A stretch of DNA of 64,000 nt from Halorussus caseinilyticus (GTDB lineage Archaea; Halobacteriota; Halobacteria; Halobacteriales; Haladaptataceae), in the NCBI RefSeq assembly GCF_029338395.1, contig NZ_CP119809.1, forward strand, positions 2,046,001 through 2,110,000, in the 5' to 3' direction. Shown here one piece after another: positions 1 through 64,000 of the stretch (the first letter of the stretch is position 1; each line of letters begins with the position of its first letter). Both the position numbers and the translations under genes were made by a program. The notes beneath the pieces are model-generated. The model did no database searches. It saw nothing but the letters and a program-made list of their open reading frames with translations, and was not told where the DNA came from.

Positions 1-657
1 GTCGTCCGGGGCACCGCGACCTACGACTGGTGGCATCGGGACGACTACGAACCCCTCCGGAACGAGGAGGCCGCCGAGTTGGTCGCCGAAATCAAGTCGA
101 TGATTCCCAAGTATACCCGCCTCCAGCGCGTCCAGCGGGACATCCCCGCGGACTTCATCGACGCGGGCGTCTGGAAGTCGAACCTCCGCCAACTCGCCCG
201 CCAGCGGATGGACGACCACGGGTGGACTTGCGACTGCATCCGGTGCCGGGAGGTCGGCATGAACGACGAGGACCCCGAAAACGTCGAACTCGACGTGATG
301 ACCTACGAGGCGGCGGGAGGCACCGAACACTTCATCAGCTACGAGGACCCGGACAAGGACCTCCTGATAGGCTTCTGTCGCCTGCGCGAACCCGGAAATC
401 CGGTCCGCCGAGAACTCGAAGACGCCGCGCTCGTCCGCGAACTCCACGTCTACGGCCCGATGGTCGAAGTCGGCGACCAGAGCCACGACTGGCAACACAA
501 GGGCTACGGCAAGAAACTGCTCCGGAAGGCCGAGGAACTCGCGGCCGACGCCGGGTACGAGAAGGTCAGCGTCATCTCGGGCATCGGCGCGCGAGAGTAC
601 TACCGGGAGAAGTTGGGCTACTATCAGGATGGCCCGTACGTGAGCAAACGGCTGTGA
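1..657 (+). CDS. elp3: Elp3-type tRNA uridine(34) acetyltransferase, C-terminal part (5' truncated by window)
   Basis: This is the C-terminal 218 residues of an archaeal Elp3. Elp3 is a radical-SAM plus GNAT enzyme that uses acetyl-CoA to start the 5-carboxymethyl-type modification of U34 in tRNA. The reading frame is open from base 1, so the true start lies upstream; the internal TTG at 79 should not be used. The segment shows the linker after the radical-SAM domain (MIPKYTRLQRVQRDIP) and a cysteine pair (CDCIRC). The GNAT domain follows, with LHVYGPMVEVG and an acetyl-CoA-loop region around HKGYGKKLLRKAEELA, and the protein ends GYYQDGPYVSKRL. Its last nine codons, including the stop, are repeated in the same frame 159 nt downstream (see the next entry). 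Confidence 0.93.
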   Translation, partial: VVRGTATYDWWHRDDYEPLRNEEAAELVAEIKSMIPKYTRLQRVQRDIPADFIDAGVWKSNLRQLARQRMDDHGWTCDCIRCREVGMNDEDPENVELDVMTYEAAGGTEHFISYEDPDKDLLIGFCRLREPGNPVRRELEDAALVRELHVYGPMVEVGDQSHDWQHKGYGKKLLRKAEELAADAGYEKVSVISGIGAREYYREKLGYYQDGPYVSKRL

Positions 658-816
658 ACCCGCGAGAGCAACCACACCGCGAGCGTAGCGAGCGGGCCGA
701 GTGAGGACCGAAGGGACGAACGACGGCTTTTCATCGACGTTTTGCAAGCGAGCGGCGTTCAGGCCGCGAGCGCCGGAAAAGGTCGGACCGGCCCGTACGT
801 GAGCAAGCGACTCTAA
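631..816 (+). repeat. duplicated elp3 3' end around a 133-nt spacer
   Basis: Bases 631-657 encode GPYVSKRL-stop, the end of Elp3. Bases 790-816 encode GPYVSKRL-stop again, with only synonymous changes and a different stop codon (TGA, then TAA). The offset is 159 nt, exactly 53 codons, and the spacer contains no other stop in that frame. Either a segment was inserted near the end of elp3 and duplicated its target, or an ancestral 3' end was left behind by recombination. Confidence 0.7.
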
Positions 817-859
817 TTCTGCCACCGAGTTCTTCACCGCGAGTCACCAACCTCGCTCC

Positions 860-1727
860 ATGCACCTCACGCTCTTGGGTTCTGGCGGCGACTCCCAGAC
901 CCCCATGCCGACCTGCGACTGTCGCGTCTGCGACCCCGCCCGCGAGGAGGGCGCGCCCCACGCCAGACTCGGCAACTCGACGCTGGTCCGCGAGGCCAAC
1001 GCCGTCGTGGACGCGCCCGAGTCCATCTGGGCGATGCTGAACCGCCACGACGTGACCGACGTGGAGTACATCTTCGTCTCGCACCACCACATGGACCACG
1101 TAGGAGTCTGCGAATCGTGCAGGCCATCGGACGCCCGCAGTACCCCCTCGAAGACTGGGACAACGAGGACCCGGCGACGGTGGTGATGAGCGAGACGACC
1201 TACGACCGCATCGCCGAGTCGCTCGACATCGAAGCCCAGTACGACGACCGGGGGTACGCCGAGTTCGAGTTTCTGGCCGACGGCGAGACGATGGCGCTCG
1301 GCGGCGGGGTCGAAGTCACGGGAATCGGCGCACCTCTCGACCCCGACGGCCCAGAGGACGCCGCGATGGAGTACCTGTTCGAGGAGGACGACGAGCGCGC
1401 GCTGATTTCGCCGGACGAGACCACCTTCCTCGACCTCGAAAAAGTTCCGGACGACCTCATTTGTGGGTCAAGGAATGTGGCATGTTCCGGGAGACGCCCG
1501 GCGGCGACCCCATCCTGAGCGACGAGTTGTGGGCCGAAGAGCGCGACCACCAGACCACCTTCGACCAGACGCTCGAACAGGTCCGGACCGTCGGACCCGA
1601 CCGCACCGTCCTCACCGAAATCGAAGAGATTTACCGGCGACGGCCGGACGAGTACTGGGAACTGGCCGACGAGTACGCCGACCTCGGGGTCGAGTTCGGC
1701 CGCGACGGGATGGACATCGAGGTGTAG
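860..1727 (+). pseudogene. metallo-beta-lactamase-fold hydrolase, broken by two frameshifts
   Basis: Three overlapping frames together give one MBL-fold protein. The first (from ATG 860) has MHLTLLGSGGDSQTP and the metal-binding motif SHHHMDHV. The frame then slips near 1100-1110, just after that motif, into RPQYPLEDWDNEDPATVVMS and a second metal-site region. It slips again near 1459, where a single missing base in ctcatttg is the simplest explanation, into LWVKECGMFRETPGGD up to the stop at 1727. About 290 residues would be expected intact. A cysteine-rich N-terminus (CDCRVCDPA) is typical of a haloarchaeal PhnP/RNase Z-like MBL branch. It could be a true pseudogene or an assembly error at two sites; no product of normal length can be made as read. 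Confidence 0.8.
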
Positions 1728-1736
1728 CGAGCGAGG

Positions 1737-3773
1737 TCAGCGACCGTCGCCCGTCAGTTCGCCGACGCGCGCCGCGAGGTCGTCTACCGAGTCGGCCTGC
1801 GCGTCCATCTCGCGGACGATTTCGTCGGCAGTCTCGTCCACCCCGTCGGCGCTCCGCTTGGCGTCCTCGATGGTCGCCGCGACTTCCTCGACGGCGGTGG
1901 CTTGTTCGTCGTTCGCGTCCGCGACTTCCCTGATACCCTCGGTCGCGGTTTCGACCGCGGTGGCTATTTCCCGGAGGGCGTCGAGAGTCGCGTCGATTTC
2001 CTCGTCTACGTGTTCGACCCGACCGTGGGACTCCTCTACCGACTCGACGGTTTTGAGCGCCCGCTGACGGAGCGTCCCTATCCGGTCTGCGATGTCGTCG
2101 GCGTGGTCGCTGGTCTGGGTCGCCAACTCCTTGACCTCCTCTGCGACGACCGCGAACCCGTCTCCGGCCTCGCCCGCCCGCGCCGCCTCGATGTTGGCGT
2201 TCAGCGCGAGCAGGTTGGTCTGGTCGGCCACGTCGGAGATGAACTCGACCACCTCGCCGATGTCGTCCATCCGGGTTTCGAGTTCCGTCACGGAGTCGAG
2301 CAGGTCGTCGCTCAACTCCAGCACTTCGGCGGCCGCGTCGCGGGCCTCCTCGCCCGAGTCGAGTCCGCGCTCTGCCTCCGAGAGGGCTTGCTCGGCCGCC
2401 TCCGCCACCTCGTTCGAACTCGCCGCCACTTCCTCCATCGTCGCGCTGAACGAGGCGATTTCGTCGGTGACTTCGGCCAGCGCGTCGTTCTGGTCGTCTA
2501 TCTGCTCGTCGATTCGGTTCGCGGACGCGACCGCCTCGTCTATCGACGCCGAGAGCGCCTCGGTCCGGTCGTCCACGCGTTCGACCAGCCGCTGGAAGTT
2601 CTCGGCCATCGCGTTCACGTCGTCGGTGAGCGCCAGCAAATCGTCGCCGACGGTGCCGTGGGGGTCGTCGTAGTCGGCCCGCGCCGTCAGGTCGCCCTCG
2701 CCGATGGCGTCTAAGGTCGAGGTGACTTCCTCCGCGAGCGCCGAGACGCTCCGCTGGTGGCGAACCTCGTCGGTTCGGTCGTCGACGACTTCGAGGACGG
2801 CCCGGAGGTCACCGCCGTCGTCGAACAGCGGGACCGCCCGAAAGCCGATGTGAATCTCCTCGTCGCGTTCGTTGAGCAGGGTGCTGGTGTCCTCGTAGAC
2901 GTACCGGTCGCCGAAGGTCGTCTCGGTCCGCTCCACGTCGCTTCGCTCGTGGGCGGTCCGGGGCGCGTCGGCCACCTTGTCCACGAGGCTCTCGTGGCGG
3001 CGGCCGTCGGTGTACGACGCCGCGGCGATGCTCTCGCGATTGTCCTCGCCAAGCGCCTCGCGTTCGCCGATGCCGAGCATCTCCGCCAGACCCTCGTTGT
3101 ACGCCAGCACGGTGTGGTCGGGCGCGACGAGGAACGCGGGCGTCGGGAGCGCCGCCAACACGTCTCCGACCGCGAGCGCCGTGTCTGTGGAACTGTCCGG
3201 GAGTTCGCCAGTCGCGTCCGAACTCTCGGCGTCGGACTCGGTTCGCTCGGCAGTCGCCTCGGCGTCGTCCGCGGACGACGCCGAGGCGTCCTCACGGAGG
3301 TCCGAGGCGTTCTCGCGAGGGTCCACCGCGTCGGCGGTCGCGTCCGAGTCGTCCTCGGGGACGTACCCCTCGACCCCGGCCCGCATGTCGGCGAGCGCCG
3401 CGGCGATACCCCCGCGGAGTCGCGCCTCGGCGGTGTCGAGGTCGTCGGAATCCAAGTCGTCCTCGCCGTCCCTACGGAGACCGTCGAAGACCGACGAGAC
3501 CAACGCGTCGAACGCGACCGAGTAGGTGTCGAGGTACGCGCCCGCGCTGACGCCCTCCCCGGCCACCCGGCAACCGAGCGCCGAGGCGGTCTCGGTCGCC
3601 GTCTCGCCCGCGAGCAGTGCAGAGAGGTGGTCGGCGTGGTCGCGGCGCAACTCCGCGGGAACCGCCGCGTCGTACTGGTCGCTCAGAACTCGCGGGTCCA
3701 CGTCGGGCGCGTCGTTCCCCCGCGACGACCAACCCGAATCGTCGGACTCGTGGGGCTGTCTTTCGTGTGACAT
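1737..3773 (-). CDS. soluble methyl-accepting taxis transducer with PAS domain
   Basis: A 678-residue cytoplasmic transducer with no membrane segment. An all-helical N-terminal region of about 125 residues resembles the helical or globin-like sensor modules of soluble haloarchaeal transducers, but I could not confirm a haem ligand. An acidic Ser/Asp/Glu linker follows, then a PAS domain (about 205-325, [20 protein letters not shown]), a HAMP-like stretch ([15 protein letters not shown]), and a long coiled coil. The conserved signalling hairpin is [20 protein letters not shown], continuing into an [15 protein letters not shown] stretch. The tip should contact CheA/CheW and the flanking helices carry methylation sites. 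It is divergent from rqcH, with an AT-rich shared upstream region at 3774-3914. The ligand is unknown. Confidence 0.88.
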
Positions 3774-3914
3774 CCTTTTCTCAGATTAGTATCCTCCTAT
3801 CTCATGTATCCCTCGGTTAATATATTTTCAAAGCTGTCAGTGTTCGGAGAATCGTAGCGCGGCCGAACTCGTCGTAACGATAGGATTTTCCGCCGCAACG
3901 AGAAATTACGGGGC

Positions 3915-6017
3915 ATGGACCAGAAGCGGGAACTGTCGAGCATCGACCTCGCGGCTGTCGTGGCCGAGTTGGGGGCCTACGAGGGGGCGAAACTCGACAA
4001 GGCGTATCTCTACGACGACGACCTGTTGCGTCTCAAGATGCGGGACTTCGACCGCGGGCGGGTCGAACTCATCGTGGAAGTTGGCGAGTTGAAGCGCGCT
4101 CACGTCTCGGCCCCCGAGAACGTCCCGGACGCGCCGGGGCGACCGCCGAACTTCGCCATGATGCTCCGGAATCGGCTCTCGGGCGCGGACTTCGCGGGCG
4201 TCGAGCAGTACGGCTTCGACCGCATCCTCCAGTTCCACTTCGAGCGCGGCGACGAGGACACCACCATCGTCGCGGAACTGTTCGGGCAGGGCAACGTCGC
4301 GGTGTTGGACGAGAACCGCGAAGTCGTCGATTCGCTCGACACGGTGCGTCTCAAGTCCCGGACCGTCGCGCCGGGGAGCCAGTACGAGTTCCCCGACGAG
4401 CGAGTCAATCCCCTCGAAATCGACTACGAGGTCCTCGTGGCCCACATGGAGGAGTCGGACACCGACCTCGTGCGCACCCTCGCCACGCAACTCAACTTCG
4501 GCGGTCTCTACGCCGAAGAGGTGTGCGCCCGCGCTGGCGTCGAGAAGGGCAAGGCGATTGCCGACGCCGACGAGGAGGATTACGAAGCCATCTTCGACGC
4601 CATCGAGCGTCTCGCCGAACCCGTCCGTTCCGGGGAGTTCGACCCGCGGGTCTACCGCGAGGACGACCGACTCGTGGACGTGACGCCGCTCCCTCTCGAA
4701 GAGTACGCCGACCTCGACGCCGAGGCGTTCGACACGTTCAACGAGGCGGTGGACTTCTATTACGCCAACCTCGACTTGGAGGGCGACGACGCCGACAGCG
4801 GCGGGGTCGGCGACCAGCGCCCCGACTTCGAGGCCGAAATCGAGAAACAGAAGCGCATCATCGAACAGCAAGAGCAGGCCATCGAGGGGTTCGAAAAGGA
4901 GGCCGAACAGGTCCGACAGAAGGCCGAACGACTCTACGGCCACTACGGACTCGCCGACGAGATTCTGACGACGGTCCGGACGGCGTTAGACGAGGGCACC
5001 TCGTGGGAGGAAATCGAGGCGCGATTCGCCGAGGGTGCCGACCAAGGCATCGAGGCGGCCCAAGCGGTGCAGGGCGTAGACCCCGAGAACGGCATGGTGA
5101 CGGTCGAAATCGACGGCGTGGACGTGCCCCTCGACGCCGAGATGGGCGTCGAGAAGAACGCCGACCGCCTCTACACCGAGGCCAAGCGTGTCGAAGAGAA
5201 GAAGGAGGGCGCGCTGGCCGCCATCGAGGACACCCGCGAGGACTTGGAGGACGTGAAGCGCCGCAAGGAGGAGTGGGAGGCCGAACCCGACGACGAGGAC
5301 GAGGGCGACGACGAACAGGAGGAAGTCGATTGGCTCTCGGAACCCTCGATTCCGATTCGCAAGCAGGAACAGTGGTACGAGCGCTTCCGGTGGTTCCGGA
5401 CCTCCGACGGCTTTCTGGTCATCGGCGGGCGCAACGCCGACCAGAACGAGGAGTTGGTCCAGAAGTATCTCGACGGCAACGACCTGTTCTTCCACGCGCA
5501 GGCCCACGGCGGTCCGGTGACGATTCTGAAGACTTCCGACCCGAGCGAACCCTCCCGCGACGTGGACGTGCCCGACCAGAGCAAGCGCGAGGCGGCCCAG
5601 TTCGCCGTCTCCTACTCGTCGGTGTGGAAGGACAGTCGGTTCGCCGGTGACGCCTACGTGGTCACGCCCGACCAAGTGAGCAAGACGCCCGAGAGCGGCG
5701 AGTACCTCGAAAAGGGCGGGTTCGCCATCCGCGGCGACCGCAACTACTTCCGCGACGTGGCGGTGGGCGTGGCGGTGGGCATCGCCTGCGAACCCCACAC
5801 CCGGGTTCTCGGCGGGCCGCCGTCGGCCATCGTCCCGCAGGTCGAGACCCATATCGAGGTCGAACCCGGCCGGTACGCCCAGAACGACATCGCAAAGCGC
5901 ATCTACCGGGAGTTCCGCGAGCGGTTCGAGGACACCTCGTTCGTCCGGAAGGTGGCGAGCGCCGACCTGATTCAGGAGTTCCTGCCGCCGGGCGGGAGTC
6001 GGACGAAGGGCGAGTAG
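3915..6017 (+). CDS. rqcH: ribosome rescue factor RqcH (Rqc2/NEMF, NFACT family)
   Basis: A 700-residue NFACT protein that binds the 60S/50S-peptidyl-tRNA complex after ribosome splitting and, in studied relatives, recruits tRNA to add C-terminal tails to stalled chains. The NFACT-N domain starts at residue 1. Asp11 (SSIDLAA) and the Asp102-Arg103 pair (YGFDRIL) match residues needed for tailing in Rqc2/RqcH. Coiled-coil arms lie around 300-340 (KQKRIIEQQEQAIEGFEKEA) and 415-460, and the NFACT-R (DUF814) domain lies at about 485-600 (WYERFRWFRTSDGFLVIGGR). An acidic patch (EPDDEDEGDDEQEE) precedes NFACT-R. The stop is followed four bases later by a strong hairpin. Pelota, which acts on stalled ribosomes upstream of this step, is encoded 2.4 kb downstream. 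Confidence 0.95.
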   Translation: MDQKRELSSIDLAAVVAELGAYEGAKLDKAYLYDDDLLRLKMRDFDRGRVELIVEVGELKRAHVSAPENVPDAPGRPPNFAMMLRNRLSGADFAGVEQYGFDRILQFHFERGDEDTTIVAELFGQGNVAVLDENREVVDSLDTVRLKSRTVAPGSQYEFPDERVNPLEIDYEVLVAHMEESDTDLVRTLATQLNFGGLYAEEVCARAGVEKGKAIADADEEDYEAIFDAIERLAEPVRSGEFDPRVYREDDRLVDVTPLPLEEYADLDAEAFDTFNEAVDFYYANLDLEGDDADSGGVGDQRPDFEAEIEKQKRIIEQQEQAIEGFEKEAEQVRQKAERLYGHYGLADEILTTVRTALDEGTSWEEIEARFAEGADQGIEAAQAVQGVDPENGMVTVEIDGVDVPLDAEMGVEKNADRLYTEAKRVEEKKEGALAAIEDTREDLEDVKRRKEEWEAEPDDEDEGDDEQEEVDWLSEPSIPIRKQEQWYERFRWFRTSDGFLVIGGRNADQNEELVQKYLDGNDLFFHAQAHGGPVTILKTSDPSEPSRDVDVPDQSKREAAQFAVSYSSVWKDSRFAGDAYVVTPDQVSKTPESGEYLEKGGFAIRGDRNYFRDVAVGVAVGIACEPHTRVLGGPPSAIVPQVETHIEVEPGRYAQNDIAKRIYREFRERFEDTSFVRKVASADLIQEFLPPGGSRTKGE

Positions 6018-6020
6018 CGG

Positions 6021-6055
6021 CCGAGTAGCGCGTCGGACCCCGACGCGCTACTCGG
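6021..6055 (+). terminator. perfect 16-bp-stem hairpin after rqcH
   Basis: The 16-base arms 6021-6036 (ccgagtagcgcgtcgg) and 6040-6055 are exact inverse complements with a 3-base loop, four bases after the rqcH stop. It is followed by sequence that becomes T/A-rich about 30 bases later. A transcript terminator or mRNA 3'-end stabiliser is the likely role; archaeal termination does not normally need a hairpin. Confidence 0.7.
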
Positions 6056-6242
6056 TCCTGTCGCGGTCCGCCATCTGGACTAACTATACATTTCTAAAAG
6101 AAATAAATACACACTTTAGAGAACGATATATGAATCTACCGACCCACGCTACACCCCGCCTCACAACCATTAAGCCGGTAGCCAGCGTCCGTACCTGCGA
6201 GCAAGTCCCCTTCTCCACCGAAGCACCTGCTCGGAATCAATC

Positions 6243-6980
6243 ATGTTCGAAACAGCACTCAGATACCTCGTGGACAGCGACGACGGCGTCGAGACCATCC
6301 TCGTCGGCGGACTACTCACCCTATTGGCGTGGCTCCTGATTCCGGCGGTGTTCGTCGCGGGCTACTTCCAGCGAGTCCTCGCGCGGACGAACGCGGACGA
6401 GACCGCCCCGTCGTTCGACGACTGGGCCGACCTGTTCGCCGAGGGCCTGAAGGCCATCGGCGTCACGATAGCCTACTTCGCGGTCCCGATTGTCCTGCTG
6501 ACCGCGGTCCTCCTCAGTCTGCTGGTCGTCTCGGTCGAGACGGCGGTGGTCGAGTCCCCCGCCGTCGCCGAACCAGTCACGAACGTCGGACCCGACCCCC
6601 TCGGCGTCGTCGTCGTTCTCGGCGGTCTGGCGCTCGCGTCCGTGACCGCGCTCGCCGCGTGGTACGCTCTGCCCGCCGCGCTCGCCCGACTCGCGGTCGA
6701 GGGTCGCCTCGGTGCCGCGTTCGAGTTCCGGAAACTGGGGTCGGTCGTCACCAGCGAGTCGTACCTGACCGGGTGGCTGGTCGCGCTGGTCGTCCTCGTG
6801 GTCGGCGGTGCCCTCGTCGGCGGTCTCGCCTCGATACCCTTCGTCGGGTGGGCGGCGGTTCCGTTCGCGGCGTTCTACCTGAACGTCGTCGCGTTCGCGC
6901 TCTACGGGCGGGCCTACCGCGAGGCGACTCGTGCCGGACGCCGCGAATCCGTCGAAGGGGAGCGCCAGACCCCGGCGTGA
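6243..6980 (+). CDS. DUF4013 multi-pass membrane protein
   Basis: A 245-residue membrane protein of the DUF4013 type. It opens with a short amphipathic N-terminus (LRYLVDSDDGVETILVGG) leading into a first membrane segment (LLTLLAWLLIPAVFVAGYFQ). A conserved loop follows (PSFDDWADLFAEGLKAIGV), then four or five more hydrophobic segments, including PIVLLTAVLLSLLVVSV and LVALVVLVVGGALVGGL. The family has no established function. It lies 57 nt upstream of a second, shorter DUF4013 gene in the same direction, so the two are probably co-transcribed tandem paralogues. The ATG at 6243 is used because the upstream frame has unrelated codon use. Confidence 0.85.
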   Translation: MFETALRYLVDSDDGVETILVGGLLTLLAWLLIPAVFVAGYFQRVLARTNADETAPSFDDWADLFAEGLKAIGVTIAYFAVPIVLLTAVLLSLLVVSVETAVVESPAVAEPVTNVGPDPLGVVVVLGGLALASVTALAAWYALPAALARLAVEGRLGAAFEFRKLGSVVTSESYLTGWLVALVVLVVGGALVGGLASIPFVGWAAVPFAAFYLNVVAFALYGRAYREATRAGRRESVEGERQTPA

Positions 6981-7036
6981 ACGCGGGACCGGCGACGAGA
7001 CGCCAGAACTAACTTGGATTACTCGAACCTTCTGTC

Positions 7037-7720
7037 ATGCTCCGCGAGTCGCTGTCGTACCCGGCCCGGACCGACGAGGAGACCCTGCTCGTCGGGACGA
7101 TACTCGTCGTCGCGGTCGGTCTGCTCGCCCGCCTCGGCGTTCTCGCGGCCCTCGCGGTCGTTCCCGCCGTCCTCCTCGTGGGCTACGTGCTGGCCGTCCT
7201 CCGCGCTACCGCCGAATCCTCCGGCGGCGCGTCCGCAGATGCGGACGCGCCGCCGGAGTTCTCGGACCTCCGGGCGCTCGCGGCCGACGGTGCGCGTGCG
7301 CTCGCGGTCACGGTCGGGTACTTGCTCGTGCCCGCGGCCGCGCTCGCGGTCACGGTCGGCGGCGCGAGCGCGGGCGCGCGACCCGAGAGCCTCGGTACGA
7401 CGACGTTCGTCTTCGGCGCGGGGACCGTCGTCCTCTTCGTCTCGCTGGCGTTCGCCTACCTCCTGCCCGCGGCGCTGGTCGGGGTCGCTCGGACCGGCGA
7501 ACTCGCGGCGGCGATGGACCGCGGCCGCCTCCGCGGAGTCGCCGGGGGGAGTCGGTACTTCGTCGCGTGGGCCGCGGCCCTGCTGGTCGGCGGCGTCGGT
7601 CTGGTCCTCGCCGGTGGACTGGCGACGCTCGGCCGACCCGGTGAGGTCCTCGCGCTCGCGGTCGGGTTCTACGCCGCCGTCGTGGTCGCTCGGTTGGTGG
7701 GCCGAGGTATCTCGGGTTAG
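7037..7720 (+). CDS. DUF4013-like membrane protein (paralogue of the upstream gene)
   Basis: A 227-residue hydrophobic protein with the same layout as the gene ending at 6980: an N-terminal ESLSYPARTDEETLLVGTIL stretch, a membrane helix pair, a loop containing FSDLRALAADGARALAVTVG in place of the DDWADL loop, then further helices to the C-terminus. It has diverged strongly in the loops, is very rich in Ala/Val/Leu, and lacks the acidic DDWADLF motif of its neighbour. Function unknown. The spacing of 57 nt on the same strand suggests a small operon. Confidence 0.78.
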   Translation: MLRESLSYPARTDEETLLVGTILVVAVGLLARLGVLAALAVVPAVLLVGYVLAVLRATAESSGGASADADAPPEFSDLRALAADGARALAVTVGYLLVPAAALAVTVGGASAGARPESLGTTTFVFGAGTVVLFVSLAFAYLLPAALVGVARTGELAAAMDRGRLRGVAGGSRYFVAWAAALLVGGVGLVLAGGLATLGRPGEVLALAVGFYAAVVVARLVGRGISG

Positions 7721-7780
7721 CCGCCGCGACGACCTCGGGGACCAGCGCGTGAGCGATAACAGAACGTTTCCGAGCGGTTC

Positions 7781-8296
7781 TTACGGTGTGGGTTCCGTCT
7801 CGGGGGTCGTCTCGGTCGCCGTCGATGCACCGGTGTCCCGGGGGGTCTCTTTTACGACGACGGTGCCCGCGATTCGGTCGCCGAGACGTTGGCGCTTGTC
7901 GCCGCTCGCCATGAAAATGAAGCCGACGACGTAGTAGAACAGGCCGTCGATGATTTCGAGAGCGTTGCGGAGGAACGCACTGCCGTATCCGCACTCGCTC
8001 CCGTCTTCTTTGACGACTTTGATTCCCAGTAGCTTCTTGCCGACGGTGTAGCCGTCCCAGTAGCCTTCGAGGAAGAAGCCGTAGAACACGCTTCCCACGA
8101 AACCTAGCAAGAGACCGATTAGGCCGAAGCTTCCGGCGATGTCGCTGTTGCCGGTCGCACCGCCCATCACTCCGAAGAGCAGGACCACCCCGAGGAGGAT
8201 AGCGAAACCGACGAGCGAGTCGATGATTTGTGCGCCGATGCGCGCTCCGATAACGTTGGTATCGTCGCGGTCGGGTCGTTTCGGATAACCTGACAT
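7781..8296 (-). CDS. RDD family membrane protein
   Basis: A 171-residue RDD protein. The family signature is present: IGARIGAQIIDSLVGF near the N-terminus (the Arg/Asp pair), the central YWDGYTVGKKLLGIKVV and the C-terminal DKRQRLGDRIAGTVVV. Three membrane segments are visible. A Thr/Glu/Pro tail (ETTPETEPTP) follows the last domain. RDD proteins are membrane proteins of mostly unknown or transport-related role. Transcription probably starts at the TATA-like box 8321-8330, giving a leaderless or nearly leaderless message. Divergent from pelA. Confidence 0.9.
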   Translation of the reverse strand: MSGYPKRPDRDDTNVIGARIGAQIIDSLVGFAILLGVVLLFGVMGGATGNSDIAGSFGLIGLLLGFVGSVFYGFFLEGYWDGYTVGKKLLGIKVVKEDGSECGYGSAFLRNALEIIDGLFYYVVGFIFMASGDKRQRLGDRIAGTVVVKETPRDTGASTATETTPETEPTP

Positions 8297-8320
8297 CGCT
8301 CAAATAATTCCCAACCTAAC

Positions 8321-8330
8321 TTTATAAATT
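8321..8330 (-). promoter_or_regulatory. TATA-like box for the RDD gene
   Basis: On the minus strand this reads aatttataaa, centred about 30 nt before the ATG at 8296. That spacing fits a leaderless haloarchaeal transcript starting next to the start codon. Confidence 0.5.
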
Positions 8331-8463
8331 GGGCGGAACTCCCACGTAGATATAAAAACGGATGCGGGTTCTCAGCGGTGACGTTCCGTGATAGCGCCAC
8401 CGAGAGAGCGTCACGCGCCGATAGATAGTAGAACACTTACAGGCAGAACACGGAGCAGTTCGT

Positions 8464-9531
8464 ATGCGAATCAGCAACCGCCAGCAGGTCGAAGGCTCCC
8501 GCGAGCGCATCACGCTCGTCCCCGAGAGTCTCGACGACCTGTGGCACCTCACCTACGTCCTCGAACCGGGCGACTTCGTGTCGGGGGACACGACCCGGCG
8601 CATCCAGCGCAACGACGACCAGATGCGCGACACCGGCGGCGAGCGCGAACACATGCACGTCACGCTCGGCGTCGAGGAGACCGAGTTCCACAAGTTCTCC
8701 AACCGACTCCGAATCAGCGGCGTCATCGAGGACGCCTCGCGCGAGGACCAACTCGGTATGCACCACACCCTCAACGTCGAGGAGAACAAGGAAATCGCCA
8801 TCGAGAAGATTTGGAAACCCGACCAGCTCGACCGCCTCGAAGAGGCCGAGGAAGCCACCGACAACCCCGACGTTGCCATCGTCACCGTCGAGGAAGGGCA
8901 GGCCCACATCCACACCGTCGCCCAGTACGGCACCGAGGAGTACGCCGAGTTCACCGGCACCACGGGGAAGGGCGAGTACGCCCGCGGCCGGGACGAACTG
9001 TTCGGGGAACTCACCAGCGCGCTCTCGCGCATGGACACCGACGCCATCATCCTCGCCGGACCGGGGTTCACCAAGCAGGACGCCCTCGACTTCATCGAGG
9101 AGGAGGCCCCCGACCTCACCGAGAAGATTACGACCGTGGATACCAGCGCCGTCGGGGACCGCGGCGTCCACGAGGTCCTCAAGCGCGGCGCAGTCGAGGA
9201 GGTCCAGAAGGACACCCGCATCGCCAAGGAAGCCGAACTAATCGACGAACTCACCAAGCGCATCGGCGAGGGACCGAAGGTCGCCTACGGTGCCGAACAG
9301 GTCCAGAAGGCCGCCGACTTCGGGGCCATCGAACACCTCCTGATTCTGGACGAGCGACTGCGCGCGGAACGCGGCGACGACGGCGAGTGGGACTTCGACG
9401 TGAACGAACTCATCACCACCGCCGAGCAGAAGGGCGGCGAGGTGACGGTGTTCTCCAGCGAGTTCGCGCCGGGCGACCAACTCTCGGGGTTCGGCGGCAT
9501 CGCCGCGCTCCTGCGGTACCGACTGGAGTAG
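8464..9531 (+). CDS. pelA: mRNA surveillance protein pelota
   Basis: A 355-residue archaeal pelota (aPelota/Dom34). It enters the empty A site of stalled ribosomes with the GTPase aEF1A and, with ABCE1, splits them. The N-terminal Sm-like RNA-binding domain starts [20 protein letters not shown], with [20 protein letters not shown]. The central eRF1-like domain contains [19 protein letters not shown] and lacks the GGQ peptide-release motif, as expected for pelota. The third domain has [20 protein letters not shown] and ends [14 protein letters not shown]. The length is standard for the family. A small membrane-protein gene begins 4 nt after the stop. Confidence 0.97.
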
Positions 9532-9535
9532 GAGT

Positions 9536-9961
9536 GTGGCGGTGGACTTCGAGGAGTGGCTGGACTCGGTGTTCTTCGCGGGTCTCGAAATCTCGGTGTT
9601 GTCGATTCCGGCGCTCGTCGCCCTGCTGTACGCCACGCCGCGAGGCCCTGTCTCGCTCGCCGCTCTGACCGCAATCGCGGTCTCGACCTGCGCGGCGGCG
9701 ACCCTCCGCGGCGGATGGGTCGAACTCGGCGACTGGCCTCGGCCGGGCGACCCCTACACCGTCCCGGCGCGGTCGGCCTACTACAGCGCGACGATTGCCG
9801 TGGCGTCGTACCTCGGGGCCGCGGCGCACGTCGCGCTCGGCGTCCCTGCCGCCGGAATCGCGGTCTCGACGGGCGTCTCGCTCGCGGCGATGGTCGCGCT
9901 CCCCCGAGCGATTGGCGGCTTTCGGTCGCTGGCGAACAGGCTTCGTTCGGAGACGTTCTGA
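9536..9961 (+). CDS. small four-helix membrane protein, unknown function
   Basis: A 141-residue hydrophobic protein starting at GTG 9536, four nucleotides after the pelA stop, so probably translated from the pelA message. Four membrane segments are visible: around FAGLEISVLSIPALVALLYA, PVSLAALTAIAVSTCAAATL, SAYYSATIAVASYLGAAAHV and GIAVSTGVSLAAMVALPRAI. I do not recognise a family. Ordinary GC-rich codon use suggests a resident gene. Confidence 0.72.
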   Translation: MAVDFEEWLDSVFFAGLEISVLSIPALVALLYATPRGPVSLAALTAIAVSTCAAATLRGGWVELGDWPRPGDPYTVPARSAYYSATIAVASYLGAAAHVALGVPAAGIAVSTGVSLAAMVALPRAIGGFRSLANRLRSETF

Positions 9962-10202
9962 GAGCCCACAATTATTCTCTTTTCTGAATATTTGAACTAA
10001 TCGCCGGGGTCTAGCGATAGAACGGGGCGTTTTTATCCCGTGGAATAAATTGACAGACACAATAGGGTGCGCGGAACCGGAGTCGGGGCACGACCTGTAC
10101 TCGCCGAACCGACCCGCAGACGGTCGTAGCAGGTTCGTCCCGTCCGGCGGCACGAGTCGATTGCTCGAACGGATTCCGTCCCCCTCGGGAGTAATCTACC
10201 AC

Positions 10203-12092
10203 ATGACAGAGAAGCTATCACGACGGACGTTACTGGAGGTGTCCAGCGGACTCACGGCGGCGCTCGCCGGATGCTACAGCGTACAGGGCGACGCGAAAGC
10301 TATCGACGCCGCGACCCAGCAACTCGCCACGAGTACGGTGTACGACCAGATACACCGCGAACCGACCGAATCGGACCTCTCGACGCCGGGCACGGTCCCG
10401 GCGATTGCGATTACCAACGAAGGACGGTTCGAGTACACGAGCGACACGAGCGGATGGACGAAGGTACCGCTCGGGACGGAGACGAACCCGGTCCCCGGAA
10501 CGTCACACTTCGACGCGCTGACCGCCGACCGACTGTTCAGCGACACGGACGAACGGTCAGGTGCGCTCCTCATCGACGGCAACGGTGACTACAGGGCAGT
10601 TTCGTTCGTCACCGACGAAGTGTGGACGCACACCAGCGACGCGGGGACGGTACTTCAGTCGCTACTCGACTCCCTCGGACAGGCCCGGTCGAACGACAAC
10701 ATCGGCGAAATCAGAGTCGGGGCTGGCGCGTTCACGTTCGATACTCCGGTCGTGTTCTCCAACCACCGCGGGACGACGCTGACTGGGCAGTCGTTCCGTC
10801 AGGGGAACGGTCAGTCCGGCACCCGTTTCGTTCCCGGAACTTCCTTCCCGTCCGGTCGTGGTATCCTCGAATTCGGAAACGTCGGCGACGGGACCAATCC
10901 GGGCGATGGGGAGGCGACGCACCTCCGAAACCTCTACTTCGATTTAGGGGGTCTCGACGTAGCGGGGATATACAACTGGGCGCAGGACCGGGTTCGAACG
11001 ACCGACGTGAAGTCGGTGAACCCCGGACCGAACGGGAACGGCATCGTCTACATCGGGTCGTTCAACAGCAACATCGTGGACAGTTACTTCGACCAAGCGG
11101 CGTTCGTCAAGAACGTTCCGCGCTCGAAGGACACGAACTCGCTCAGGTTCCACAACGTGACGTTCAACACGAACAGTTCTACCTGTCCCCCGGTAGTCGT
11201 CTTCAGTCAAGGACTTCGGGTCACGAACGCACTGTTCAACGGCGTTGACGGTCCCAGTCTGAACGATGGACTCGCTGTCGTCTCGTCCGACGCGTCCGGG
11301 AAACTCGGCATTCTGGGGTCGGACTCGCGCGTCGACTCCTCCGACGTGGCGGGTGGAACGAACCGGATGCAAGTCACGGCCTCCGCGTTCGTCACGGGCG
11401 GCAGTAACGTGAACGTGTTCAACGGCGTGTCGAAGTCCCAGTTTTCCGGGTGCCGATTCAGCAGTTCGGGGAGAGCGTTCAACGACATTCACCACTGTTC
11501 CATCTCCAACTGTTCGTTTAGAGGCACGGGACGGGAGGCGATATACCGGTCCGGTAGCACCGGCGGCGCGGTTTCAACCATCACGGGATGTACGTTCAAG
11601 GACTTCGGAAGCAACGCTGGCGAACCCGCGATACGGTTCGACAGTTCCCAAGGCCACCGCGTGGTCGTAGCGAACAACGCGTTCCGGTCCACGAACGGGT
11701 CGGCCAACGACATCGTGTTGGAGAACAACGCGCGTCGCATCGTCGTCACCGGCAACTGGGCGAGGGACGGCATCGAAGCCACCGTCGGGAGTGCCACAAT
11801 CGGCGAACCGAGGTTCGTCGCACCCAAAGTCGTCGGCAACTCGACGAACCCCGTCGGATTCTCGCGGGCGACGCCGGTGCTACCGAGCGGAACGGGTAGC
11901 GCGAACGCGACCGCGAACAGGAACGCGCAGGGCGCGTGGGTGTACCACGAGGGCGGGAGCGGCGTGACCATCAACTCGTTCGGCACGACGACGACGCTGA
12001 ACACCGACCCCTCGCCGGTGTTCGTTCCGAGAGCCGGGGAAATCTGGTTCGAGAGTTCCGCTCCGTCCGCGTGGGACTGGTGGTGGGTGTAG
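10203..12092 (+). CDS. Tat lipoprotein with right-handed beta-helix fold
   Basis: About 629 residues from ATG 10203; the open frame extends upstream, but the signal peptide fixes this start. The N-terminus MTEKLSRRTLLEVSSG is a twin-arginine signal and AALAGC is a lipobox, so the mature protein is likely anchored by a lipid on Cys to the outer face of the membrane. The body shows repeating short strands rich in Asn, Gly, Ser and Val (FNSNIVDSYFDQAAFVKN, ITGCTFKDFGSNAG, VVANNAFRSTNG) typical of pectate-lyase-like parallel beta-helices. Such proteins bind or cleave polysaccharide; no catalytic residues could be assigned. The C-terminus ends WDWWWV, an unusually aromatic tail. It has a slightly lower GC content and more Asn/Ser than its neighbours, possibly from transfer. 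Confidence 0.78.
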   Translation: MTEKLSRRTLLEVSSGLTAALAGCYSVQGDAKAIDAATQQLATSTVYDQIHREPTESDLSTPGTVPAIAITNEGRFEYTSDTSGWTKVPLGTETNPVPGTSHFDALTADRLFSDTDERSGALLIDGNGDYRAVSFVTDEVWTHTSDAGTVLQSLLDSLGQARSNDNIGEIRVGAGAFTFDTPVVFSNHRGTTLTGQSFRQGNGQSGTRFVPGTSFPSGRGILEFGNVGDGTNPGDGEATHLRNLYFDLGGLDVAGIYNWAQDRVRTTDVKSVNPGPNGNGIVYIGSFNSNIVDSYFDQAAFVKNVPRSKDTNSLRFHNVTFNTNSSTCPPVVVFSQGLRVTNALFNGVDGPSLNDGLAVVSSDASGKLGILGSDSRVDSSDVAGGTNRMQVTASAFVTGGSNVNVFNGVSKSQFSGCRFSSSGRAFNDIHHCSISNCSFRGTGREAIYRSGSTGGAVSTITGCTFKDFGSNAGEPAIRFDSSQGHRVVVANNAFRSTNGSANDIVLENNARRIVVTGNWARDGIEATVGSATIGEPRFVAPKVVGNSTNPVGFSRATPVLPSGTGSANATANRNAQGAWVYHEGGSGVTINSFGTTTTLNTDPSPVFVPRAGEIWFESSAPSAWDWWWV

Positions 12093-12121
12093 CCGGGGTC
12101 ACTCTCGCGGGTCCGGACGAC

Positions 12122-12808
12122 TCACTCCATCGACGCCGCGTCCTCAACCAGATTCCGGACGTACTCCATCTCCTCGCGGTTCACGCCGTGGCTCATCCCC
12201 TCGTAGATGCGCTCGGTCACGTCGCCGCCGAGTTCCGTCAGCACGTCGCGGGTCTCGTGGACGCGCTCGACCGGGATGTGTGGGTCCCGGTCGCCGCAAC
12301 CGAGGAAAATCGGCGTCGCGCCGAGGTCGCCGTCGTAGTCGCGCGGGGTTCCCTCCGGGCCAATCAGTCCGCCGCTCAGGACCGCGAGTCCGCCGTACTC
12401 CTCGGCGTTGCGGGCGACGAACTCGCTGGCGAGGCAGGCACCCTGCGAGAACCCGACCAAGCAGGTCCGGTCGGCCGGAATCCCGGCGTCGGCGACGCGC
12501 TGGTGGACCCTGCCGAGGAAGTCGAGCGCCGACGACAGACTCGGTTCGTTGTCCTCGATTGGCGCGAGAAAGGAGTCGGGGTACCACGTCCGGCCGCGGG
12601 CCTGCGGCGCGAGGTAGGCCACGCCGTCGGCGTCGAACTCGGTGGCCATCTCCAGCATCCCCTCGGCGGTCGCTCCCCGGCCGTGGACGAACACGACCAC
12701 GGCGTCGGCGTCGGCGGTGGGTACGCCGTCCGCGACCGCGCCCGCGGTGGCGACCGGTTGGCCGTCGTGGGGGTCGGACGCGCCAGCGTGGGGATTGCTC
12801 GCCGTCAT
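12122..12808 (-). CDS. alpha/beta hydrolase (phospholipase/carboxylesterase type)
   Basis: A 228-residue serine hydrolase. It has the nucleophile elbow GFSQGACLA, the upstream oxyanion strand VVVFVHGRGATAEGM, the acid region GDRDPHIPVERV and the histidine in EGMSHGVNREEM. This is the carboxylesterase/dienelactone-hydrolase branch. The ATG at 12808 overlaps the stop of the VOC gene by four bases (ATGA), which sets the start and shows translational coupling. The same frame continues far upstream without a stop, but that part has no protein-like composition. Substrate unknown; pairing with a glyoxalase-fold dioxygenase suggests small-molecule or aromatic ring-cleavage chemistry. Confidence 0.88.
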   Translation of the reverse strand: MTASNPHAGASDPHDGQPVATAGAVADGVPTADADAVVVFVHGRGATAEGMLEMATEFDADGVAYLAPQARGRTWYPDSFLAPIEDNEPSLSSALDFLGRVHQRVADAGIPADRTCLVGFSQGACLASEFVARNAEEYGGLAVLSGGLIGPEGTPRDYDGDLGATPIFLGCGDRDPHIPVERVHETRDVLTELGGDVTERIYEGMSHGVNREEMEYVRNLVEDAASME

Positions 12809-13284
12809 CGCTGGTCCGGGGCCGCCACGAACTCGGTTCCCGGCACGTCCTCGTCCACGCCGAATCCCGGTCCCTCCGTGCAGATTTCGACGGTCAAGCC
12901 GTCGGGGTCCGAGAAGTAGATGCTCCGGAAGTACGTCCGGTCCCGTACCTGCGAGACCCGGACGCCCTGCTCGCGGAGGTGGTCGCGCCAGTCGCGCAGG
13001 GTCTCCTCGTCGGGGACGCCGAACGCGAAGTGGTGGGACGCGCCCGGCCCGGGCGTCCCGCGCGAGTCGGGATACTCGAAGTAGGTGACGACGGTGCCGG
13101 GTTCGCCCTCGGGCGTCGGCGAGAAGTAGTAGTGCTTCGTGCCGGGGTCGTCGTAGTTCTCGGTCATCTTGACGGTGTGAAAGCCCAGCACGTCCTCGTA
13201 GAACTCTCGCGTGCGGTCCATGTCGGTGCAGATGTTCGTGACGTGGTTGACGTTCGAAAGCGGCGGCGCGTCGGCGTCGGGCAT
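12805..13284 (-). CDS. VOC family (glyoxalase/ring-cleaving dioxygenase fold) protein
   Basis: A 159-residue vicinal-oxygen-chelate protein. It starts MPDADAPPLSNVNHVTNICT, whose His (NVNHVT) is in the position of the first metal ligand. FYEDVLGFHTVKMTEN is the typical beta-alpha-beta turn, HHFAFGVPDEETL carries a second ligand-type His, and IYFSDPDGLTVEICTEGPGF has the terminal Glu ligand region. Upstream member of a two-gene unit with the overlapping hydrolase. The exact reaction cannot be assigned. Confidence 0.88.
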   Translation of the reverse strand: MPDADAPPLSNVNHVTNICTDMDRTREFYEDVLGFHTVKMTENYDDPGTKHYYFSPTPEGEPGTVVTYFEYPDSRGTPGPGASHHFAFGVPDEETLRDWRDHLREQGVRVSQVRDRTYFRSIYFSDPDGLTVEICTEGPGFGVDEDVPGTEFVAAPDQR

Positions 13285-13339
13285 ACCTCTGGTAGCCCGA
13301 GCGCGGCCTTGAGCCTTGCCGGACGGAGAGGTAAGCAGG

Positions 13340-13600
13340 TGACGTGACTGTCACCGACTGGTCCGAAGTCCGAGAGACCGGCGGAGTAACGCGGTTCGGC
13401 GCGACGGGACCGCTACGAAACGTCGGAGTCGTCGCAGAAACCGGAAGCGCGGAGCCTTCCTCGAAAGCCCCCGCCCGCTCGCGGTCGCTGAGACGACGAA
13501 ACTGCACGCGACCGAGCGGCCCCTTGTCCACCCTTGGGGTTGGTCGGCCGGGCACTCGCTGTCGGTTGGTCGGCCGAGCGTTCGCTGGCTGGGTGTCGCT
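13340..13600 (-). repeat. dispersed intergenic repeat, family 2 (copy 1)
   Basis: The reverse complement of 13540-13592 carries gccagcgaacgctcggccg followed by accaacc, then a pyrimidine-poor block with ggtggacaaggggccgc and gcgggcgggggctttc. Nearly the same words recur at 32668-32940 in another intergenic region, and the first part again at about 31984-32007. No protein-like coding is present in this 375-nt gap between the VOC gene and the DHH gene. Confidence 0.6.
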
Positions 13601-13659
13601 CGCACGCGAGGCTATCGGACCGTGAGAACGGCGAGAAACGACCGCTATCTGCGGCGACC

Positions 13660-15726
13660 CTACAGTTGGTCGCTGATTGCGGCGACCACGGCGTCGAGGG
13701 CTTCGTCGCGTTCGCCCGAGAGGAACTCGATGGCTCCGTCGCGGGTGCCCTTCGCCGAGATACCCGCGTTCTCGGCCTCGTCGCTCGCGGCGGCCGCGAC
13801 TTCGCGGGCGTTGACTCGGCCGTCGCTCCGGACGTGAATCTCGTCTTCGTCCACGCCGAGGGTGACGTGTTCGTCGCCCGAGGCACCCTCCGCGCCGAGT
13901 CCCTGTCGGTGGATGGCGTCCAACAGGAGCGCCGTCGGCGGGAAGTCGAAGCGGTGGGTGAACGCCTCGGTGTCGAGAACGGTGAACGAGACGCCGCCCT
14001 CGCCGCGGACCGAGAGGTTCGGTTCCACGGTGTCGAGTTCGGTCTGGAGTTTCTCGCGGAACTGCTCGCCGACGTGTTCGGCGAGGTCGCGCTTCTCGTG
14101 TTCGAAGAGGAGATCGGTGATGAGTTCGCGCTTGTCCTCGTAAGCCTGATAGTAGGCTTCCAGCGCGACTGCCTCCCGAAGCGCGGTGGTGTGGTCGGCG
14201 TCGTAGCCCGCGTCGCTGGCGAGGTCGGTGTACGCCTCGGGCGCGCCCTCCCAGAAGCTGACCGCCGGGAGGTGAGACACGTCCTCTCGCACGTCGGCGT
14301 TGACGTGGGCCGCGACGTTCGCGCCGAGGACGCCCGCGTTCACGTCGCTGGCGTCGGCACCTTCGAGGTGCGGGTTGACCGTCACGTCGGCGAGGTCGGC
14401 AACGTCTTCGTCGGGGTAGGTCGCGTCCACGACGACGCGCGGGGCGTCGTAGATGTCGAGAAGTTCGAAGCCGTCGCGCGACTCGTCGGTACTTCCGGCC
14501 GAGACGACGACGAACAGCGGGAGCTTCTCGTCGTGGCGCTCCCGGTTGTCGAGCATCGTCGTCACGTCCTTGGTCGCGTCGGCCATGTCGTAGTCGCCGC
14601 CTTCGAGCGGTCGCCGGTCGAAGTAGTGGTACTCGGCGTCGCTCTTGGCGTGTTCGTCTCGAACCAGCGGCAGGACCGCCCGCTCGATGGCCGCGCCAGC
14701 GACGTAGCCGTCGGCGGTGGCGTTGTGCCGGACGATGACCGGCCGGGACTCCATGACCGCGCGCCGAATCTCCTCGGCGGCGTCCCGAATCCTGCTGTGG
14801 ACTGCAGACACCGACTCGTGGTCGGCCAGCAGGCCAACGTCGTCGGGTCGGGCCTCGCTGGTCAGGGCCGCTTCGAGTCGGGTCTCGACGGTCTTGCGGT
14901 CGTCGCCCTCCAACTTCTGGAGGTCGTCGGTCTCGACCTGCAACTCGTTGTTGCGGAGTTCGACCACGCCGTCGAGTCGAACGAGGTCGCCCGTCTCGGT
15001 CTCGGGGTAGGCCCGGACGCCCGCCTCCACGAACGCGGCGCAATCGACCGTCGCGGTCTCGTCGCGGACCTCGAAGACGGTCGGACCGCTGGTCTGGCGC
15101 GCGCCGACGATTTCGCCCTCGATGCGAACCTCGTCGTCCACTCGGTCGCTCAGCGTCTCGATTTCGACGCGGGACGGACCGGATTCGGCGTCGGACTCGG
15201 CCGCGGAGTCGTCCGCGGACGACTCCGACTCCGCGCCGGACTCGCCTGCCGACTCGGTTTCTCGCTCGGCGGGGTCGACCGTGCCCGCGCCGTCGGTCGT
15301 CGCCTGCTGGTCGTCGCCGTCGTCGCCCTCGCTGGCGTCAACGTCCTCGGGGAGGACCGCGCCGCGTTGGGGGTCGTCGATTAGCTTGCCCCGGAACTCG
15401 CGTTCGGACTGGCGGAGCGACCACCCGAGGTCCACGTTGCCGTTGTCGCGGACGCCGGTGACTTCCACGAACACCTCGTCGCCCTCGTCCCAGTCGAGCG
15501 AGTCGAGTCGCTGGTCGAGTTCGCTCTTGTGGAGCAACCCGGTCACGCTGTCGCCGACGTTGACGAAGACGCCGAACTCGGCGAAGCCGTCTACAGTTCC
15601 TTTGTAGTACCGTCCCGACGACAACTGATTCGGGTTGTCGCCGGTGAATTCGAAGAGGACATCCTGCTCGTGGCTCTCGCAGATTGCGCCGTCGGCAGGA
15701 GTCCCGCAGATGATACACGAACCCAT
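13660..15726 (-). CDS. DHH-family phosphoesterase with S1 and OB-fold domains (archaeal RecJ-like)
   Basis: About 688 residues from ATG 15726 (MGSCIICGTPADGAICESHE). An alternative TTG five codons upstream would add LAYK and is less likely. Domain order: an N-terminal zinc ribbon (CIICG, C at ICES), an S1 RNA-binding domain (about 35-110, KGTVDGFAEFGVFVNVGDSV), a long acidic linker (about 140-200), an OB-fold (RIEGEIVGARQTSGPTVFEV), then DHH and DHHA1 phosphoesterase domains. Family motifs include SRPVIVRHNATADGYVAGAA and the C-terminal LLLDAIHRQGLGAEGASGDE. In family members this is a metal-dependent exonuclease for single-stranded nucleic acid. The canonical D-H-N/D-A-D motif reads RHNATADGY, and the DHH triad is replaced by HYFDRRPL, so activity should be tested. 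Confidence 0.87.
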   Translation of the reverse strand: MGSCIICGTPADGAICESHEQDVLFEFTGDNPNQLSSGRYYKGTVDGFAEFGVFVNVGDSVTGLLHKSELDQRLDSLDWDEGDEVFVEVTGVRDNGNVDLGWSLRQSEREFRGKLIDDPQRGAVLPEDVDASEGDDGDDQQATTDGAGTVDPAERETESAGESGAESESSADDSAAESDAESGPSRVEIETLSDRVDDEVRIEGEIVGARQTSGPTVFEVRDETATVDCAAFVEAGVRAYPETETGDLVRLDGVVELRNNELQVETDDLQKLEGDDRKTVETRLEAALTSEARPDDVGLLADHESVSAVHSRIRDAAEEIRRAVMESRPVIVRHNATADGYVAGAAIERAVLPLVRDEHAKSDAEYHYFDRRPLEGGDYDMADATKDVTTMLDNRERHDEKLPLFVVVSAGSTDESRDGFELLDIYDAPRVVVDATYPDEDVADLADVTVNPHLEGADASDVNAGVLGANVAAHVNADVREDVSHLPAVSFWEGAPEAYTDLASDAGYDADHTTALREAVALEAYYQAYEDKRELITDLLFEHEKRDLAEHVGEQFREKLQTELDTVEPNLSVRGEGGVSFTVLDTEAFTHRFDFPPTALLLDAIHRQGLGAEGASGDEHVTLGVDEDEIHVRSDGRVNAREVAAAASDEAENAGISAKGTRDGAIEFLSGERDEALDAVVAAISDQL

Positions 15727-15780
15727 CTTATACGCGAGCAAAATAGCCCCGGCCTAAAACGGTTGTCGAAACTGGCTTGG

Positions 15781-16032
15781 CTACTCGCGCGTCTCTTCGC
15801 CCTCGAACGCCTCGACGCCCGGCAGGTCCGCGACCCCCTCGTGGACGCCGACGAACTCGGCGTCTCCGACCGCTCGCTCGAACGCCGCGACGGTCGGGTA
15901 CTCCCGAATCGCCAGCACACGGCCGTCCTCGACGGCGAAGACGATTTCGTCGGTGCCGCCGCCGTGGCGGTAGTGGTCGGCCTTCTCCGGGTCGCTACGC
16001 TCGTGAGAGTCGTCGGACTCGTCGGATGCCAT
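15781..16032 (-). CDS. small acidic haloarchaeal protein, unknown function
   Basis: An 83-residue protein from ATG 16032 (MASDESDDSHERSDPEKADH); the longer frame upstream is unlike protein. The hydrophilic N-terminus is followed by a compact alternating region (DEIVFAVEDGRVLAIREYPT) ending in acidic residues. The alternating strand pattern resembles small haloarchaeal beta-rich proteins. It lies 54 nt downstream of the DHH gene start region and on the same strand. No family recognised. Confidence 0.7.
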   Translation of the reverse strand: MASDESDDSHERSDPEKADHYRHGGGTDEIVFAVEDGRVLAIREYPTVAAFERAVGDAEFVGVHEGVADLPGVEAFEGEETRE

Positions 16033-16361
16033 CCGATAGGGTCCCAACCCCGAACGCCTTGAAAGTTGACTGCCTACTTTGAACAGTGAAGTGTAACGGA
16101 CCACGGGACGCGCACCGCGAGCGCCGACAGGCGCGAGCGGTGCGGGGGCCACGAGTCGCGGTGCGGTTTGCGGTCTGATTGGTTCGAGCCTGAAGCTAGC
16201 GTCTCGTCGTCGTTCTCCGTCCCGGATGCGAAGAGCGAACGCGGCCCCTTCCCCCAGCGAACGACACTCTCCATCTCAGCGAACGACTCTCCCCCGACGA
16301 ACGACCTTCTCCGACCTGCCGACCCATCCTTTATAAGACGCTCCCGCGCGAACGACGAGGC
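16033..16361. repeat. 329-nt intergenic gap with family-1 dispersed repeat (about 16100-16210)
   Basis: Contains ggtgcggtttgcggtctgat continuing into tggttcgagcctgaagctag, a word combination that recurs with small changes at 36395-36440, 54025-54165 (inverted) and 60600-60690. The flank is rich in gcgcaccgcgagcgccgac-type runs. The remainder (16215-16325) holds short direct repeats of cgaacgac separated by c/t tracts, then the promoter of the next gene. No coding seen. Confidence 0.6.
16330..16337 (+). promoter_or_regulatory. TATA box of the 16362 gene
   Basis: tttataag lies 25-32 nt before ATG 16362, the spacing for a leaderless or near-leaderless archaeal transcript. Confidence 0.55.
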
Positions 16362-16625
16362 ATGCTCAACCTCATCCTCGACGACTTCATGGTCGAACTG
16401 AAGGACGGAGCCATCAAGAACGTCGGTCCCTCGAACAAGTCCGGCACCGCGAAACTGTTCGACGTGGAGTCGGCCGAGGCCCGAGAGTTCGGCGACAAGC
16501 GCGTGAAAATCGTCTGCGAGGACGACGAGGGCAACGAGGTACAGGTCGCACTCTTCCCCGAGCAGGTCCGGGAGATTGCCCGCGACATCGAGGCGCTGGA
16601 GGACGACAGTCCGGTCTTCGAATAA
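16362..16625 (+). CDS. conserved small haloarchaeal protein, unknown function
   Basis: An 87-residue protein, MLNLILDDFMVELKDGAIKN at the start, with a compact beta-rich composition (KRVKIVCEDDEGNEVQVAL) and an acidic amphipathic C-terminal helix (PEQVREIARDIEALEDD). The start is supported by the TATA box placed 25-32 nt upstream. No catalytic motif and no cysteine pair. Monocistronic by position. I do not recognise a characterised family. Confidence 0.78.
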   Translation: MLNLILDDFMVELKDGAIKNVGPSNKSGTAKLFDVESAEAREFGDKRVKIVCEDDEGNEVQVALFPEQVREIARDIEALEDDSPVFE

Positions 16626-16782
16626 GTCACGCGTGAGCGGGTTCGTGACAGTGTTCTAGTGATGGTGGACTGGTGGCCCGCACAGCACCGCAACCGCACC
16701 GCGAGAACCTCACGCCTTCCCGGCCTTCTCGCGCGCGTTTCTCGCGCACGCCAAACAAAATTAACATGGGTTTCCTACGTTC

Positions 16783-17436
16783 CTATACGAGCGCGACGCA
16801 GACCTCCGCGCCGAGTTCCACGACCCGGAGACACGCCGTCTCGCCGTTCCACGCGACGACTTCCTCCAGCGCCGCGATTCCCCGGAAGGCGTACCCGAAG
16901 ACCAGCGCCGCCGGAATCGCGCCCGCGAGGAGCGCCCGGAAGTAGGAGGTGTCGTGGACCGTCCGGAGACCGACGAGGAACAGCGCCGCGCCGTAGAGGG
17001 CGCAGGCGGCCCGGAGCGTCGGCGACGGAACCCCGGCGAACACGCACGGCGCGGTGGCGTAGGCGACGACTTGCACCGTCTCGCTGGTGCCCGCGCGCTC
17101 GGGCACGACTGCCATCAGGAGGACGGTCTGGAGCGCGGCGGTCAGATGGAGGACCGCGGGCGCGACGAACAGCGCCGCCAGCGCGAGTCCGAACGCCGCC
17201 GAGAGCGCCGGTCGCCCGCCGAAGGTCGGGGCCGCGCCCGGAACCAGCGCGAACCGGGTCGCCTCCTCCGCGAGGACGACTGCCACGGCGAAGACGAGTC
17301 CCGGCGCTTGGTCGCCCGGCGCGATGGCGCGCTCGAAGAACCGCCGGGGATTGAGGAGGACTTCCACCCACGCGCGAGCGAGCGCCGCGGGACCGCGATT
17401 GCGCCCGCCCGTCGGATTCTCGACCCACTGGGTCAT
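16783..17436 (-). CDS. Yip1-family membrane protein
   Basis: A 217-residue membrane protein beginning MTQWVENPTGGRNRGPAALA. The next part, ARAWVEVLLNPRRFFERAIA, is the usual opening of haloarchaeal Yip1-type proteins (a Trp-Pro-Arg-rich amphipathic segment before the first helix). Five hydrophobic segments follow, including APGLVFAVAVVLAEEATRFA and ALPVS-like Ala/Leu-rich stretches. Yip1 homologues in eukaryotes act in membrane traffic; the archaeal role is unknown. It sits 9 nt downstream of tdk on the same strand, so it is likely co-transcribed. Confidence 0.82.
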   Translation of the reverse strand: MTQWVENPTGGRNRGPAALARAWVEVLLNPRRFFERAIAPGDQAPGLVFAVAVVLAEEATRFALVPGAAPTFGGRPALSAAFGLALAALFVAPAVLHLTAALQTVLLMAVVPERAGTSETVQVVAYATAPCVFAGVPSPTLRAACALYGAALFLVGLRTVHDTSYFRALLAGAIPAALVFGYAFRGIAALEEVVAWNGETACLRVVELGAEVCVALV

Positions 17437-17445
17437 CGCGTAGCA

Positions 17446-18030
17446 CTAGTCGGTCCGGAGGGTATGACAGTTCCGACATCGCGCCTCGTAGGACTCGTCG
17501 GCACCCACCATGATGGTCGGGTCGTCGACGTGGGCGGGTTCGCCGTCGATGAGGCGCTGGTTTCGGGTCGCGGGTTCGCCACACTGGGCGCAGATAGCCT
17601 GATACTTGTCCACGTACTCCGCCAGCGCGACGAGGCGCGGCAGGGGTTCGAAGGGTTCGGCCCGGAAGGTCTGGTCGGTGCCCGAGACGACGACCCGTCG
17701 GCCGTCCGCCGCGAGGAACTCGCAGACTTCGACCAGTTCCGCCGAGAAGAAGTTCGCCTCGTCTACGGCGACGACTTCCTCGCCGTTGAGTTCTTCGGGG
17801 ATGTCCCAGACGCCCTCCTCGGGGTCTACGACCGTCGCGTCCCACTGGCGGCCGTTGTGCGACCCCACGGTCCCCTCGCCGTAGCGGTCGTCGAGCGAGG
17901 GCTTGAACGCCGCCACCTCTTGGCCCGCGATTTCGGCCCTGCGAAGTCGCCGGAGGAGTTCCTCGGTCTTGCCCGAGAACATGCACCCGGTCACGACCTC
18001 GACCCACCCGCTGTTGGTTATCTTGTGCAT
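17446..18030 (-). CDS. tdk: thymidine kinase (type II)
   Basis: A 194-residue type-II thymidine kinase, phosphorylating thymidine to dTMP with ATP in the salvage pathway. It has the P-loop TGCMFSGKTEELLRRLRR, the Walker-B-type strand VVAVDEANFF, the conserved VSGTDQTFRAEPFEPLP, and four zinc-binding cysteines in two pairs (CAQCG and CRNC). A lasso-like loop lies around VDDPTIMVGADESYEARC. The length matches the family. The start MHKITNSGWVEVVTG is usual. Confidence 0.96.
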   Translation of the reverse strand: MHKITNSGWVEVVTGCMFSGKTEELLRRLRRAEIAGQEVAAFKPSLDDRYGEGTVGSHNGRQWDATVVDPEEGVWDIPEELNGEEVVAVDEANFFSAELVEVCEFLAADGRRVVVSGTDQTFRAEPFEPLPRLVALAEYVDKYQAICAQCGEPATRNQRLIDGEPAHVDDPTIMVGADESYEARCRNCHTLRTD

Positions 18031-18384
18031 GTCCGTTCTGCGCTCACAGGAGGGTCAAAAGGGTTGCCGAATCGCGTCGGTGTGGACAGTCGTGCGAAAG
18101 AGGGACGTTCGGTAAAAGAACTGACTACTCGACTGGCGTGTCGTCAGAAATCGAAGACGGATACGACGAGAATCGCACCCGCCTCGACAGGTCCAAATGC
18201 AAGTAAAGATACACCGACCAGTCGTAACATCCATCGTCTAACGGGGATTTCCGGGCAGTACCCCGAGCGTCGGTCGCTGGCTACGGTCCGAAACCCGTTT
18301 CGCTGTCACGACTAACTGGCCCGAAGTTCGGTGCCGCTCGCCCGACCGTGTGGCTTTTGTCCGCGGCCAGCGTCGCTTCCGTCG
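18031..18384. other. 354-nt gap between tdk and the MoaB/CinA-type gene; possible tiny ORF inside
   Basis: Divergent promoter region for tdk (-) and the + strand gene at 18385. The only candidate coding is a 28-residue minus-strand frame at 18144-18230 (MLRLVGVSLLAFGPVEAGAI and eight more residues). It has one hydrophobic segment but no clear promoter, so I rate it unlikely. No repeat or RNA recognised. Confidence 0.35.
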
Positions 18385-19119
18385 ATGGAAGTCGCCATCC
18401 TCACCGTCGGCGACGAAGTACTCGCGGGCGACACCGAGAACACGAACGCGACGTGGCTAGCGGGCCGACTCACCGACGCTGGCGCGACGGTCGCGCGCAT
18501 CCTCACGGTGCCCGACGACCGCGAACTCGTCGCCGAGACGGTCCGCGAGTGGGCCGACGCCTTCGACGCGGTGGTCGTGACGGGCGGTCTCGGCGGCACC
18601 CACGACGACGTGACCGCCGACGCCATCGCCGACGCGTTCGACAGCGAACTCGTCGTGGACGAGACCGTCCGCGAGGACGTGATAGCGACCGTCGCGGCGT
18701 ACCGAGACGAAAACCCCGAGACGGTCGAGGCCCACGAGTTGGACCTCGACGTGGACGCGTGGGCGGCGCTCCCGGAGGGAGGCCGACCGGTCCTGAACCC
18801 CGAAGGGCTGTGTCCGGGTTGCGTCCTCGGCAACGTCTACGCGTTTCCCGGCGTCCCGACGGAGATGCGGGCGCTGTTCGAGGCGGTCGCCGACGAGTTC
18901 GGCGGCGACGTGGTTTCGGCGACCCTCTACACGCCCCAACCCGAGGCGTCCCTGTTGGGTGCGATAGCGGGCGTGCGCGACCGGTTCGACGTGGCGGTCG
19001 GAAGCTACCCCGCGACCGACGAGCGAAACCGCCTGAAAGTGTCGGGGTCGGACTCCGAAACCGTCGAGTCGGCCGCCGCGTGGTTACGCGAGCGAGTCGA
19101 AGTCGTCGCCGAGAAGTGA
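18385..19119 (+). CDS. MoaB/Mog-fold protein (CinA N-terminal type, nicotinamide mononucleotide deamidase-related)
   Basis: A 244-residue protein from ATG 18385, starting MEVAILTVGDEVLAGDTENT. This motif and VVVTGGLGGTHDDVTADAIA are the molybdopterin-binding (MoCF) fold signatures shared by MoaB, MoeA and CinA. The C-terminal half has YAFPGVPTEMRALFEAVADE, the second CinA/MoCF conserved stretch, and no nicotinamide-nucleotide amidase domain, so it corresponds to the CinA N-terminal domain alone. Such archaeal proteins are often annotated as competence/damage-inducible or NMN-deamidase-related; the true substrate is uncertain. Convergent with the oxidoreductase at 19136. Confidence 0.87.
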   Translation: MEVAILTVGDEVLAGDTENTNATWLAGRLTDAGATVARILTVPDDRELVAETVREWADAFDAVVVTGGLGGTHDDVTADAIADAFDSELVVDETVREDVIATVAAYRDENPETVEAHELDLDVDAWAALPEGGRPVLNPEGLCPGCVLGNVYAFPGVPTEMRALFEAVADEFGGDVVSATLYTPQPEASLLGAIAGVRDRFDVAVGSYPATDERNRLKVSGSDSETVESAAAWLRERVEVVAEK

Positions 19120-19135
19120 GAGCGAGAGAAGCGCG

Positions 19136-20155
19136 CTACGATTCGCGCTCGCCGACCTTCACGAGTTGCTTGCCGATATTCTCGCCCTCGAAGAGTCCGA
19201 GGAACGCATCGGGAGCGTCTTCGAGTCCCTCCGTCACCGTCTCGCGGTACTGTATCTCGCCGTCGGCGACCCACTCGGCGAGTCGCCGGGTCGCCTGCTC
19301 GAACCGCGGCGCGAAGTCCTGAACGAGCAGTCCCTCGACCGTCGCTCGCGTCTCGATGAGTTTGCCGAGCTTTCGCGGTCCCGTCGGTATCTCCTCGGCG
19401 TTGTACATCGAAATCTGGCCGCAGACCGCGACCCGCGCATCGACGTTCAACTTCGAGAACACGGCGTCGGTGATGGGTCCGCCGACGTTGTCGAAGTAGC
19501 TATCGACGCCGTTCGGAGCCGCCTCGTCCAGCGCGGCGGCGTAGTCGTCGGTGGCCTTGTAGTTGATTCCGGCGTCGAAACCGAGTTCGTCTTCGAGGAA
19601 CGCGACCTTCTCGTCGGACCCCGCGAACCCGACGACGCGAGCGCCCGAGAGTTTGGCTATCTGGCCCGCGACCGAACCCACCGCGCCCGCCGCGCCCGTG
19701 ACGACGAAGGTGTCGTCCGCCTTGGGTCGTGCGACCTCACGAGTGCCGAAGTAGGCGGTGCGTCCCGGCATCCCGAGGACGCCCAGTGCGGTCGAAATCG
19801 GGCCGAGGTCGGGGTTCACCGGTTGGAGTTCGTCCCCGCGGGCAGTCGCGTAGTCGGCCCACTGGAGGTTGCCCGTCACCACGTCGCCCGCTTCGAAGCC
19901 CGCGCCGTTCGACTCGACCACTTCGCCGACGACGCCGCCGCGAAGCGGGTCCCCGACTTCCCACGGTTCGGCGTAGGACTCTCCGGCGTCCATCCGGCCA
20001 CGCATGTAGGGGTCTACCGAGAGATAGAGCGTCCGAACCAGCACCTCGCCGGGTCCGGGTCGCGGTACGTCTTCTTCCACCAACTCGAAGGTGTCTCGGT
20101 CGGGTTTTCCGTCGGGGCGCTTCGCCAGCAGGAACTTCCGGTTCGTCTGCGACAT
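19136..20155 (-). CDS. zinc-independent MDR oxidoreductase (NADP-dependent, PTGR/CurA-like)
   Basis: A 339-residue medium-chain reductase from ATG 20155 (MSQTNRKFLLAKRPDGKPDR); an upstream GTG/ATG option adds seven unlikely residues. The nucleotide-binding loop is VTGAAGAVGSVAGQIAKLSG with GFAGSDEKVAFLEDELGFDA after it. Conserved NVGGPITDAVFSKLN and RVAVCGQISMYN match the leukotriene-B4-dehydrogenase/curcumin-reductase branch. No structural or catalytic zinc cysteines are present. It probably reduces alpha,beta-unsaturated carbonyl compounds with NADPH in the cytoplasm. Confidence 0.92.
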   Translation of the reverse strand: MSQTNRKFLLAKRPDGKPDRDTFELVEEDVPRPGPGEVLVRTLYLSVDPYMRGRMDAGESYAEPWEVGDPLRGGVVGEVVESNGAGFEAGDVVTGNLQWADYATARGDELQPVNPDLGPISTALGVLGMPGRTAYFGTREVARPKADDTFVVTGAAGAVGSVAGQIAKLSGARVVGFAGSDEKVAFLEDELGFDAGINYKATDDYAAALDEAAPNGVDSYFDNVGGPITDAVFSKLNVDARVAVCGQISMYNAEEIPTGPRKLGKLIETRATVEGLLVQDFAPRFEQATRRLAEWVADGEIQYRETVTEGLEDAPDAFLGLFEGENIGKQLVKVGERES

Positions 20156-20220
20156 GGGAGCAACGACGGTCCCCACGGGAAAGGGACCTACGGTCGGGGC
20201 AGAGATGGTCGATTTAAACG

Positions 20221-20808
20221 CTACTCAACCGCGCCGACGTTCTCTTCGCTCTCGGGCGTCGGCGGGCAGGGTTCGATGAAGGCGTAGCCCACGACTTCTC
20301 GGCCGAGTTCCCGGACGCGCTCCGCCACGTCCTCGTCGGTGAACGTCCCGTCCCGGACCGCCGAGTGCGACCGAGGGACCGCGGCCTGATGGGGCAGGAC
20401 CCACGCGTCGAGGGCGCGACACACCGAACGGAGGTGTTCTAGCGCGGTGATGGGGAAACTCCCGCCCGAGACTGCCAGCAGGCCGACGGTCTTGTTCTCG
20501 AACTCGTCGAACCCGCAGTAGTCGAGGGCGGTCTTCAGCACCGACGAGTACGACCCGTGGTACATCGGCGACCCGAGCAGAACGGCGTCGGCCTCCCGGA
20601 CCTCGCGGGCGAGTCGGGCGGCGTCCCCCGCGTCGGCGTCGTCCACGTCGGGGTCGTAGGCGGGCAGGTCGTACTCGCGCAGGTCGAGCAGGTCGGTCTC
20701 CGCGCCCGCGGTTTCCGCGGCGTCCGCGGCGTGTTCCAGCGCGACTCTCGTGACGCTCTCGTCCCGAAGGCTTCCGCAGATAGCGACGACGTGGGGCGTC
20801 TCTGACAT
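20221..20808 (-). CDS. NADPH-dependent FMN reductase
   Basis: A 195-residue flavodoxin-fold reductase from ATG 20808 (MSETPHVVAICGSLRDESVT). GSLRDESVTRVALEHAADAA is the FMN phosphate loop, GSPMYHGSYSSVLKTALDYC is the family signature, and LLAVSGGSFPITALEHLRSV follows. It transfers electrons from NADPH to FMN or quinone/azo-type acceptors. The unusual C-terminus carries Cys in FIEPCPPTPE. Same strand as the MDR gene, 65 nt apart, so possibly one redox-related unit. Confidence 0.92.
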   Translation of the reverse strand: MSETPHVVAICGSLRDESVTRVALEHAADAAETAGAETDLLDLREYDLPAYDPDVDDADAGDAARLAREVREADAVLLGSPMYHGSYSSVLKTALDYCGFDEFENKTVGLLAVSGGSFPITALEHLRSVCRALDAWVLPHQAAVPRSHSAVRDGTFTDEDVAERVRELGREVVGYAFIEPCPPTPESEENVGAVE

Positions 20809-21040
20809 ACCGAACTGGTCGGAGGCGAGCGACAAATAGGTGGGTGACAGGCGGCGAGACGAGCGACGGGTCGCGCTCCCGTCGGGAGCGCGACCCGAAC
20901 AAATATTTACCTTTCTTATAGACCACTATAGATTGCTCTACAATAGATAATTGTTTCTCTCTCGGTCCGGGCGCTCCTCCGACGGCGCGCGAGTCGGACA
21001 ACGAACGTTCTTTATCACTCACCGCGCTAAGACGGCGACG

Positions 21041-23956
21041 ATGGACACGCCCCGGTCTGCTCGAAGTACGACCGACTCTCTCGACGCTCTGCTGGTGGGA
21101 CCGGACCCGTGGGTCGAACGGGTCCGACCGGCGCTCGCCGACTCCGGCGCGTTCTCGACGCGGGTCGTCGGGACCGCCGACCGAGCGATAGCGACCGCAA
21201 TCGACGCCGAGGGCGTCGATTGCGTCGTCTCCGCGCACCGACTCGGCGGGACGACCGGTCTCGAACTGGCGGCGGCGCTCCGCGAACGCGGCGTCACCGC
21301 CGCGTTCGTCTTGGCACCCGACGAGGGAAGCGAGTCGCTGGCGGGCGAGGCAGTCGCGGCGAACGTCGCCGACTACCTGCCGACGGACGCCGACGCCGCG
21401 GAGTTGCGGCGTCGGTGTCGGGAGGCGGTCGAACGCCGCGACGACGAACGCCGCCAGCGCGCGAAGGCCGACCAGTTCGAGTCGTTTTTCGCCACGCCGG
21501 ACCAGTTCAGCGCCGTCCTCGACGCCGACGGGACCGTCGTTCGGGTGAACCGCGGCGCGCTCGACTATCTGGGAACCGACGAGCGGAGCGTCCTCGGCAA
21601 GCGGTTCTGGGGGCTTCCGTGGACCGACGACTCCCGCCGGGACCTACAGGACGCGATTCGGCGCGCCCGGCGCGGCGAGTACGCCAACTTCGAGGCCGGA
21701 CTGCCTGCTTCCGACGCGGACGGTCCGGGCGGAGACGACGCCACCCGATTCGAGTTCACCGTCCGGCCCGTCGCCGACGGCGGTGAGGTGACGCGCCTCG
21801 TCGTGGAGGGCCGCGAAGTCGCCGAGCGCGTCCGGTTGGAGGAGGAACTCCGCGCGTCCGAGGAACTCCACCGCGTCACGCTGAACAACATGACCGACAC
21901 CGTTCTCGTCACCGACGACGGCGGCGAGTTCACCTACGTCTGTCCGAACGTCCACTTCATCTTCGGCCACAGCGCCGAGGAGATTCACGAACTCGGCACC
22001 ATCGACGCCCTGCTGGGCGAGGACCTCTTCGACCGCGAACGCCTCGAAACCGAGGGGGTACTGACCAACCTCGAATGCACCGCGACCGACAAGGACGGCC
22101 GGGAACACACCCTGCTGGTCAACGTCCGGCGGGTCTCGATTCAGGGCGGGACCACCCTCTACAGTTGCCGGGACATCACCAAGCGCAAACAGCGCGAACG
22201 GGCGCTGACCCAACTCCACCGGACCAGTCGCAACCTGCTGTACGCCGAGACCCACCCCGAGATAGCCGACCGCGTGGTTTCCGACGCCGCGTCGGTCCTC
22301 CCCTCGGCGGCCGCGGCCGTCTACCAGTTCGACCGCGAGGAGAACGTCCTCTACCCGACGGCGGTGTCCGACGAGTTGGAGGCGATGCTCGGCACGCTTC
22401 CGTCCCTCCGCCTCGACCGGAATTCGGCGGTCAGTCGGGCGTTCGTGGAGGACGAGACCCTGACCGGCGGGACGCACTCGGTCGGGACAGACTCCGCCGG
22501 GACCCGCCCCGCGGAGGCGTCCGGGCGACGGGCGCTCTTCTCGACCTGTAGCGACTTCGTGGCGGTTCCGCTCGGAGACCACGGCGTCTTCGTGGCGGCC
22601 GCGACGGACGGCGAGACGTTCGACGAGGTGGGCGAAGAAGTCACGGAACTGCTGGCGGCGACGACCGAAGCGGCGTTCGACCGGGTAGAGCGTGAGACCG
22701 AACTCCGCGAGCGCGACCGGACCCTCCAGCACCAGAATCGGAGGCTCTCGCAACTCAATCGGGTCAACGAGTTCATCCGCGAGATAGACCAAGCCCTCGT
22801 CGGCGCGGAGTCCCGCGAGAAGATAGAGACCGCGGTCTGCGAGCGACTGACCGCCGACGACCGCTTCGCCTTCGCGTGGATAGGCGAGACGACCGCGCTG
22901 AGTCGGACGCTCCGCCCGCGGGCGTGGGACGGCGACGAACGGGGCTACCTCGACGCGGTTCCGCTGGAGTCGGGTCTCGACGCCGAGACCGCCGAACCGA
23001 GCGTCCGGGCGGCCGACGACCGCGAGGCCGCCCTCGTCTCGAACGTCGCCGACCACCTCCGGACCGGGCGGTGGTGCAAGGAGGCGGTGTCGCGGGACTT
23101 CCAGTCGGTGCTGTCGATTCCCCTCGCGTACGACGACGTGCTCTTCGGCACGCTGAGCGTCTACGCCGACCGCCCGGACGCCTTCGACGGGATGGTCCGG
23201 TCGGTCCTCCGGGAACTGGGCGACACCGTGGCGGCGGCCATCAACGCGGTCCAGCGCAAGGAGGCCCTCCAGAGCGACACGGTGGCCGAACTCGAATACC
23301 GGGTCTCGGACGCGAACGCCGACCTCCGCCGACTCGCCGCCGAGACCGGCGCGTCGTTCGACGTGGAGGGCGACGTGGCCCGAGACGACGGGACGACGCT
23401 CGTGTTCGCCGCGGTGGAGGGCGCGGACCTCGACGGCGTGGTCGCGGCGGCCGGGGAGTTCGTCGGCATCGCCGACGCGGAACCGATTCGGGAGACCGAC
23501 GGCGGCGGACTCGTCGGCCTGCGAGTCCGCGAGGAGTTCGTGACGACGGTCCTCGCCGACCACGGCGCGGTCCTGCGCGGCCTGCGCGCGACCCCCGAAA
23601 GCCTCTCGCTGACCGTGGACGTGCCCGGTTCGGTCGCAACTCGGTCGATAGACGAGGTAGTCTCGAACACGTACGACGACGCCGAACTGGTCGCTCAGCG
23701 CGAGCGGACTCGGGCGATAGACGCCGCGAGGCGCTCCGAGCGGTTCCGCGAGAACCTGACCGAGCGCCAACTCGAAGTCGCGCAGATGGCCTACCACACC
23801 GGATTCTTCGACGCCGACCGGGACGTGACGGGCCGGGACGTGGCGTCGATGTTGGACATCTCCCACACCGCGTTCTACGACCACGTGCGTCGAATTCAGC
23901 GGAAACTGTTCGCCTCGCTGTTCGAGAGTCGCCCGCGACCCGCGGGGGTTGAATAG
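21041..23956 (+). CDS. bacterio-opsin-activator (Bat)-type regulator: pseudo-receiver, PAS, PAS, GAF, GAF, HTH_10
   Basis: A 971-residue cytoplasmic regulator from ATG 21041. Order: a receiver-like domain (about 1-130) whose phospho-acceptor position reads DCVVSAHRLGG, so the usual Asp is absent; PAS (about 140-250, FSAVLDADGTVVRVNRGALD); PAS (about 280-390, DTVLVTDDGGEFTYVCPNV); GAF (about 400-560); GAF (about 580-740, ESREKIETAVCERLTADDRF); the Bat-associated domain; and a C-terminal HTH_10 (LTERQLEVAQMAYHTGFFDA, SHTAFYDHVRRIQRKLF). By family it would be a sensor-coupled transcription factor, with signals read by the PAS and GAF domains. A TATA-like element (ttctttatc) lies about 28 nt upstream. 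A 12-bp inverted repeat overlaps its stop. Confidence 0.92.
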   Translation: MDTPRSARSTTDSLDALLVGPDPWVERVRPALADSGAFSTRVVGTADRAIATAIDAEGVDCVVSAHRLGGTTGLELAAALRERGVTAAFVLAPDEGSESLAGEAVAANVADYLPTDADAAELRRRCREAVERRDDERRQRAKADQFESFFATPDQFSAVLDADGTVVRVNRGALDYLGTDERSVLGKRFWGLPWTDDSRRDLQDAIRRARRGEYANFEAGLPASDADGPGGDDATRFEFTVRPVADGGEVTRLVVEGREVAERVRLEEELRASEELHRVTLNNMTDTVLVTDDGGEFTYVCPNVHFIFGHSAEEIHELGTIDALLGEDLFDRERLETEGVLTNLECTATDKDGREHTLLVNVRRVSIQGGTTLYSCRDITKRKQRERALTQLHRTSRNLLYAETHPEIADRVVSDAASVLPSAAAAVYQFDREENVLYPTAVSDELEAMLGTLPSLRLDRNSAVSRAFVEDETLTGGTHSVGTDSAGTRPAEASGRRALFSTCSDFVAVPLGDHGVFVAAATDGETFDEVGEEVTELLAATTEAAFDRVERETELRERDRTLQHQNRRLSQLNRVNEFIREIDQALVGAESREKIETAVCERLTADDRFAFAWIGETTALSRTLRPRAWDGDERGYLDAVPLESGLDAETAEPSVRAADDREAALVSNVADHLRTGRWCKEAVSRDFQSVLSIPLAYDDVLFGTLSVYADRPDAFDGMVRSVLRELGDTVAAAINAVQRKEALQSDTVAELEYRVSDANADLRRLAAETGASFDVEGDVARDDGTTLVFAAVEGADLDGVVAAAGEFVGIADAEPIRETDGGGLVGLRVREEFVTTVLADHGAVLRGLRATPESLSLTVDVPGSVATRSIDEVVSNTYDDAELVAQRERTRAIDAARRSERFRENLTERQLEVAQMAYHTGFFDADRDVTGRDVASMLDISHTAFYDHVRRIQRKLFASLFESRPRPAGVE

Positions 23957-23994
23957 TAACCCGCGAAGCCCGGCGTCACGGTTTACTATTCAAC
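23948..23994 (+). terminator. inverted repeat at the end of the Bat-type gene
   Basis: gttgaatagtaa (23948-23959) and ttactattcaac (23983-23994) are exact inverse complements. The left arm includes the stop codon. The 23-nt loop is GC-rich. This is probably a 3'-end hairpin, although 12-bp symmetrical sites can also be operators. Confidence 0.5.
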
Positions 23995-24036
23995 TGCTCA
24001 TTCCATGTCGCCGCAGTTCGTAGCAATTTTTACCGA

Positions 24037-24186
24037 ATGAGCCACAGAGACATCGGTTACGACGCGGACGCCGACTCCGAGTACGAGTGTCTGCACTGCG
24101 GCGAAATCGTGAGCGAAGACAGCCATCCCGGAACCTGTTCTGACTGCGGGACCGCGATGCGAAATCGTCAGATGCCCTACGAGTAA
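24037..24186 (+). CDS. rubrerythrin-like zinc-ribbon microprotein
   Basis: A 49-residue protein with two CxxC-type pairs, [10 protein letters not shown] and [11 protein letters not shown], spaced as in a one-zinc or one-iron rubredoxin-like knuckle. [20 protein letters not shown] is the start. Haloarchaeal genomes encode many such small CPxCG-type proteins, usually without assigned function; some act in adhesion or regulation. It ends 13 nt before the gdh start and may be translated from the same message. Confidence 0.8.
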
Positions 24187-24199
24187 TTCGCTCCAGAAC

Positions 24200-25489
24200 A
24201 TGGCAACGAACACGCTCGAAGACGGCGACGCGGACGAGTATTCGGAGACCGAATCGGCACTGGAAACCGCCCTACGGCAACTCTCGGCGGCGGCCACCCA
24301 CGTAGACGTGGACGAGGGCGTCATCGAGCGACTCGAGCACCCGACGCGGGTGGTCGAAGTCGGCGTTCCGCTCAAGCGCGACGACGGGTCCGTCGAAGTG
24401 TACACGGGCTATCGCGCCCAACACGACGACGTACGCGGACCCTACAAGGGCGGCCTGCGCTTCCACCCGGAAGTGACCGCCGAGGAGTGCGTGGGTCTCT
24501 CGATGTGGATGACGTGGAAGTGCGCGGTGATGGACCTGCCGTTCGGCGGCGCGAAGGGCGGCGTCGTGGTCAACCCCAAGGACCTCTCCACCGAGGAGAA
24601 AGAGCGTCTGACCCGCCGGTTCGCCGAGGAGATTCGGGACACCATCGGCCCGAAACAGGACATCCCGGCCCCGGACATGGGCACCGACGCCCAGACGATG
24701 GCGTGGTTCATGGACGCCTATTCGATGCAGGAGGGCGAGACGACGCCCGGCGTCGTCACCGGCAAACCGCCCGTCATCGGCGGGAGCGAGGGCCGCGAGG
24801 AAGCGCCCGGTCGCTCGGTCGCAATCATCGCGCGAGAGGCCCTGCGCTACTACGGCGAGGACCTCGACGAGGCTACCGTCGCCGTGCAGGGGTTCGGTTC
24901 GGTCGGTGCGAACGCCGCGCGTCTGCTGGACGACTGGGGCGCGAACGTCGTCGCGGTCAGCGACGTGAACGGCGCGGCCTACGACACGACCGGTCTCGAC
25001 ACCCACGCGGTCCCCTCCCACGAGGAGCAACCAGAGGCCGTGATGCAGTACGACGCGCCGAACACGCTCACCAACGAGGAAGTCCTCGAACTCGACGTGG
25101 ACGTGGTGATTCCGGCCGCCGTCGGCAACGTCCTCACCGCGGACAACGCCGACGACGTGCAGGCCGACATCGTGGTCGAGGGCGCGAACGGCCCGACGAC
25201 TTCGGCCGCCGACGAAATCCTCGAAGAGCGCGGCGTGCCGGTGATTCCGGACATCCTCGCCAACGCGGGCGGGGTGACGGTCTCGTACTTCGAGTGGTTG
25301 CAGGACATCAACCGTCGCCAGTGGTCGCTCGAACGCGTCAACGACGAACTCGAATCGCTGATGCTCTCGGCGTGGAACGACGTGCGCCGGGAGGTCGAGG
25401 CGGGCGACGTGAGTTGGCGCGACGCCGCCTACGTCGTCGCCCTCGAACGCGTCGGCGAAGCGAAATCGAGCAGAGGTCTCTGGCCGTAG
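24200..25489 (+). CDS. gdhB: glutamate dehydrogenase (Glu/Leu/Phe/Val dehydrogenase family)
   Basis: A 429-residue hexameric-type dehydrogenase linking 2-oxoglutarate plus ammonia to glutamate. The substrate-binding region has [18 protein letters not shown], and the catalytic lysine is in [40 protein letters not shown] and [20 protein letters not shown] are family signatures. The Rossmann domain starts [17 protein letters not shown], with the specificity acidic residue in [11 protein letters not shown] or NADP preference cannot be settled by eye; the gdhB symbol follows haloarchaeal naming and is tentative. Confidence 0.93.
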
Positions 25490-25617
25490 TACGGCGGTAA
25501 CGCGGCCAGCGAAGCGAACTCCGGAGACGGCGGGCGCATCGGGTTCGCTTCACAAACTAAGGATTTGCTTGCACGGACGAAAGCCGATGCGCCGGGTCAG
25601 GGGCGGGCGGTGCAGTC

Positions 25618-27039
25618 TCAGTTCTCCGAGAGTTCCGTCACGCGCCCGACGAACAGCGGTGTCTCGGTCGGTCTGTCCCGGATGTAGAACAGAAACGGCC
25701 TGTTCACCGTCATCTCTGCCTGCTTCGCCGGGGCGCTCTCGGCGAGTATCGCGGCAGTCGCGGCCGCGGCCTCGGTGCCGCGTTCGTCCACCGACACGAA
25801 GCTCTGGTGAACGATGTCGCTGACGAACAGGTCGCTCGCCTCGGCCATCCCGGTGAAGTCCGCCGACCCGGTGAACGCTCGCTTCATCCCGAGCGACTGC
25901 ATGGCCTCGACCAGACCGACCGCCGACTCGATTTCGAACTTCGGGAGCGCGAGGTCCACCAGCGCGTCGGTCGTCCGGTCGAGCATGATGGCGAGGCGGT
26001 CCACGGTCAGCGCCCGCTCGAACGCCTCGAACTCGCCTTCGGCGGGGAGGACGACGACCATGCTCGTCTGGCCGTTGGCGTAGGGGAGTTCGACCAACTG
26101 GTGGCCGCCGACTTCGGCGTACTGGGTCTCGATGGACTCGTGCATCGTCGGCACCTCGGCCGTCGTCCCGTCGAGCGCGGTGAAGGGCCGGGGTTCGGTC
26201 TCGTCCTCGGAGAACGGCACCTTCCACCGCGCCGAGAAGTAGACGGCGTTGGTCAGCACGAGTCGAGTCGCCGCGTCGATGGACTCCCGCGGGAGCAGGT
26301 TCTCGATTCGGTCGTCGGTCCGCTCGGCGACCCACGAGTTGATTCGCTCGCGGGCGGTCTCCGGGTCGCCCGTGAAGTCCGCGAGTCGCAGGCCCGCGCC
26401 GTAGTAGGCGTCGAGCAGGTCGAGGTACGCCTCGCGGAAGGGGTAGCCGTCCTGCCCCCACGCCGCGTTCGCCGTGGTGAACTCGAACGCCGGACCCGCG
26501 TCCTTCTCTTCGTCGGACATCACCGAGACGTTGGCCTCCTGCCCGTCCTCGTTGCGGCGCTCGAACTCGGCCGCGAGCGACCCGAACGCCGCGTGGAAGT
26601 CCTCGCCGTCGAGGGCGAGGTTCAGCGCGTCGGCCATCTCCGCGGCCGTCTCGCCGCGCGCCCCGGCGTAGGTCATCGCCAGCGCGACCGAGACGCTGTA
26701 GGGCGAGACGAAGAGGTTTGGGTCGTCGTGCTGGTCGCGCAGGACTCCGAGCAGGTCGAGTGCGAACCCGACGTTGCCACGAATCTGGTCGGCCAGCAGG
26801 TTCTCGGGGAGTTCGGGGTCGGTCTCGGGGTCGATGTCGGGGAACGGCGGCGCGTCGAGGTCCGCGAAGTCGGGCGACTCCTCGGTGGTCGTCTCGGTCG
26901 GGTCAGGGTGGCTCTCGGTGGTCTCGCGGGTCGTGGTCTCGGTTTCGGTCGTCGCCGGGTCGTCGCTTCCGGTACACCCCGCGAGTCCGGCGAGGAGGGC
27001 ACCGGACAGCGCGAGGGTTTCGCGGCGTCGGAGGGTCAT
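25618..27039 (-). CDS. lipoprotein serpin (serine-protease inhibitor)
   Basis: A 473-residue serpin. The signal RRRETLALSGALLAGLAGC has a lipobox (LAGC) and two or three arginines, so Tat export with lipid anchoring is likely. A Thr/Glu-rich linker (about 25-65) leads to the serpin fold. Its motifs include NLFVSPYSVSVALAMTYAGA, TNAVYFSARWKVPFSEDE and a C-terminal breach/shutter region, RPFLFYIRDRPTETPLFVGR. The hinge of the reactive-centre loop is SVDERGTEAAAATAAILAES, with the small residues needed for inhibitory loop insertion. The bond cut lies close to APAKQAEM and cannot be fixed. An outward-facing inhibitor could protect against secreted proteases such as the two subtilases encoded 30 kb away. 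Confidence 0.93.
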   Translation of the reverse strand: MTLRRRETLALSGALLAGLAGCTGSDDPATTETETTTRETTESHPDPTETTTEESPDFADLDAPPFPDIDPETDPELPENLLADQIRGNVGFALDLLGVLRDQHDDPNLFVSPYSVSVALAMTYAGARGETAAEMADALNLALDGEDFHAAFGSLAAEFERRNEDGQEANVSVMSDEEKDAGPAFEFTTANAAWGQDGYPFREAYLDLLDAYYGAGLRLADFTGDPETARERINSWVAERTDDRIENLLPRESIDAATRLVLTNAVYFSARWKVPFSEDETEPRPFTALDGTTAEVPTMHESIETQYAEVGGHQLVELPYANGQTSMVVVLPAEGEFEAFERALTVDRLAIMLDRTTDALVDLALPKFEIESAVGLVEAMQSLGMKRAFTGSADFTGMAEASDLFVSDIVHQSFVSVDERGTEAAAATAAILAESAPAKQAEMTVNRPFLFYIRDRPTETPLFVGRVTELSEN

Positions 27040-27121
27040 GGAAGGAGGTTCTGCGGGTCGGGATAAACGCTTTCTGGAGGGTGAAACGGGCGTTTCAGTG
27101 ATAGAGGGGAAGTAGGTGGTC

Positions 27122-28114
27122 TCACCGCCGGAGTCGAGCGACGGTCTCGCCGTCGCTCGACTCGCCGTCGCCCGCGGTGTCCGAATCGACTTCCACCAGT
27201 CCGTCGTCGGCCAAATCCGAGAGCAGGTCTCTCAGCCACTCCCGTCCGTACTCGCCGCTGGGCGCGTAATCGACTCGGACACGAGGACCGAGTTTGTCCA
27301 GCGCCAGTTCGTCGTACTCCTTCAGAATCGAGATGACCTTCCCCCGGAACTGCCGCCTGCTTCCCTCGAAACTCGGTTGGGTGGGCACGTCGGGCGCGGT
27401 GAAGTCGCCGGTCTCGTAGGCGTGACACCACTCGCGCCACGGGCATCCCGCCGAGTCGCACTTGGGCGACTGCTCGCAGGCGACCCCGCCCAGTTCCATG
27501 ATGGCGTTGTTCCAGACGCGCGACTCGCCGTCGGGCATCGCTTCGCTGGCGGCGTCCTCGAAGGCCGCGTCGTCGTCGGGCACGTCGAACGCGCGGTGGA
27601 GGACGCGCTTGACGTTGGTGTCCACCACGGCGTCGCCGTTGTTGAACGCGAAGGAGGCCACCGCGTTCGCGGTGTACGGCCCGACGCCCATCAGGTTCCG
27701 GAGTTCGTCGGGCGAGTCGGGAAACTCGCCGGGTTCGACGGCTTCGCCGTCTTCTCGTTCCGTCTCCGACGGAACGCCCTCCACGACCTGCCGGGCGGCC
27801 TCGTGGAGGTACTTCGCGCGGTTGTTGTAGCCGAGACTGTGGTCGGTCCAGAAGCCAACCACGTCGGCGCGGTCCGCGTCGGCGAGCGCTCGGGGAGTCG
27901 GCCACTCGTCGAGAAATGCCTCCCACGCGGTCACGACCCGGCCGAGTTGGGTCTGCTGGCTCATGACCTCCGAGACCAGAATCTCGTAGGCGTCGTCGGT
28001 CTCGCGCCACGGGAACTGGCGGTGGTCGTTCTCGTACCACGAAATCAGGGCGTCGCGGACCGCCGGGAGGTCCTCGGGGAGCGCGTAGTCGGCGTCCGAT
28101 TCGGCGTCGCTCAT
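27122..28114 (-). CDS. mutY: A/G-specific adenine glycosylase MutY
   Basis: A 330-residue base-excision repair glycosylase of the HhH-GPD superfamily, removing adenine opposite 8-oxoguanine. The N-terminal domain shows WYENDHRQFPWRETDDAYEI and the catalytic Glu in EVMSQQTQLGRVV. The helix-hairpin-helix is LMGVGPYTANAVASFAFNNG, and the catalytic Asp is in DAVVDTNVKRVLHRAF. Four cysteines (CEQSPKC, then C in SAGC and REWC) form the iron-sulphur site with slightly wider spacing than usual. The C-terminal part is short and acidic and does not clearly contain the NUDIX-like 8-oxoG-reading domain. Confidence 0.93.
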   Translation of the reverse strand: MSDAESDADYALPEDLPAVRDALISWYENDHRQFPWRETDDAYEILVSEVMSQQTQLGRVVTAWEAFLDEWPTPRALADADRADVVGFWTDHSLGYNNRAKYLHEAARQVVEGVPSETEREDGEAVEPGEFPDSPDELRNLMGVGPYTANAVASFAFNNGDAVVDTNVKRVLHRAFDVPDDDAAFEDAASEAMPDGESRVWNNAIMELGGVACEQSPKCDSAGCPWREWCHAYETGDFTAPDVPTQPSFEGSRRQFRGKVISILKEYDELALDKLGPRVRVDYAPSGEYGREWLRDLLSDLADDGLVEVDSDTAGDGESSDGETVARLRR

Positions 28115-28172
28115 CGCCGAGAGGTAAGGACGAGTCGGGTAAAGGGTCGGCGGTTCGAGGGCGTCGCTCCGA

Positions 28173-28430
28173 TTACCGTGCCGTCTCTGCGGGTCGCTCG
28201 TCCTCGGTCTCGCCCTCCCGACGGAAGGTGTTCATCCCGAGAAGGCTGTTGGCCGGGCACTTCTGGGTCAGTCCGGTGACGGTCAGAATCGCGCCGACGA
28301 GCAACGCCACCGCCGCGAGCCACAACTCCAGCGCGATTGCACCGAGCAACCACGCGAGGACGACTACCAGCAGTACCGGACCGAGTATCAATCGCACCGT
28401 TCGGTCGAATCCGCCGACGTTCTTTTGCAT
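28173..28430 (-). CDS. YgaP/DUF2892-type small membrane protein
   Basis: An 85-residue protein from ATG 28430: MQKNVGGFDRTVRLILGPVL. Two membrane helices (LILGPVLLVVVLAWLLGA and LWLAAVALLVGAILTVTGL) are followed by TQKCPANSLLGMNTFR. This is the DUF2892 layout with its conserved Cys-Pro after the second helix. Often found next to rhodanese-type sulphur transferases; none is nearby here. The charged C-terminus (REGETEDERPAE) is typical of haloarchaeal copies. Confidence 0.87.
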   Translation of the reverse strand: MQKNVGGFDRTVRLILGPVLLVVVLAWLLGAIALELWLAAVALLVGAILTVTGLTQKCPANSLLGMNTFRREGETEDERPAETAR

Positions 28431-28582
28431 CTTTCTCCCCCAACGTAGAGGTAGGGCGCGTAGGGACTTGAGCTTTTCCTGCAAGATTGGGGTCGTCCGT
28501 GCGGGCGCTCGACGGTGGGTCGCGTCGGCGATTCTCCCGACCAGTCGAAAGGCGTTTCCGGCCCGCGGGCCACCTTCCGCGC

Positions 28583-28915
28583 ATGAGTCTCGACGACCTA
28601 CAGGACGACTTGGAGGGCGAGTACGCGGACCTCGGCGACGAGGTGTCGGTGTCGCTAGACCGCGAGACCCGCAACGAACTGGCGATGCTGAACGCCGCGT
28701 TCGACCCCGAGGACGCCGACGAACTGCTCCGCCGGGCGGTCCACATGCTGTTTCAGACCGCGGTCGATACCGGGAATCTGGACTTTCACCTCCGGAGTGG
28801 CTACGACGTGACCTACGACGAGTACCTCTCGGGGATGACCTACGACGAGATGACCGGCGGCGGGCAGGCGTTCCCACAACAACAGCAGAAAGACGACCGG
28901 CGCTACCAGTTTTGA
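28583..28915 (+). CDS. conserved acidic haloarchaeal protein, unknown function
   Basis: A 110-residue protein from ATG 28583 (MSLDDLQDDLEGEYADLGDE). It is helical, with LDRETRNELAMLNAAFDPED and LLRRAVHMLFQTAVDTGNL. The first half resembles a ribbon-helix-helix-like opening strand (VSVSLDRETRNEL), so a DNA-binding role is possible but unproven. A Gln-rich tail (FPQQQQKDDRRYQF) ends it. Same strand as the RNase P operon but separated by a minus-strand microgene. Confidence 0.7.
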   Translation: MSLDDLQDDLEGEYADLGDEVSVSLDRETRNELAMLNAAFDPEDADELLRRAVHMLFQTAVDTGNLDFHLRSGYDVTYDEYLSGMTYDEMTGGGQAFPQQQQKDDRRYQF

Positions 28916-28948
28916 GAGCGCAGACGAACTCCAAACTTTCGAACGTAT

Positions 28949-29065
28949 CTACTCGTCGTCGGATTCGGACGACGTGTTTCGACGGAACAACTTGGACAGG
29001 AGTGCCGGACCTTTGTGGCTCCGTTGACCTTTTCGTTCCAGTTCCGCCTGCGACTGGCGACTCAT
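28949..29065 (-). CDS. 38-residue basic/acidic microprotein, unknown
   Basis: MSRQSQAELERKGQRSHKGP begins this small hydrophilic frame, which ends in SSESDDE. It is accepted because a TATA-like element (29088-29097) sits about 28 nt before the ATG, giving a leaderless transcript, and codon use is haloarchaeal. No family recognised. Confidence 0.5.
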   Translation of the reverse strand: MSRQSQAELERKGQRSHKGPALLSKLFRRNTSSESDDE

Positions 29066-29087
29066 ATACTGCAACGTACAGCGTCGA

Positions 29088-29097
29088 GATATAAAAA
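29088..29097 (-). promoter_or_regulatory. TATA-like box of the 29065 microgene
   Basis: On the minus strand cctttttata reads toward ATG 29065, centred about 28 nt away. On the plus strand the same sequence (tataaaaagg) could also serve the RNase P operon, but it lies some 75 nt before ATG 29170. Confidence 0.45.
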
Positions 29098-29169
29098 GGC
29101 CGACCTCCAAGTCGAAGGGACAGACCCAAATCCACGCCCCAAAAAAGATTCCCCAGAGAACCCCGACCC

Positions 29170-29880
29170 ATGCCACTCTACGAAGGCGTCCACGCCCATC
29201 CCGACGGCGACAGCACCGTGGCGCGCTTCGCGGCCACCGCCGTCGAGTACGACTTCGACGGCGTGGTCGTGCGCAACCACAGCGATTCGACCGCCGACTA
29301 CGACGCCGAGCGAATCGGCGACGAGTACGGCGTGGACGTGGTGGAAGCCATCGAGATTCGGGCCGACAACCCCGACGTGGCCGCGGGCCACGTCGGTAAC
29401 TACCGACCCAAGCAGACGATTCTGGCGGTCCACGGCGGGACCAACGCGATGAACCGCTTCGCCGTCGAGTCCGACCGCGTGGACGTGTTGGCCCACCCGA
29501 TGCGGGGTCGCGGCGACTTCAACCACGTGCTGGCGAAGGCCGCGGCCGAACACGAGGTTCGCGTCGAGTTCGACCTCTCGCGGGTCCTCCGGGACGACGG
29601 CGGACCGCGCGTGCAGGCCCTCCAAGACCTGCGAAAGCTTCGGGAAATCGTGACGCAGTACGACGCGCCGTTCGTCGTCAGCGCGAACCCCGGTTCGCAC
29701 CTCCAACTCCGGGCACCGCGCGAGTTGGCCGCGGTGGGCGAGACCATCGGCTTCTCCGCCGACCAGATTCGGCGGGGTCTCGAAGCGTGGGCCACCCTCG
29801 CCGAGCGAAACCGCGAGCGGATGTCCGACGAGTTCATTGCGCCCGGAGTCAAACGCGGCAGGTATGAAGAAGAGCCTTGA
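29170..29880 (+). CDS. rnp3: RNase P protein component 3 (Rpp30)
   Basis: A 236-residue PHP-like TIM-barrel protein of archaeal RNase P, which trims the 5' ends of tRNA precursors. It starts MPLYEGVHAHPDGDSTVARF. Conserved segments are DFDGVVVRNHSDST, DVLAHPMRGRGDFNHVLAKA, VRVEFDLSRVLRDDGG and FVVSANPGSHLQLRAPREL. First gene of an operon with a methyltransferase, rnp2 and psmA. The next gene starts inside this one (17-nt overlap), so they are translationally coupled. Confidence 0.95.
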   Translation: MPLYEGVHAHPDGDSTVARFAATAVEYDFDGVVVRNHSDSTADYDAERIGDEYGVDVVEAIEIRADNPDVAAGHVGNYRPKQTILAVHGGTNAMNRFAVESDRVDVLAHPMRGRGDFNHVLAKAAAEHEVRVEFDLSRVLRDDGGPRVQALQDLRKLREIVTQYDAPFVVSANPGSHLQLRAPRELAAVGETIGFSADQIRRGLEAWATLAERNRERMSDEFIAPGVKRGRYEEEP

Positions 29881-30478
29881 GGAACACGCCTCGCGCTTCG
29901 ACGAGGTGGCGGGCGAGTACGACGACAGTCAGAACGACACCGACGAGTACCGCGCCTGCGTCTCGCTGGTGGTGGACCACGCGAATCCCGGTCCCGACGA
30001 CACCGTGGCGGACCTCGGTACCGGAACCGGCGCAATCGCGCTGGCGCTGGCCGACGACGCGGGCGAAGTCCTCGGCCGGGACATCAGCGACGGCATGATG
30101 GAACAGGCCCGCGAGAAAGCCGAGTCGCAGGGCATCGAGAACGTCGCGTTCGCCGAAGGACGCTTCCGCGAACCCAACGTCGATTCGGCCGACGTGGTGG
30201 TCTCGAACTTCGCCATGCACCACCTCAGCGACGAGGAGAAGCGCGAGGCTATCGAGGCGATTGCCGAGTTGGGTCCGCGGAAGTTCGTCCTCGGCGACGT
30301 GATGTTCTTCGGCACGCCCGACCCCGACGAACCCTTCTACAGTCCCGAGGTGGACGACCCTTCGACGGTGGGCCATCTGGCCGACGCGCTGACCGAAGCG
30401 GGGTTCGCGCTGACCGCCGTAGAGAAGGTTCACGAGCAGGTGGGCGTGTTGGTGGCCGAGCGCGGAAACGGCGAGTAA
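29864..30478 (+). CDS. class I SAM-dependent methyltransferase
   Basis: A 204-residue Rossmann methyltransferase from ATG 29864 (MKKSLEEHASRFDEVAGEYD). Motif I is VADLGTGTGAIALALAD, motif II contains GRDISDGMMEQAREKA, and motif IV is VVVSNFAMHHLSDEEKREAI. The substrate is unknown. It is nested in the RNase P-proteasome operon with start inside rnp3, so an RNA- or translation-linked target is plausible by context only. Confidence 0.9.
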   Translation: MKKSLEEHASRFDEVAGEYDDSQNDTDEYRACVSLVVDHANPGPDDTVADLGTGTGAIALALADDAGEVLGRDISDGMMEQAREKAESQGIENVAFAEGRFREPNVDSADVVVSNFAMHHLSDEEKREAIEAIAELGPRKFVLGDVMFFGTPDPDEPFYSPEVDDPSTVGHLADALTEAGFALTAVEKVHEQVGVLVAERGNGE

Positions 30479-30636
30479 CCCGAAACGAGTTCTCTTCCGT
30501 CCTTCCGGACGCTACCCGTTCTACTGCCCGAACCCCGCTCGGTCGCAGTTAGCGGATGACGGTCGAGTCTCCACACTCCGGCAGACGAGTACCGACCTTT
30601 CAAGCCTCGCCCTCCCCAATCCCCGCCAACTGACCG

Positions 30637-31116
30637 ATGAAACACCTCCCCAAGCACCTCCGACCGCGGTGGCGCTACCTCGCCGTCGAACTCGAAGCGT
30701 GGCCCGACGCCGACTTCGACCGCCGGGACTTCCAGCGGAGCGTCTGGTTCGCGGCCCAGAACCTGCTCGGCGACGCCGGGAGCGCCGACGCCGACCTGCA
30801 AGTCCTCCACTTCGAGTTCGACGACGCCACCGGCGAGGCCATCGTTCGCGCCCGACACGGCCACGCCGACGACGCCCGCGCCGCCCTCGCCTGCGTGGAC
30901 GAAATCCGAAACGACCCCGTAGGCCTTCGCGTGTGCGGTATAAGCGGTACGGTCCGTGCCTGTGAAGAAAAGTATTTAGGAGCAGACGGCCAAATTCGGG
31001 ACGAGAGAAAAGTCGTGTTCGGGGACGCAAAGCGGTCCGCCGTCGAGCGAGACGGACTCCTCGACGTGCGAACCGACGGCGCGTTCGCGGGCGCGACGGA
31101 ACTCGATTTCGAGTGA
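30637..31116 (+). CDS. rnp2: RNase P protein component 2 (Pop5)
   Basis: A 159-residue Pop5 homologue that pairs with Rpp30 in the archaeal RNase P holoenzyme. MKHLPKHLRPRWRYLAVELE is the family start, WPDADFDRRDFQRSVWFAAQ the conserved helix, and GEAIVRARHGHADDARAALA the RNA-binding strand-helix. A longer than usual C-terminus includes KYLGADGQIRDERKVVFGDA. It ends 4 nt before psmA, which makes the two genes one transcript. Confidence 0.93.
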   Translation: MKHLPKHLRPRWRYLAVELEAWPDADFDRRDFQRSVWFAAQNLLGDAGSADADLQVLHFEFDDATGEAIVRARHGHADDARAALACVDEIRNDPVGLRVCGISGTVRACEEKYLGADGQIRDERKVVFGDAKRSAVERDGLLDVRTDGAFAGATELDFE

Positions 31117-31120
31117 TACT

Positions 31121-31885
31121 ATGCAGGGACAAGCCCAACAGCAGGCCTACGACCGTGGGATTACCATCTTCTCCCCGGACGGACGGCTCTATCAGGTCGA
31201 ATATGCCCGCGAAGCCGTCAAGCGCGGCACGGCGAGTATCGGCGTCCGTACGGAAGGCGGCGTCGTGCTGGCCGTGGACAAGCGAATCCGCTCGGAGCTG
31301 ATGGAGCGGACCAGCGTCGAGAAGATTCACAAGGCCGACGACCACATCGGCATCGCTTCCGCGGGCCACGTCGCCGACGCCCGCCAACTCATCGACTTCG
31401 CCCGACAGCAGGCACAGGTCAACCGCCTGCGCTACGGCGAACCCATCGGCGTCGAGACGCTGACCAAGGAAGTCACCGACCACATCCAGCAGTACACGCA
31501 GGTCGGCGGCGCGCGACCGTTCGGCGTCGCGCTCATCATCGGCGGTATCGAGGACGGCGAACCGCGCCTCTACGAGACCGACCCGTCGGGGACGCCCTAC
31601 GAGTGGAAGGCGCTGGCCGTCGGCGCGGACCGCGGCGAGATTCAGGAGTACCTCGAAGACAACTACAGCGAGTCGATGGACTTGGACGGCGGCATCGAAC
31701 TCGCGCTCCGCGCGCTGGGTTCGGTCAACGACGACGAACTCAGTCCGGAGGGCGTCGGCATCGCCACCATCGACGCCGAAACCGAGGAGTTCCTCGAACT
31801 CTCGAACGACGAGACCGAGGAGTACCTCGCCGAACTCGACCTTCTCGGCGGCGGCGACGACGAAGGCGAACCGGAAGAAGAGTAA
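31121..31885 (+). CDS. psmA: proteasome subunit alpha
   Basis: A 254-residue alpha-type 20S subunit that forms the outer rings and gate. GITIFSPDGRLYQVEYAREA is the alpha signature, and the preceding MQGQAQQQAYDR is the gating N-terminus. Lys in AREAVKRGTASIGV lies near the pocket that receives the C-termini of the AAA ATPases. The end is acidic (GGDDEGEPEEE). Beta subunits are not in the window. The RNase P/proteasome linkage is a known archaeal gene cluster. Confidence 0.97.
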   Translation: MQGQAQQQAYDRGITIFSPDGRLYQVEYAREAVKRGTASIGVRTEGGVVLAVDKRIRSELMERTSVEKIHKADDHIGIASAGHVADARQLIDFARQQAQVNRLRYGEPIGVETLTKEVTDHIQQYTQVGGARPFGVALIIGGIEDGEPRLYETDPSGTPYEWKALAVGADRGEIQEYLEDNYSESMDLDGGIELALRALGSVNDDELSPEGVGIATIDAETEEFLELSNDETEEYLAELDLLGGGDDEGEPEEE

Positions 31886-32017
31886 TCGGCCCTTCTTTCC
31901 CGCGGTTTCAGGCGAGCGAGCAGTGCCTTCTCTTCGCATCGGGACGGTGCGGCGACGAAGACGCGCTTCAGAGTCCCGCCCGCGGCGGTTGGTCGGCAGG
32001 GCGTTCGCCGTCGGTGG

Positions 32018-32551
32018 TCAGTACGTCGGCGACTCCTCGGGAACGCCGTCGCGCCGGTTGACCACGCGGCCGAAGACGAACAGGGCGTCCGAGAGGCGGT
32101 TCAGGTACGTGACCGCGGTGTCGTTTACGTCCTCGTCCGCTTGGAGGGCCACGGCGCGGCGTTCCGCGCGGCGACACACCGTCCGGGCGTGGTGGAGTCG
32201 CGCGCCGTCGTCGCCGCCGCCGGGGAGGATGAACGACTGGAGGGGTTCGAGTTCGTCGTCGTAGTCGTCCATCCACGTTTCGAGTTGCTCGACGTGTTCC
32301 TCGCGGACCGCCGGGTCGTCCTCGTCGGGGTCGGGGTTGGCGAAGTCGGCCTGCACGACGTGGAGGTGGTTCTGAATCTCCCGGAGGTGGCCGTCCACGT
32401 CGTCGTGGCCCGTCGGCCGGACGCGCCCGACCAGCGCGTTCACCTCGTCTACCGTGCCGTAGGCTTCGATTCGGGGGCTGGCCTTCGAGACCCGCGACAT
32501 GTCCCGGAGGTCGGTCTGGCCCTCGTCGCCGCGACCGGTGTAAATCTTCAT
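32018..32551 (-). CDS. cob(I)yrinic acid a,c-diamide adenosyltransferase (PduO type)
   Basis: A 177-residue ATP:corrinoid adenosyltransferase from ATG 32551. It starts MKIYTGRGDEGQTDLRDMSR (the ATP-binding loop) and carries the signature ARTVCRRAERRAVAL plus the C-terminal LNRLSDALFVFGRVVNR. It makes the 5'-deoxyadenosyl form of cobalamin, as trimers in the cytoplasm. The open frame runs 50 codons further upstream but reads through an intergenic repeat. A family-2 repeat piece lies against its 3' end at about 31984-32007. Confidence 0.93.
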   Translation of the reverse strand: MKIYTGRGDEGQTDLRDMSRVSKASPRIEAYGTVDEVNALVGRVRPTGHDDVDGHLREIQNHLHVVQADFANPDPDEDDPAVREEHVEQLETWMDDYDDELEPLQSFILPGGGDDGARLHHARTVCRRAERRAVALQADEDVNDTAVTYLNRLSDALFVFGRVVNRRDGVPEESPTY

Positions 32552-33014
32552 ACGTCGTGTAGCGAGGGGACCGCACTTAACTCCCGTCCCGACCGGTCCG
32601 CGGGACGCGCTCAGGGTCACGAACCACAGCGCGCGCTCGGTGAAACAGTCCACCGGGACGCGCCCGGCCGACCAACCGCCAGCGAACGCCCGGCCGACCA
32701 ACCACAGTCTGGGTGGACGAAAGGGGCCGCCCGGTCGCGGTCACGCGAGCGGTGCGCGGCGCTCCGCGCCGCGACTGCGAACGGTGTAACCGTGAGCAAG
32801 CGAGTGTGACCTCGGGAGACGCGGTTTGTCTCCCGGCGTTCACTGTAGTCGTCTGAGCGACCTCTATCTGGAGCGAACGGAGTGAGCGGAAGATATGTCG
32901 CTCAGCGACCGCGACCGGGCGGGGGCTTTCTGGACCGTTACGGTCTCGACTCCGGCGACTGTGGTAACACCACGGAGCGACCGGGCGGGACTCCTAAAAG
33001 TCGTCCCTCGATTC
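32552..33014 (+). repeat. 463-nt non-coding gap with dispersed repeat family 2 (copies 2 and 3)
   Basis: 32668-32740 carries gccagcgaacgcccggccg and accaacc, then tggacgaaaggggccgcccg; 32895-32940 carries cgaccgggcgggggctttct. Both match, in order, the reverse complement of 13340-13592. Long open frames on both strands here are low-complexity GC artefacts of the repeat and are not counted as genes. Confidence 0.6.
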
Positions 33015-33254
33015 TCACGCCAGCGATGTCTCGACGTACGCCACGATGTTCTCGCTCTCGGCCATCGTCACGCCGCTGTCGTCGTCTATCAGCACCGGGA
33101 CGCCGCGCTGACCGCTGGCTCGCTTCACCTCGTCGCGGTCGGAGTGGAGCGGTTCGACCCAGTGGGTCTCGTACTCGACGCCGTAGTCGTCGAGGGCGTC
33201 GTGGACCGTCTCGCAGTACGGACAGCCGTCGAGCGCGTATAGTGTGACGGACAT
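33015..33254 (-). CDS. glutaredoxin-like / GST-N domain protein
   Basis: A 79-residue thioredoxin-fold protein from ATG 33254: MSVTLYALDGCPYCETVHDA. The CPYC active site, the cis-Pro region (GVPVLIDDDSG) and the C-terminal ESENIVAYVETS helix match small glutaredoxins. It likely reduces disulphides with a low-molecular-weight thiol (haloarchaea use gamma-glutamylcysteine). Monocistronic. Confidence 0.92.
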   Translation of the reverse strand: MSVTLYALDGCPYCETVHDALDDYGVEYETHWVEPLHSDRDEVKRASGQRGVPVLIDDDSGVTMAESENIVAYVETSLA

Positions 33255-33515
33255 GGCCGTCACTTCGCCCGCGTCGGGCAAGTAGTTGGTGCCGGGTCGG
33301 ATTCAGTGGCGACCCCCGGTCCGGGATACTCCGCGCCGTCGGAACGCTCGCCACGAAAGGCGCGAACTCGGATCGAGTATAGCAATTATTAGTTTATTCA
33401 GTCCGGGGGCGGCCGATGGCTGATTCGGGAGGTTCGACCCCTCGACTATCGACCCGGACCCCGGCCACCGGCCAAAACCAGTATCCTCAAATGCGACGCG
33501 AAGCCACGTTCGAAC

Positions 33516-33683
33516 ATGGCTCAGGAACTCGACCACGACTGTCCCCAGTGTGGCACCGAACGGACGTTCTACCGCACCGCGAGTACCACCCTCCACCTCG
33601 GCGAGAAGACCAAGTGGGGATGCCCCGAGTGTGACTTCCGGTTCGTCCGCATCGACGGCGACATCGACTCGGCCGAAGCCTGA
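33516..33683 (+). CDS. zinc-ribbon microprotein
   Basis: A 55-residue protein with two CPxC knuckles, DCPQCGTERTF and GCPECDFRFVR, bridged by TASTTLHLGEKTKW. This matches conserved haloarchaeal small zinc-ribbon proteins. It starts MAQELDHDCPQC at 33516 and stops with TGA at 33683. Function unknown; a nucleic-acid or protein-binding role is typical of the fold. Confidence 0.82.
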   Translation: MAQELDHDCPQCGTERTFYRTASTTLHLGEKTKWGCPECDFRFVRIDGDIDSAEA

Positions 33684-34271
33684 AAGTAACCCCTCGTCGT
33701 CCCGGTTCGTAACCTGCTTCTCGCTCGCCAGCGACCGCTCGGCGCGTCGGGTGACAATCTCTCATCGTTCTATTACAATTGTATATATTTCTCAGAGCAA
33801 CAATTCTGTGTTCTCCTGTCCCGACCGAAAGCCACGCCGTCGGGAGACCGTACTGTTTGGGAACCGCTCTTGACTCGTAGTCTGTCACAACCGCGCTCGG
33901 TTGTGGCCTGCTACGTACTCGTGGCCCGCGCGTACCCGAGCGGGCCACGATACTCCTCTCCTCACCGAAGGCGTCCCAAACGGAGGCGAACCACTGGTTC
34001 CGGTCCTTCGGACCGCCGCCTTCGCCGCCGTTTCTCCCGAGTTCGACCGCAACGACCCTCGTCCGCGGCGGAAACACCGGGACGAGTCGAACGGATAAAC
34101 TAAATATGGATATACAGAATAGGTGTGACAGCCGCTACTCCGAGCGTCGGATACAGACTCGTAGACGGCCGACGAGCTCGCCGACGGAGTAGCTATCACC
34201 ACTGTCGTCAACTGACCGACCCAACCCGCGTGTAGAAAGCGTTATCAGGATACCGGAACCGTAAACGAAAC
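33684..34271. other. 588-nt gene-free region with clustered hairpins, possible structured RNA
   Basis: 33684-33870 is ordinary, with an AT-rich patch (ttgtatatatttctcag). Between about 33890 and 34095 several hairpins follow each other: cacaacc/ggttgtg, gtggcccg/cgggccac, ggtcc/ggacc and ctcgtcc/ggacgag. A TATA-like tttagtttat on the minus strand lies just beyond (about 34095-34110). No frame has convincing protein composition. The last 60 nt are the thrS promoter region. Confidence 0.35.
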
Positions 34272-36200
34272 ATGAGCCAGATTACGGTCGTTCTTCCCGA
34301 CGGTTCCGAACTCGAACTCGAGGAAGGGGCCACGGTCGAGGACGCGGCGTTCGAAATCGGTCCCGGACTCGGCCGAGATACCGTCGCCGGAGTCGTGGAC
34401 GGCGACCTCGTAGACAAAGCGAGCCAACTCCACGACGGCGCGAAACTGGAAATCGTCACGCCCTCCAGCGACGAGTATCTCGACGTGCTTCGCCACTCGG
34501 CGGCCCACGTCTTCGCCCAAGCCCTCCAGCGACTCTACCCCGACGCCCGACTCACCATCGGCCCGTGGACCGACGACGGGTTCTACTACGACATCTACGG
34601 CGTCGAACTCGAAGAGGAGGACCTCGAAGAAATCGAGGACGAGGCCTACGACATCATCGACGAGGACCTCGCCATCGAGCGGTTCGAGCGCTCGCGCGAG
34701 GAAGCGTTCGAGGTGTACGAGGACAACGAGTTCAAGCGCGAGATTCTGGACGACGAGGCCGCCGACGAGGAGTCCATTTCCTTCTACGAACAGGGCGAGT
34801 TCGAGGACCTCTGTAAGGGTCCGCACGTCGAATCCACCGGCGAAATCGGCGGGTTCGCCCTGCTGTCCATCTCGGGGGCGTACTGGCGCGGCGACGAGGA
34901 CAACGAGATGCTGACCCGCGTCTACGGCACCGCCTTCGAGAGCGAGGACGAACTGGAGGAGTTCATCCAGCGCCGACAGGAGGCCGAGGAGCGCGACCAC
35001 CGGAAAATCGGCCGAGAGATGGACCTCTTCTCCATTCCCGACCACTCGCCGGGGTGCGCTCACTACCACCCCAACGGGATGACCATCCGACGCGAGTTGG
35101 AGGACTACATCCGGTCGAAGAACGACGAGTTGGGCTACGACGAGGTGTGGACGCCCGAACTCAACAAGGCCGAACTCTGGAAGCCCACGGGCCACTACGA
35201 CACTTTCAAGGAGGCGGGCGAGATGTTCGCGTGGGAACAGGACGACACCGAGTACGGCCTGAAGCCGATGAACTGCGCGAACCACGCTCACATCTTCGAC
35301 GACCACCAGTACTCGTATCGGGACCTTCCGGTCCGGTTCTCCGAGTTCGGCACCTGCTACCGCAACGAGCAGTCGGGCGAACTCTCGGGTCTGCTCCGGG
35401 TCCGCGGGTTCACGCAGGACGACGGTCACGCATTCATCCGGAAGGACCAGATTCGGAGCGAGATTCTGTCGGTCCTCGACGTAATCGACGACATCTACGG
35501 CCACTTCGAACTCGACGTGCAGTACAAGTTGGAGACGAAGGGCGACGACGCCGTGGGGAGCGACGAGATTTGGGAGCAGGCGACCGGCGCGCTGAAAGAC
35601 GCCCTCTCTTCGGAAGGTCTCGACTACGACGTAGAAGAGGGCGAAGCCGCCTTCTACGGCCCGAAAATTGGCATCAACGCCGTGGACGCCATCGGTCGGG
35701 AGTGGACCATCGGCACGGTCCAACTCGACTTCAACATCCCCGAGCGTCTGGACCTGACCTACGTCGGCGAGGACAACGACGAACACCGGCCGGTGATGGT
35801 CCACCGCGCGCTCTTGGGGACGTTCGAGCGGTTCATGGGCATCATCATCGAACACTTCAAAGGCAACTTCCCGACGTGGCTCGCGCCCGAACAGGTCCGC
35901 ATCCTGCCGGTCAGCGACGACAACATCGGCTACGCCAAACAGCTTCAGAACCGGTATCTCGGCGACTTCCGGGTCGAAATCGAGGACCGGTCGTGGACGG
36001 TCGGCAAGAAGATTCAGCAGGCCCACGACGACAACGTGCCCTACATGCTTGTCGTCGGCGACAACGAGGAGGAGGCCGGGACCATCTCGGTGCGTGACCG
36101 CCAAGAGCGCGAACGCGACGACGTGAGCGTCGAGGCGTTCCGCGACCACCTCGAAGAAGAGGTCGAGAGCAAGACGGTCCGGCCGACGTTCCTCGAATAG
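34272..36200 (+). CDS. thrS: threonine--tRNA ligase
   Basis: A 642-residue ThrRS charging tRNA-Thr. The TGS domain (residues 1-60, [20 protein letters not shown]) is followed by the N2 editing domain. That domain has the bacterial-type metal site HSAAH and [10 protein letters not shown], then [20 protein letters not shown]. The class-II core has YCRNEQSG-type motif 2 ([20 protein letters not shown]), [16 protein letters not shown], and motif 3 around [20 protein letters not shown]. The anticodon-binding domain is near the C-terminus ([18 protein letters not shown]). Most archaeal ThrRS have an unrelated DTD-like editing domain, so this form points to bacterial ancestry. Confidence 0.97.
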
Positions 36201-36498
36201 CGACCGATTCGCCGCTTTTCGAGTTCTGTTCCGTCTTTTCTCCGGCGCGCGCTCGCACGCCCGTCCGCACTGGCTCGCGCTCGCATACACGTCCACACCG
36301 GCGCGCGGGTGCGACCGCGCAAGCGTGTCGCACCCGTCCGCGCGAGGGAGGCGGCCGCATCCGCGGCCGCCGAGGTTGGGGAGGCGTGAGGTGCGGTGCC
36401 GTGCGGTCGCGGTCCGATTGGAGTCGGCGAGAGCTAGCGCCGACTCACCTCTCGCCGACTCACTTCTCGCCGACTCACACTCTCTGGGGTCCCGTCTC
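36201..36498 (+). repeat. 298-nt gap: GC repeat region, family-1-like copy and short tandem repeat
   Basis: 36245-36370 is built from gcgcgctcgcac-like words. 36395-36440 reads gtgccgtgcggtcgcggtcc and gattggagtcggcgagagct, a diverged copy of the family-1 repeat. 36437-36480 has three copies of a 14-15-nt unit with the core cgccgactcac. No gene seen. Confidence 0.5.
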
Positions 36499-37359
36499 TC
36501 ACGCCGGTTTCCAGCGGACCTCCGAGAGCGGATGAAGCGGATTCCCACCGATAACGTCGTAGGTCGCGCTCGTCACGTCGATGCCGTCCGCCACTCGGAG
36601 CGAAGCGAGCATGTCGTCGTTGTACTCCCGCAGGTCGGCGTACCCTCGGCGGAGGTGGCCGAGCAGGGTGTCCTCGGGGTGGAGTTCGTAGACGTGTTCG
36701 AGGTGGACGCCCGCCCGCACGCGGTCGGCGTAGTCGGCCAGCGTCTCGACCACGATGTCCCGGACGCTTGGGAGCGCGGTCAGCGACCCCTGCGTGAACA
36801 GGACCACCTCGTCGGGGTCGGCGTCGGCGAGGACGCCCTCCAGCAGGTCCCACCAGTCGTCGCGGAAGTCGAAGGCTTCGACGGTGATTCGGTCGCGGTC
36901 GCCGAACAGGTCCCGGCCGAGCGCCACGCCGTTCTCCGTGGGGTCGCCGCCGAGGAACTCGCAGTCGGTGTAGGACTCCGCGAGGACGCCGAGTTCGTAG
37001 CCCCACCCGCACCCGAGCGAGACCACCGTCTCGCCGCCGTCTAGGGTGCCCGCGAGCGAGGCCACCAGCGCCTCGTCCTGCAGTTCCTGCTTCTCGTCCA
37101 CGTCAACGAGGTAGAGGCTCTCGGACCGGGAAATCGCCACCGGACTCTCCTCTGCGTAGTGGTTGGCCGACCGCTGTAGCTCTCGAAAGCCCATCTCGGG
37201 GTTCTCCCGGACGAGCGACCGGAGCTTGCCGTACACCTCGTCGTAGGTGGAGACGCCGATGCCGCCGTAGCCGGGCTGTTCTTCCCAGTCGTCGCATCCG
37301 AGTAGTCGGGCGGGCCACGGCGAGTGCTTGGGCAGGTCGTCTAACGGGAGTTCGCGCAT
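36499..37359 (-). CDS. SAM-dependent methyltransferase-like protein
   Basis: A 286-residue protein. After an N-terminal region with SPWPARLLGCDDWEEQPGYG and ELQRSANHYAEESPVAISRS comes a Rossmann core: motif I is VVSLGCGWGYELGVLAES, the acidic residue at the end of strand 2 is in FLGGDPTENGVALG, and DEVVLFTQGSLTALPSVRD is the motif IV region. Substrate unknown. The C-terminal half (HLEHVYELHPEDTLLGHLRR) has no obvious match. Confidence 0.72.
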   Translation of the reverse strand: MRELPLDDLPKHSPWPARLLGCDDWEEQPGYGGIGVSTYDEVYGKLRSLVRENPEMGFRELQRSANHYAEESPVAISRSESLYLVDVDEKQELQDEALVASLAGTLDGGETVVSLGCGWGYELGVLAESYTDCEFLGGDPTENGVALGRDLFGDRDRITVEAFDFRDDWWDLLEGVLADADPDEVVLFTQGSLTALPSVRDIVVETLADYADRVRAGVHLEHVYELHPEDTLLGHLRRGYADLREYNDDMLASLRVADGIDVTSATYDVIGGNPLHPLSEVRWKPA

Positions 37360-37459
37360 GGCGTGGAGTCCGGCGCGCGACGGGAAAAGTGGTTCCGAAC
37401 GACGGCGACTCCAACGAGAAATACTTATGTCCTGATAGATACCGGGTTACGAGTAACGA

Positions 37460-37816
37460 ATGGCTCCAAGTCTGTTGATAGTGGACGACAGCGACTTCCA
37501 GCGAACGATGGTTCGACAGGCGGTCGAAGAGAAGTTCAACGTGGTCGGCGAGGCCGCGAACGGCCGGGAAGCGGTCGAGCAGTACGAGCGACACGTTCCC
37601 GACGCGATTACGATGGACATCATGATGCCGGAGATGGACGGCGTGGCGGCGACGGACGAAATCAAGTCCCGCGAGAACCCGCCGACCATCGTGATGGTGA
37701 CGAGCGTGGACCAAGACAGCAAGATGAAGGAGGCGGTCAAAGCCGGTGCCGACGGCTACGTGACCAAGCCCTTCGAACCCGAGGACGTGCTGTCGGAACT
37801 CGCGGCGGTTCTCTGA
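37460..37816 (+). CDS. stand-alone response regulator, CheY-like
   Basis: A 118-residue receiver domain alone. VDDSDFQRTMVRQAVEE carries the acidic pair, ITMDIMMPEMDGVAATD the phospho-acceptor Asp, TIVMVTSVDQDSKMKEA the Thr/Ser switch, and GYVTKPFEPEDVLSEL the conserved Lys. It could serve the archaellar motor or another two-component route; no kinase gene is near, although a taxis transducer is encoded at 1.7-3.8 kb. A 42-bp palindrome lies 88 nt after its stop. Confidence 0.93.
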   Translation: MAPSLLIVDDSDFQRTMVRQAVEEKFNVVGEAANGREAVEQYERHVPDAITMDIMMPEMDGVAATDEIKSRENPPTIVMVTSVDQDSKMKEAVKAGADGYVTKPFEPEDVLSELAAVL

Positions 37817-37904
37817 GGCCGCGCCGCGCGGAAACGCCGGTCGGCAATTCTGCGTCGGGAGTTCTCGCCCGTCGCGTCGGAAGTTTCCGGCCTCCGCCCG
37901 GCCC

Positions 37905-37946
37905 GTCGGTTCGGTCCCGACGCGCGCGCGTCGGGACCGAACCGAC
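37905..37946 (+). terminator. perfect 42-bp palindrome downstream of the CheY gene
   Basis: Left half gtcggttcggtcccgacgcg plus c, right half its exact inverse complement, with no loop. In RNA this gives a hairpin of about 19 bp. It probably ends or protects the CheY transcript; being loop-less it could extrude as a cruciform. Confidence 0.65.
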
Positions 37947-38066
37947 CGCTGGACGCCGGACGCGCCGGACGTAGCGCCACCTATCGGACAGGTATAATTG
38001 TCCAAGAGACTTATTTAGTGGGGCTTTAGAAACTCCCGTATTTCTTTAGGACGCGAGAATCGTGTC

Positions 38067-38099
38067 GGCGTCGTCGCCGGGTTCCCCGGCGACGACGCC
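38067..38099 (+). terminator. 14-bp-stem hairpin between CheY and gcvPB
   Basis: ggcgtcgtcgccgg (38067-38080), loop gttcc, ccggcgacgacgcc (38086-38099): exact arms. It is immediately followed by a 31-bp tandem repeat and may serve the convergent gcvPB or cheY transcripts. Confidence 0.55.
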
Positions 38100-38220
38100 G
38101 GGCGGTTGGCGGGCCGGGCGGACGACTGGCGGGCGGTTGGCGGGCCGGGCGGACGACTGGCGGGCGGTTGGCGGGCCGGGCGGACGACTGGCGGGCGGTT
38201 GGCGGGCCGGGCGGACGACG
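38100..38220 (+). repeat. 31-bp direct tandem repeat, about 3.9 copies
   Basis: Unit ggcggttggcgggccgggcg plus gacgactggcg. Copies are essentially identical, and the last ends in gacgacgcg. The unit is not a multiple of three and lies outside genes, 15 nt past the end of gcvPB. Strong identity implies recent expansion or polymorphic length. Confidence 0.85.
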
Positions 38221-38235
38221 CGCCGAGCGAACGCC

Positions 38236-39690
38236 CTACTCGTCGTCGCCGAGCGCCTGCCACGAGAGGCGCAGGTTCCGGGCCGCGCTGGTCTGGTCGA
38301 TGCGCCGGGCCGTCGTCCGGTTGGGCGCGTTCGCCAGCGTCTCGTCGTCCTCGGTAGCCACGGCGTCGAACGCCTCTGCGAGTTGGTCCAGCGTGTCCTT
38401 GCCCTCGATTTCGGTGGGTTCGGTCATCAGCGCCTCCGGGACGATTTCGGGCCACTTGGTCGTCGGCGGGTGGACGCCGTAGTCCAACATGCGCTTTGCG
38501 ACATCGGCGGCGTCTTGGTCGCCCGCGCTGGCGACGAACTCGTGGTGGAACGGTTCGAAGGGCACCTCGTAGTCGATTTGGCTGGCGAGGTAGTTGGCGT
38601 TCAGCACCGCCTTCGCCGAGGCGTCGGTCAGGCCCTCGTCGCCGAGGCGCGCGATGTAGGCGTAGGCCTTCACGAGGACGAGCCAGTTGCCGTGGAATCC
38701 GTGGACCTTCCCGAAGGTGTTCTCGGGGTCGAACAGTTCGTAGCCGCCGCCCTCCTCGGCCTCCCGGACCCGCGGGGCGGGCAGGAACTCCGCGAGGCGG
38801 TCGGTGACGCCGACTGGACCGGCACCGGGACCGCCGCCGCCGTGGGGCGTGGCGAACGTCTTGTGGACGTTGTAGTGCATGATGTCGAAGCCCATGTCGC
38901 CCGGCCGGGCCTGTCCGAGCAGTGCGTTGAGGTTCGCGCCGTCGTAGTAGAGCAGACCGCCCGCGTCGTGGACGATTTCGGCGATGTCCTCTATGTCGCG
39001 CTCGAACAGGCCGAGCGTGTTCGGGTTCGTGAGCATGAACAGCGCGGTCCGGTCGCTCGCGGCCGCTTCTAGCGCCTCCAAGTCCACGCGGCCGTCGTCG
39101 CCCGAGGGGAGTTCCACGACTTCGTAGCCCGCGAGGGCGGCGCTGGCGAAGTTGGTGCCGTGGGCGCTGTCGGGCACGATAATCTCGTCGCGCCGGTCGC
39201 CCTCACGGTTCTGCTCGTGGAACGCCTTGGCGACGAGGATGCCGGTGAACTCGCCCGCCGCGCCAGCTGGCGGTTGGAGGCTCACGGCGTCCATCCCGCC
39301 GATTCGCGCGAGGTAGTCCTGTAGCCCGTGCATGAGCGCGAGGCTCCCCTGCACGCTCCGCTCGGAGCGGTCGGGGTGGACCGCCGCGCTCGGAAGCGCG
39401 GCCACGTCCTCGGTGAACTTGGGGTTGTACTTCATCGTACAGCTACCGAGGGGATAGGGTCCGGACTCGACGCCGTAGTTCATCTGGCTCAGCCGCGTGT
39501 AGTGGCGCGCGAGTTCGGGTTCCTCCAGCGCGGGGAGTTCGAGGCTGTCGCGGGTCAACTCGTCGGGGAGCGGCGACTCGACTTCGACCTCCTCGCTGTT
39601 CTTCTCCGAGAGGAGCGGTTCGTACTGCCCCTCGGCGTCTTCGCCGCCCTTCGCCGCGCCGTCGGTCCATCGCGCTTGGTCGTAGTTCAT
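38236..39690 (-). CDS. gcvPB: glycine dehydrogenase (decarboxylating) subunit 2
   Basis: A 484-residue beta half of the two-subunit P protein. It decarboxylates glycine with PLP and passes the aminomethyl group to the lipoyl arm of GcvH. The PLP lysine is in MHYNVHKTFATPHGGGGPGA, VPDSAHGTNFASAALAGYEV is a phosphate/substrate segment, and YDGANLNALLGQARPGDMG follows. The start codon follows directly on the stop of gcvPA with no gap. With gcvPA it forms the downstream half of the split gcv cluster. Confidence 0.96.
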   Translation of the reverse strand: MNYDQARWTDGAAKGGEDAEGQYEPLLSEKNSEEVEVESPLPDELTRDSLELPALEEPELARHYTRLSQMNYGVESGPYPLGSCTMKYNPKFTEDVAALPSAAVHPDRSERSVQGSLALMHGLQDYLARIGGMDAVSLQPPAGAAGEFTGILVAKAFHEQNREGDRRDEIIVPDSAHGTNFASAALAGYEVVELPSGDDGRVDLEALEAAASDRTALFMLTNPNTLGLFERDIEDIAEIVHDAGGLLYYDGANLNALLGQARPGDMGFDIMHYNVHKTFATPHGGGGPGAGPVGVTDRLAEFLPAPRVREAEEGGGYELFDPENTFGKVHGFHGNWLVLVKAYAYIARLGDEGLTDASAKAVLNANYLASQIDYEVPFEPFHHEFVASAGDQDAADVAKRMLDYGVHPPTTKWPEIVPEALMTEPTEIEGKDTLDQLAEAFDAVATEDDETLANAPNRTTARRIDQTSAARNLRLSWQALGDDE

Positions 39691-41034
39691 CTAGGCCACC
39701 TCCTCGAAGGCCGCGACGAGTTCGTCCGCGGCGTGTTCGTTGCTGTCCGTGATGCACACCTGTACCTCGTGTTCGCCCACGGCGTGGACCGCGAAGCCCT
39801 CGGCTTCGAGGTCCGAAGCGACCGCACCCGCCGGTTGGTCGGTGTGGGCGACGAACTCCCGGAAGTGGTGTCGGTCGTGGACCGGCGCTTGGAGACCGGT
39901 CACGTCGTCCAAACGCTGAGCGAGGTCCGCCGCGAGGCGCACGCAGTCGTTGGCGAGGTCCACGAGTCCGTCGGGACCGAGGTAGGCCGCGTGGATGGCG
40001 GTTCGGAGCGCGACCCACGCCTGATTCGTGCAGATGTTGCTCGTGGCCCGCTCCCGGCGGATGTGCTGTTCGCGGGTCTGGAGCGTCAGCGTGTAGGTTC
40101 GCTTGTCGGCGGCGTCCTCGCTCGCGCCGACGAGACGGCCGGGGACCTGCCGCACGAAGTCCTCGCGGCAGGCGAACAGGCCGAGTCCCATCCCGTAGGC
40201 CGTGGGGAGACCGAGGGTCGCGGCGTCGCCGACCACCACGTCAGCGCCGACGCTCTCGGGTTCTCGAAGGACGGACAGGGCCACGGGGTCGGAACCGAGG
40301 CAGAACAGCGCGGCGTGGTCGTCGGCGAGGTCCCCGACCGCCGCCAGATGCTCCTCTATCGTCCCGCGGGTGGTCGGGTTCTCGACGTACACCATCACGG
40401 CGTCGTCGTCGATTGTCTCGGCCAGCGCGTCCGTATCGACGTTGCCGTCGTCGGTGGCGAACGTCTCGACGGAGAGACCCGCACCGTCGGTGTAGTTTTC
40501 GAGAACATCGCGGCGCTCGGCCAGCAGGTAGTCGGGCACCAGCACCCGGTCGCCGTCGGTCGAGCGGACGCGCGCCGCGAGCAGGGCCGCCTCCGCGAGC
40601 GCGGTCGCGTGGTCGTACATCGAGGCGTTGACGATGCCGAGACCGGTCAACTCGACCAGCATCGACTGGTACTCGAAGAGCGCTTGCAGGAACCCCTGCG
40701 TAATCTCGGGTTGGTACTGGGTGTAGGAGGTCAGAAACTCCGACCGGAGCGAGAGGTGGTCCACCAGCGAGGGCACGTAGTGTTCGTAGTGTCCCCGGCC
40801 GAGGAACTCGGTCAGGTCGTCGTTGCGCGAGAGCAGGCCCCGGACGTGGCGTTCTGCCGCCTGCTCGCTTCTGGCCTCGATACCGAACTCCCCGTCGAAC
40901 GCGACCGACTCGGGGATGTCGAACAGTTCCGTCACGTCGTCCGCGCCGACCGCCTCTAACATCGCCGCGGTCTCGTCGGCGGTGTGCGGTGCGTACGGGC
41001 TTCCCCGTTCCCCTGACTCGTGTCGTCCGCTCAT
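39691..41034 (-). CDS. gcvPA: glycine dehydrogenase (decarboxylating) subunit 1
   Basis: A 447-residue alpha half of the split P protein. [58 protein letters not shown] and YAGLTGYPGT-like [20 protein letters not shown] are family features. The protein lacks the PLP lysine, which sits in GcvPB. A TATA-like ttaaaa lies about 30 nt before its ATG on the minus strand, so it may have its own promoter. Upstream comes the CHAT island instead of gcvH. Confidence 0.96.
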
Positions 41035-41348
41035 GTGAACGGTGCTACGGAGCGTATCGTTTTAAGATGGAGGTATTCGGTCGCGCTTTCGGGGTAATTA
41101 CTGCGAAAGTCGTGGGAACTCGCTAGTGAACTGTGGTCGGACGCGGACGGACTGAGAAATAGTACGAAATGTTTTCTAATAATACATACCTATACGATTT
41201 TTTAAGCAAGGAATATGTCGTTCAGGACTATCTGAGGATATGCCTCAGAGAGCGACTCGACGCTGTTGCTCGGAGTGAAGCAATCAGTTGTCCGAGGGTT
41301 TTTAACGACTGCCTGTGACCACCGTCGTACAGTCGAGGGGTTCCAATC
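41035..41348. other. 314-nt AT-rich junction between gcvPA and the CHAT island
   Basis: Holds the gcvPA promoter side (ttaaaa near 41065), then AT-rich DNA (41150-41215: ttttctaataatacatacct) unlike the neighbours, and the promoter region of the CHAT gene (gggtttttaacg near 41296-41307, about 45 nt before the ATG). No gene or clear attachment repeat could be found. It marks the left edge of the insertion in the gcv operon. Confidence 0.5.
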
Positions 41349-43529
41349 ATGTCTCTCCATCCGCGATTCGAATTGCCGTCCGACGAGACCGGACTCGACA
41401 TCATCGACCCGGTAGAAACTCGCCACTTTTCGCTTCGCACGGACGAACCAGTGGACCCGACGCCCGCCGATACCGAGCCGTTCGCCTTTCCGGTCGATAC
41501 GGCCCGTCGTATTTCAGTCGGCGTGCTTCGTCTCCCGTACCTGCTTCCCGTAGACGTTCGGACGCCGGACGGCGACCCGTTACGGTCGGTCGATAGTCCG
41601 TCCTCGCACGAACTCGCGGCCGACGACTACTTGTTGGAACTCCACTCGCCTATCAAAGTGTATCTGCGCGTTTCGGGGCGCGTCCACGTCGAGGCGACCA
41701 CCGAGCGGGTCGTCTTCGAGTTCGGTGACGACGCCACTATCGACATCGGCGCGCGGTCGTACCACAGCGCTCCGGGCGCGACGATTACGGTCCCGGACGA
41801 CCCCGAAGCGATGATGAAAGCCGTCTCGACGTTCCCGTCGGCACTCAAGACGCTCTCGCCGGAGCGTGCGTGGCCGACCCTGCGCGGACATCCGCCGCGG
41901 GTCGAACGCGGCGACGAACTCGAAATTCCCTCGGACCTCGAGGTGCCCGACACGGGCATCCGGGTAACGGTGCCGTCCGAATACTGGGCGGTGTACACCG
42001 TTGCTCCGCTGGCGTACTACCTCGGCGCAGAGGTCGTCCCCGGCGAGAGCGCGCACGTAACTGCCGATACTGGGGCCGCACTCCATCTCGGTGACGAACC
42101 GGGAGAAATCGCCGACGCGACGGAGGCCCTACTCAAGCGGGTCTTCTTCCTCGACTGCGTGGTCAGGACCGAAGGCCTGTATCCCGACGAACTCCACGAG
42201 CGCAACGTCCTCGAAGCACGCGCGGACATTGACTTGGACTTCGCGGACCTCTACGAGGTCTCGCCCGCCGAGCGACTCGCGGTGTACCTCACCATCCCCG
42301 ACGAGGCAGTCGAAGCCATCGCTTCGCCGTGGCACCGCGTCACGCACACCGAGGCGAACCCCGGTCCCGAGGTGGCCGAACTCCTGCCCTACCTCGTCAA
42401 CGACCTGTCGCTGGTCCGGCCGAAGGTCGGAAGCGAGCGTTCGGCGGCGCAGTCCGAAATCGACGACGAGTTGGACGACGCGCTGGACTCGTTCCTCCGG
42501 CGGCCCGGCCCGAGCGTGGAGGCCGCCGCCATCGAGGATTTCTACCGGTCCGCGGACGCGCCGAACCTGCGTCGAGACGGCGAGTCGGGTAGCTCGGTCT
42601 CGGGCGTGCCGGACTTGGACGAGTACGTGACGCTCCCGGAGGTGGACGCGCTGGAACAGGCGTGGGTCGGCGACGGGACGCCGATTCGCGGGACGAAGCT
42701 ACTCCGGGAGGCGTTCGCCAACGAGACGCCGGAACCCTCCGACGGCACCATCGACATCGCGGTGGTCTGTAACGACGAGCGGATGCGCGAAGAATTGGCC
42801 TCTGTCGGCGACATCTACGGAAGTCGAGACGACGTGCCGGTCAGTCTCACCTCGAAAATCGGCGTCTCGACCGGCGAGTTGCGGGAACTACTCGCCGAGA
42901 ATTACGACGTGTTTCACTTCATCGGTCACATCGACGGGCAGGGCTTCGAGTGTCCCGACGGGATTTTGGACGCCGGAACTGTCGAGGAAGTTAATGCGAC
43001 GACTGTGCTTCTGAATGGTTGTCGCTCACACGACCAAGGCATCGAGTTGGTGAAAGCGGGTGCGAGTGCGGCTATCGTGAGTCTCGCGGATTTGTTCAAT
43101 TCCGGCGCTGTTGAAATCGGCGAAACCATCACTCGCTTGCTCTATCACGGATTTGATGTCGGTACTACAATGAAGATAATTCGAGAATATACTTCGATTG
43201 GCGACCGATACGTAGTTATCGGCAATCCCGGCGTGCCCGTAGTACAATGTGATGGATTTCTGCCGATACTCTGCCACATAACTACGAAACCCACCGAAAG
43301 TGAGTCACTTAATGTTCAACCAATAGCATATCCGGTTCCAGAAATAGGAATCGGCACTGTTTTTGAGCCAGAAATATTTGAAACCAATTATTATCATTTA
43401 GCCATTGGAGAACACGCCGATATTAACATCACACGTGATAAACTAAAAAGTTGGATTTCGGAAGATTACGAACCTGTAATTTTTAATGGAGAGCTGATTT
43501 GGGGAAGTGAACTACTGACTGAAATGTAA
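41349..43529 (+). CDS. full-length CHAT caspase-like protease with variable C-terminal tail (locus A)
   Basis: A 726-residue protein. Residues 1-430 are a haloarchaea-specific N-terminal region (VGARSYH-like GARSYHSAPGATITVPDDP; LRGHPPRVERGDELEI; APLAYYLGAEVVPG). CHAT follows, with catalytic His527 (VFHFIGHIDGQGF) and Cys558 (LLNGCRSHDQG), 31 residues apart as in caspase-like dyads. Residues from about 615 form a tail (YVVIGNPGVP to the end) with AT-rich codon use unlike the rest. The tail motif ELIWGSE recurs in modified form in the other three tails. The last part of the gene is duplicated at 43735-44634 with a different tail. The tail meets a 43-residue convergent gene one base after the stop. 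It may be a defence or conflict protease; that is inference. Confidence 0.85.
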   Translation: MSLHPRFELPSDETGLDIIDPVETRHFSLRTDEPVDPTPADTEPFAFPVDTARRISVGVLRLPYLLPVDVRTPDGDPLRSVDSPSSHELAADDYLLELHSPIKVYLRVSGRVHVEATTERVVFEFGDDATIDIGARSYHSAPGATITVPDDPEAMMKAVSTFPSALKTLSPERAWPTLRGHPPRVERGDELEIPSDLEVPDTGIRVTVPSEYWAVYTVAPLAYYLGAEVVPGESAHVTADTGAALHLGDEPGEIADATEALLKRVFFLDCVVRTEGLYPDELHERNVLEARADIDLDFADLYEVSPAERLAVYLTIPDEAVEAIASPWHRVTHTEANPGPEVAELLPYLVNDLSLVRPKVGSERSAAQSEIDDELDDALDSFLRRPGPSVEAAAIEDFYRSADAPNLRRDGESGSSVSGVPDLDEYVTLPEVDALEQAWVGDGTPIRGTKLLREAFANETPEPSDGTIDIAVVCNDERMREELASVGDIYGSRDDVPVSLTSKIGVSTGELRELLAENYDVFHFIGHIDGQGFECPDGILDAGTVEEVNATTVLLNGCRSHDQGIELVKAGASAAIVSLADLFNSGAVEIGETITRLLYHGFDVGTTMKIIREYTSIGDRYVVIGNPGVPVVQCDGFLPILCHITTKPTESESLNVQPIAYPVPEIGIGTVFEPEIFETNYYHLAIGEHADINITRDKLKSWISEDYEPVIFNGELIWGSELLTEM

Positions 43530-43530
43530 T

Positions 43531-43662
43531 CTACGGTCCGACCTTCGCACAACACTTTTCGATTTCCACCCCTAAATAAAATAAAGAGATTGACATAAAC
43601 CAAGCGACTTCAACTAGTTTCGGACTCTCCCTAATCCATTTTGTGATGTCAAACTGTGCCAT
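43531..43662 (-). CDS. 43-residue hydrophobic peptide gene paired with the locus A full-length tail
   Basis: Minus-strand ATG 43662, stop TAG 43531-43533, one base from the CHAT stop. MAQFDITKWIRESPKLVEVA leads into WFMSISLFYLGVEIEKCCAK and ends VGP. One membrane-spanning or amphipathic helix is likely. It is 43 residues long and shares MAQFD, W, ESP and CCAK-x-GP with the peptide at 44603-44734. No known family is certain; it resembles short haloarchaeal proteins ending in GP that I recall as DUF7503. Confidence 0.65.
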   Translation of the reverse strand: MAQFDITKWIRESPKLVEVAWFMSISLFYLGVEIEKCCAKVGP

Positions 43663-43734
43663 CGTATATTTTGCTAATGGACGTAGCACCTTCCAATTTT
43701 CCACTAAAAATAACAAATTAATAATGTTTGGCTG

Positions 43735-44634
43735 TGGGTCGGCGACGGGACGCCGATTCGCGGGACGAAGCTACTCCGGGAGGCGTTCGCCAACGAGACG
43801 CCGGAACCCTCCGACGGCACCATCGACATCGCGGTGGTCTGTAACGACGAGCGGATGCGCGAAGAATTGGCCTCTGTCGGCGACATCTACGGAAGTCGAG
43901 ACGACGTACCGGCCGACGTGACCTCGAAAATCGGCGTCTCGACCGGCGAGTTGCGGGAACTACTCGCCGAGAATTACGACGTGTTTCACTTCATCGGTCA
44001 CATCGACGGGCAGGGCTTCGAGTGTCCTGACGGGATTCTGGATGCTAAGACTGTCGAAGAGGTCAACGCGACGACTGTGCTTTTGAACGGTTGTCGGTCG
44101 CACGACCAAGGCGTCGAGTTGGTGAAAGCGGGTGCGAGTGCGGCTATCGTGAGTCTCGCGGATTTGTTCAATTCCGGCGCTGTTGAAATCGGTAAGACGC
44201 TATCTCGGTTGCTCTATCACGGATTTGGTATCGGTGCCGCGATGAAGATTATTCGTGAGTATACTTCGATTGGCAACAGGTACGTAGTTGTGGGTGACCC
44301 GCTATCGCTAGTCGCACAATGTGAAAGTGGAATACCGACACTATGCCACATCAGCAAACGTTCTGGAGAAAGCTCACGAATTAACATTAGTCCACATGCG
44401 TATCCGACTCAAAAGCGTGGAATAGGGTCTAGTTTTAGTCCTTCATTCTTCGATGGTGACCAATATTATATCGCCGTAGGGAAGTACGACGACCTAACGA
44501 CTACACGGGATGCAGTTGAAAAATGGACTGCAACCGATTACGACCCTTTAGTTGTGAATCGAGAATTAGTCTGGAGTGGAGCATGGTTCCAGCAAGACGA
44601 AACTACGGCCCCGATTTCGCGCAACAACCCGTAA
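43735..44634 (+). pseudogene. silent CHAT cassette with alternative tail (locus A)
   Basis: From 43734 the DNA is nearly identical to 42662 onward (offset 1072), covering WVGDGTPIRGTKLLREAF, the CHAT His (VFHFIGHIDGQGF) and Cys (LLNGCRSHDQG) and on to YTSIGNRYVVVGD. Then the tail diverges (LSLVAQCESGIPTLCHISKR, ending with ELVWSGAWFQQ). The frame is open from 43714, but the copy has no start codon before a GTG at 43834 and no visible promoter, so it looks like a donor cassette. Its 3' end overlaps the convergent peptide gene by 32 nt. Confidence 0.75.
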
Positions 44635-44734
44635 TCGTTATCCACTGCTCGCTTAGAGCTAGCGTGACTACCCAAACCACTTGTAATAGCCGAGGGGACT
44701 CGTAAAACCAATCACTGAAATCAAACTGTGCCAT
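44603..44734 (-). CDS. 43-residue hydrophobic peptide gene paired with the locus A silent tail
   Basis: Minus-strand ATG 44734, TAG at 44603-44605, overlapping the end of the cassette. MAQFDFSDWFYESPRLLQVV continues WVVTLALSEQWITITGCCAK and ends SGP. Sixteen or more positions match the peptide at 43531-43662, including the start and the C-terminal CCAK-x-GP, but the middle differs. It keeps an intact frame although the cassette beside it is silent. Confidence 0.62.
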   Translation of the reverse strand: MAQFDFSDWFYESPRLLQVVWVVTLALSEQWITITGCCAKSGP

Positions 44735-44882
44735 CGTACGTGATGCTACCAACTGTAGCAACTTCCGACTTTCTACTATAGTTTATTTTACTACAATTCT
44801 AACTATTGAGAATCCCGTATTTACGTTCCAGACAAATCTATAACGTGTGGTAGTAATTGTATCTACCACGATTAAGAGGGAA

Positions 44883-44892
44883 ATTTTATAAA
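44883..44892 (+). promoter_or_regulatory. TATA box for the DUF7504-like gene of locus A
   Basis: attttataaa lies 35-43 nt before ATG 44926 and only 14-22 nt before ATG 44905, which favours the 44926 start. Confidence 0.5.
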
Positions 44893-44925
44893 TTTCCTCT
44901 GAAAATGACAGTCATACCAACACCT

Positions 44926-45687
44926 ATGTCGTCCCCAACTCCCCGCGATTTCACACGCGGGTCCGACGAATCGCCACCCGCCGACGACCTCACGGACTTT
45001 CTCGGTCTCCTGAACGAGCTGAAATCCACCGGCTGTAACCTGCTCGTCGTCGGCGATGCACCGCGCGAGCTGTTCACGCAGGCGAGTTCCCGGATGTTCG
45101 GGGACGACGATACGGTCCGCTATCGGACGCTCGCAGTTACGGACGCGACTCCCGAGAGCATCGCCGAGCGACTTCCCGACCCGAGCGAGTCGCCGCGGCC
45201 CGTCGGCGAGACGACCCACGTCCTCAACCACGCCGGGGCGCTCCGGTCGGTCACGACCGCGACGGACCCGAACACTCCGCCGGACCTCGCTGGCGTCAAG
45301 GAGACCCGTATCGCGGACCCGCAGTTGGCCGGACTTCAGGCCGCGGTGGTCGAAGCTATCGAGGAGTTCGCAACTCGCGCTGGCTCGCTCCACCCCGGGG
45401 ACCTCCGGATTGGAATCGACTCGCTGGAGCCGCTTTTGGACTTCTACGGCGAAGACGTAGTTCGGCGCTGTCTGCGCATCGTCGGGGGCTACGTCCGCGA
45501 CTACGACGCGATGGCCCACTACGTTTTGCCGAAACCGTACGATAGCGACGTTGTACAGACCTTCGCCGACGACATGGACGCTATCGTAGAAATTCGGTTG
45601 TCCGACTCGGCCGACGACGGTCGAGTCGGCGAGCAACGGTGGCACGTCCCGAGTCGGGACCTGTCCGTCGGTTGGGCGTCGATTTGA
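44926..45687 (+). CDS. DUF7504-like haloarchaeal protein (RecA-like fold without Walker A), locus A
   Basis: A 253-residue protein from ATG 44926 (the frame can also start at 44905). ELKSTGCNLLVVGDAPRELF resembles the first strand and loop of a KaiC/RecA-like domain but lacks a GKT P-loop, so nucleotide binding is doubtful. It is clearly paralogous to the protein at 48600-49289: GCNLLVVG/GSNILVTG, LRIGIDSLEPLL/LRVGVDSLFPLV, MAHYVLP/MAHYHLR. It follows the CHAT cassette on the same strand in both loci. It is also convergent with gcvH, 10 nt away. Its role is unknown; the neighbour pattern suggests a partner of the CHAT protein. Confidence 0.75.
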   Translation: MSSPTPRDFTRGSDESPPADDLTDFLGLLNELKSTGCNLLVVGDAPRELFTQASSRMFGDDDTVRYRTLAVTDATPESIAERLPDPSESPRPVGETTHVLNHAGALRSVTTATDPNTPPDLAGVKETRIADPQLAGLQAAVVEAIEEFATRAGSLHPGDLRIGIDSLEPLLDFYGEDVVRRCLRIVGGYVRDYDAMAHYVLPKPYDSDVVQTFADDMDAIVEIRLSDSADDGRVGEQRWHVPSRDLSVGWASI

Positions 45688-45697
45688 ACCGACGCGA

Positions 45698-46081
45698 CTA
45701 CTCTATCTGTTCTCGGTACTCGTCGGCGGTCAGCAACTCGTCCAAGCCGCTGTCGTCGGCCAACTCCACTTCGAGCATCCACCCCTCGCCGAAGGGGTCG
45801 TCGTTGACGAGTTCGGGCTGGTCTTCGAGCGCGTCGTTGACCGCCGTGACGGTGCCGTTGACCGGCGCGTAGAGGTCCGAGACCGCCTTGATGGACTCCA
45901 CGACGCCGAACTCCTCGTCTTGGGTGAGTTCGTCGCCCTCGCTCGGGAGTTCGACGAACACCACGTCGCCGAGTTCGTCCTGCGCGAAGTCGGAGATGCC
46001 GACTCTCGCGGTGCCGTCGGTCGTCTCTACCCACTCGTGTTCGCTACTGTACTTTCGGTCTTCAGGGACTTCGAAGCTCAT
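45698..46081 (-). CDS. gcvH: glycine cleavage system H protein
   Basis: A 127-residue lipoyl carrier that shuttles the aminomethyl group between the P and T proteins. The lipoylated lysine is in [38 protein letters not shown] starts it, and [18 protein letters not shown] is the conserved beta-sandwich. It begins 2 nt after gcvT. In many haloarchaea gcvPA follows; here a 4.7-kb CHAT island intervenes. Confidence 0.96.
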
Positions 46082-46083
46082 TG

Positions 46084-47175
46084 TTAGTCACTCAGGAATG
46101 GCGTGTTCGCAATCTTTGCTTTTTTCGACTGGCCGCGGACCATCACGCGGACGACGGTCCCGGCGTCGGCGTACTCCGAGGGGACGTAACCCAGCGCGAT
46201 GGGTTCGTTCAGCGTCGGACTCATCGTTCCGCTGGTGACTTCGCCGATAACGTGGTCGTCGGTGTCGGTCACGTCGTAGCCGTGGCGGGCCACCCCGCGG
46301 TCCACGAGTTTGATGCCGACGAACTCCTCGTCTGTTCCCTCCGCATCGACGCCTTCGAGGGCGTCCCGGCCGACGAACTCGGTGTCGAGTTTCACCGTCC
46401 ACCCGACGCCCGCCTCGTAGGGGTTTCGGGGGTCCTCGTCGGCGTCGAAGTCTTGGCCCGACAGCAGGAAGCCCATCTCCATCCGGAGGGTGTCGCGGGC
46501 ACCGAGCCCGCAGGGCTGGCAGTCGAACGACTCCCAGACCGCTTGGGCCGCCTCGACGGGGACGATAATCTCGAAGCCGTCCTCACCGGTGTAGCCGGTT
46601 CGGGCGGTCCAACACGACACGCCGTCGAACTCGACGTACTTGCCGTCGAATTTCGAGAGGTCCGTCACCGACCCGTCGGCTACGTCCGCCACGAGGTCCG
46701 GAGCGTCGGGACCCTGCACCGCGTACATCGCGTACTCGTCGGTGACGTTCTCGACGGTGGCGTCGAGGTCCCACTCGTCGCGGTGGTCGGTCCACCGGCG
46801 GTGCATCTGTTCGTCGTGGCCCGCGTTGGGGACGAAGAGGTACTCGGCGTCCTCGTCATCGGGCAGTCGATAGACCACGGTGTCGTCCAGAATCGTCCCC
46901 TCCTCGTCGGTTATCATCGAGTAGTGGGAGTCGCCGCGGCCGAGTTCGGTCACGTCGTTGGACGTGAGCTTCTGCATCAGTTCGCGGGCGTCCGGGCCGC
47001 CGACTTGGATTTGGCCCATGTGAGACACGTCGAAGATGCCCGCCTCCTCGCGGACCGCGGCGTGTTCGGCCTTGATGGAGTCGAACTCCACGGGCATGTC
47101 CCACCCGCCGAACTCGGTGAACGTCGCTCCCTCGCCAGCGTGAACGTCGCGCAGTGGCGGCTTCCGAAGCGTCAT
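46084..47175 (-). CDS. gcvT: glycine cleavage system T protein (aminomethyltransferase)
   Basis: A 363-residue folate-dependent aminomethyltransferase that releases ammonia and forms methylene-tetrahydrofolate. It starts [40 protein letters not shown] and [20 protein letters not shown] are the family N-terminal motifs, [18 protein letters not shown] the folate site, and [20 protein letters not shown] the C-terminal barrel. First gene of the gcvT-gcvH pair. Confidence 0.96.
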
Positions 47176-47308
47176 GTGGAGACGGTTAGACGCCCGGCAC
47201 GTAATGCTTTGTCTTCCGGGCGCTTCAGCAGTACTCGATGTCGAGTAAACGAGCGTCGGACGGACTGGCGTCGAACCGAGCGGCGTCGATACTGGTCGAG
47301 CGGCGCGC

Positions 47309-47488
47309 TCACGCGGGTTCGACGACGATTTGACCGTCGCGGAGTTTGTAGACGAGACGGTCGCCCTCCTCGACTTCGAGTCCGTCCTCGGCGAACTCCT
47401 CGCGGACGGCCTTGATGAGGCTGATTCGCCATCGCTGGGTGACTGTCGTCGTTCCGAGTATCTTCTCTTCGGATTCGTCTGAACTCAT
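47309..47488 (-). CDS. AbrB/MazE/SpoVT-fold small DNA-binding protein, copy 1
   Basis: A 59-residue swapped-hairpin protein. MSSDESEEKILGTTTVTQRW starts it; RISLIKAVREEFAEDGLEVE and EGDRLVYKLRDGQIVVEPA complete the AbrB layout (TTTVTQRWRISLIKAVRE in place of KGQVTIPKEIRE). It probably binds DNA as a dimer and may be an antitoxin-like regulator or an autoregulator. It has no toxin gene beside it. It is a tandem paralogue of the gene at 47583 (about two-thirds identical). Confidence 0.78.
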   Translation of the reverse strand: MSSDESEEKILGTTTVTQRWRISLIKAVREEFAEDGLEVEEGDRLVYKLRDGQIVVEPA

Positions 47489-47582
47489 CTACGGCCGTCT
47501 TGGGTATCGGTGTTGTTATGGACTCTTAGCTATTTCGACTATCTAGCTGAAAATACCCCAATAGACTACGATTTATCGACGT

Positions 47583-47759
47583 TTACGCCAATTCGATGAC
47601 TATTTTTCCGTCAGCGAGTTTGTAGACGAGTCGGTCGCCTTCCTCTATCTCGTCGGCGTCCTTCTCGAGTTCTTCGCGGACGGCTTTGATGAGACTGATG
47701 CGCCATCGCTGGGTGACTGTCGTCGTACCGAGTATCTTTTCCTCCATTTCGTCAGTCAT
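47583..47759 (-). CDS. AbrB/MazE/SpoVT-fold small DNA-binding protein, copy 2
   Basis: A 58-residue paralogue: MTDEMEEKILGTTTVTQRWR, then ISLIKAVREELEKDADEIEE and GDRLVYKLADGKIVIELA. The core EKILGTTTVTQRWRISLIKA is unchanged from copy 1. It lies 94 nt upstream on the same strand; both genes have AT-rich upstream DNA, so each may have its own promoter. Confidence 0.78.
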   Translation of the reverse strand: MTDEMEEKILGTTTVTQRWRISLIKAVREELEKDADEIEEGDRLVYKLADGKIVIELA

Positions 47760-47883
47760 CTCTAGTTTGTAGAACAGTGGCTCTTTTATGGATTGGTAGC
47801 TATATACGTACTATTGACGCTATAGACAAAATAGTTGGGGATGTCGCGTCTTTGTGCCGGGAGTAGACTTCGGACGCGTCCGC

Positions 47884-48054
47884 TCAACGAGTCGCTATCG
47901 AGATATTTTCTAACGGCACTTCCTCGTCGTCTGCCGCTTCGTGAATCTCGCGGAGAAATCCTTTCGTCAGGTCGTCGCGCGAGACGCCATCGAGAAGCAA
48001 GGGGGTCTGTTCTGTGTCGGAACGACGGTCGAATTCTATATCTTTCTCTGACAT
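47884..48054 (-). CDS. 56-residue acidic microprotein, unknown
   Basis: From ATG 48054: MSEKDIEFDRRSDTEQTPLL, then LDGVSRDDLTKGFLREIHEA and an acidic end (DDEEVPLENISIATR). Strand-helix-like composition and sensible codon use support a real gene over the plus-strand frame across it, which is Arg/Leu-rich. No family recognised. It sits between the AbrB pair and the HTH gene. Confidence 0.55.
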   Translation of the reverse strand: MSEKDIEFDRRSDTEQTPLLLDGVSRDDLTKGFLREIHEAADDEEVPLENISIATR

Positions 48055-48218
48055 TTTTACGATTGGAATCGGAGTTCGAAACGATGTTTTTACGACGGCA
48101 TCGATTGATACGACGATACTTCAGAAATACTTATCGGAAATATTACTATTTGGCAGTGGTGTTATGAGTCGTTTCACCCACGTATTTAGCACGCTCACCG
48201 ATACTGTGGAACGAAGGT

Positions 48219-48578
48219 ATGGTCACGAAAGAGTTCACTCCCGTACTCTCACGGATTTTCGGGTCGCGCGCTCGAACAAAGCTCGTCGCTGTTCTCGTAG
48301 AACGGCGGGGAGCGTGGCTCACTGCCGCCGAACTCTGTGACCTCGCCGACGTTTCGCAGTCCGGCTTTCACCGGGACCACAAGTCGGTCCTCCTCGATTT
48401 CGGCGTGGTCGAGCAACGAGAGACGGGGGCAGAGACCGGGACGCAAGCGTCGCCGAAGTACAGGCTGGCGGACACCGAGCAGGCGGAGTACGTGACGAAG
48501 CTTCACTACGCGCTTCAGTCGCAACTGGAGGATTCGGGAGCGCTTCTCGAAGGAAACGTCAGGGAGTTCGTCGAGTGA
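48219..48578 (+). CDS. winged helix-turn-helix regulator
   Basis: A 119-residue wHTH protein. FTPVLSRIFGSRARTKLVAV opens it; the recognition helix region is TAAELCDLADVSQSGFHRDH, followed by the wing (VEQRETGAETGTQASPKYRL). Of the ArsR/MarR-like group common in haloarchaea. It is convergent with the DUF7504-like gene of locus B (21-nt gap). A role in controlling the island is plausible but unproven. Confidence 0.83.
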   Translation: MVTKEFTPVLSRIFGSRARTKLVAVLVERRGAWLTAAELCDLADVSQSGFHRDHKSVLLDFGVVEQRETGAETGTQASPKYRLADTEQAEYVTKLHYALQSQLEDSGALLEGNVREFVE

Positions 48579-48599
48579 GTCGGAGGTCGGTCGCGAGAG

Positions 48600-49289
48600 T
48601 CAGAGTTCCATCCACGGGGTCTTGGCGTCGATTTTCGGCGCGTACCAGCGCTGTTCGGGGTTCTGGCGCGGTCGCTTGCGGAGCTCGACGCGCGCGTCGA
48701 ACAGCGGCATGAGTCGCTCGACCACTTCGTCGTCGGCCGGGACGCGGAGGTGGTAGTGAGCCATCCCGTGAACTCCGCGGACCGTCGCCCCGAGCGTCCG
48801 CAGGGCGTGTTCGGCCGCCGAGCGGTCCTCTTCGACCAGCGGAAACAGCGAATCGACGCCCACGCGGAGTTCCGCGGGGTCGAGACCCTCGGCCTTCTCG
48901 TCGTAGAACGCGATTGCGGACTGAATCTCGTCACAGAGCTGTCGGGCGTCGTCGGACCCGAGCGGGTCCAACCCGGCGGTGACGCCGCCCGCGGTGGCCG
49001 GGACCGACCGCTCGCCGCGGCGCTGGTCGATAATCCACGTCGTGGGGTCGTCGAAGGCGGCGTCCTCGGGGAGTCGGGACTCGGCGCTGGTTATCGTCTG
49101 GTCGGTCAGCGCGAGTATCCGAAAGCGGCGCTTCTCGCGCCCGTAGAGGAATCTAGAGGCTCGCGCGGAAACCTCGTCGGGTACCTCACCGGTGACGAGG
49201 ATGTTGCTCCCGACCTGCTTGAGGTTGGCGAGCCACTTCGTGAAGCGAGGGTTCGCTCCGCTCCCGCGAAACCGTAGCTCTGAGTCCAT
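48600..49289 (-). CDS. DUF7504-like haloarchaeal protein (RecA-like fold without Walker A), locus B
   Basis: A 229-residue paralogue of the protein at 44926-45687. LANLKQVGSNILVTGEVPDE aligns with LNELKSTGCNLLVVGDAPRE, and AELRVGVDSLFPLVEE and VHGMAHYHLRVPADDEVVER align as well. The C-terminus differs (ending KTPWMEL). It is downstream of the CHAT cassette on the same strand, as in locus A. A TATA-like ttttat about 30 nt upstream indicates its own promoter. No P-loop is present. Confidence 0.76.
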   Translation of the reverse strand: MDSELRFRGSGANPRFTKWLANLKQVGSNILVTGEVPDEVSARASRFLYGREKRRFRILALTDQTITSAESRLPEDAAFDDPTTWIIDQRRGERSVPATAGGVTAGLDPLGSDDARQLCDEIQSAIAFYDEKAEGLDPAELRVGVDSLFPLVEEDRSAAEHALRTLGATVRGVHGMAHYHLRVPADDEVVERLMPLFDARVELRKRPRQNPEQRWYAPKIDAKTPWMEL

Positions 49290-49521
49290 TTGTCAAGGTT
49301 GTCGGACGTAGCTTAGATAAAATTTCCGGAAGGTGAGGCGGCAGAGGGCCGAGAATCGGGACGTTGCCGCCGCACCGTCTCGGTCCTCGAAACCGATTCG
49401 AGACGGATAATTCACTAGCTATGGGCATGTTTTAACTAATCTCTGCTAGAATCCACCTGTAAGGTCATCTCGATAACTGACACCACTTTTTACAATATAT
49501 TTCATAGTTAGAATACTTTAG

Positions 49522-49531
49522 AAAAATATAA
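49522..49531 (+). promoter_or_regulatory. TATA box of the locus B peptide gene (silent-cassette side)
   Basis: aaaaatataa lies 28-37 nt before ATG 49559. The same element in the same context occurs at 50563-50572. The DNA around it (tttcatagttagaatacttt) is identical in both copies. Confidence 0.55.
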
Positions 49532-49558
49532 TTTCAGATAGCAGAGTGTTATGCATGC

Positions 49559-49693
49559 ATGTCGAAGAACACCATGCTCGACACGCTCGCACAGCACCCG
49601 CGACTAATCGGCTTCCTGTTCACCACCGGGATGGTTCTGGTACAGGCAGGGAATGTCGCGGCGAACAATACAGGAATGACGAACGGACCATAA
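49559..49693 (+). CDS. 44-residue hydrophobic peptide gene paired with the locus B silent tail
   Basis: ATG 49559 to TAA 49691-49693, four bases from the cassette stop on the other strand. MSKNTMLDTLAQHPRLIGFL continues FTTGMVLVQAGNVAANNTGM and ends TNGP. One hydrophobic helix (RLIGFLFTTGMVLVQAG). The first 36 residues match the peptide at 50600 in all but a few places, while the last eight differ. It resembles short haloarchaeal proteins I recall as DUF7503; this is not checked. Confidence 0.7.
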   Translation: MSKNTMLDTLAQHPRLIGFLFTTGMVLVQAGNVAANNTGMTNGP

Positions 49694-49697
49694 GCCA

Positions 49698-50396
49698 CTA
49701 CAGGTCAGAAAGCGAAATTTCGTTGCTCCAGTAGAGTTTGTTATCAACTTCAACAGGTGCAAATTGAACATCTAAAATTGAGTTCAGCTCTTTTTCACTT
49801 ACGCGAAACGTATCGAGTAAGCCAGAGGCCAGATGGCGAGTCGTCTCTTCATCCATGAACTTCGCCAAGGTTCCGAGTCGATAGGACGAACTAGGGTACG
49901 AATAATGGCTAATCAGATACTCGCTTCCAACCCTTTTAATGTCGAACTTTACTAAACCACCGCTATCACCCTCACAAAGTGACAACCCGCCATCCCCAAT
50001 AGTGACGTACTCGATGGACACCAGCACCTCCTTCACGGCGATGCTCAGCGCCGAGCGCAACGAGAACCCTGAGTTCAGCAACCGCGCTAGCGCCCGACCC
50101 ACCTTCGTCGCGGCCGAGTTGACCACCTCCGCGAGCGTCACCACGCCGCCGGTACTCCCCTTCTCGACCAGTTTCGCGCCTTGCTCGTAAGACCGGCACG
50201 CATTCAGTAGGAACGCCTCGACGCCCACCGACTCCAGCGAGTCGGCGTCGAGGTGGCCGTCAACACACCGGAAACCTTCCTCGTCGGCGTGGCCGATGTA
50301 GTGCAAGAAGTCCGCCGAGGACTCCAGCAAATCGGCGAGTTCGGCCGTGGTCAACTCCTCGTGAATCGTCACGTCGTAGTTCACGAAGTCGCACAA
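49698..50396 (-). pseudogene. silent CHAT cassette with alternative tail (locus B)
   Basis: Its minus-strand DNA is nearly identical to the CHAT part of the full gene at 50735-52873, from DFVNYDVTIHEELT through His (FLHYIGHADEEGF) and Cys (LLNACRSYEQG) to IEYVTIGDGGL. It then switches to a different tail (SLCEGDSGGLVKFDIKRV, ending VDNKLYWSNEISLSDL). The homologous part begins inside the domain (near 50391), where upstream DNA turns AT-rich; the only start is a TTG. No promoter is visible. It probably serves as a donor of tail sequence. Confidence 0.75.
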
Positions 50397-50562
50397 GTCG
50401 AATATACACGCCCTAACTTTTTTAGATGCTAAATGAAAGCAAAATAAATAATTTGTATTCCAAACGGACGTTTTAACTAATTGCTACTAGAACCAATATA
50501 TTAGGTCAACTCAACAACCGATACCACTTTTTACAATATATTTCATAGTTAGAATACTTTAG

Positions 50563-50572
50563 AAAAATATAA
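50563..50572 (+). promoter_or_regulatory. TATA box of the locus B peptide gene (full-length side)
   Basis: aaaaatataa lies 28-37 nt before ATG 50600; an exact copy of the element at 49522-49531. Confidence 0.55.
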
Positions 50573-50599
50573 TTTCAGATAGCAGAGTGTTATGCATGC

Positions 50600-50734
50600 A
50601 TGTCGAAGACAACCATGCTTGACACGCTCGCACAGCACCCACGACTAATCGGTTTCCTATTCACCACCGGAATGGTTCTGGCACAAACAGGAAACGCCGC
50701 GGCGAATCAAATCGGTGCAAATCCTGGTCCCTAA
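50600..50734 (+). CDS. 44-residue hydrophobic peptide gene paired with the locus B full-length tail
   Basis: ATG 50600 to TAA 50732-50734. The CHAT stop on the opposite strand begins at the very next base (50735). MSKTTMLDTLAQHPRLIGFL continues FTTGMVLAQTGNAAANQIGA and ends NPGP. Same hydrophobic helix as its neighbour copy, different last eight residues. All four peptides of this kind in the window end in Gly-Pro. Confidence 0.7.
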   Translation: MSKTTMLDTLAQHPRLIGFLFTTGMVLAQTGNAAANQIGANPGP

Positions 50735-52873
50735 TTACAAAACTTCGGGAAGGTCATTACCCCAATAGAGTTCTTCCTCTATGAGTACAGGGACGATATT
50801 TTCATCGTTGTTTATGAAATCCATTATTTCGTCCTTTGTGAATTGAAAGGGCCTAAGCGAGCCAGATGATAGATAATTAGTTGATGACTCTTCTGCTATA
50901 CTATTTGCTATAGTTCCAAGACCATGCGACGAGCAAGGATGAGCATAAGGGACGAAAATATATTGATTCTCCTCCTCTCCCTCCTCAATACGGTACGAAA
51001 TAGGACATCCGTTGTCGTTTTCACACAACATCAACCCGCCATCCCCAATAGTGACGTACTCGATGGACACCAGTACCTCCTTCTCGGCGATACTCAGCGC
51101 CGAGCGCAACGAGAACCCTGAGTTCAGCAACCGCGCTAGCGCCCGACCCACCTTCGTCGCGGCCGAGTTGACCACCTCCGCGAGCGTCACCACGCCGCCG
51201 GTACTCCCCTTCTCGACCAGCTTCGCGCCTTGCTCGTAAGACCGGCACGCATTCAGTAGGAACGCCTCGACGCCCACCGACTCCAGCGAGTCGGCGTCGA
51301 GGTGGCCGTCAACACACCGGAACCCCTCGTCGTCGGCGTGGCCGATGTAGTGCAAGAAGTCCGCCGAGGATTCGAGTAGGTCTCCAAGTTCCGCGACGGT
51401 CAACTCCTCGTGAATCGTCACGTCGTAGTTCACGAAGTCGCGCAGGCCGTAGAACTCGCCGACGACGCTCTCTTCGTCCATCTCCGGGTCGTTGCAGACG
51501 ACGTGGACCTCGATGTCCGAGTCGTCCGGCGGCGTGCGCTCGGCCTGCCGACGCAGGGACGCTATCGTCACCTTGTTCGCGTTGATGGGGTAGCCCTCGC
51601 CCACCCACGCGTGTTCGATGGTCTCTGCCGGTTCGACCCGAAACATCTCGTCGTCCGTGGTCCACGTCTCGCGCGTGTTCCGGGTCAGTGCGTCGTCGCG
51701 CCCGCCCCGCGTCGAAGCGTCGTCGCTCGCGCTCCGGGTGAAGTCGCCCGAGGCGACGGCCGACCGCGTGAACTCGTCCAGTTCCTCGAACGTCGGCTCG
51801 ACCGACTGGTCGGTCGGGTCCTCGGGCGTCCGCAACAGCGCGAGTTCGTGGGCGAAGTACGGGAGCGCCGCCGCGTTCCCGGCCGTCGGCACCACGTCGG
51901 TCGTGAGGTGCCAGTCCAGTACGTGCGGTTCGAGCGCGTCGAACGGCACCGAGAGGTACCGAGGCAGTTGCTCGGCCAGCGGTCGGCCGTAGAGGTCCGG
52001 GAAGTCGAGGTCCACCGCGGGTTCGACCTGCTCGCGCTCGTGGAGTTCGACCGGGTAGTAGCCCTCGGTCCGAGTCAGGCAGTCGAGGAAGAACACCTGC
52101 TTCAACACGCGGTTGACCGTCGCCTCGTAGCCACCCGCGCCGTCGAGGTCGTACTCGAAGTCGCCCGCGACGAGTCGGGGGTCGGACCCGGCGACGAGTT
52201 CGGCACCGAGGTAGTACGCCAGCGACGCGCTCGGATAGACGTGTTCTCGGTCGGGCGGCAGGACGATTTCGACGCCCGTGTCGGGAGCGTCGATGCCGTC
52301 CGAGACAGCAAACGAGTCGCCGCGCTCGACCCGCGGCGGATGTCCGCGCAGGGTCGGAAACGACCGCTCGCACGAGGTGGTCTTGAGCGCGGACCCGAAC
52401 AGCGAAACCGCCGCCATCGCGTCTTCCACGTCGTCGGTCACGGTAATCGTCCCGAGCGGTCGCTCGTGGAACGACCGCGCGCCGACCCGAACCCGACGAC
52501 GCTCGCCGAAACTGGCGGTGACGGACTCGTCGCCCGGCCGTATCTCGAAGGGACCGTCCACGACGAGGTAGAGTTTCATCGGCGTACTCTGGAGTTCGAC
52601 GAGGTAGCGGCCAGCACCGAACGTCTGGGTCTCGCTGGTGGTCGCGTCGGCGAGCATTTCGCCGGTGTGTCGCCGGACGACGGTCGAGACCAGTTTCGGA
52701 ATCTCGACCGCCGAGGCTTCGAACCCCACCGCAACGTCCACGGGAAAGTAGAAACCGTCGGTCGATTCGGACTCCGGTTCGACGGACTCGGGCGTGTACA
52801 ACTCGAACCGGGCGTTCTCGATTGGGTCGAAGACGCCGAGACCCGAACGGTGGTCGAGTACGTCGAACTCCAT
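50735..52873 (-). CDS. full-length CHAT caspase-like protease with variable C-terminal tail (locus B)
   Basis: A 712-residue paralogue of the locus A protein. ATG 52873 (MEFDVLDHRSGLGVFDPIEN) is chosen because it aligns with the locus A start; the frame runs on upstream through non-protein-like sequence. Shared N-terminal blocks: VGARSFHERPLGTITVTDD, LRGHPPRVERGD, ASLAYYLGAEL, VFFLDCLTRTEGYYPVELHE. Catalytic His512 (FLHYIGHADDEGF) and Cys543 (LLNACRSYEQG). Tail from about residue 605 (GLMLCENDNGCPISYRIEE to EEELYWGNDLPEVL) with more A/T than the rest. Divergent from a gene at 53039. Confidence 0.85.
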   Translation of the reverse strand: MEFDVLDHRSGLGVFDPIENARFELYTPESVEPESESTDGFYFPVDVAVGFEASAVEIPKLVSTVVRRHTGEMLADATTSETQTFGAGRYLVELQSTPMKLYLVVDGPFEIRPGDESVTASFGERRRVRVGARSFHERPLGTITVTDDVEDAMAAVSLFGSALKTTSCERSFPTLRGHPPRVERGDSFAVSDGIDAPDTGVEIVLPPDREHVYPSASLAYYLGAELVAGSDPRLVAGDFEYDLDGAGGYEATVNRVLKQVFFLDCLTRTEGYYPVELHEREQVEPAVDLDFPDLYGRPLAEQLPRYLSVPFDALEPHVLDWHLTTDVVPTAGNAAALPYFAHELALLRTPEDPTDQSVEPTFEELDEFTRSAVASGDFTRSASDDASTRGGRDDALTRNTRETWTTDDEMFRVEPAETIEHAWVGEGYPINANKVTIASLRRQAERTPPDDSDIEVHVVCNDPEMDEESVVGEFYGLRDFVNYDVTIHEELTVAELGDLLESSADFLHYIGHADDEGFRCVDGHLDADSLESVGVEAFLLNACRSYEQGAKLVEKGSTGGVVTLAEVVNSAATKVGRALARLLNSGFSLRSALSIAEKEVLVSIEYVTIGDGGLMLCENDNGCPISYRIEEGEEENQYIFVPYAHPCSSHGLGTIANSIAEESSTNYLSSGSLRPFQFTKDEIMDFINNDENIVPVLIEEELYWGNDLPEVL

Positions 52874-53038
52874 TCGCTCGAAAGCGTCTCTTCCCGCGTT
52901 TATAGTTCTATCCACACCGGAACACGCGTGGCGTGGTAACTGTGGGAACGTTAGGTTGTCTCTCCCACGGTCGTCCGCGATAGGTCCGCGTATCGGTACC
53001 GTTATGAACCGATAGCTATTTCGGAGAGATAGTCTATA

Positions 53039-53544
53039 ATGACGATACCGCAGATGAAGCAACTTCGTTCTCGGTTGGACGAAAGCGGCGCACGGCGTGC
53101 GCTCGTTCGCGGTGCGAACCCGCCGCCGCGCCCGCCCGAGACCGTGACGGTCGAACCGTCCGTCACGGCATCGGTGGGTCCCGACGGCGGCGCGCGCCGT
53201 TGTACGTGACCGCCGAGGCACCGAGCGGTCGGACCGTCCGGCGCTACGACGGCACCGACGCGACAGCGGCCGCCGACTGCGCGGCGGACCTGACCGCCGA
53301 CCGCGACCCCCAAGAAGTGTGGCTCTGCGAACGCGACCAGATTCGCTCGTGGTGGGGCGACGGCGTGGTGGCCCTGCTCGAACGCCGACTCGCCACCGCC
53401 GCGCGCCGGGCGGACGCACGGCTAGTCGTCTGGACGAGCGAAACCGACGGAGCGGACGGAGACGGTACCGGTGAGACGGGTGGCGACGGAACCGGCCGAG
53501 ACGAAGCGGTCGAAGACCGCTACGACGTGGTACTCGACCTGTAG
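53039..53544 (+). pseudogene. small gene with one frameshift, unknown function
   Basis: From ATG 53039: MTIPQMKQLRSRLDESGARR and so on for 56 codons to a TGA near 53209. From about 53190 the next frame continues with LYVTAEAPSGRTVRRYDGTD and QEVWLCERDQIRSWWGDGVV to the stop at 53544. One base gained or lost around 53185-53195 would restore a protein of about 168 residues. No family recognised. An AT-rich promoter region lies between it and the divergent CHAT gene. Confidence 0.55.
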
Positions 53545-53822
53545 CGCGCCAGCAGGTCGCTGGCCTCGACGCCGACATCGGTGCTGTCGCAGGCCGGACA
53601 CTGAACCGCCAGCGAGAGACCCGGCGACGACGCGGGTCGTCGGGGGTCCGCGGTAGCGTGGCGGTCCGCGTCGGCGGCGGAGTCGGCGACGGTTCCGTCG
53701 CCGACTCCGGTCGCGGCAGACGATTCGGCGTCGTGGTCCCCGGCCGGACTGGGGACCGCGAGCGCGAACTGGACGAGCAGTACGAACGTACCGGTGTGAC
53801 CGCAGTTGTAGCAGTGCGTCAT
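53520..53822 (-). CDS. small zinc-finger protein
   Basis: 100 residues: MTHCYNCGHTGTFVLLVQFA begins it with a first CxxC knuckle; a low-complexity Asp/Ala/Ser linker follows, then QCPACDSTDVGVEASDLLAR with the second CPxC. Likely a one-zinc ribbon. Its 3' end overlaps the frameshifted gene by 25 nt in convergent orientation. Upstream DNA (53880-53950) is AT-rich and should hold its promoter. Confidence 0.65.
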   Translation of the reverse strand: MTHCYNCGHTGTFVLLVQFALAVPSPAGDHDAESSAATGVGDGTVADSAADADRHATADPRRPASSPGLSLAVQCPACDSTDVGVEASDLLARYRSSTTS

Positions 53823-54279
53823 GGTTGTCGGACCGGCAGGTGCGTTCCGCGCGCCGGTCGGCCCGAACTGGTGCGGTATCGTACTTGAACCTTAGTAGAG
53901 GTATTTTTGTATTTGTCTTAGCAATGTTTTTAATTGTTAGAAAAATGTTTGTGTTGCTTAAGTGGCGGGTTGCTTCAGGGTCGGACCGGGAGACCGCTCC
54001 GCACCGCAAACGTAGGACGACGACCCGAGAGCTAGCTTCAGGCTTGAACCAATCATACCGCAAACCGCACCGCCGCCGCGGGCCACACCCTCCCCAACCG
54101 ACTCCTTCGCTCCCTGCGGTCGCTCAGTCGTCCCTCGCGCGGCTTGGCGCGAGATGAACTCGCGCCAGCGCGCGCCGGGTGGTTCGTCCGGAAAAGTATG
54201 CGCCGAGTCGGGAAGTCTGTCCCGAGAAGCGTTCCCCGTCAGAAGCCCCGAGAAGCGCGAGCGGTCGGTTCTCGCGCCC
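53823..54279 (-). repeat. 457-nt gap with a full family-1 dispersed repeat (54020-54165)
   Basis: Read on the minus strand, 54165 to 54020 gives gcgagggacgactgagcgac, gaaggagtcggttggggagg, gtgtggcccgcgg, tgcggtttgcggtatgattg and gttcaagcctgaagctagct. The same order is seen on the plus strand at 60545-60690. The remaining part is the AT-rich promoter of the zinc-finger gene. No gene seen. Confidence 0.68.
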
Positions 54280-56010
54280 TCAGTCGTCGCTGGCTTCTCG
54301 GGTCTCCAGTCGCGTCTCCAGTCCGAACTCCGCGGCGCGCGAGCGCCAGAACTCCTCGTAACCCTCTTCGTCGGGTCGGTCGCTGACCGTACTCTCGCCC
54401 GACTGCACCCGGTCGATTTTCAGGTCCACTTCCTCCATCAGGTGGCGACCCACGTCGTCGCTGACCGTTCCCGTCCGCATCGCGTCCAACAGGGCGCTCT
54501 TCTCCTGTTTGAGGACTTGGCGCTCGCCGATGAGCAACTCCTCGCGCCGGAGTTCCGGGTTGTCCTCGAGGAGTTGGGAGATGGTCTCGTTCAGGTCGCG
54601 CTTCTCGCGTTCGTACTCCCCGCGGAAGTCCTCGTAGACGCTCGCCGAGAGGTCGCCCGACTCGTGGAGGCGTTCGGCCGATTCGAGCGCCGCGTCCACC
54701 GCGCGGGCGCGGCCAACGAGCAGTTCGTACAGTTCCTCGGCGTCCGAGCGAGTCACGATGTCGAGGGCGTTCATGACCCGCCCCATCGTCAGCCCCTGTA
54801 CGACGAGACTGAACGCCGCCACGCCGAACACCATCGCCCGGAGTTCCTCGCGCAACGGGAAGTTCGGCGGCAGACCCAGTACCAACGCGATGGGAATCGA
54901 GGCGTGGAGACCGCCCCACACCATGACGTGCTGGTAGTCGAGCGGTACCGACTTCGGGGCGAACCGGTTGACCAGCGTCGTGACGGGGTAGACCACCGCC
55001 GCGCGCGCGAGGACGACCAGCGGAATGGACAGCAGGATGAGTCGGCCGTGGGCCAGCATCTGGTCGATGGGCGTCTTCGCGCCGATAAGCAGGAAGATGA
55101 GCGTGTTGACGAGGAACGCCGCGGTGTCCCACGTGTTGAACACCGAAATCTTGGTCTGGGCGCTCATCGCGTACTCCGCGCCCCGATTCCCGATGAGCAG
55201 TCCGGCCGTCACCGTGGCGATGACGCCGCTGAAGTAGAAGTCGCCGACGACGCCGCTCAGGGTGTGTTCGGCCAGCAGGAAACTCCCGTAGGCCAGTATC
55301 AGCGTCAGCACGATTTCGGTCGTGTGTTCGTCGAGTCGGTACATGACCTGATACACCGCGAGACCCGCGACGAGTCCGACCACCGCGCCGCCGAGACTGG
55401 CGACGAGGATGTCGGCCGAAGCGTCGGCGATGGTGCCGACGGTCACGAGTTCCGCGAGGTCGGTCCCGGCCTCGGTGGATTCGACCACCAGCGCGAACAG
55501 CGTCGAGAAGATGACGACGCCCACGCCGTCGTTGACGAGGCTCTCGCCCTCGACCAGCACCGAGAGTCGTTCGGGCGCGCCCAGTTCCTCGAACAGCGCC
55601 AGCACCGACACGGGGTCGGTGGGAAGAATCATGGCCGCGAACAGGAGGGCGACGAGCAACGGGAAGTCGAAGGCGTAGTGCCCGGCGACACCGAGCAGAA
55701 GGATGGCGACGACGAGTCCCACCACCGCGAGGACGAGGACGTGCGAGAGGTTCGCCCGGAAGCGTTCGAGGTCCGTTGTCGCCGCGCCCTCGAACAGCAA
55801 CGGCGGGAGGAACACCAACAGGATGAGGTCGTGAGAGAGTTCGATGTCGATGGTGATGCCGAGAACGGATACCGCGAGTCCGGCGAGCAAGAGCGCAATC
55901 GTGTAGGGGAATCGGCCGACTTTGGCGACGAAGACGCCGACGCCCGCCGCGATGACGAACACCGACAGCAGGTCGATGAGTTCGGCGGCGATTCCAGTCT
56001 CCGCGACCAT
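54280..56010 (-). CDS. cation:proton antiporter (NhaP/CPA1 type)
   Basis: A 576-residue membrane transporter. About 12 helices span residues 1-420, with the ion-binding region ILPTDPVSVLALFEELGAPE and LVEGESLVNDGVGVVIFSTL (paired acidic residues of CPA1 exchangers). A conserved YQHVMVWGGLHASIPIALVL precedes the last helices. The hydrophilic C-terminal part (about 430-576) is helical (SAERLHESGDLSASVYEDFR) and probably regulatory. It exchanges Na+ or K+ for H+ at the membrane, fitting life in brine. Confidence 0.93.
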   Translation of the reverse strand: MVAETGIAAELIDLLSVFVIAAGVGVFVAKVGRFPYTIALLLAGLAVSVLGITIDIELSHDLILLVFLPPLLFEGAATTDLERFRANLSHVLVLAVVGLVVAILLLGVAGHYAFDFPLLVALLFAAMILPTDPVSVLALFEELGAPERLSVLVEGESLVNDGVGVVIFSTLFALVVESTEAGTDLAELVTVGTIADASADILVASLGGAVVGLVAGLAVYQVMYRLDEHTTEIVLTLILAYGSFLLAEHTLSGVVGDFYFSGVIATVTAGLLIGNRGAEYAMSAQTKISVFNTWDTAAFLVNTLIFLLIGAKTPIDQMLAHGRLILLSIPLVVLARAAVVYPVTTLVNRFAPKSVPLDYQHVMVWGGLHASIPIALVLGLPPNFPLREELRAMVFGVAAFSLVVQGLTMGRVMNALDIVTRSDAEELYELLVGRARAVDAALESAERLHESGDLSASVYEDFRGEYEREKRDLNETISQLLEDNPELRREELLIGERQVLKQEKSALLDAMRTGTVSDDVGRHLMEEVDLKIDRVQSGESTVSDRPDEEGYEEFWRSRAAEFGLETRLETREASDD

Positions 56011-56070
56011 GACCCTGCGTACTCGTCCGACGCGTAAAAGGCCAGTTACCGAGAGGGTGCTATCGGCGCT

Positions 56071-57627
56071 TCAGAGTCCTTCTTCGGTGATGGTCAGGTC
56101 GTAGCTACCCGACCCGCTCCACGAGTCCACGCGGATGTACAGCGGGTAGTAGGCCTTGGGGTTGTCGATGATGATGGTCTCTTGGCTGTTCACGCTAAAT
56201 CCACGATAGTCGTAGCTGTCGGTACTCGGACAGTAGCCGTCGGCCTCGTTGATGTAGAGGTCGAAGTCGGCGTCCGTGGGACCGGACAACTCGACGGTGA
56301 CGCGGCACGGTTCGCTGTACTCGAACTCCCGCATCCAGCAGTCGCTGTCACTACTACCCGAGAGCTGGTCGGTGATGGTCGTCACGTTCGTTCGCGCGCC
56401 ACACGGAGCGGGCGCGGTTTCGACAGCGTTGGCGGCGTCCACGCGACCGCTCCCCTGCTTGTTCGCCGACAGACCGATGTCGACCGCGGTGTTCTTGAGG
56501 TGGTCGCGGAGTTCGACGTTAGTGAGGTCGTACTCCCCGAGGGCGAGACCCGCCACGCCGGAGACGACCGGGGTCGCCATCGACGTGCCGCTGAGAGTCT
56601 TGTAGCTGTCGGTCGGAGCGGTCGAGAGGACGCCCGAACCGGGCGCGCACACGTCGATTTCCTCGCCGGTGTTCGAGTAGGACGCTATCGTTCCGTCGGA
56701 GTCGAGCGCCGAGATAGACATCACCTTGGAGTAGGCCGACGGATAGTGGTTGGCGGCGTCACTGCCGCTGTTCCCGGCCGCCGCGACTATCAGACTGCCC
56801 TCGCTGTGGGCGTAGTCCACTGCGCTCTCAATCGTGCTACTCGGACTACTACCGCCGAGACTCATGTTGATGATGTCGGCGCCTTGGTCGGCCGCCCACG
56901 TGATGGCGTCGGCCACGTCGGAGTAGGAGCCGGAGCCGTTCTCGTCGAGACACCGACCGTTGATGAGTTCGGACTCGCTCATGCCCGCGATGCCGGTCGC
57001 GTTGTCGGTCTCGCCGCCCGCGATGCCCGAGACGTGAGTGCCGTGGTACTCGTCGGACGGCACGTCCGGGGCGGGGTCGCTGTCGTCGTCCACGAAGTCC
57101 TTGCCGGGGTTGCTCGCGTAGTTGTTCGAGAGTTCGGGGTGGTCGTACTGGACGCCCGTGTCCAAGACGGCGATGGTCACGTCCCACGTGCCTTTCGTCG
57201 TGTCCCACGCGGTCGGTGCGTTGACCATCTGGGGAGCGTACTGGTCGGAGAATTTGGGGTCGTCGGGCGACAGTTGGGTCTCGTAAGTGCCGTTCTCCTC
57301 GGCGTACTTCACGGCGTCGTCGTCGGCCACGGCGTCCATGAAGTTCTGGCGGGCAGTGTCCGAGGCTTCCTCGGGGAACTTGACCGCCGCGTACCGGAGC
57401 GTCTTGTTCTCGTGGGCGACCGAGGCCTTCGCGGGGGCGTGTTTGGCCGCGACTTCCTTCGGTTCGCCAGCACCGGCCGAGACGCCGACCAGCACTTCGT
57501 TCGATTTCGGTCCGGGTTCGCGGCCGGGAGCGGCCATCGTGATGCCACCGAATGCGGCCAGCGCACCCGCGGCACTACCAGCTTTCAGAAGCGAACGCCT
57601 GTCAATCGTGATGTCGTTTTCTGACAT
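56071..57627 (-). CDS. halolysin-like subtilase (S8), Tat-exported
   Basis: A 518-residue secreted serine protease. The signal is IDRRSLLKAGSAAGALAAFG. An inhibitor-type propeptide (about 40-110) precedes the S8 domain, with catalytic Asp in IAVLDTGVQYDHPELS, His in YHGTHVSGIAGG, the oxyanion Asn in VAAAGNSGSDAANHYPSAYS and Ser in LSGTSMATPVVSGVAG. A C-terminal PPC-like beta domain contains two Cys (DCWMREFEYSEPC) and VELSGPTDADFDLYINEADG. A TATA-like box sits about 30 nt before the ATG. First of three related genes in a row. Confidence 0.95.
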   Translation of the reverse strand: MSENDITIDRRSLLKAGSAAGALAAFGGITMAAPGREPGPKSNEVLVGVSAGAGEPKEVAAKHAPAKASVAHENKTLRYAAVKFPEEASDTARQNFMDAVADDDAVKYAEENGTYETQLSPDDPKFSDQYAPQMVNAPTAWDTTKGTWDVTIAVLDTGVQYDHPELSNNYASNPGKDFVDDDSDPAPDVPSDEYHGTHVSGIAGGETDNATGIAGMSESELINGRCLDENGSGSYSDVADAITWAADQGADIINMSLGGSSPSSTIESAVDYAHSEGSLIVAAAGNSGSDAANHYPSAYSKVMSISALDSDGTIASYSNTGEEIDVCAPGSGVLSTAPTDSYKTLSGTSMATPVVSGVAGLALGEYDLTNVELRDHLKNTAVDIGLSANKQGSGRVDAANAVETAPAPCGARTNVTTITDQLSGSSDSDCWMREFEYSEPCRVTVELSGPTDADFDLYINEADGYCPSTDSYDYRGFSVNSQETIIIDNPKAYYPLYIRVDSWSGSGSYDLTITEEGL

Positions 57628-57652
57628 GACAAACTTGATTAATCGTACAAAC

Positions 57653-57663
57653 TATATTAAATT
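57653..57663 (-). promoter_or_regulatory. TATA-like box of the first subtilase
   Basis: Minus-strand reading aatttaatata, centred about 30 nt before ATG 57627. Confidence 0.5.
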
Positions 57664-57759
57664 TCCTAGTCGTTCACTTATTTATTTCTTCTCCGGGGTG
57701 CCTTATCAATAAGGCAGTATAAATACCCCCACCCGACGCACAGCGTATGTCCGACCCGA

Positions 57760-58141
57760 TTACCACGACGACGAAACTCCTTTAAAAGAGGGGTGAAATC
57801 GGGGTTCGAGGTCGGGGTGGTTGTGCTGGACGCCAGTGTCGAGGATGGCGACGGTCACGTCCGAACACCCGGTGGTCACGTCCCACGCGTCGTCGGCCCG
57901 ACTCGGGAACGCGACTGCGACGTAGCGAAGCGTCTCGTTGTCGTGGACGATTTCGCCACCGGTCGGGACGTGCAGGGCGACGGTCCCCCGGAGGTCCCGG
58001 CCCGCCGAGACGCCGACGAGGATTTCGCTTCGGTCCGGGAGTCCGACCGGACGCACCCGCGACCGGCGCGCAACTCGCCGCGACCACCGAACCGCTCGTT
58101 TCCAAGAACGTTCGTCTGTCGAAGTAGTCGAAATCCGACAT
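57760..58141 (-). pseudogene. degraded subtilase copy
   Basis: From ATG 58141: MSDFDYFDRRTFLETSGSVV, a Tat-type signal like that of the neighbours, followed by GRTPGPKRN. A frameshift follows, and then the second frame reads SEILVGVSAGRDLRGTVALH, IVHDNETLRYVAVAFPS and, after an internal loss of about 60 residues, AWDVTTGCSDVTVAILDTGV with the catalytic Asp. It stops soon after. The His, Asn and Ser regions are gone. A remnant of tandem duplication between the two intact subtilases. Confidence 0.8.
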
Positions 58142-58272
58142 GCCGTGTTACTTTCTGCTTCGAAGAGCTAAAATCTAGACTCGAATGGGCGTAACTCGAA
58201 CGGACACGACATCAGCGGCTACGCCGCGATTGGCTCGCAAAAAAGGAGGACAGTCGAACCGAGGCAGTCGGA

Positions 58273-59850
58273 TTACTGGTACTCGGTGAACGTCAGGTCG
58301 TAGCTACCCGAACCGCTGTAGGAGTCAACGTCAACCTGAAGCGGCGTCGAGGTGTCCGGGTTGTCGATGGTGACGGACTCCTGACTGTCGGTGCTGATGG
58401 AGCGGTAGTCGTAGTTGCTCGGGGAGGCCGCCGTCGTCGTGCCCTCGTTGACGTAGAGGTCGAAGTCGGCGTCCGAGGGACCCGACAGTTCCACGACGAT
58501 TTGGCTCGGACTGCTGTACTCCCAGTTCCACTCGTAGTCGTCGTAGTCGTAGGAGCTGGACAGCGAACCACTGACCGTTTCGGTGGTCGAACCGTCGCCG
58601 GGGTCGGTGGGGTCGTCGCCGCCGCCACCGTTCGAGGGGTCGGTCGTGACCGCGTTGTAGGCGTTGACCTGACCTGCGCCCTGCTTGTCCGAGGACAGAC
58701 CGATGTCCTTCGCGGTGTTCTTGAGGTGGCTACGGAGTTCGGAGACGGTGAGGCTCCACTTGGCGAGGGTCAGACCGGCCACGCCGGACGTGACGGGGGT
58801 CGCCATCGAGGTACCGCTGAACTTGGCGTAGCTGTCGGTCGGAATCGTGGAGAGAACGTCCACGCCGGGTGCGGCGAGGTCAACGTCACCGTACTGCGAG
58901 AAGGAAGCGAGGTTCTCGTTGGAGTCCACCGCGGAGATGGCCATACATTCGCTGTAGGCCGCCGGGTAGGAGACGGAGCTGGAACCGTTGTTACCGGCCG
59001 CACAGATGGGGAGCGCGCCGTTGTTGACGGCGTACGAGACGGCGTTCTTCATCGTGGAGGTGTAGCCACCGCCACCGAGGGACATGTTGATGATGTCCGC
59101 GCCTTGGTCTGCGGCCCACTCGACGGCGTCGGCGATGTCGGAGGTCGAACCCGAGCCGTTCTCGTCGAGCGCGCGACCGTTGATGAGCGAGGTGTTACCC
59201 TGCCCGGCGACACCGGTGCCGTTGTCGACGGTTGCCGCGGCACAGCCGGAGACGTGAGTACCGTGCTGTTCGTCCGACGGAACGTCCGGGTACGGGTCCG
59301 AGTCGTTGTCCACGTGGTCGTAGCCGGGGTTGGACTTGTAGTTGGCCTGCAGGTCGGGGTGGTCGTACTGAGCGCCCGTGTCCACGACGGCGATGGTAAC
59401 GCTGGAGTCACCGAGCGTGGTGTCCCACGCGTCGTCGGACTGGACCTGCTTGAACGCGTACTGGTCGCTCGCTCGCGGGTCGTTCGGCGAGAGCTGGGTC
59501 GTGTGGGTCTTGTTCGGCTCAGCGTACTTGATGCCGTCCTTCTTGGTGACGGCGTCGATGAAGTTCGCCTTTGCCTTGTCGGAGGCCGAGCTGGGGAACT
59601 TCACGGCGGCGTAGCGGAGGTTGTCGTTCGTGTGAACGACTTCCGCGTTGCCGGGGACGTGCTGGGAGACTTTGGCTTCCACGTCGCCCTTACCGGCGGA
59701 GACACCGACCAGAATTTCGTCCTTCTTCGGACCGGGTTCGCGGCCGGGGGTTGCTGCTGCGACACCACTCATTGCAGCAGCCGCGCCAGCTGCACCGGTG
59801 GCCTTCAGGAACGTACGTCGATTGAATCGCTGCGTGCTGTCGTCTGACAT
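58273..59850 (-). CDS. halolysin-like subtilase (S8), Tat-exported
   Basis: A 525-residue paralogue. The signal is FNRRTFLKATGAAGAAAAMS; propeptide GKGDVEAKVSQHVPGNAEVV; catalytic Asp in IAVVDTGAQYDHPDLQ, His in QHGTHVSGCAAATVD, Asn in CAAGNNGSSSVSYPAAYSEC, Ser in FSGTSMATPVTSGVAGL. A short Gly/Asp/Pro linker (NGGGGDDPTDPGDGS) leads to a PPC-like domain ending YSGSGSYDLTFTEYQ. It resembles halolysins that degrade extracellular protein at high salt. A TATA-like box precedes the ATG by about 30 nt. Confidence 0.95.
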   Translation of the reverse strand: MSDDSTQRFNRRTFLKATGAAGAAAAMSGVAAATPGREPGPKKDEILVGVSAGKGDVEAKVSQHVPGNAEVVHTNDNLRYAAVKFPSSASDKAKANFIDAVTKKDGIKYAEPNKTHTTQLSPNDPRASDQYAFKQVQSDDAWDTTLGDSSVTIAVVDTGAQYDHPDLQANYKSNPGYDHVDNDSDPYPDVPSDEQHGTHVSGCAAATVDNGTGVAGQGNTSLINGRALDENGSGSTSDIADAVEWAADQGADIINMSLGGGGYTSTMKNAVSYAVNNGALPICAAGNNGSSSVSYPAAYSECMAISAVDSNENLASFSQYGDVDLAAPGVDVLSTIPTDSYAKFSGTSMATPVTSGVAGLTLAKWSLTVSELRSHLKNTAKDIGLSSDKQGAGQVNAYNAVTTDPSNGGGGDDPTDPGDGSTTETVSGSLSSSYDYDDYEWNWEYSSPSQIVVELSGPSDADFDLYVNEGTTTAASPSNYDYRSISTDSQESVTIDNPDTSTPLQVDVDSYSGSGSYDLTFTEYQ

Positions 59851-59876
59851 GCTACATTACAACCCACACGCCGAAG

Positions 59877-59886
59877 TTATTTAAAT
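59877..59886 (-). promoter_or_regulatory. TATA-like box of the second subtilase
   Basis: Minus-strand reading gatttaaata, about 30 nt before ATG 59850. Confidence 0.5.
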
Positions 59887-60024
59887 CTTAATCATGGCTT
59901 GTAATAAAGTGTTATCTGGCTATAGTTACCGGAATCACAAACTGCTAAAAACGTGTTTGCCGTGGTAACTTAGGTCACGTCCGCGACCGGCACCGATAAA
60001 GTAGAAGGGGCGCTACGGCAGGGT

Positions 60025-60468
60025 ATGCAACCGTTGCGCTCGCTCCTCGACGGGACGACCACCGTCGCGCTGTTCGTGGACGGTCCCAACGTCCTGCGCG
60101 AGGAGTTCGACGTGGACTTGGACGACGTGCGCTCGGTGGCCGAGGACCTCGGCCAGTTGTCGGTGTCGAGGCTCTATCTGGACGAACACGCCACGCCGGG
60201 GCTGATTCAGGCCGCCGAAGCGCGGGGCTTCGAGGTGACGATAACCAGCGGCGACGTGGACGTGAAACTCGCGGTAGACGCGACGGAGTTCGCGCTGACC
60301 GACGGTCTGGACGTGCTGGCCATCGCCTCGCGCGACACCGACTTCAAGCCGGTGTTGGAGAAGGCCGCCCGGAACGGGGTCCGAACCGTCGCCATCGCGC
60401 CGGGCGAACACGGCCGGTCGGACGCCCTCCGGAACGCGGCCCACGACGCCTTCGTGGTCGAAGAGTGA
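60025..60468 (+). CDS. NYN domain protein (PIN-like nuclease fold)
   Basis: A 147-residue protein. TVALFVDGPNVLREEFDVDL has the first acidic residue, TSGDVDVKLAVDATEFALTD the second cluster and VLAIASRDTDFKPVLEKAAR the third, the arrangement of NYN ribonuclease-like domains. It could process RNA, but activity is not proved for archaeal members. It starts ATG 60025 (MQPLRSLLDGTTT) and has no partner gene. Confidence 0.88.
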   Translation: MQPLRSLLDGTTTVALFVDGPNVLREEFDVDLDDVRSVAEDLGQLSVSRLYLDEHATPGLIQAAEARGFEVTITSGDVDVKLAVDATEFALTDGLDVLAIASRDTDFKPVLEKAARNGVRTVAIAPGEHGRSDALRNAAHDAFVVEE

Positions 60469-60755
60469 ACGAGGCGCTTCCGGGAATCGGCGACCGGCGT
60501 GCGCTATCCTCGAACCTCCCTTCTGGCGCGCGCTGGCGCGGCCCTGTGCCGCGCCAACCGCGTGAGGGACGACTGAGTGACCGGAGGGAACGAAGGAGTC
60601 GGTTGGGGAGGGTGTGGCCCGCGGTAGCGGGGCGGCGGCGGTGCTGTGCAGTTGCGGTATGATTGGCTCAAGCCTGTAGCTAGCTCCCTCGAACTTCCGT
60701 CCATCCGAGCAACACGCTCCAACGAACTTCCTCGAACGCTCCGACCGCGAACAAC
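60469..60755 (+). repeat. 287-nt gap with a full family-1 dispersed repeat (60545-60690)
   Basis: Contains, in order, gtgagggacgactgagtgac, gaaggagtcggttggggagg, gtgtggcccgcgg, tgcagttgcggtatgattgg and ctcaagcctgtagctagctc, the same sequence of words as the inverted copy at 54020-54165. No gene seen. Confidence 0.68.
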
Positions 60756-61217
60756 TCACCCCACGGACGGCCCGTCCAGCGTCTTGACCTCGACGCGGTG
60801 AGTTCCGTCCCCGACTCGAAGCACCACCGACGCCGCGATAGACTCGCCGACCGCCGCGCGCCACGCTTCGACCGCTTCGACGTGGCGCTCGCGGTGGCGC
60901 TCGACCGAGAACTCGGCGTCGGGGTCCGCGCGAAGCGCGTCTTCGGTGGCGTCGGGAGTCGGGTACGCGGGCACGTCCGCCTCGGCGACGAACCGCGCGG
61001 GCGGGACGTGGAGCGCGCCGGTCTCCGGATTCCGGTCGTCCGCCTCGCTCTCGTCCGCCGGTCCGGGGTCGTGGAGTCGCGCCCGCATCCGACCCGAGAA
61101 CGGCGGCGTCACCCGGAGGACCGGCCTGCGGGAACTCCGGCGTCGGGTCTCGTACGCCGCCACTACGTCGCCGACCGTGACGGCGAGCGACCGAACCGTC
61201 CGCGGGTCGTCGGCCAT
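60756..61217 (-). CDS. haloarchaeal protein, unknown function
   Basis: A 153-residue protein from ATG 61217: MADDPRTVRSLAVTVGDVVA. It has helical and strand segments (VLRVTPPFSGRMRARLHDPG, ERHRERHVEAVEAWRAAVGE, ASVVLRVGDGTHRVEVKTLD). No cysteine, no membrane helix, no known signature. The upstream part of the open frame is not protein-like. Confidence 0.72.
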   Translation of the reverse strand: MADDPRTVRSLAVTVGDVVAAYETRRRSSRRPVLRVTPPFSGRMRARLHDPGPADESEADDRNPETGALHVPPARFVAEADVPAYPTPDATEDALRADPDAEFSVERHRERHVEAVEAWRAAVGESIAASVVLRVGDGTHRVEVKTLDGPSVG

Positions 61218-61679
61218 GCCCGACGTTGGGAACCGAGCCACCTTCAAGGCCGCGCCGCGCGGCGTCGGACTGCGCACCGGTAGGGTCCGCCCGTACTCTA
61301 TATTTGATTGTGTTTCGCACACGTAGGCACACAGCGCGAGTGCATCGCACGAGCGCGCGAACGGTAGCAAATATTTATATTGCTCAGATATACAGAAATA
61401 CTGTTTTAGATAATATCTATTTTGTTTAAAAGATTCTATAGATGTCTTAGAACGGGTGTGACGACGTACCGCTGGACGCGCCGCGACCGACCAGCACCGC
61501 GACAGACCACGAAGACTACTCTGGAGCCAATCAAAACCACGACCGCACAGCACCGCCACAGCACCACGACCGCACAGCACCGCGACTCCACAGCACAGCA
61601 CCTCACCGCCACCTTCGACGACTTCCTCGTCCGGGCGCGAACCGCCGACGTTTTTTCGCTCTCGGGCCAATCGGCGGGT
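61218..61679. other. 462-nt gene-free region: AT-rich block and repeat words
   Basis: 61360-61445 is strongly AT-rich (gcaaatatttatattgctca, gataatatctattttgttta) and may hold promoters for both sides. 61510-61600 holds a tandem of about 27 nt with the core accacgaccgcacagcaccg, whose reverse complement carries the gtgctgtgcggtcgtggt and tgattggct words of repeat family 1. No gene seen. Confidence 0.5.
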
Positions 61680-62567
61680 ATGACCGAGGACCTCGGAACG
61701 CCGGTACTCGACAATCACCTGCATCTGGACCCCGACCACGGCCGGGGCATCGAGGCCGTGAAGGACTTCGCGCGGAGCGGTGGCACCCACTTACTGGTGG
61801 TCAACAAGCCGTCGTGGTTGCTCGGCGTCGAACCCGAGACCGGCGAGGAGTTCCGCCCGGTGTTCGAGACCACCCTCGAAGTCGTCTCGCGCGCCGACGA
61901 CGTACTCGACGGCCGGGCGTGGCCCGTCCTCGGGGTCCACCCCGGTCTCGTCTCGAAGTTGGTGGACGACAGGGGATACTCCCCCGAGGAGGCCCGCGAC
62001 CTGATGCGGGCCGGGTTGGACGTGGCCGCCGAGTACGTCGCGGACGGCGACCCCGCCGAGTCGGACGAACCCGTCGGACCCGGCGAGGCCGTCGCGCTCA
62101 AGACCGGCCGCCCGCACTACGACACCGCCGACGCGGTGTGGGAGGCGTCGAACGCGGTCCTCCGGCACGGTCTCGAACTCGGCGCGGAAAACGACTGCGC
62201 GGTCCAACTCCACACCGAGGCCAGCGAGGACCTGACCGACATCGCGGGGTGGGCGGAGGACGCGGGACTCGACCCCGAACGCGTCGTCAAGCACTACGCT
62301 GGCGGCCGACTCGCCGGGCCGACCCCGAGCGTGATGAGCGAGAAAGACCGCCTCGAACTCGCGGCCGAATGTGGCGACCCCTTCCTGATGGAGACCGACT
62401 TCGTGGACGACCCCGACCGACCCGGCGCGGTCATGGGACCCAAGACCGTCCCCCGGCGCGTCCGGTGGATGCGCGAGTCGGGTTACGACGACGCGATTCA
62501 CAACGCCCACGTCGAGACTCCCCGGCGGGTGTACGGACTCGACACCGAGGCGACCCTCCGGCGATAG
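61680..62567 (+). CDS. TatD-family metal-dependent hydrolase
   Basis: A 295-residue TIM-barrel hydrolase from ATG 61680. VLDNHLHLDPDHGRGIEAVK has the HxH metal site, VLGVHPGLVSKL a further His, VQLHTEASEDLTDIAGWAED the central His, HYAGGRLAG the next and FLMETDFVDDPDRPGAVMGP the final Asp region. Family members are nucleases or deacylases. The haloarchaeal branch has a longer lid region (about 110-150). Confidence 0.9.
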   Translation: MTEDLGTPVLDNHLHLDPDHGRGIEAVKDFARSGGTHLLVVNKPSWLLGVEPETGEEFRPVFETTLEVVSRADDVLDGRAWPVLGVHPGLVSKLVDDRGYSPEEARDLMRAGLDVAAEYVADGDPAESDEPVGPGEAVALKTGRPHYDTADAVWEASNAVLRHGLELGAENDCAVQLHTEASEDLTDIAGWAEDAGLDPERVVKHYAGGRLAGPTPSVMSEKDRLELAAECGDPFLMETDFVDDPDRPGAVMGPKTVPRRVRWMRESGYDDAIHNAHVETPRRVYGLDTEATLRR

Positions 62568-62678
62568 CCGAACCTCTCGGCGTCCCCGTGTCGTCCCGCC
62601 AGCGAGTCCGAGACGGCGGTTTTCGCCGAGGAAAGCCGCCTCGCAGGATTTATGAAGCGCGCAACACTCCGAAGAGAC

Positions 62679-63269
62679 ATGAGCGCGCCTCCGGAGGAAT
62701 TCTACTCCGACGAACGCTGGCAGAACTGGCTCGACCGCATCCGCGAGGAAGACATCGACCCCGAGGACGAGGATTCCGCCCGTCTCCTCCTCAACTTGCA
62801 GGACGACGTGGCAATCGCCGTCGCCAAAATCGTCACCGCCTACGACGACGGTGACATCGACGAGGAGGAGGCGACGGACGAACTCACCGACATCCGGGAG
62901 GTCGTTCTCGACGAGGTTTCGTTCGAGAACGACGACAAGGCCATGCTCATCGACGGCGTTCAGACGAGTCTCGTCTGCGTCTTCTACGCGGCCGAGCAGT
63001 ACGTCGCCGAGGGCGCGGCGGACGAGGCCGCAGTCGAGGAGTACGTTCTGGAGGCGGGCCGCGCTGAGGAGGCCGAGGACCTCGATTCGGCGCTCGGACT
63101 GGTCGCGGCCGGTGGAACCCGCATCATCGACGGCGAGGAACTCGACATGTCGGTCACGGAGGAACTCGAGTACGGTCTCGTCACCGAGTGGGTCAACGGA
63201 CTCGACAGTCTCCAGAGTGCGATGAGCGACCCCGAAGTGGTCGAAGAGGAAGACGAAGCCGACGAGTAG
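62679..63269 (+). CDS. DUF2150 family protein
   Basis: A 196-residue acidic helical protein from ATG 62679 (MSAPPEEFYSDERWQNWLDR). The open frame starts nine codons earlier with a less likely ATG. LLLNLQDDVAIAVAKIVTAY, IREVVLDEVSFENDDKAMLI and EYGLVTEWVNGLDSLQSAMS are the conserved helices of this haloarchaeal family. The tail is acidic (EEEDEADE). Function not known. Confidence 0.88.
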   Translation: MSAPPEEFYSDERWQNWLDRIREEDIDPEDEDSARLLLNLQDDVAIAVAKIVTAYDDGDIDEEEATDELTDIREVVLDEVSFENDDKAMLIDGVQTSLVCVFYAAEQYVAEGAADEAAVEEYVLEAGRAEEAEDLDSALGLVAAGGTRIIDGEELDMSVTEELEYGLVTEWVNGLDSLQSAMSDPEVVEEEDEADE

Positions 63270-63317
63270 GACCGACAGGCGCTACGTTTAACTGCTATCC
63301 CTGAAAGAAACCGAGTA

Positions 63318-64000
63318 GTGCGACTGCGAACCGACGACCGAGGCGTGACGGTCCAAATCGGGACGGTACTGCTATTTGCGGTACTCATCGTCCTGCTCTC
63401 GACGTATCAGGCCTCGGTCGTCCCCCAACAGAACGAGCAGGTGGAGTTCAACCACAACCAGCAGGTCCAGAGCCAACTGCAGGACCTCCGGGACGAACTC
63501 CTCCGGACCGCCGTCACCGGGAGCGACGGGTCGTCGTCGGTCGCCCTCGGCACCCAGTACCCCGTCCGTGCGTTCTTCGTCAACCCCGCGCCGCCGTCGG
63601 GGACCCTACGGACGACCCCGCCCGCGAGGGTCGAACTCGGCAACGCGGAGGCCGTCGGCGAGACCGGCGACTACTGGAACGGCGACACCCGCAGATTCCG
63701 GACTCGCGGCGTGACCTACGACCCGACCTATCACGTCTATCAGAACCCGCCGACGACGGTCTACCGGAACGGCGTCCTCTACAACCGGTTCGACAGCGCC
63801 GACCGGGTGGTCGCGGGCCAGCGACTCGTGCAGGGAAACGCTATCTCGCTGGTCGCGGTGAACGGGAGTCTCTCGAAGTCGAGTAGCGCGACCGCCTCCG
63901 TGAACATCCGGGCGGTCAGCGCCGCGACCCGGACCGTGACCGTCCGCAACGAGGTTCCGGGCGACGAGGTTACGCTGGTCGTTCCGACCAACCTGACCGC
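63318..64000 (+). CDS. archaeal pilin-like / DUF7289-type protein, 3' truncated by window
   Basis: From GTG 63318: VRLRTDDRGVTVQIGTVLLF continues AVLIVLLSTYQASVVPQQNE. This is a class III-signal-like start: a basic N-terminus, a hydrophobic alpha helix and then QNEQVEFNHNQQVQSQLQDL. It matches haloarchaeal pilin-related exported proteins. The open frame runs off the window, with Asn/Thr-rich beta segments typical of a surface domain. The start codon is chosen from the basic residues just before the helix. Confidence 0.72.
   Translation, partial: MRLRTDDRGVTVQIGTVLLFAVLIVLLSTYQASVVPQQNEQVEFNHNQQVQSQLQDLRDELLRTAVTGSDGSSSVALGTQYPVRAFFVNPAPPSGTLRTTPPARVELGNAEAVGETGDYWNGDTRRFRTRGVTYDPTYHVYQNPPTTVYRNGVLYNRFDSADRVVAGQRLVQGNAISLVAVNGSLSKSSSATASVNIRAVSAATRTVTVRNEVPGDEVTLVVPTNLT

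What the first reader, a model, noticed from the sequence alone, without database searches (positions are those of the whole stretch)
41035..45697. CHAT island inserted inside the glycine-cleavage operon
gcvT-gcvH (47175-45698) and gcvPA-gcvPB (41034-38236) lie on the same strand in operon order but are split by 4.7 kb holding the opposite-strand CHAT island. In many haloarchaea these four genes are contiguous. The edges are AT-rich, and gcvPA seems to have gained its own TATA-like element near 41065. Locus B lies 1.4 kb beyond gcvT, so the operon halves sit close to both copies.
Basis: partly seen in the sequence, partly recalled or inferred. Interest (0 to 1): 0.75.

Follow-up and report, generated by a model that had tools for sequence, protein, structure and literature searches.

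The report
Haloarchaeal caspase-like locus with swappable tail
The 4.7-kb stretch between the glycine-cleavage genes of this salt-loving archaeon is an optional module built around a caspase-like protein whose last ~120 amino acids, together with a tiny neighbouring gene, are exchanged as a cassette between species, which suggests a recognition system, while the glycine genes themselves are not harmed.

Summary
Observation confirmed. In Halorussus, gcvTH and gcvPAB flank an opposite-strand CHAT island. Of 17 other species, 11 have an empty site (127-706 nt), 5 carry the island and 1 has unrelated genes there. It is not an operon disruption: the gcvPA TATA box exists in all 18 genomes, empty or not, and gcvTH/gcvPAB separation is common across Halobacteriales. 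No direct repeats, TIRs or recombinase were found.

The island is one of about 11 modules in this genome, of a family found in 78 of 88 halobacterial genomes: a KaiC-fold DUF7504 protein, a caspase-fold CHAT protein (invariant His/Cys), and an unannotated, convergent 43-46-aa DUF7503 gene that abuts the CHAT stop codon. The CHAT C-terminal domain is hypervariable. Two species 95% identical across island and flanks are about 43% identical over one ~600-nt block (tail + DUF7503). Islands A and B here each keep a second core+tail+DUF7503 copy; at B the active and displaced tails belong to different trans-species allele classes. The pattern resembles Rhs C-terminal displacement, but with homologous tails on a caspase-like protein.

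Best reading: a polymorphic recognition module exchanged by homologous recombination. Exchange is well supported; function is inferred.

The parts
38236..41034 (-). gcvPA-gcvPB (left flank)
   Evidence: Pfam GDC-P / GcvP2_C
41060..41065 (-). TATA box of gcvPA (TTAAAA on the minus strand), ancestral, not gained
   Evidence: present in all 18 genomes, empty or occupied
41349..43529 (+). CHAT_A, 726 aa: N-terminal beta-rich region (1-430), caspase-like CHAT core (about 438-605; H527, C558), hypervariable C-terminal domain (about 606-726; 43164-43529)
43531..43662 (-). DUF7503-like micro-gene A1 (43 aa), convergent with CHAT_A, stop codons 1 nt apart
43734..44634 (+). displaced copy: CHAT core fragment (94% aa identical to the active core) + alternative tail (44% identical); no N-terminal region, no good start
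44603..44734 (-). DUF7503-like micro-gene A2 (43 aa) belonging to the displaced tail
44905..45687 (+). DUF7504_A (260 aa), KaiC/RecA fold
   Evidence: PF24336 E=3e-46; AF2 + Foldseek
45698..47175 (-). gcvT-gcvH (right flank)
   Evidence: Pfam
48600..49289 (-). DUF7504_B of locus B
   Evidence: PF24336 E=1e-50
49559..49693 (+). DUF7503 micro-gene B2 (44 aa) of the displaced B tail
   Evidence: PF24335 61 bits, over cut-off
49698..50396 (-). displaced core+tail copy of locus B, tail of the G006/G009/G014/G011 class
50600..50734 (+). DUF7503 micro-gene B1 (44 aa); differs from B2 mainly in the last ~9 residues
   Evidence: PF24335 55 bits
50735..52873 (-). CHAT_B (712 aa), active tail of the G007 class

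Best explanation
Island A is a DUF7504-CHAT-DUF7503 module sitting between two independent transcription units (gcvTH and gcvPAB), where it does no evident damage. The module's working part is a caspase-fold CHAT protein with a fixed N-terminal region and catalytic core and a hypervariable C-terminal domain. A convergent DUF7503 micro-gene of 43-46 aa abuts it tail-to-tail. CHAT tail and DUF7503 (at least its C-terminal end) form one low-GC block that homologous recombination in the flanking conserved sequence exchanges between strains and species. Sometimes the old block stays downstream as a displaced copy, as at both A and B here. Shown by sequence: site polymorphism, module composition, block exchange, displaced copies, caspase-like and KaiC-like folds. 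Inferred: the CHAT tail is a recognition domain, DUF7503 (a hydrophobic stretch followed by a short variable end that closes in GP) is its cognate ligand or inhibitor, and a mismatch or foreign ligand releases or blocks proteolysis, i.e. a non-self recognition or defence system under diversifying selection.
For: Site: 11 empty, 6 occupied, 1 with other genes among 18 Halorussus genomes; the same holds for B, with a clean ~4.2-kb insertion in G014 against G003. Exchange: G016 vs G002 are ~95% identical over island and flanks but ~43% over ~600 nt covering tail + DUF7503, 93/92/37% aa for N/core/tail, while at another locus the same two genomes are 95/98/93. Similar sharp blocks: own C3/C4 paralogs, two MAGs, and Haladaptatus pairs. 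Trees: at B the own active tail groups with G007 (100/99), and active+displaced as sisters is rejected (p=1e-4); at A tails give G002+G004 (93/92), which N+core rejects (p=4e-5). Low tail GC at exchanged loci: GC3 about 50% against 82-87% in the N-region for A and B. DUF7503: convergent downstream of 65 of 84 Halorussus CHAT genes and 45 of 55 in other genera, stop codons usually within 13 nt; DUF7503 similarity tracks tail similarity beyond core (partial r 0.24-0.35, 0 of 1000 permutations). Folds: separase, SAVED-CHAT, gingipain, Craspase, caspases; KaiC/RecA. H527 and C558 invariant in 42 homologs.
Against: No functional data of any kind. Displaced copies were seen only in this genome (2 of 84 Halorussus genes), so a standing store of silent cassettes is not general. 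The tail also evolves fast without swapping (C1e group). Tail and DUF7503 are neighbours, so their co-variation may be linkage alone. No PADLOC hit, no virus or phage copy, and no defence-island context was established. CHAT_A itself gets no Pfam hit; assignment to CHAT rests on relatives and fold.
Confidence: 0.6

Rival explanations
1. The tail plus DUF7503 is a toxin-immunity-like or effector pair: the CHAT tail delivers or activates a toxic function and DUF7503 is the matching membrane immunity or effector, swapped as a unit as in Rhs/CDI loci.
For: Displaced core+tail copies each with their own micro-gene, near-identical core over ~500 nt and AT-rich tips: the same anatomy as Rhs main/orphan loci (PMC2935791, PMC3967940).
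Against: Tails are all homologous versions of one domain rather than unrelated toxin domains; no secretion or delivery gene was seen; the pairing is convergent, not co-transcribed; each genome keeps 4-13 modules.
Confidence: 0.2
2. Ordinary fast evolution: the C-terminal domain is weakly constrained or under positive selection in place, and no cassette exchange is needed.
For: Tails are less conserved than cores at every locus, including C1e, where the decline is gradual.
Against: Sharp block edges with 95% flanks and ~43% inside, including the intergenic DNA; tail trees that contradict core trees; foreign-like GC3.
Confidence: 0.1
3. The island is a mobile element that transposed into the gcv operon and forced gcvPA to acquire a promoter.
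For: Presence/absence at an exact site; multiple copies per genome.
Against: No transposase/integrase, TIR or target duplication; TATA box at all empty sites; the six copies at this site have their own deep tree, with the topology of the rpoB tree of the same six genomes, which fits one old insertion with repeated losses.
Confidence: 0.05

Closest known systems
Rhs C-terminal displacement / orphan Rhs-CT (Jackson 2009, PMC2935791; Koskiniemi 2014, PMC3967940)
   Same: Conserved core, exchangeable C-terminus, displaced core+tip fragments downstream without start signals, a GC difference between core and tip, a small gene linked to each tip.
   Different: Caspase-fold protein in archaea with no secretion part seen; tails are homologous to each other; the linked gene is convergent; at most one displaced copy per locus.
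Meningococcal tpsA/tpsC 3' domain exchange (PMC3848433)
   Same: 3' end of a gene replaced by recombination with downstream cassettes.
   Different: Secreted growth-inhibition protein; not a protease; no convergent micro-gene.
CHAT proteases (Craspase TPR-CHAT/Csx29, SAVED-CHAT) and separase
   Same: Caspase-like fold with His/Cys.
   Different: No CRISPR or SAVED partner found here; different N-terminal region plus a hypervariable C-terminal domain.
Polymorphic peptide-receptor loci such as comQXP or Rap-Phr/arbitrium (from memory, a lead only)
   Same: Hypervariable receptor part next to a ~45-aa hydrophobic precursor with a short variable end.
   Different: No secretion, processing or peptide activity shown; receptor would be a caspase-like protein.

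Membership tests
CHAT (PF12770) | profile match | tested here: inconclusive
   CHAT_A: no Pfam hit; 18 of 42 homologs match at E<=0.1 (best 2e-5); one paralog in this genome reaches the cut-off
CHAT (PF12770) | caspase-like fold | tested here: met
   AF2 pLDDT 86.7, pTM 0.87; Foldseek to separase, SAVED-CHAT, gingipain, Craspase, caspases
CHAT (PF12770) | His-Cys catalytic dyad | tested here: met
   H527 and C558 invariant in 42 aligned homologs
CHAT (PF12770) | peptidase activity | not testable with these tools
   needs biochemistry
DUF7504 (PF24336) | profile match | tested here: met
   3e-46 and 1e-50
DUF7503 (PF24335) | profile match | tested here: met
   B1 and B2 over the cut-off; A1 and A2 gave no Pfam hit and are joined only by a profile built here that included them, plus position and the GP ending
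Rhs/CDI polymorphic toxin | conserved core with displaced C-terminal fragments | tested here: met
Rhs/CDI polymorphic toxin | mutually non-homologous toxin tips | tested here: not met
   tails align as one domain
Rhs/CDI polymorphic toxin | secretion/delivery and toxin activity | not tested
   no secretion gene was noticed in the island; activity needs experiments
Transposon / IS / integron cassette | recombinase, terminal or direct repeats | tested here: not met
Known anti-phage system (PADLOC-DB) | match to a described defence protein | tested here: not met

The most novel reading that the evidence does not exclude
Haloarchaea carry a large family of peptide-gated caspase-like proteases: each CHAT protein is matched by its own hypervariable tail to a short secreted or membrane DUF7503 peptide encoded tail-to-tail with it, and the pair is exchanged as an allele between species. 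It would be an archaeal kin-recognition or immune system with a polymorphic receptor and ligand.
Probability: 0.25. Interest if true: 0.9.

Novelty: new variant of a known kind. Interest (0 to 1): 0.7.

Why it matters
Caspase-like activity was reported in Haloferax volcanii while archaeal genomes were said to lack clear caspase homologues (PMC3615174). This family gives a caspase-fold candidate in most halobacterial genomes (78 of 88), with a very common micro-gene partner, and shows C-terminal displacement, best known from secreted bacterial toxins, in a caspase-like protein of archaea. DUF7504 occurs in H. volcanii (control), and one control genome, not named by the tool, passes the DUF7503 cut-off, so the question may be testable in a standard laboratory strain; a CHAT member in H. 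volcanii was not checked. Searches for DUF7503, DUF7504 and for CHAT domain with haloarchaea in the held literature gave no paper.

Tried and rejected
Edge direct repeats and inverted repeats: chance level. Promoter gain for gcvPA: rejected. Apparent near-identical CHAT pairs within contigs C3 and C4 with different C-termini: these are redundant contig ends of the assembly with small indels, not biology; the real comparison is C3 against C4. Inter-locus tail donors: the best tail matches at A and B are mostly at the same locus in other species, so exchange looks mostly allelic (the nucleotide half of that script failed and was not rerun). Viral or phage origin of CHAT: none found. A strong conflict between the island tree and the species tree was suspected, but the six-genome rpoB tree has the same topology as the island, so no horizontal origin of island A is claimed; the first rpoB tree was wrong because four loci were on the wrong strand, and was redone. 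The sigma-70 promoter scan is not meaningful for archaea. The order-wide gcv spacings were typed by hand and cover only genomes listed in both tables.
Full report
1. What is there. gcvPB-gcvPA (38236-41034) and gcvT-gcvH (47175-45698) lie on the minus strand, and 41035-45697 holds plus-strand genes: CHAT_A (41349-43529), a second copy of only its C-terminal part (43734-44634) and a DUF7504 gene (44905-45687). gcvPA is single-copy in the genome. Locus B (48600-52873, minus strand) has the same parts.

2. Is it an insertion? Eighteen genomes of the genus were compared; records in a public collection name it Halorussus. Eleven have an empty gcvH-gcvPA interval of 127-706 nt, six including this one hold CHAT + DUF7504 at the same site and orientation, and one holds 6.5 kb of unrelated genes. 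Locus B is present in six and absent in others; between G003 and G014 it is a clean ~4.2-kb difference. On the 17-genome rpoB tree the A label needs at least 5 changes. Among the six occupied genomes, CHAT N+core gives ((own,G011),(G016,G002),(G010,G004)) with full support, the same topology as rpoB for these six. An old insertion followed by repeated loss is therefore enough; replacement by recombination through the gcv flanks is not excluded.

3. Was the operon broken? No sign of it. The gcvPA ATG is preceded at 25-30 nt by TTAAAA/TTAAAG in all 18 genomes, occupied or empty. The halves were probably already two transcription units (inferred from the conserved box), and the island sits between the gcvPA promoter and the gcvH stop. 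One distant MAG has a CHAT gene just downstream of gcvPB (L221). No direct or terminal repeats were found.

4. The module. The family occurs in 78 of 88 halobacterial genomes and 30 of 37 genera, 1-15 copies each, on chromosomes and plasmids, and was not found in viral contigs or phage records. This genome has 13 listed full-length copies, two of which are repeats of redundant contig ends, so about 11. The AF2 model of CHAT_A (pLDDT 86.7) matches separase, SAVED-CHAT, gingipain R, Craspase TPR-CHAT and caspases, and H527 and C558 are invariant in 42 homologs. DUF7504 has a KaiC/RecA fold; I see no intact Walker A motif in the sequence (my reading, not a computed result). A third gene had been missed: a 43-46-aa DUF7503-like ORF on the opposite strand, its stop codon usually within 13 nt of the CHAT stop, next to 65 of 84 Halorussus CHAT genes and 45 of 55 in other genera. 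Most genes lacking it belong to one group, C1a, whose tails have near-native GC (63.7%).

5. The tail. Across 81 full-length CHAT genes the last ~120 residues are far more variable than N-region and core. The decisive case is G016 vs G002: 93% and 92% identity in N-region and core, 37% in the tail. At DNA level they are ~95% identical over island and flanks except one ~600-nt block, tail plus the DUF7503 interval, at ~43%. At locus C1a the same two genomes are 95/98/93 with no block, and at C2a a block of 75-85% is flanked by 93-98%. Similar blocks occur between the own C3 and C4 paralogs, between two MAGs, and between Haladaptatus species. Tail GC3 at A and B averages about 50% against 82-87% in the N-region.

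6. Displaced tails. Island A and locus B each carry a second unit: core fragment (94-95% identical to the active core), another tail (44-49%), and its own DUF7503. At B the active tail groups with G007 (100/99), the displaced one with G006/G009/G014/G011, and sisterhood of the two is rejected (p=1e-4). At A the tails support G002+G004 (93/92), which N+core rejects (p=4e-5). In B the variable block runs through the CHAT tail into the last ~9 codons of DUF7503, after which the two copies are nearly identical. Such displaced units were seen nowhere else in the sample.

7. How it may work. The anatomy says that one block, the CHAT C-terminal domain plus the end of DUF7503, is replaced while the rest is kept, with core and downstream DNA as homology arms. 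DUF7503 similarity follows tail similarity beyond what core similarity predicts (partial r 0.24-0.35, 0 of 1000 permutations), though neighbours co-inherit anyway. The most economical functional reading is a matched pair: a variable sensor domain on a caspase-like protease and a short hydrophobic partner with a variable GP-terminated end. Whether the partner is a secreted peptide, a membrane protein, an inhibitor or a substrate is open; the sequence (hydrophobic stretch, often small residues such as VAS/VAA before the end) would allow a signal-peptide-like precursor, but this was not tested.

8. Comparison with the known. The exchange pattern is that of Rhs C-terminal displacement, where existing tips are displaced by acquired ones and left downstream with a piece of core (PMC2935791), and orphan tips can be recombined onto the main gene (PMC3967940). 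It differs in protein type, in having homologous tails and in the convergent micro-gene. It is not filed as a member.

9. Verdict. Observation confirmed; insertion site polymorphism confirmed; operon disruption and promoter gain not supported. The unexpected result is the exchangeable tail/DUF7503 block of a widespread haloarchaeal caspase-fold family. Interest 0.7; exchange is well supported, function is a hypothesis.

Noticed in passing
own genome contigs C3 (185 kb) and C4 (151 kb): Both contigs carry the same ~9-11-kb stretch twice at ~142.3-kb and ~116.5-kb spacing with 100% identity apart from 1-3-base indels: over-assembled circular plasmids, probably not real duplicates.
   Followed up: partly
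L221 (MAG QS_1_68_17), 992-6094: A CHAT_B-like gene lies directly downstream of gcvPA-gcvPB in a distant genus, at a different position and orientation from island A.
   Followed up: no
L032 (G005), 6220-12793 in gcv orientation: In G005 the same gcvH-gcvPA junction holds 6.5 kb of unrelated genes (HAD-like hydrolase, GTP-binding translation-factor-like, DnaJ-like by eye): the junction tolerates other insertions.
   Followed up: partly
P_C1a group loci (e.g. L062, L108, L109): This CHAT group mostly lacks DUF7503 and has tails of near-native GC; the G002/G016 pair at this locus shows no swap. Presence of DUF7503 may go with tail exchange.
   Followed up: partly
L198 and L210 (Haladaptatus): Two full CHAT genes in tandem; the second pair shows a variable tail block (53-65%) followed by 90-95% identical downstream DNA.
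   Followed up: partly
G000:C1:1298405-1298515 and C1:2504191-2504310: Two DUF7503 matches over the Pfam cut-off with no CHAT gene listed next to them: possible solo DUF7503 genes.
   Followed up: no

What the first reader, a model, noticed from the sequence alone, without database searches (positions are those of the whole stretch)
43714..44634. Start-less silent cassette in locus A
The frame opens at 43714 after a TAA, runs through AT-rich sequence and joins the CHAT copy at about 43734 with no ATG. The His and Cys of CHAT are retained and the tail is intact to a stop. That the frame has no stop and keeps the catalytic residues suggests it is recent or maintained by exchange with the expressed gene.
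Basis: seen in the sequence. Interest (0 to 1): 0.72.

Follow-up and report, generated by a model that had tools for sequence, protein, structure and literature searches.

The report
Displaced tail cassettes of archaeal caspase-like genes
In a salt-loving archaeon, two genes for caspase-like (CHAT) proteins are each followed by a start-less copy of their own end carrying a different tail, which suggests that these proteins swap their variable tails by recombination, much as bacterial Rhs toxins swap theirs.

Summary
In detail: 43714-44634 is an open frame without ATG that joins a 91.4%-identical copy of the CHAT region of the upstream gene (41349-43529), keeps His and Cys, and ends in a different tail (54% nt identity). 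The window also holds a second, independent case on the other strand (gene 52873-50735, cassette 50405-49698). Each cassette carries its own copy of a small convergent DUF7503 gene. The family (CHAT + DUF7503, usually with DUF7504) is near-universal in Halobacteriales, but only these two start-less cassettes turned up; other short frames were frameshifts or contig ends. Tails of orthologous genes are far more diverged than their CHAT parts (for example 90% versus 46% nt). At locus B the expressed gene and cassette group together by CHAT. By tail, the expressed gene groups with another species' gene, and the cassette with the type that most orthologs express (AU p about 1e-4). Cassette CHAT parts are mosaic and show no neutral decay. 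Best reading: Rhs-like C-terminal displacement, with the older tail shunted downstream as a promoterless leftover or reservoir. Whether the cassettes are ever re-used is not shown. The predicted fold is gingipain/separase/caspase-like, and the linked DUF7503 and DUF7504 families occur in Haloferax volcanii, whose caspase-like activity has no assigned gene in the papers read.

The parts
41349..43529 (+). Full-length gene A1: about 430-aa N-terminal part + CHAT caspase-like domain (42663-43229) + AT-rich variable tail (43230-43526)
   Evidence: ORF; fold match to gingipain/separase/SAVED-CHAT; Pfam CHAT in 19 of 60 family members; GC 0.66/0.57/0.40
43531..43662 (-). Convergent small DUF7503-like membrane-protein ORF of the expressed copy, ending in -GP
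   Evidence: below the Pfam threshold by itself, but in the family position
43735..44301 (+). Start-less CHAT copy of cassette A (His and Cys kept)
   Evidence: 91.4% nt identity to 42663-43229, mosaic
44302..44634 (+). Alternative tail of cassette A; frame runs past the expected stop into the antisense DUF7503-like ORF
   Evidence: 54% nt identity to the expressed tail; closer to the tails of the orthologs than the expressed tail is, in 6 of 6
44603..44734 (-). Second DUF7503-like ORF, belonging to cassette A
   Evidence: 46.5% identity to the first copy
44926..45687 (+). DUF7504 gene of locus A (KaiC/RecA-like predicted fold)
   Evidence: PF24336 E 4e-46; fold search
50735..52873 (-). Full-length gene B1 (CHAT about 51032-51607, tail 50738-51031)
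   Evidence: 37% aa to A1
50600..50734 (+). DUF7503 of expressed copy B1
   Evidence: PF24335 E 1.5e-15
49698..50405 (-). Start-less cassette B2: CHAT fragment 49983-50395 (95.2% nt to B1) + alternative tail (about 50-54% nt)
49559..49693 (+). DUF7503 of cassette B2
   Evidence: 80% aa to the first copy
50523..50609 (.). 87-bp tract upstream of and into DUF7503, identical to 49482-49568: right-hand homology arm of the B cassette pair
   Evidence: P 5e-5 for the longest run
48600..49289 (-). DUF7504 gene of locus B
   Evidence: PF24336 E 1.4e-50

Best explanation
The cassette is a displaced C-terminal module of a CHAT (caspase-like) gene. A homologous recombination in the conserved CHAT region attached a new module (CHAT 3' part + variable tail + convergent DUF7503 with its upstream region) to the expressed gene. 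It pushed the former module downstream, where it has no start and probably no promoter of its own. Shown: the tandem anatomy at two unrelated loci; the sharp change from 91-95% identical CHAT to about 54% identical tail; a conserved right-hand flank at locus B; mosaic CHAT; CHAT-tail tree conflict at locus B; the ancestral-like tail sitting in the cassette. Inferred: that the event was an insertion of an incoming (allelic) module as in rhs genes; that a later deletion between the CHAT repeats could re-attach the old tail or lose it; that the tail is the recognition part of a caspase-like conflict or stress system with DUF7503 as partner or substrate.
For: Two independent loci with the same design. 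No cassette at locus A of five relatives with conserved gcvH/gcvPA synteny, nor at the locus-B ortholog of G011. Orthologs have CHAT 70-90% nt but tail 40-58% nt, with saturated or high tail dS against CHAT dS 0.17-0.36 in the closest discordant pairs. This argues for replacement rather than fast amino-acid change alone. Locus B trees: CHAT joins B1 with the cassette (99/95), tail joins B1 with G007 (100/100); AU rejects the alternatives, p 1.15e-4 and 4.4e-4. Cassette tails are nearer to ortholog tails than the expressed tails are: A 6 of 6 orthologs; B 61 against 36 sites for G011. Mosaic identical tracts. GC drops to 0.40-0.47 in tails. Rhs genes show the same anatomy: dissociated tips with core fragments of variable length (PMC2935791).
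Against: At locus B the cassette's CHAT differences match G011 less often than the expressed copy's do (4 against 17 sites), which does not fit a purely native cassette. At locus A the two tails may be sisters (70/75, weak), so no tree conflict is shown there. No donor with a near-identical tail was found. Only one genome per species was available, so the order of events is inferred.
Confidence: 0.6

Rival explanations
1. A maintained silent cassette: the start-less copy is a donor for repeated gene conversion that switches the tail of the expressed gene (phase or antigenic-type variation, as with pilS or vls).
For: Homologous arms flank the variable core, clearly at locus B (CHAT on one side, an 87-bp identical tract at DUF7503 on the other), and the CHAT copies carry conversion-like identical tracts. 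Frames are open and neutral decay is rejected.
Against: One donor per locus; no cassette among the other matches listed for 17 further genomes of the genus; possible stop loss in cassette A; no evidence of switching within a clone.
Confidence: 0.2
2. A plain partial tandem duplication or pseudogene that is decaying and has no role.
For: No start, no promoter shown; possible loss of the tail's stop codon in cassette A; rarity.
Against: A plain duplication does not readily give a tail 46% different in nt next to a CHAT 5-9% different, twice. Nonsynonymous share of cassette changes is 15/39 against about 0.72 expected. The locus B tree conflict.
Confidence: 0.12
3. An old duplication in which the CHAT parts are kept alike by gene conversion while the tails diverge in place under diversifying selection.
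For: Mosaic identity of the CHAT parts; tails of locus A may be sisters.
Against: The cassette is absent from all checked syntenic relatives; fast amino-acid change does not explain saturated synonymous sites in the tail; at locus B the tails are not sisters.
Confidence: 0.06
4. The cassette is expressed as a separate short CHAT-tail protein from an internal GTG or ATG (43834/43855).
For: In-frame internal starts exist; His and Cys are kept.
Against: An internal start would cut into the conserved CHAT region, and no family member of this form was found elsewhere. Archaeal promoters were not tested.
Confidence: 0.02

Closest known systems
Rhs genes of Enterobacteriaceae: C-terminal displacement with dissociated tips (PMC2935791)
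   Same: Conserved core + variable low-GC C-terminus; dissociated alternative ends with core fragments of variable length directly downstream of the intact gene; exchange limited to one clade of cores
   Different: Core here is a caspase-like CHAT protein of archaea, not a YD-repeat toxin carrier; the tail is a diverged homologous domain of about 95 aa, not an unrelated toxin; the partner gene DUF7503 lies convergent, not downstream on the same strand
Neisseria mafB silent cassettes and CDI orphan modules (from general knowledge; PMC4287609 and PMC3150448 seen only as abstracts)
   Same: Start-less alternative C-terminal modules beside an expressed gene
   Different: Secreted toxins with immunity genes; several cassettes per locus
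CHAT-domain proteases: separase, gingipain, TPR-CHAT (Csx29), SAVED-CHAT
   Same: Predicted fold of residues 327-633 and the His/Cys pair
   Different: Different N-terminal part, extra C-terminal tail domain, haloarchaeal partners DUF7503/DUF7504; protease activity untested
DGR-diversified conflict-system sensors, including CHAT proteins (PMC10907252)
   Same: A hypervariable part on or beside a caspase-like effector
   Different: Variation there comes from error-prone reverse transcription; here from recombination between homologous modules

Membership tests
CHAT / clan CD caspase-like peptidases | Caspase-like fold with His-Cys pair | tested here: met
   Z 20.0 gingipain R, Z 16.5 SAVED-CHAT, Z 15 separase over about 327-633; H527 and C558 invariant in 60 sequences; PF12770 in 19 of 60 members
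CHAT / clan CD caspase-like peptidases | Proteolytic activity | not testable with these tools
   -
Rhs-type C-terminal displacement (as a process) | Core and tip evolutionarily decoupled | tested here: met
   Tree conflict at locus B, AU p 1e-4; CHAT 90%/tail 46% ortholog pair
Rhs-type C-terminal displacement (as a process) | Dissociated alternative ends with core fragment downstream of the intact gene | tested here: met
   Loci A and B
Rhs-type C-terminal displacement (as a process) | Displacement seen between strains of one species | not testable with these tools
   One genome per species
Rhs proteins | YD-repeat core / delivery domain | tested here: not met
   Core is CHAT
Antigenic-variation silent cassettes (pilS, vls) | Array of several silent donors | tested here: not met
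   One cassette per locus
Antigenic-variation silent cassettes (pilS, vls) | Repeated conversion into the expressed gene | tested here: inconclusive
   Mosaic tracts fit conversion and crossover alike
Decayed pseudogene | Stops, frameshifts or neutral substitution ratio | tested here: not met
   No internal stop or frameshift in two cassettes; P 1e-5 against neutral ratio; possible stop loss at the end of cassette A
DUF7503 | Pfam PF24335 match | tested here: met
   Both copies of locus B; the two locus-A copies are below the threshold and are assigned by position, similarity and -GP end

The most novel reading that the evidence does not exclude
Haloarchaeal CHAT proteins form a polymorphic recognition or cell-death system, with trans-species tail alleles exchanged as modules together with the adjoining part of a convergent small membrane protein (DUF7503), and this family is the missing gene behind the caspase-like activity measured in Haloferax volcanii.
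Probability: 0.2. Interest if true: 0.88.

Novelty: new variant of a known kind. Interest (0 to 1): 0.6.

Why it matters
It would extend tail-swapping, known from bacterial Rhs/CDI-type loci, to an archaeal caspase-like family present in 362 of 392 sampled Halobacteriales genomes. It points to the tail and DUF7503 as the parts under diversifying pressure, so their specificity can be tested. It also offers a concrete gene candidate for the haloarchaeal caspase-like activity, which was reported without gene homologues (PMC3615174).

Tried and rejected
Other short CHAT frames as further cassettes: G016:C10, G016:C8, G015:C19, G025:C28 and G022:C1 still have the N-terminal part adjacent in another frame (frameshifted full genes), G020:C1 (915681) is a full gene with a stop, G084:C11 runs off a contig end. 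Plasmid-contig duplicates C3 and C4 as recent tail swaps: 99.9% identical over 11 kb with almost only indels, so contig-end overlap of one assembly is likelier. Close donor for the A1 tail among 392 genomes: none; best are the A2 cassette (40% aa) and locus-A orthologs (39% and 32% aa). Known defence models (PADLOC): none. PDB by sequence profile: none. RNA families: none. The sigma-70 promoter scan is not meaningful for archaea. Orphan DUF7503 genes as tail-only cassettes: no CHAT or tail homology beside them. Papers on DUF7503/DUF7504 or CHAT in haloarchaea: none in the library.

Full report
What is there. The window lies in a haloarchaeal genome of the genus of Halorussus (G000:C1:2046001-2110000). 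Locus A, between gcvH/gcvT and gcvPA/gcvPB, holds a 726-aa gene (41349-43529), a small convergent ORF (43662-43531), the start-less copy of the finding (43714-44634), a second small convergent ORF (44734-44603) and a DUF7504 gene. The claimed frame has no ATG: the ATG at 43724 is out of frame, and the first in-frame GTG/ATG/TTG lie inside the CHAT homology. The same design appears once more on the other strand at locus B with unrelated sequence (37% aa): gene 52873-50735, DUF7503 50600-50734, start-less copy 50405-49698, DUF7503 49559-49693, DUF7504 49289-48600.

Divergence. Locus A CHAT: 49 differences in 567 bases, dN about 0.04, dS about 0.26-0.28; tail 54% nt, 37% aa. Locus B CHAT: 20 differences in 413 bases; tail about 50-54% nt, 33-36% aa, depending on the alignment. 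Beyond the tail, identity returns at locus B: 237 bp over DUF7503 and its upstream region are 88.6% identical, with an 87-bp identical tract. At locus A only a weak flank is left (58 bp, 76%). CHAT differences are clustered: identical tracts of 173, 107 and 79 bp at A (0 of 20000 random scatters), 128 and 101 bp at B (longest run P 0.0098, top three P < 5e-5). Polarised with G011, the cassettes carry 24 synonymous and 15 nonsynonymous changes; neutral mutation would make about 72% nonsynonymous (P about 1e-5). So most of this divergence arose under constraint. The end of cassette A reads about 12 codons past the place of the stop of the expressed gene, a possible first sign of relaxed constraint.

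The family. CHAT domain by Pfam in 19 of 60 full members. The AlphaFold model (mean pLDDT 88) matches gingipain R (Z 20.0, rmsd 3.5, 242 residues), the SAVED-CHAT filament (Z 16.5, 2.2, 169), separase and Csx29 over residues 327-633. His527 and Cys558 are invariant in the alignment. DUF7504 models as a KaiC/RecA-like fold. DUF7503 is a small membrane-type ORF. In the genus, 67 of 71 Pfam hits lie convergent 6-49 bp past the CHAT match, and all copies read here end in -GP. The family occurs in 362 of 392 Halobacteriales genomes, often several per genome. DUF7503 and DUF7504 both ring in Haloferax volcanii among 14 control genomes.

Rarity of cassettes. All 135 matches listed for the 18 genomes of the genus were screened by open-frame length (the G000 plasmid copies are counted twice by contig overlap), as were the 95 or so matches in ten further family genomes and the best matches of 35 others. 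Apart from A and B, the short frames that were opened are frameshifted full genes or contig ends. The wider lists were cut at about 150 rows, so rare cassettes elsewhere are not excluded.

Tails are exchanged. At the syntenic locus A of five relatives, without cassette, the N-terminal and CHAT parts are 61-86% identical in aa but tails 21-43%. G016 and G002 have CHAT 90% and tail 46% nt, close to the background of 39 +/- 3%; tail dS is saturated or high where CHAT dS is 0.17-0.36. Three plasmid genes show a patchwork: L036-L035 tail 78%, L036-L037 tail 49%, with CHAT 88-89% in both. At locus B the CHAT tree joins the expressed copy and the cassette (99/95); the tail tree joins the expressed copy with G007 (100/100) and puts the cassette among the tails that most orthologs express. 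AU tests reject the opposite groupings (p 1.15e-4 and 4.4e-4). At locus A the tails may be sisters (70/75), so the exchange there rests on the divergence contrast only.

Mechanism. The anatomy matches C-terminal displacement of rhs genes, where incoming modules attach to the core and shunt the old tip, with a core fragment of variable length, downstream (PMC2935791). In line with this, the cassette tails, not the expressed ones, are nearer to ortholog tails (A: 6 of 6; B: 61 against 36 sites with G011). Against a simple version, the CHAT part of cassette B is less like G011 than the expressed copy is (4 against 17 sites). Displacement says how the cassette arose; whether it is then a reservoir is open. 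A deletion between the CHAT repeats would re-attach the old tail.

Function (inference). A caspase-like fold, a fast-changing C-terminal domain and a linked small membrane protein suggest a sensor-effector system, comparable to conflict systems in which a variable part sits on or beside a CHAT effector (PMC10907252). Haloferax volcanii has a strong caspase-like activity reported without gene homologues (PMC3615174). This family is a candidate, untested here; the H. volcanii CHAT gene itself was not retrieved, and its presence is inferred from DUF7503 and DUF7504.

Noticed in passing
43531-43662, 44603-44734, 50600-50734, 49559-49693 and loci: DUF7503-type ORFs, convergent to the CHAT gene, all end in Gly-Pro; a conserved C-terminal -GP in a tiny membrane-type protein next to a caspase-like gene is unexplained.
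   Followed up: partly
L111 4406-4516, L112 4192-4311, L113 4057-4179: Orphan DUF7503 genes without any CHAT or tail homology nearby.
   Followed up: partly
38236-47175; L054-L058; L106: The CHAT/DUF7503/DUF7504 module sits inside the glycine-cleavage gene cluster (between gcvH and gcvPA) in several species; in another family (G084) a CHAT gene also lies beside gcvPA.
   Followed up: partly
L021/L023 and L022/L024: Contigs C3 and C4 of this assembly each carry a 99.9%-identical copy of over 11 kb differing almost only by indels: probably unresolved ends of circular plasmids.
   Followed up: partly
47309-47488 and 47583-47759 (-): Two similar small AbrB-like ORFs in tandem.
   Followed up: no
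about 54010-54190, 60511-60686, 16158-16220: A dispersed repeat of up to 177 bp (80-89% identity) in the window.
   Followed up: no
50470-50600 and 49429-49560; L054 5286-5340: AT-rich motif upstream of DUF7503 (TTTCTAAAGTATTCTAACTATGAAATATAT) strongly conserved between copies and in G011: a likely promoter or regulator site.
   Followed up: no
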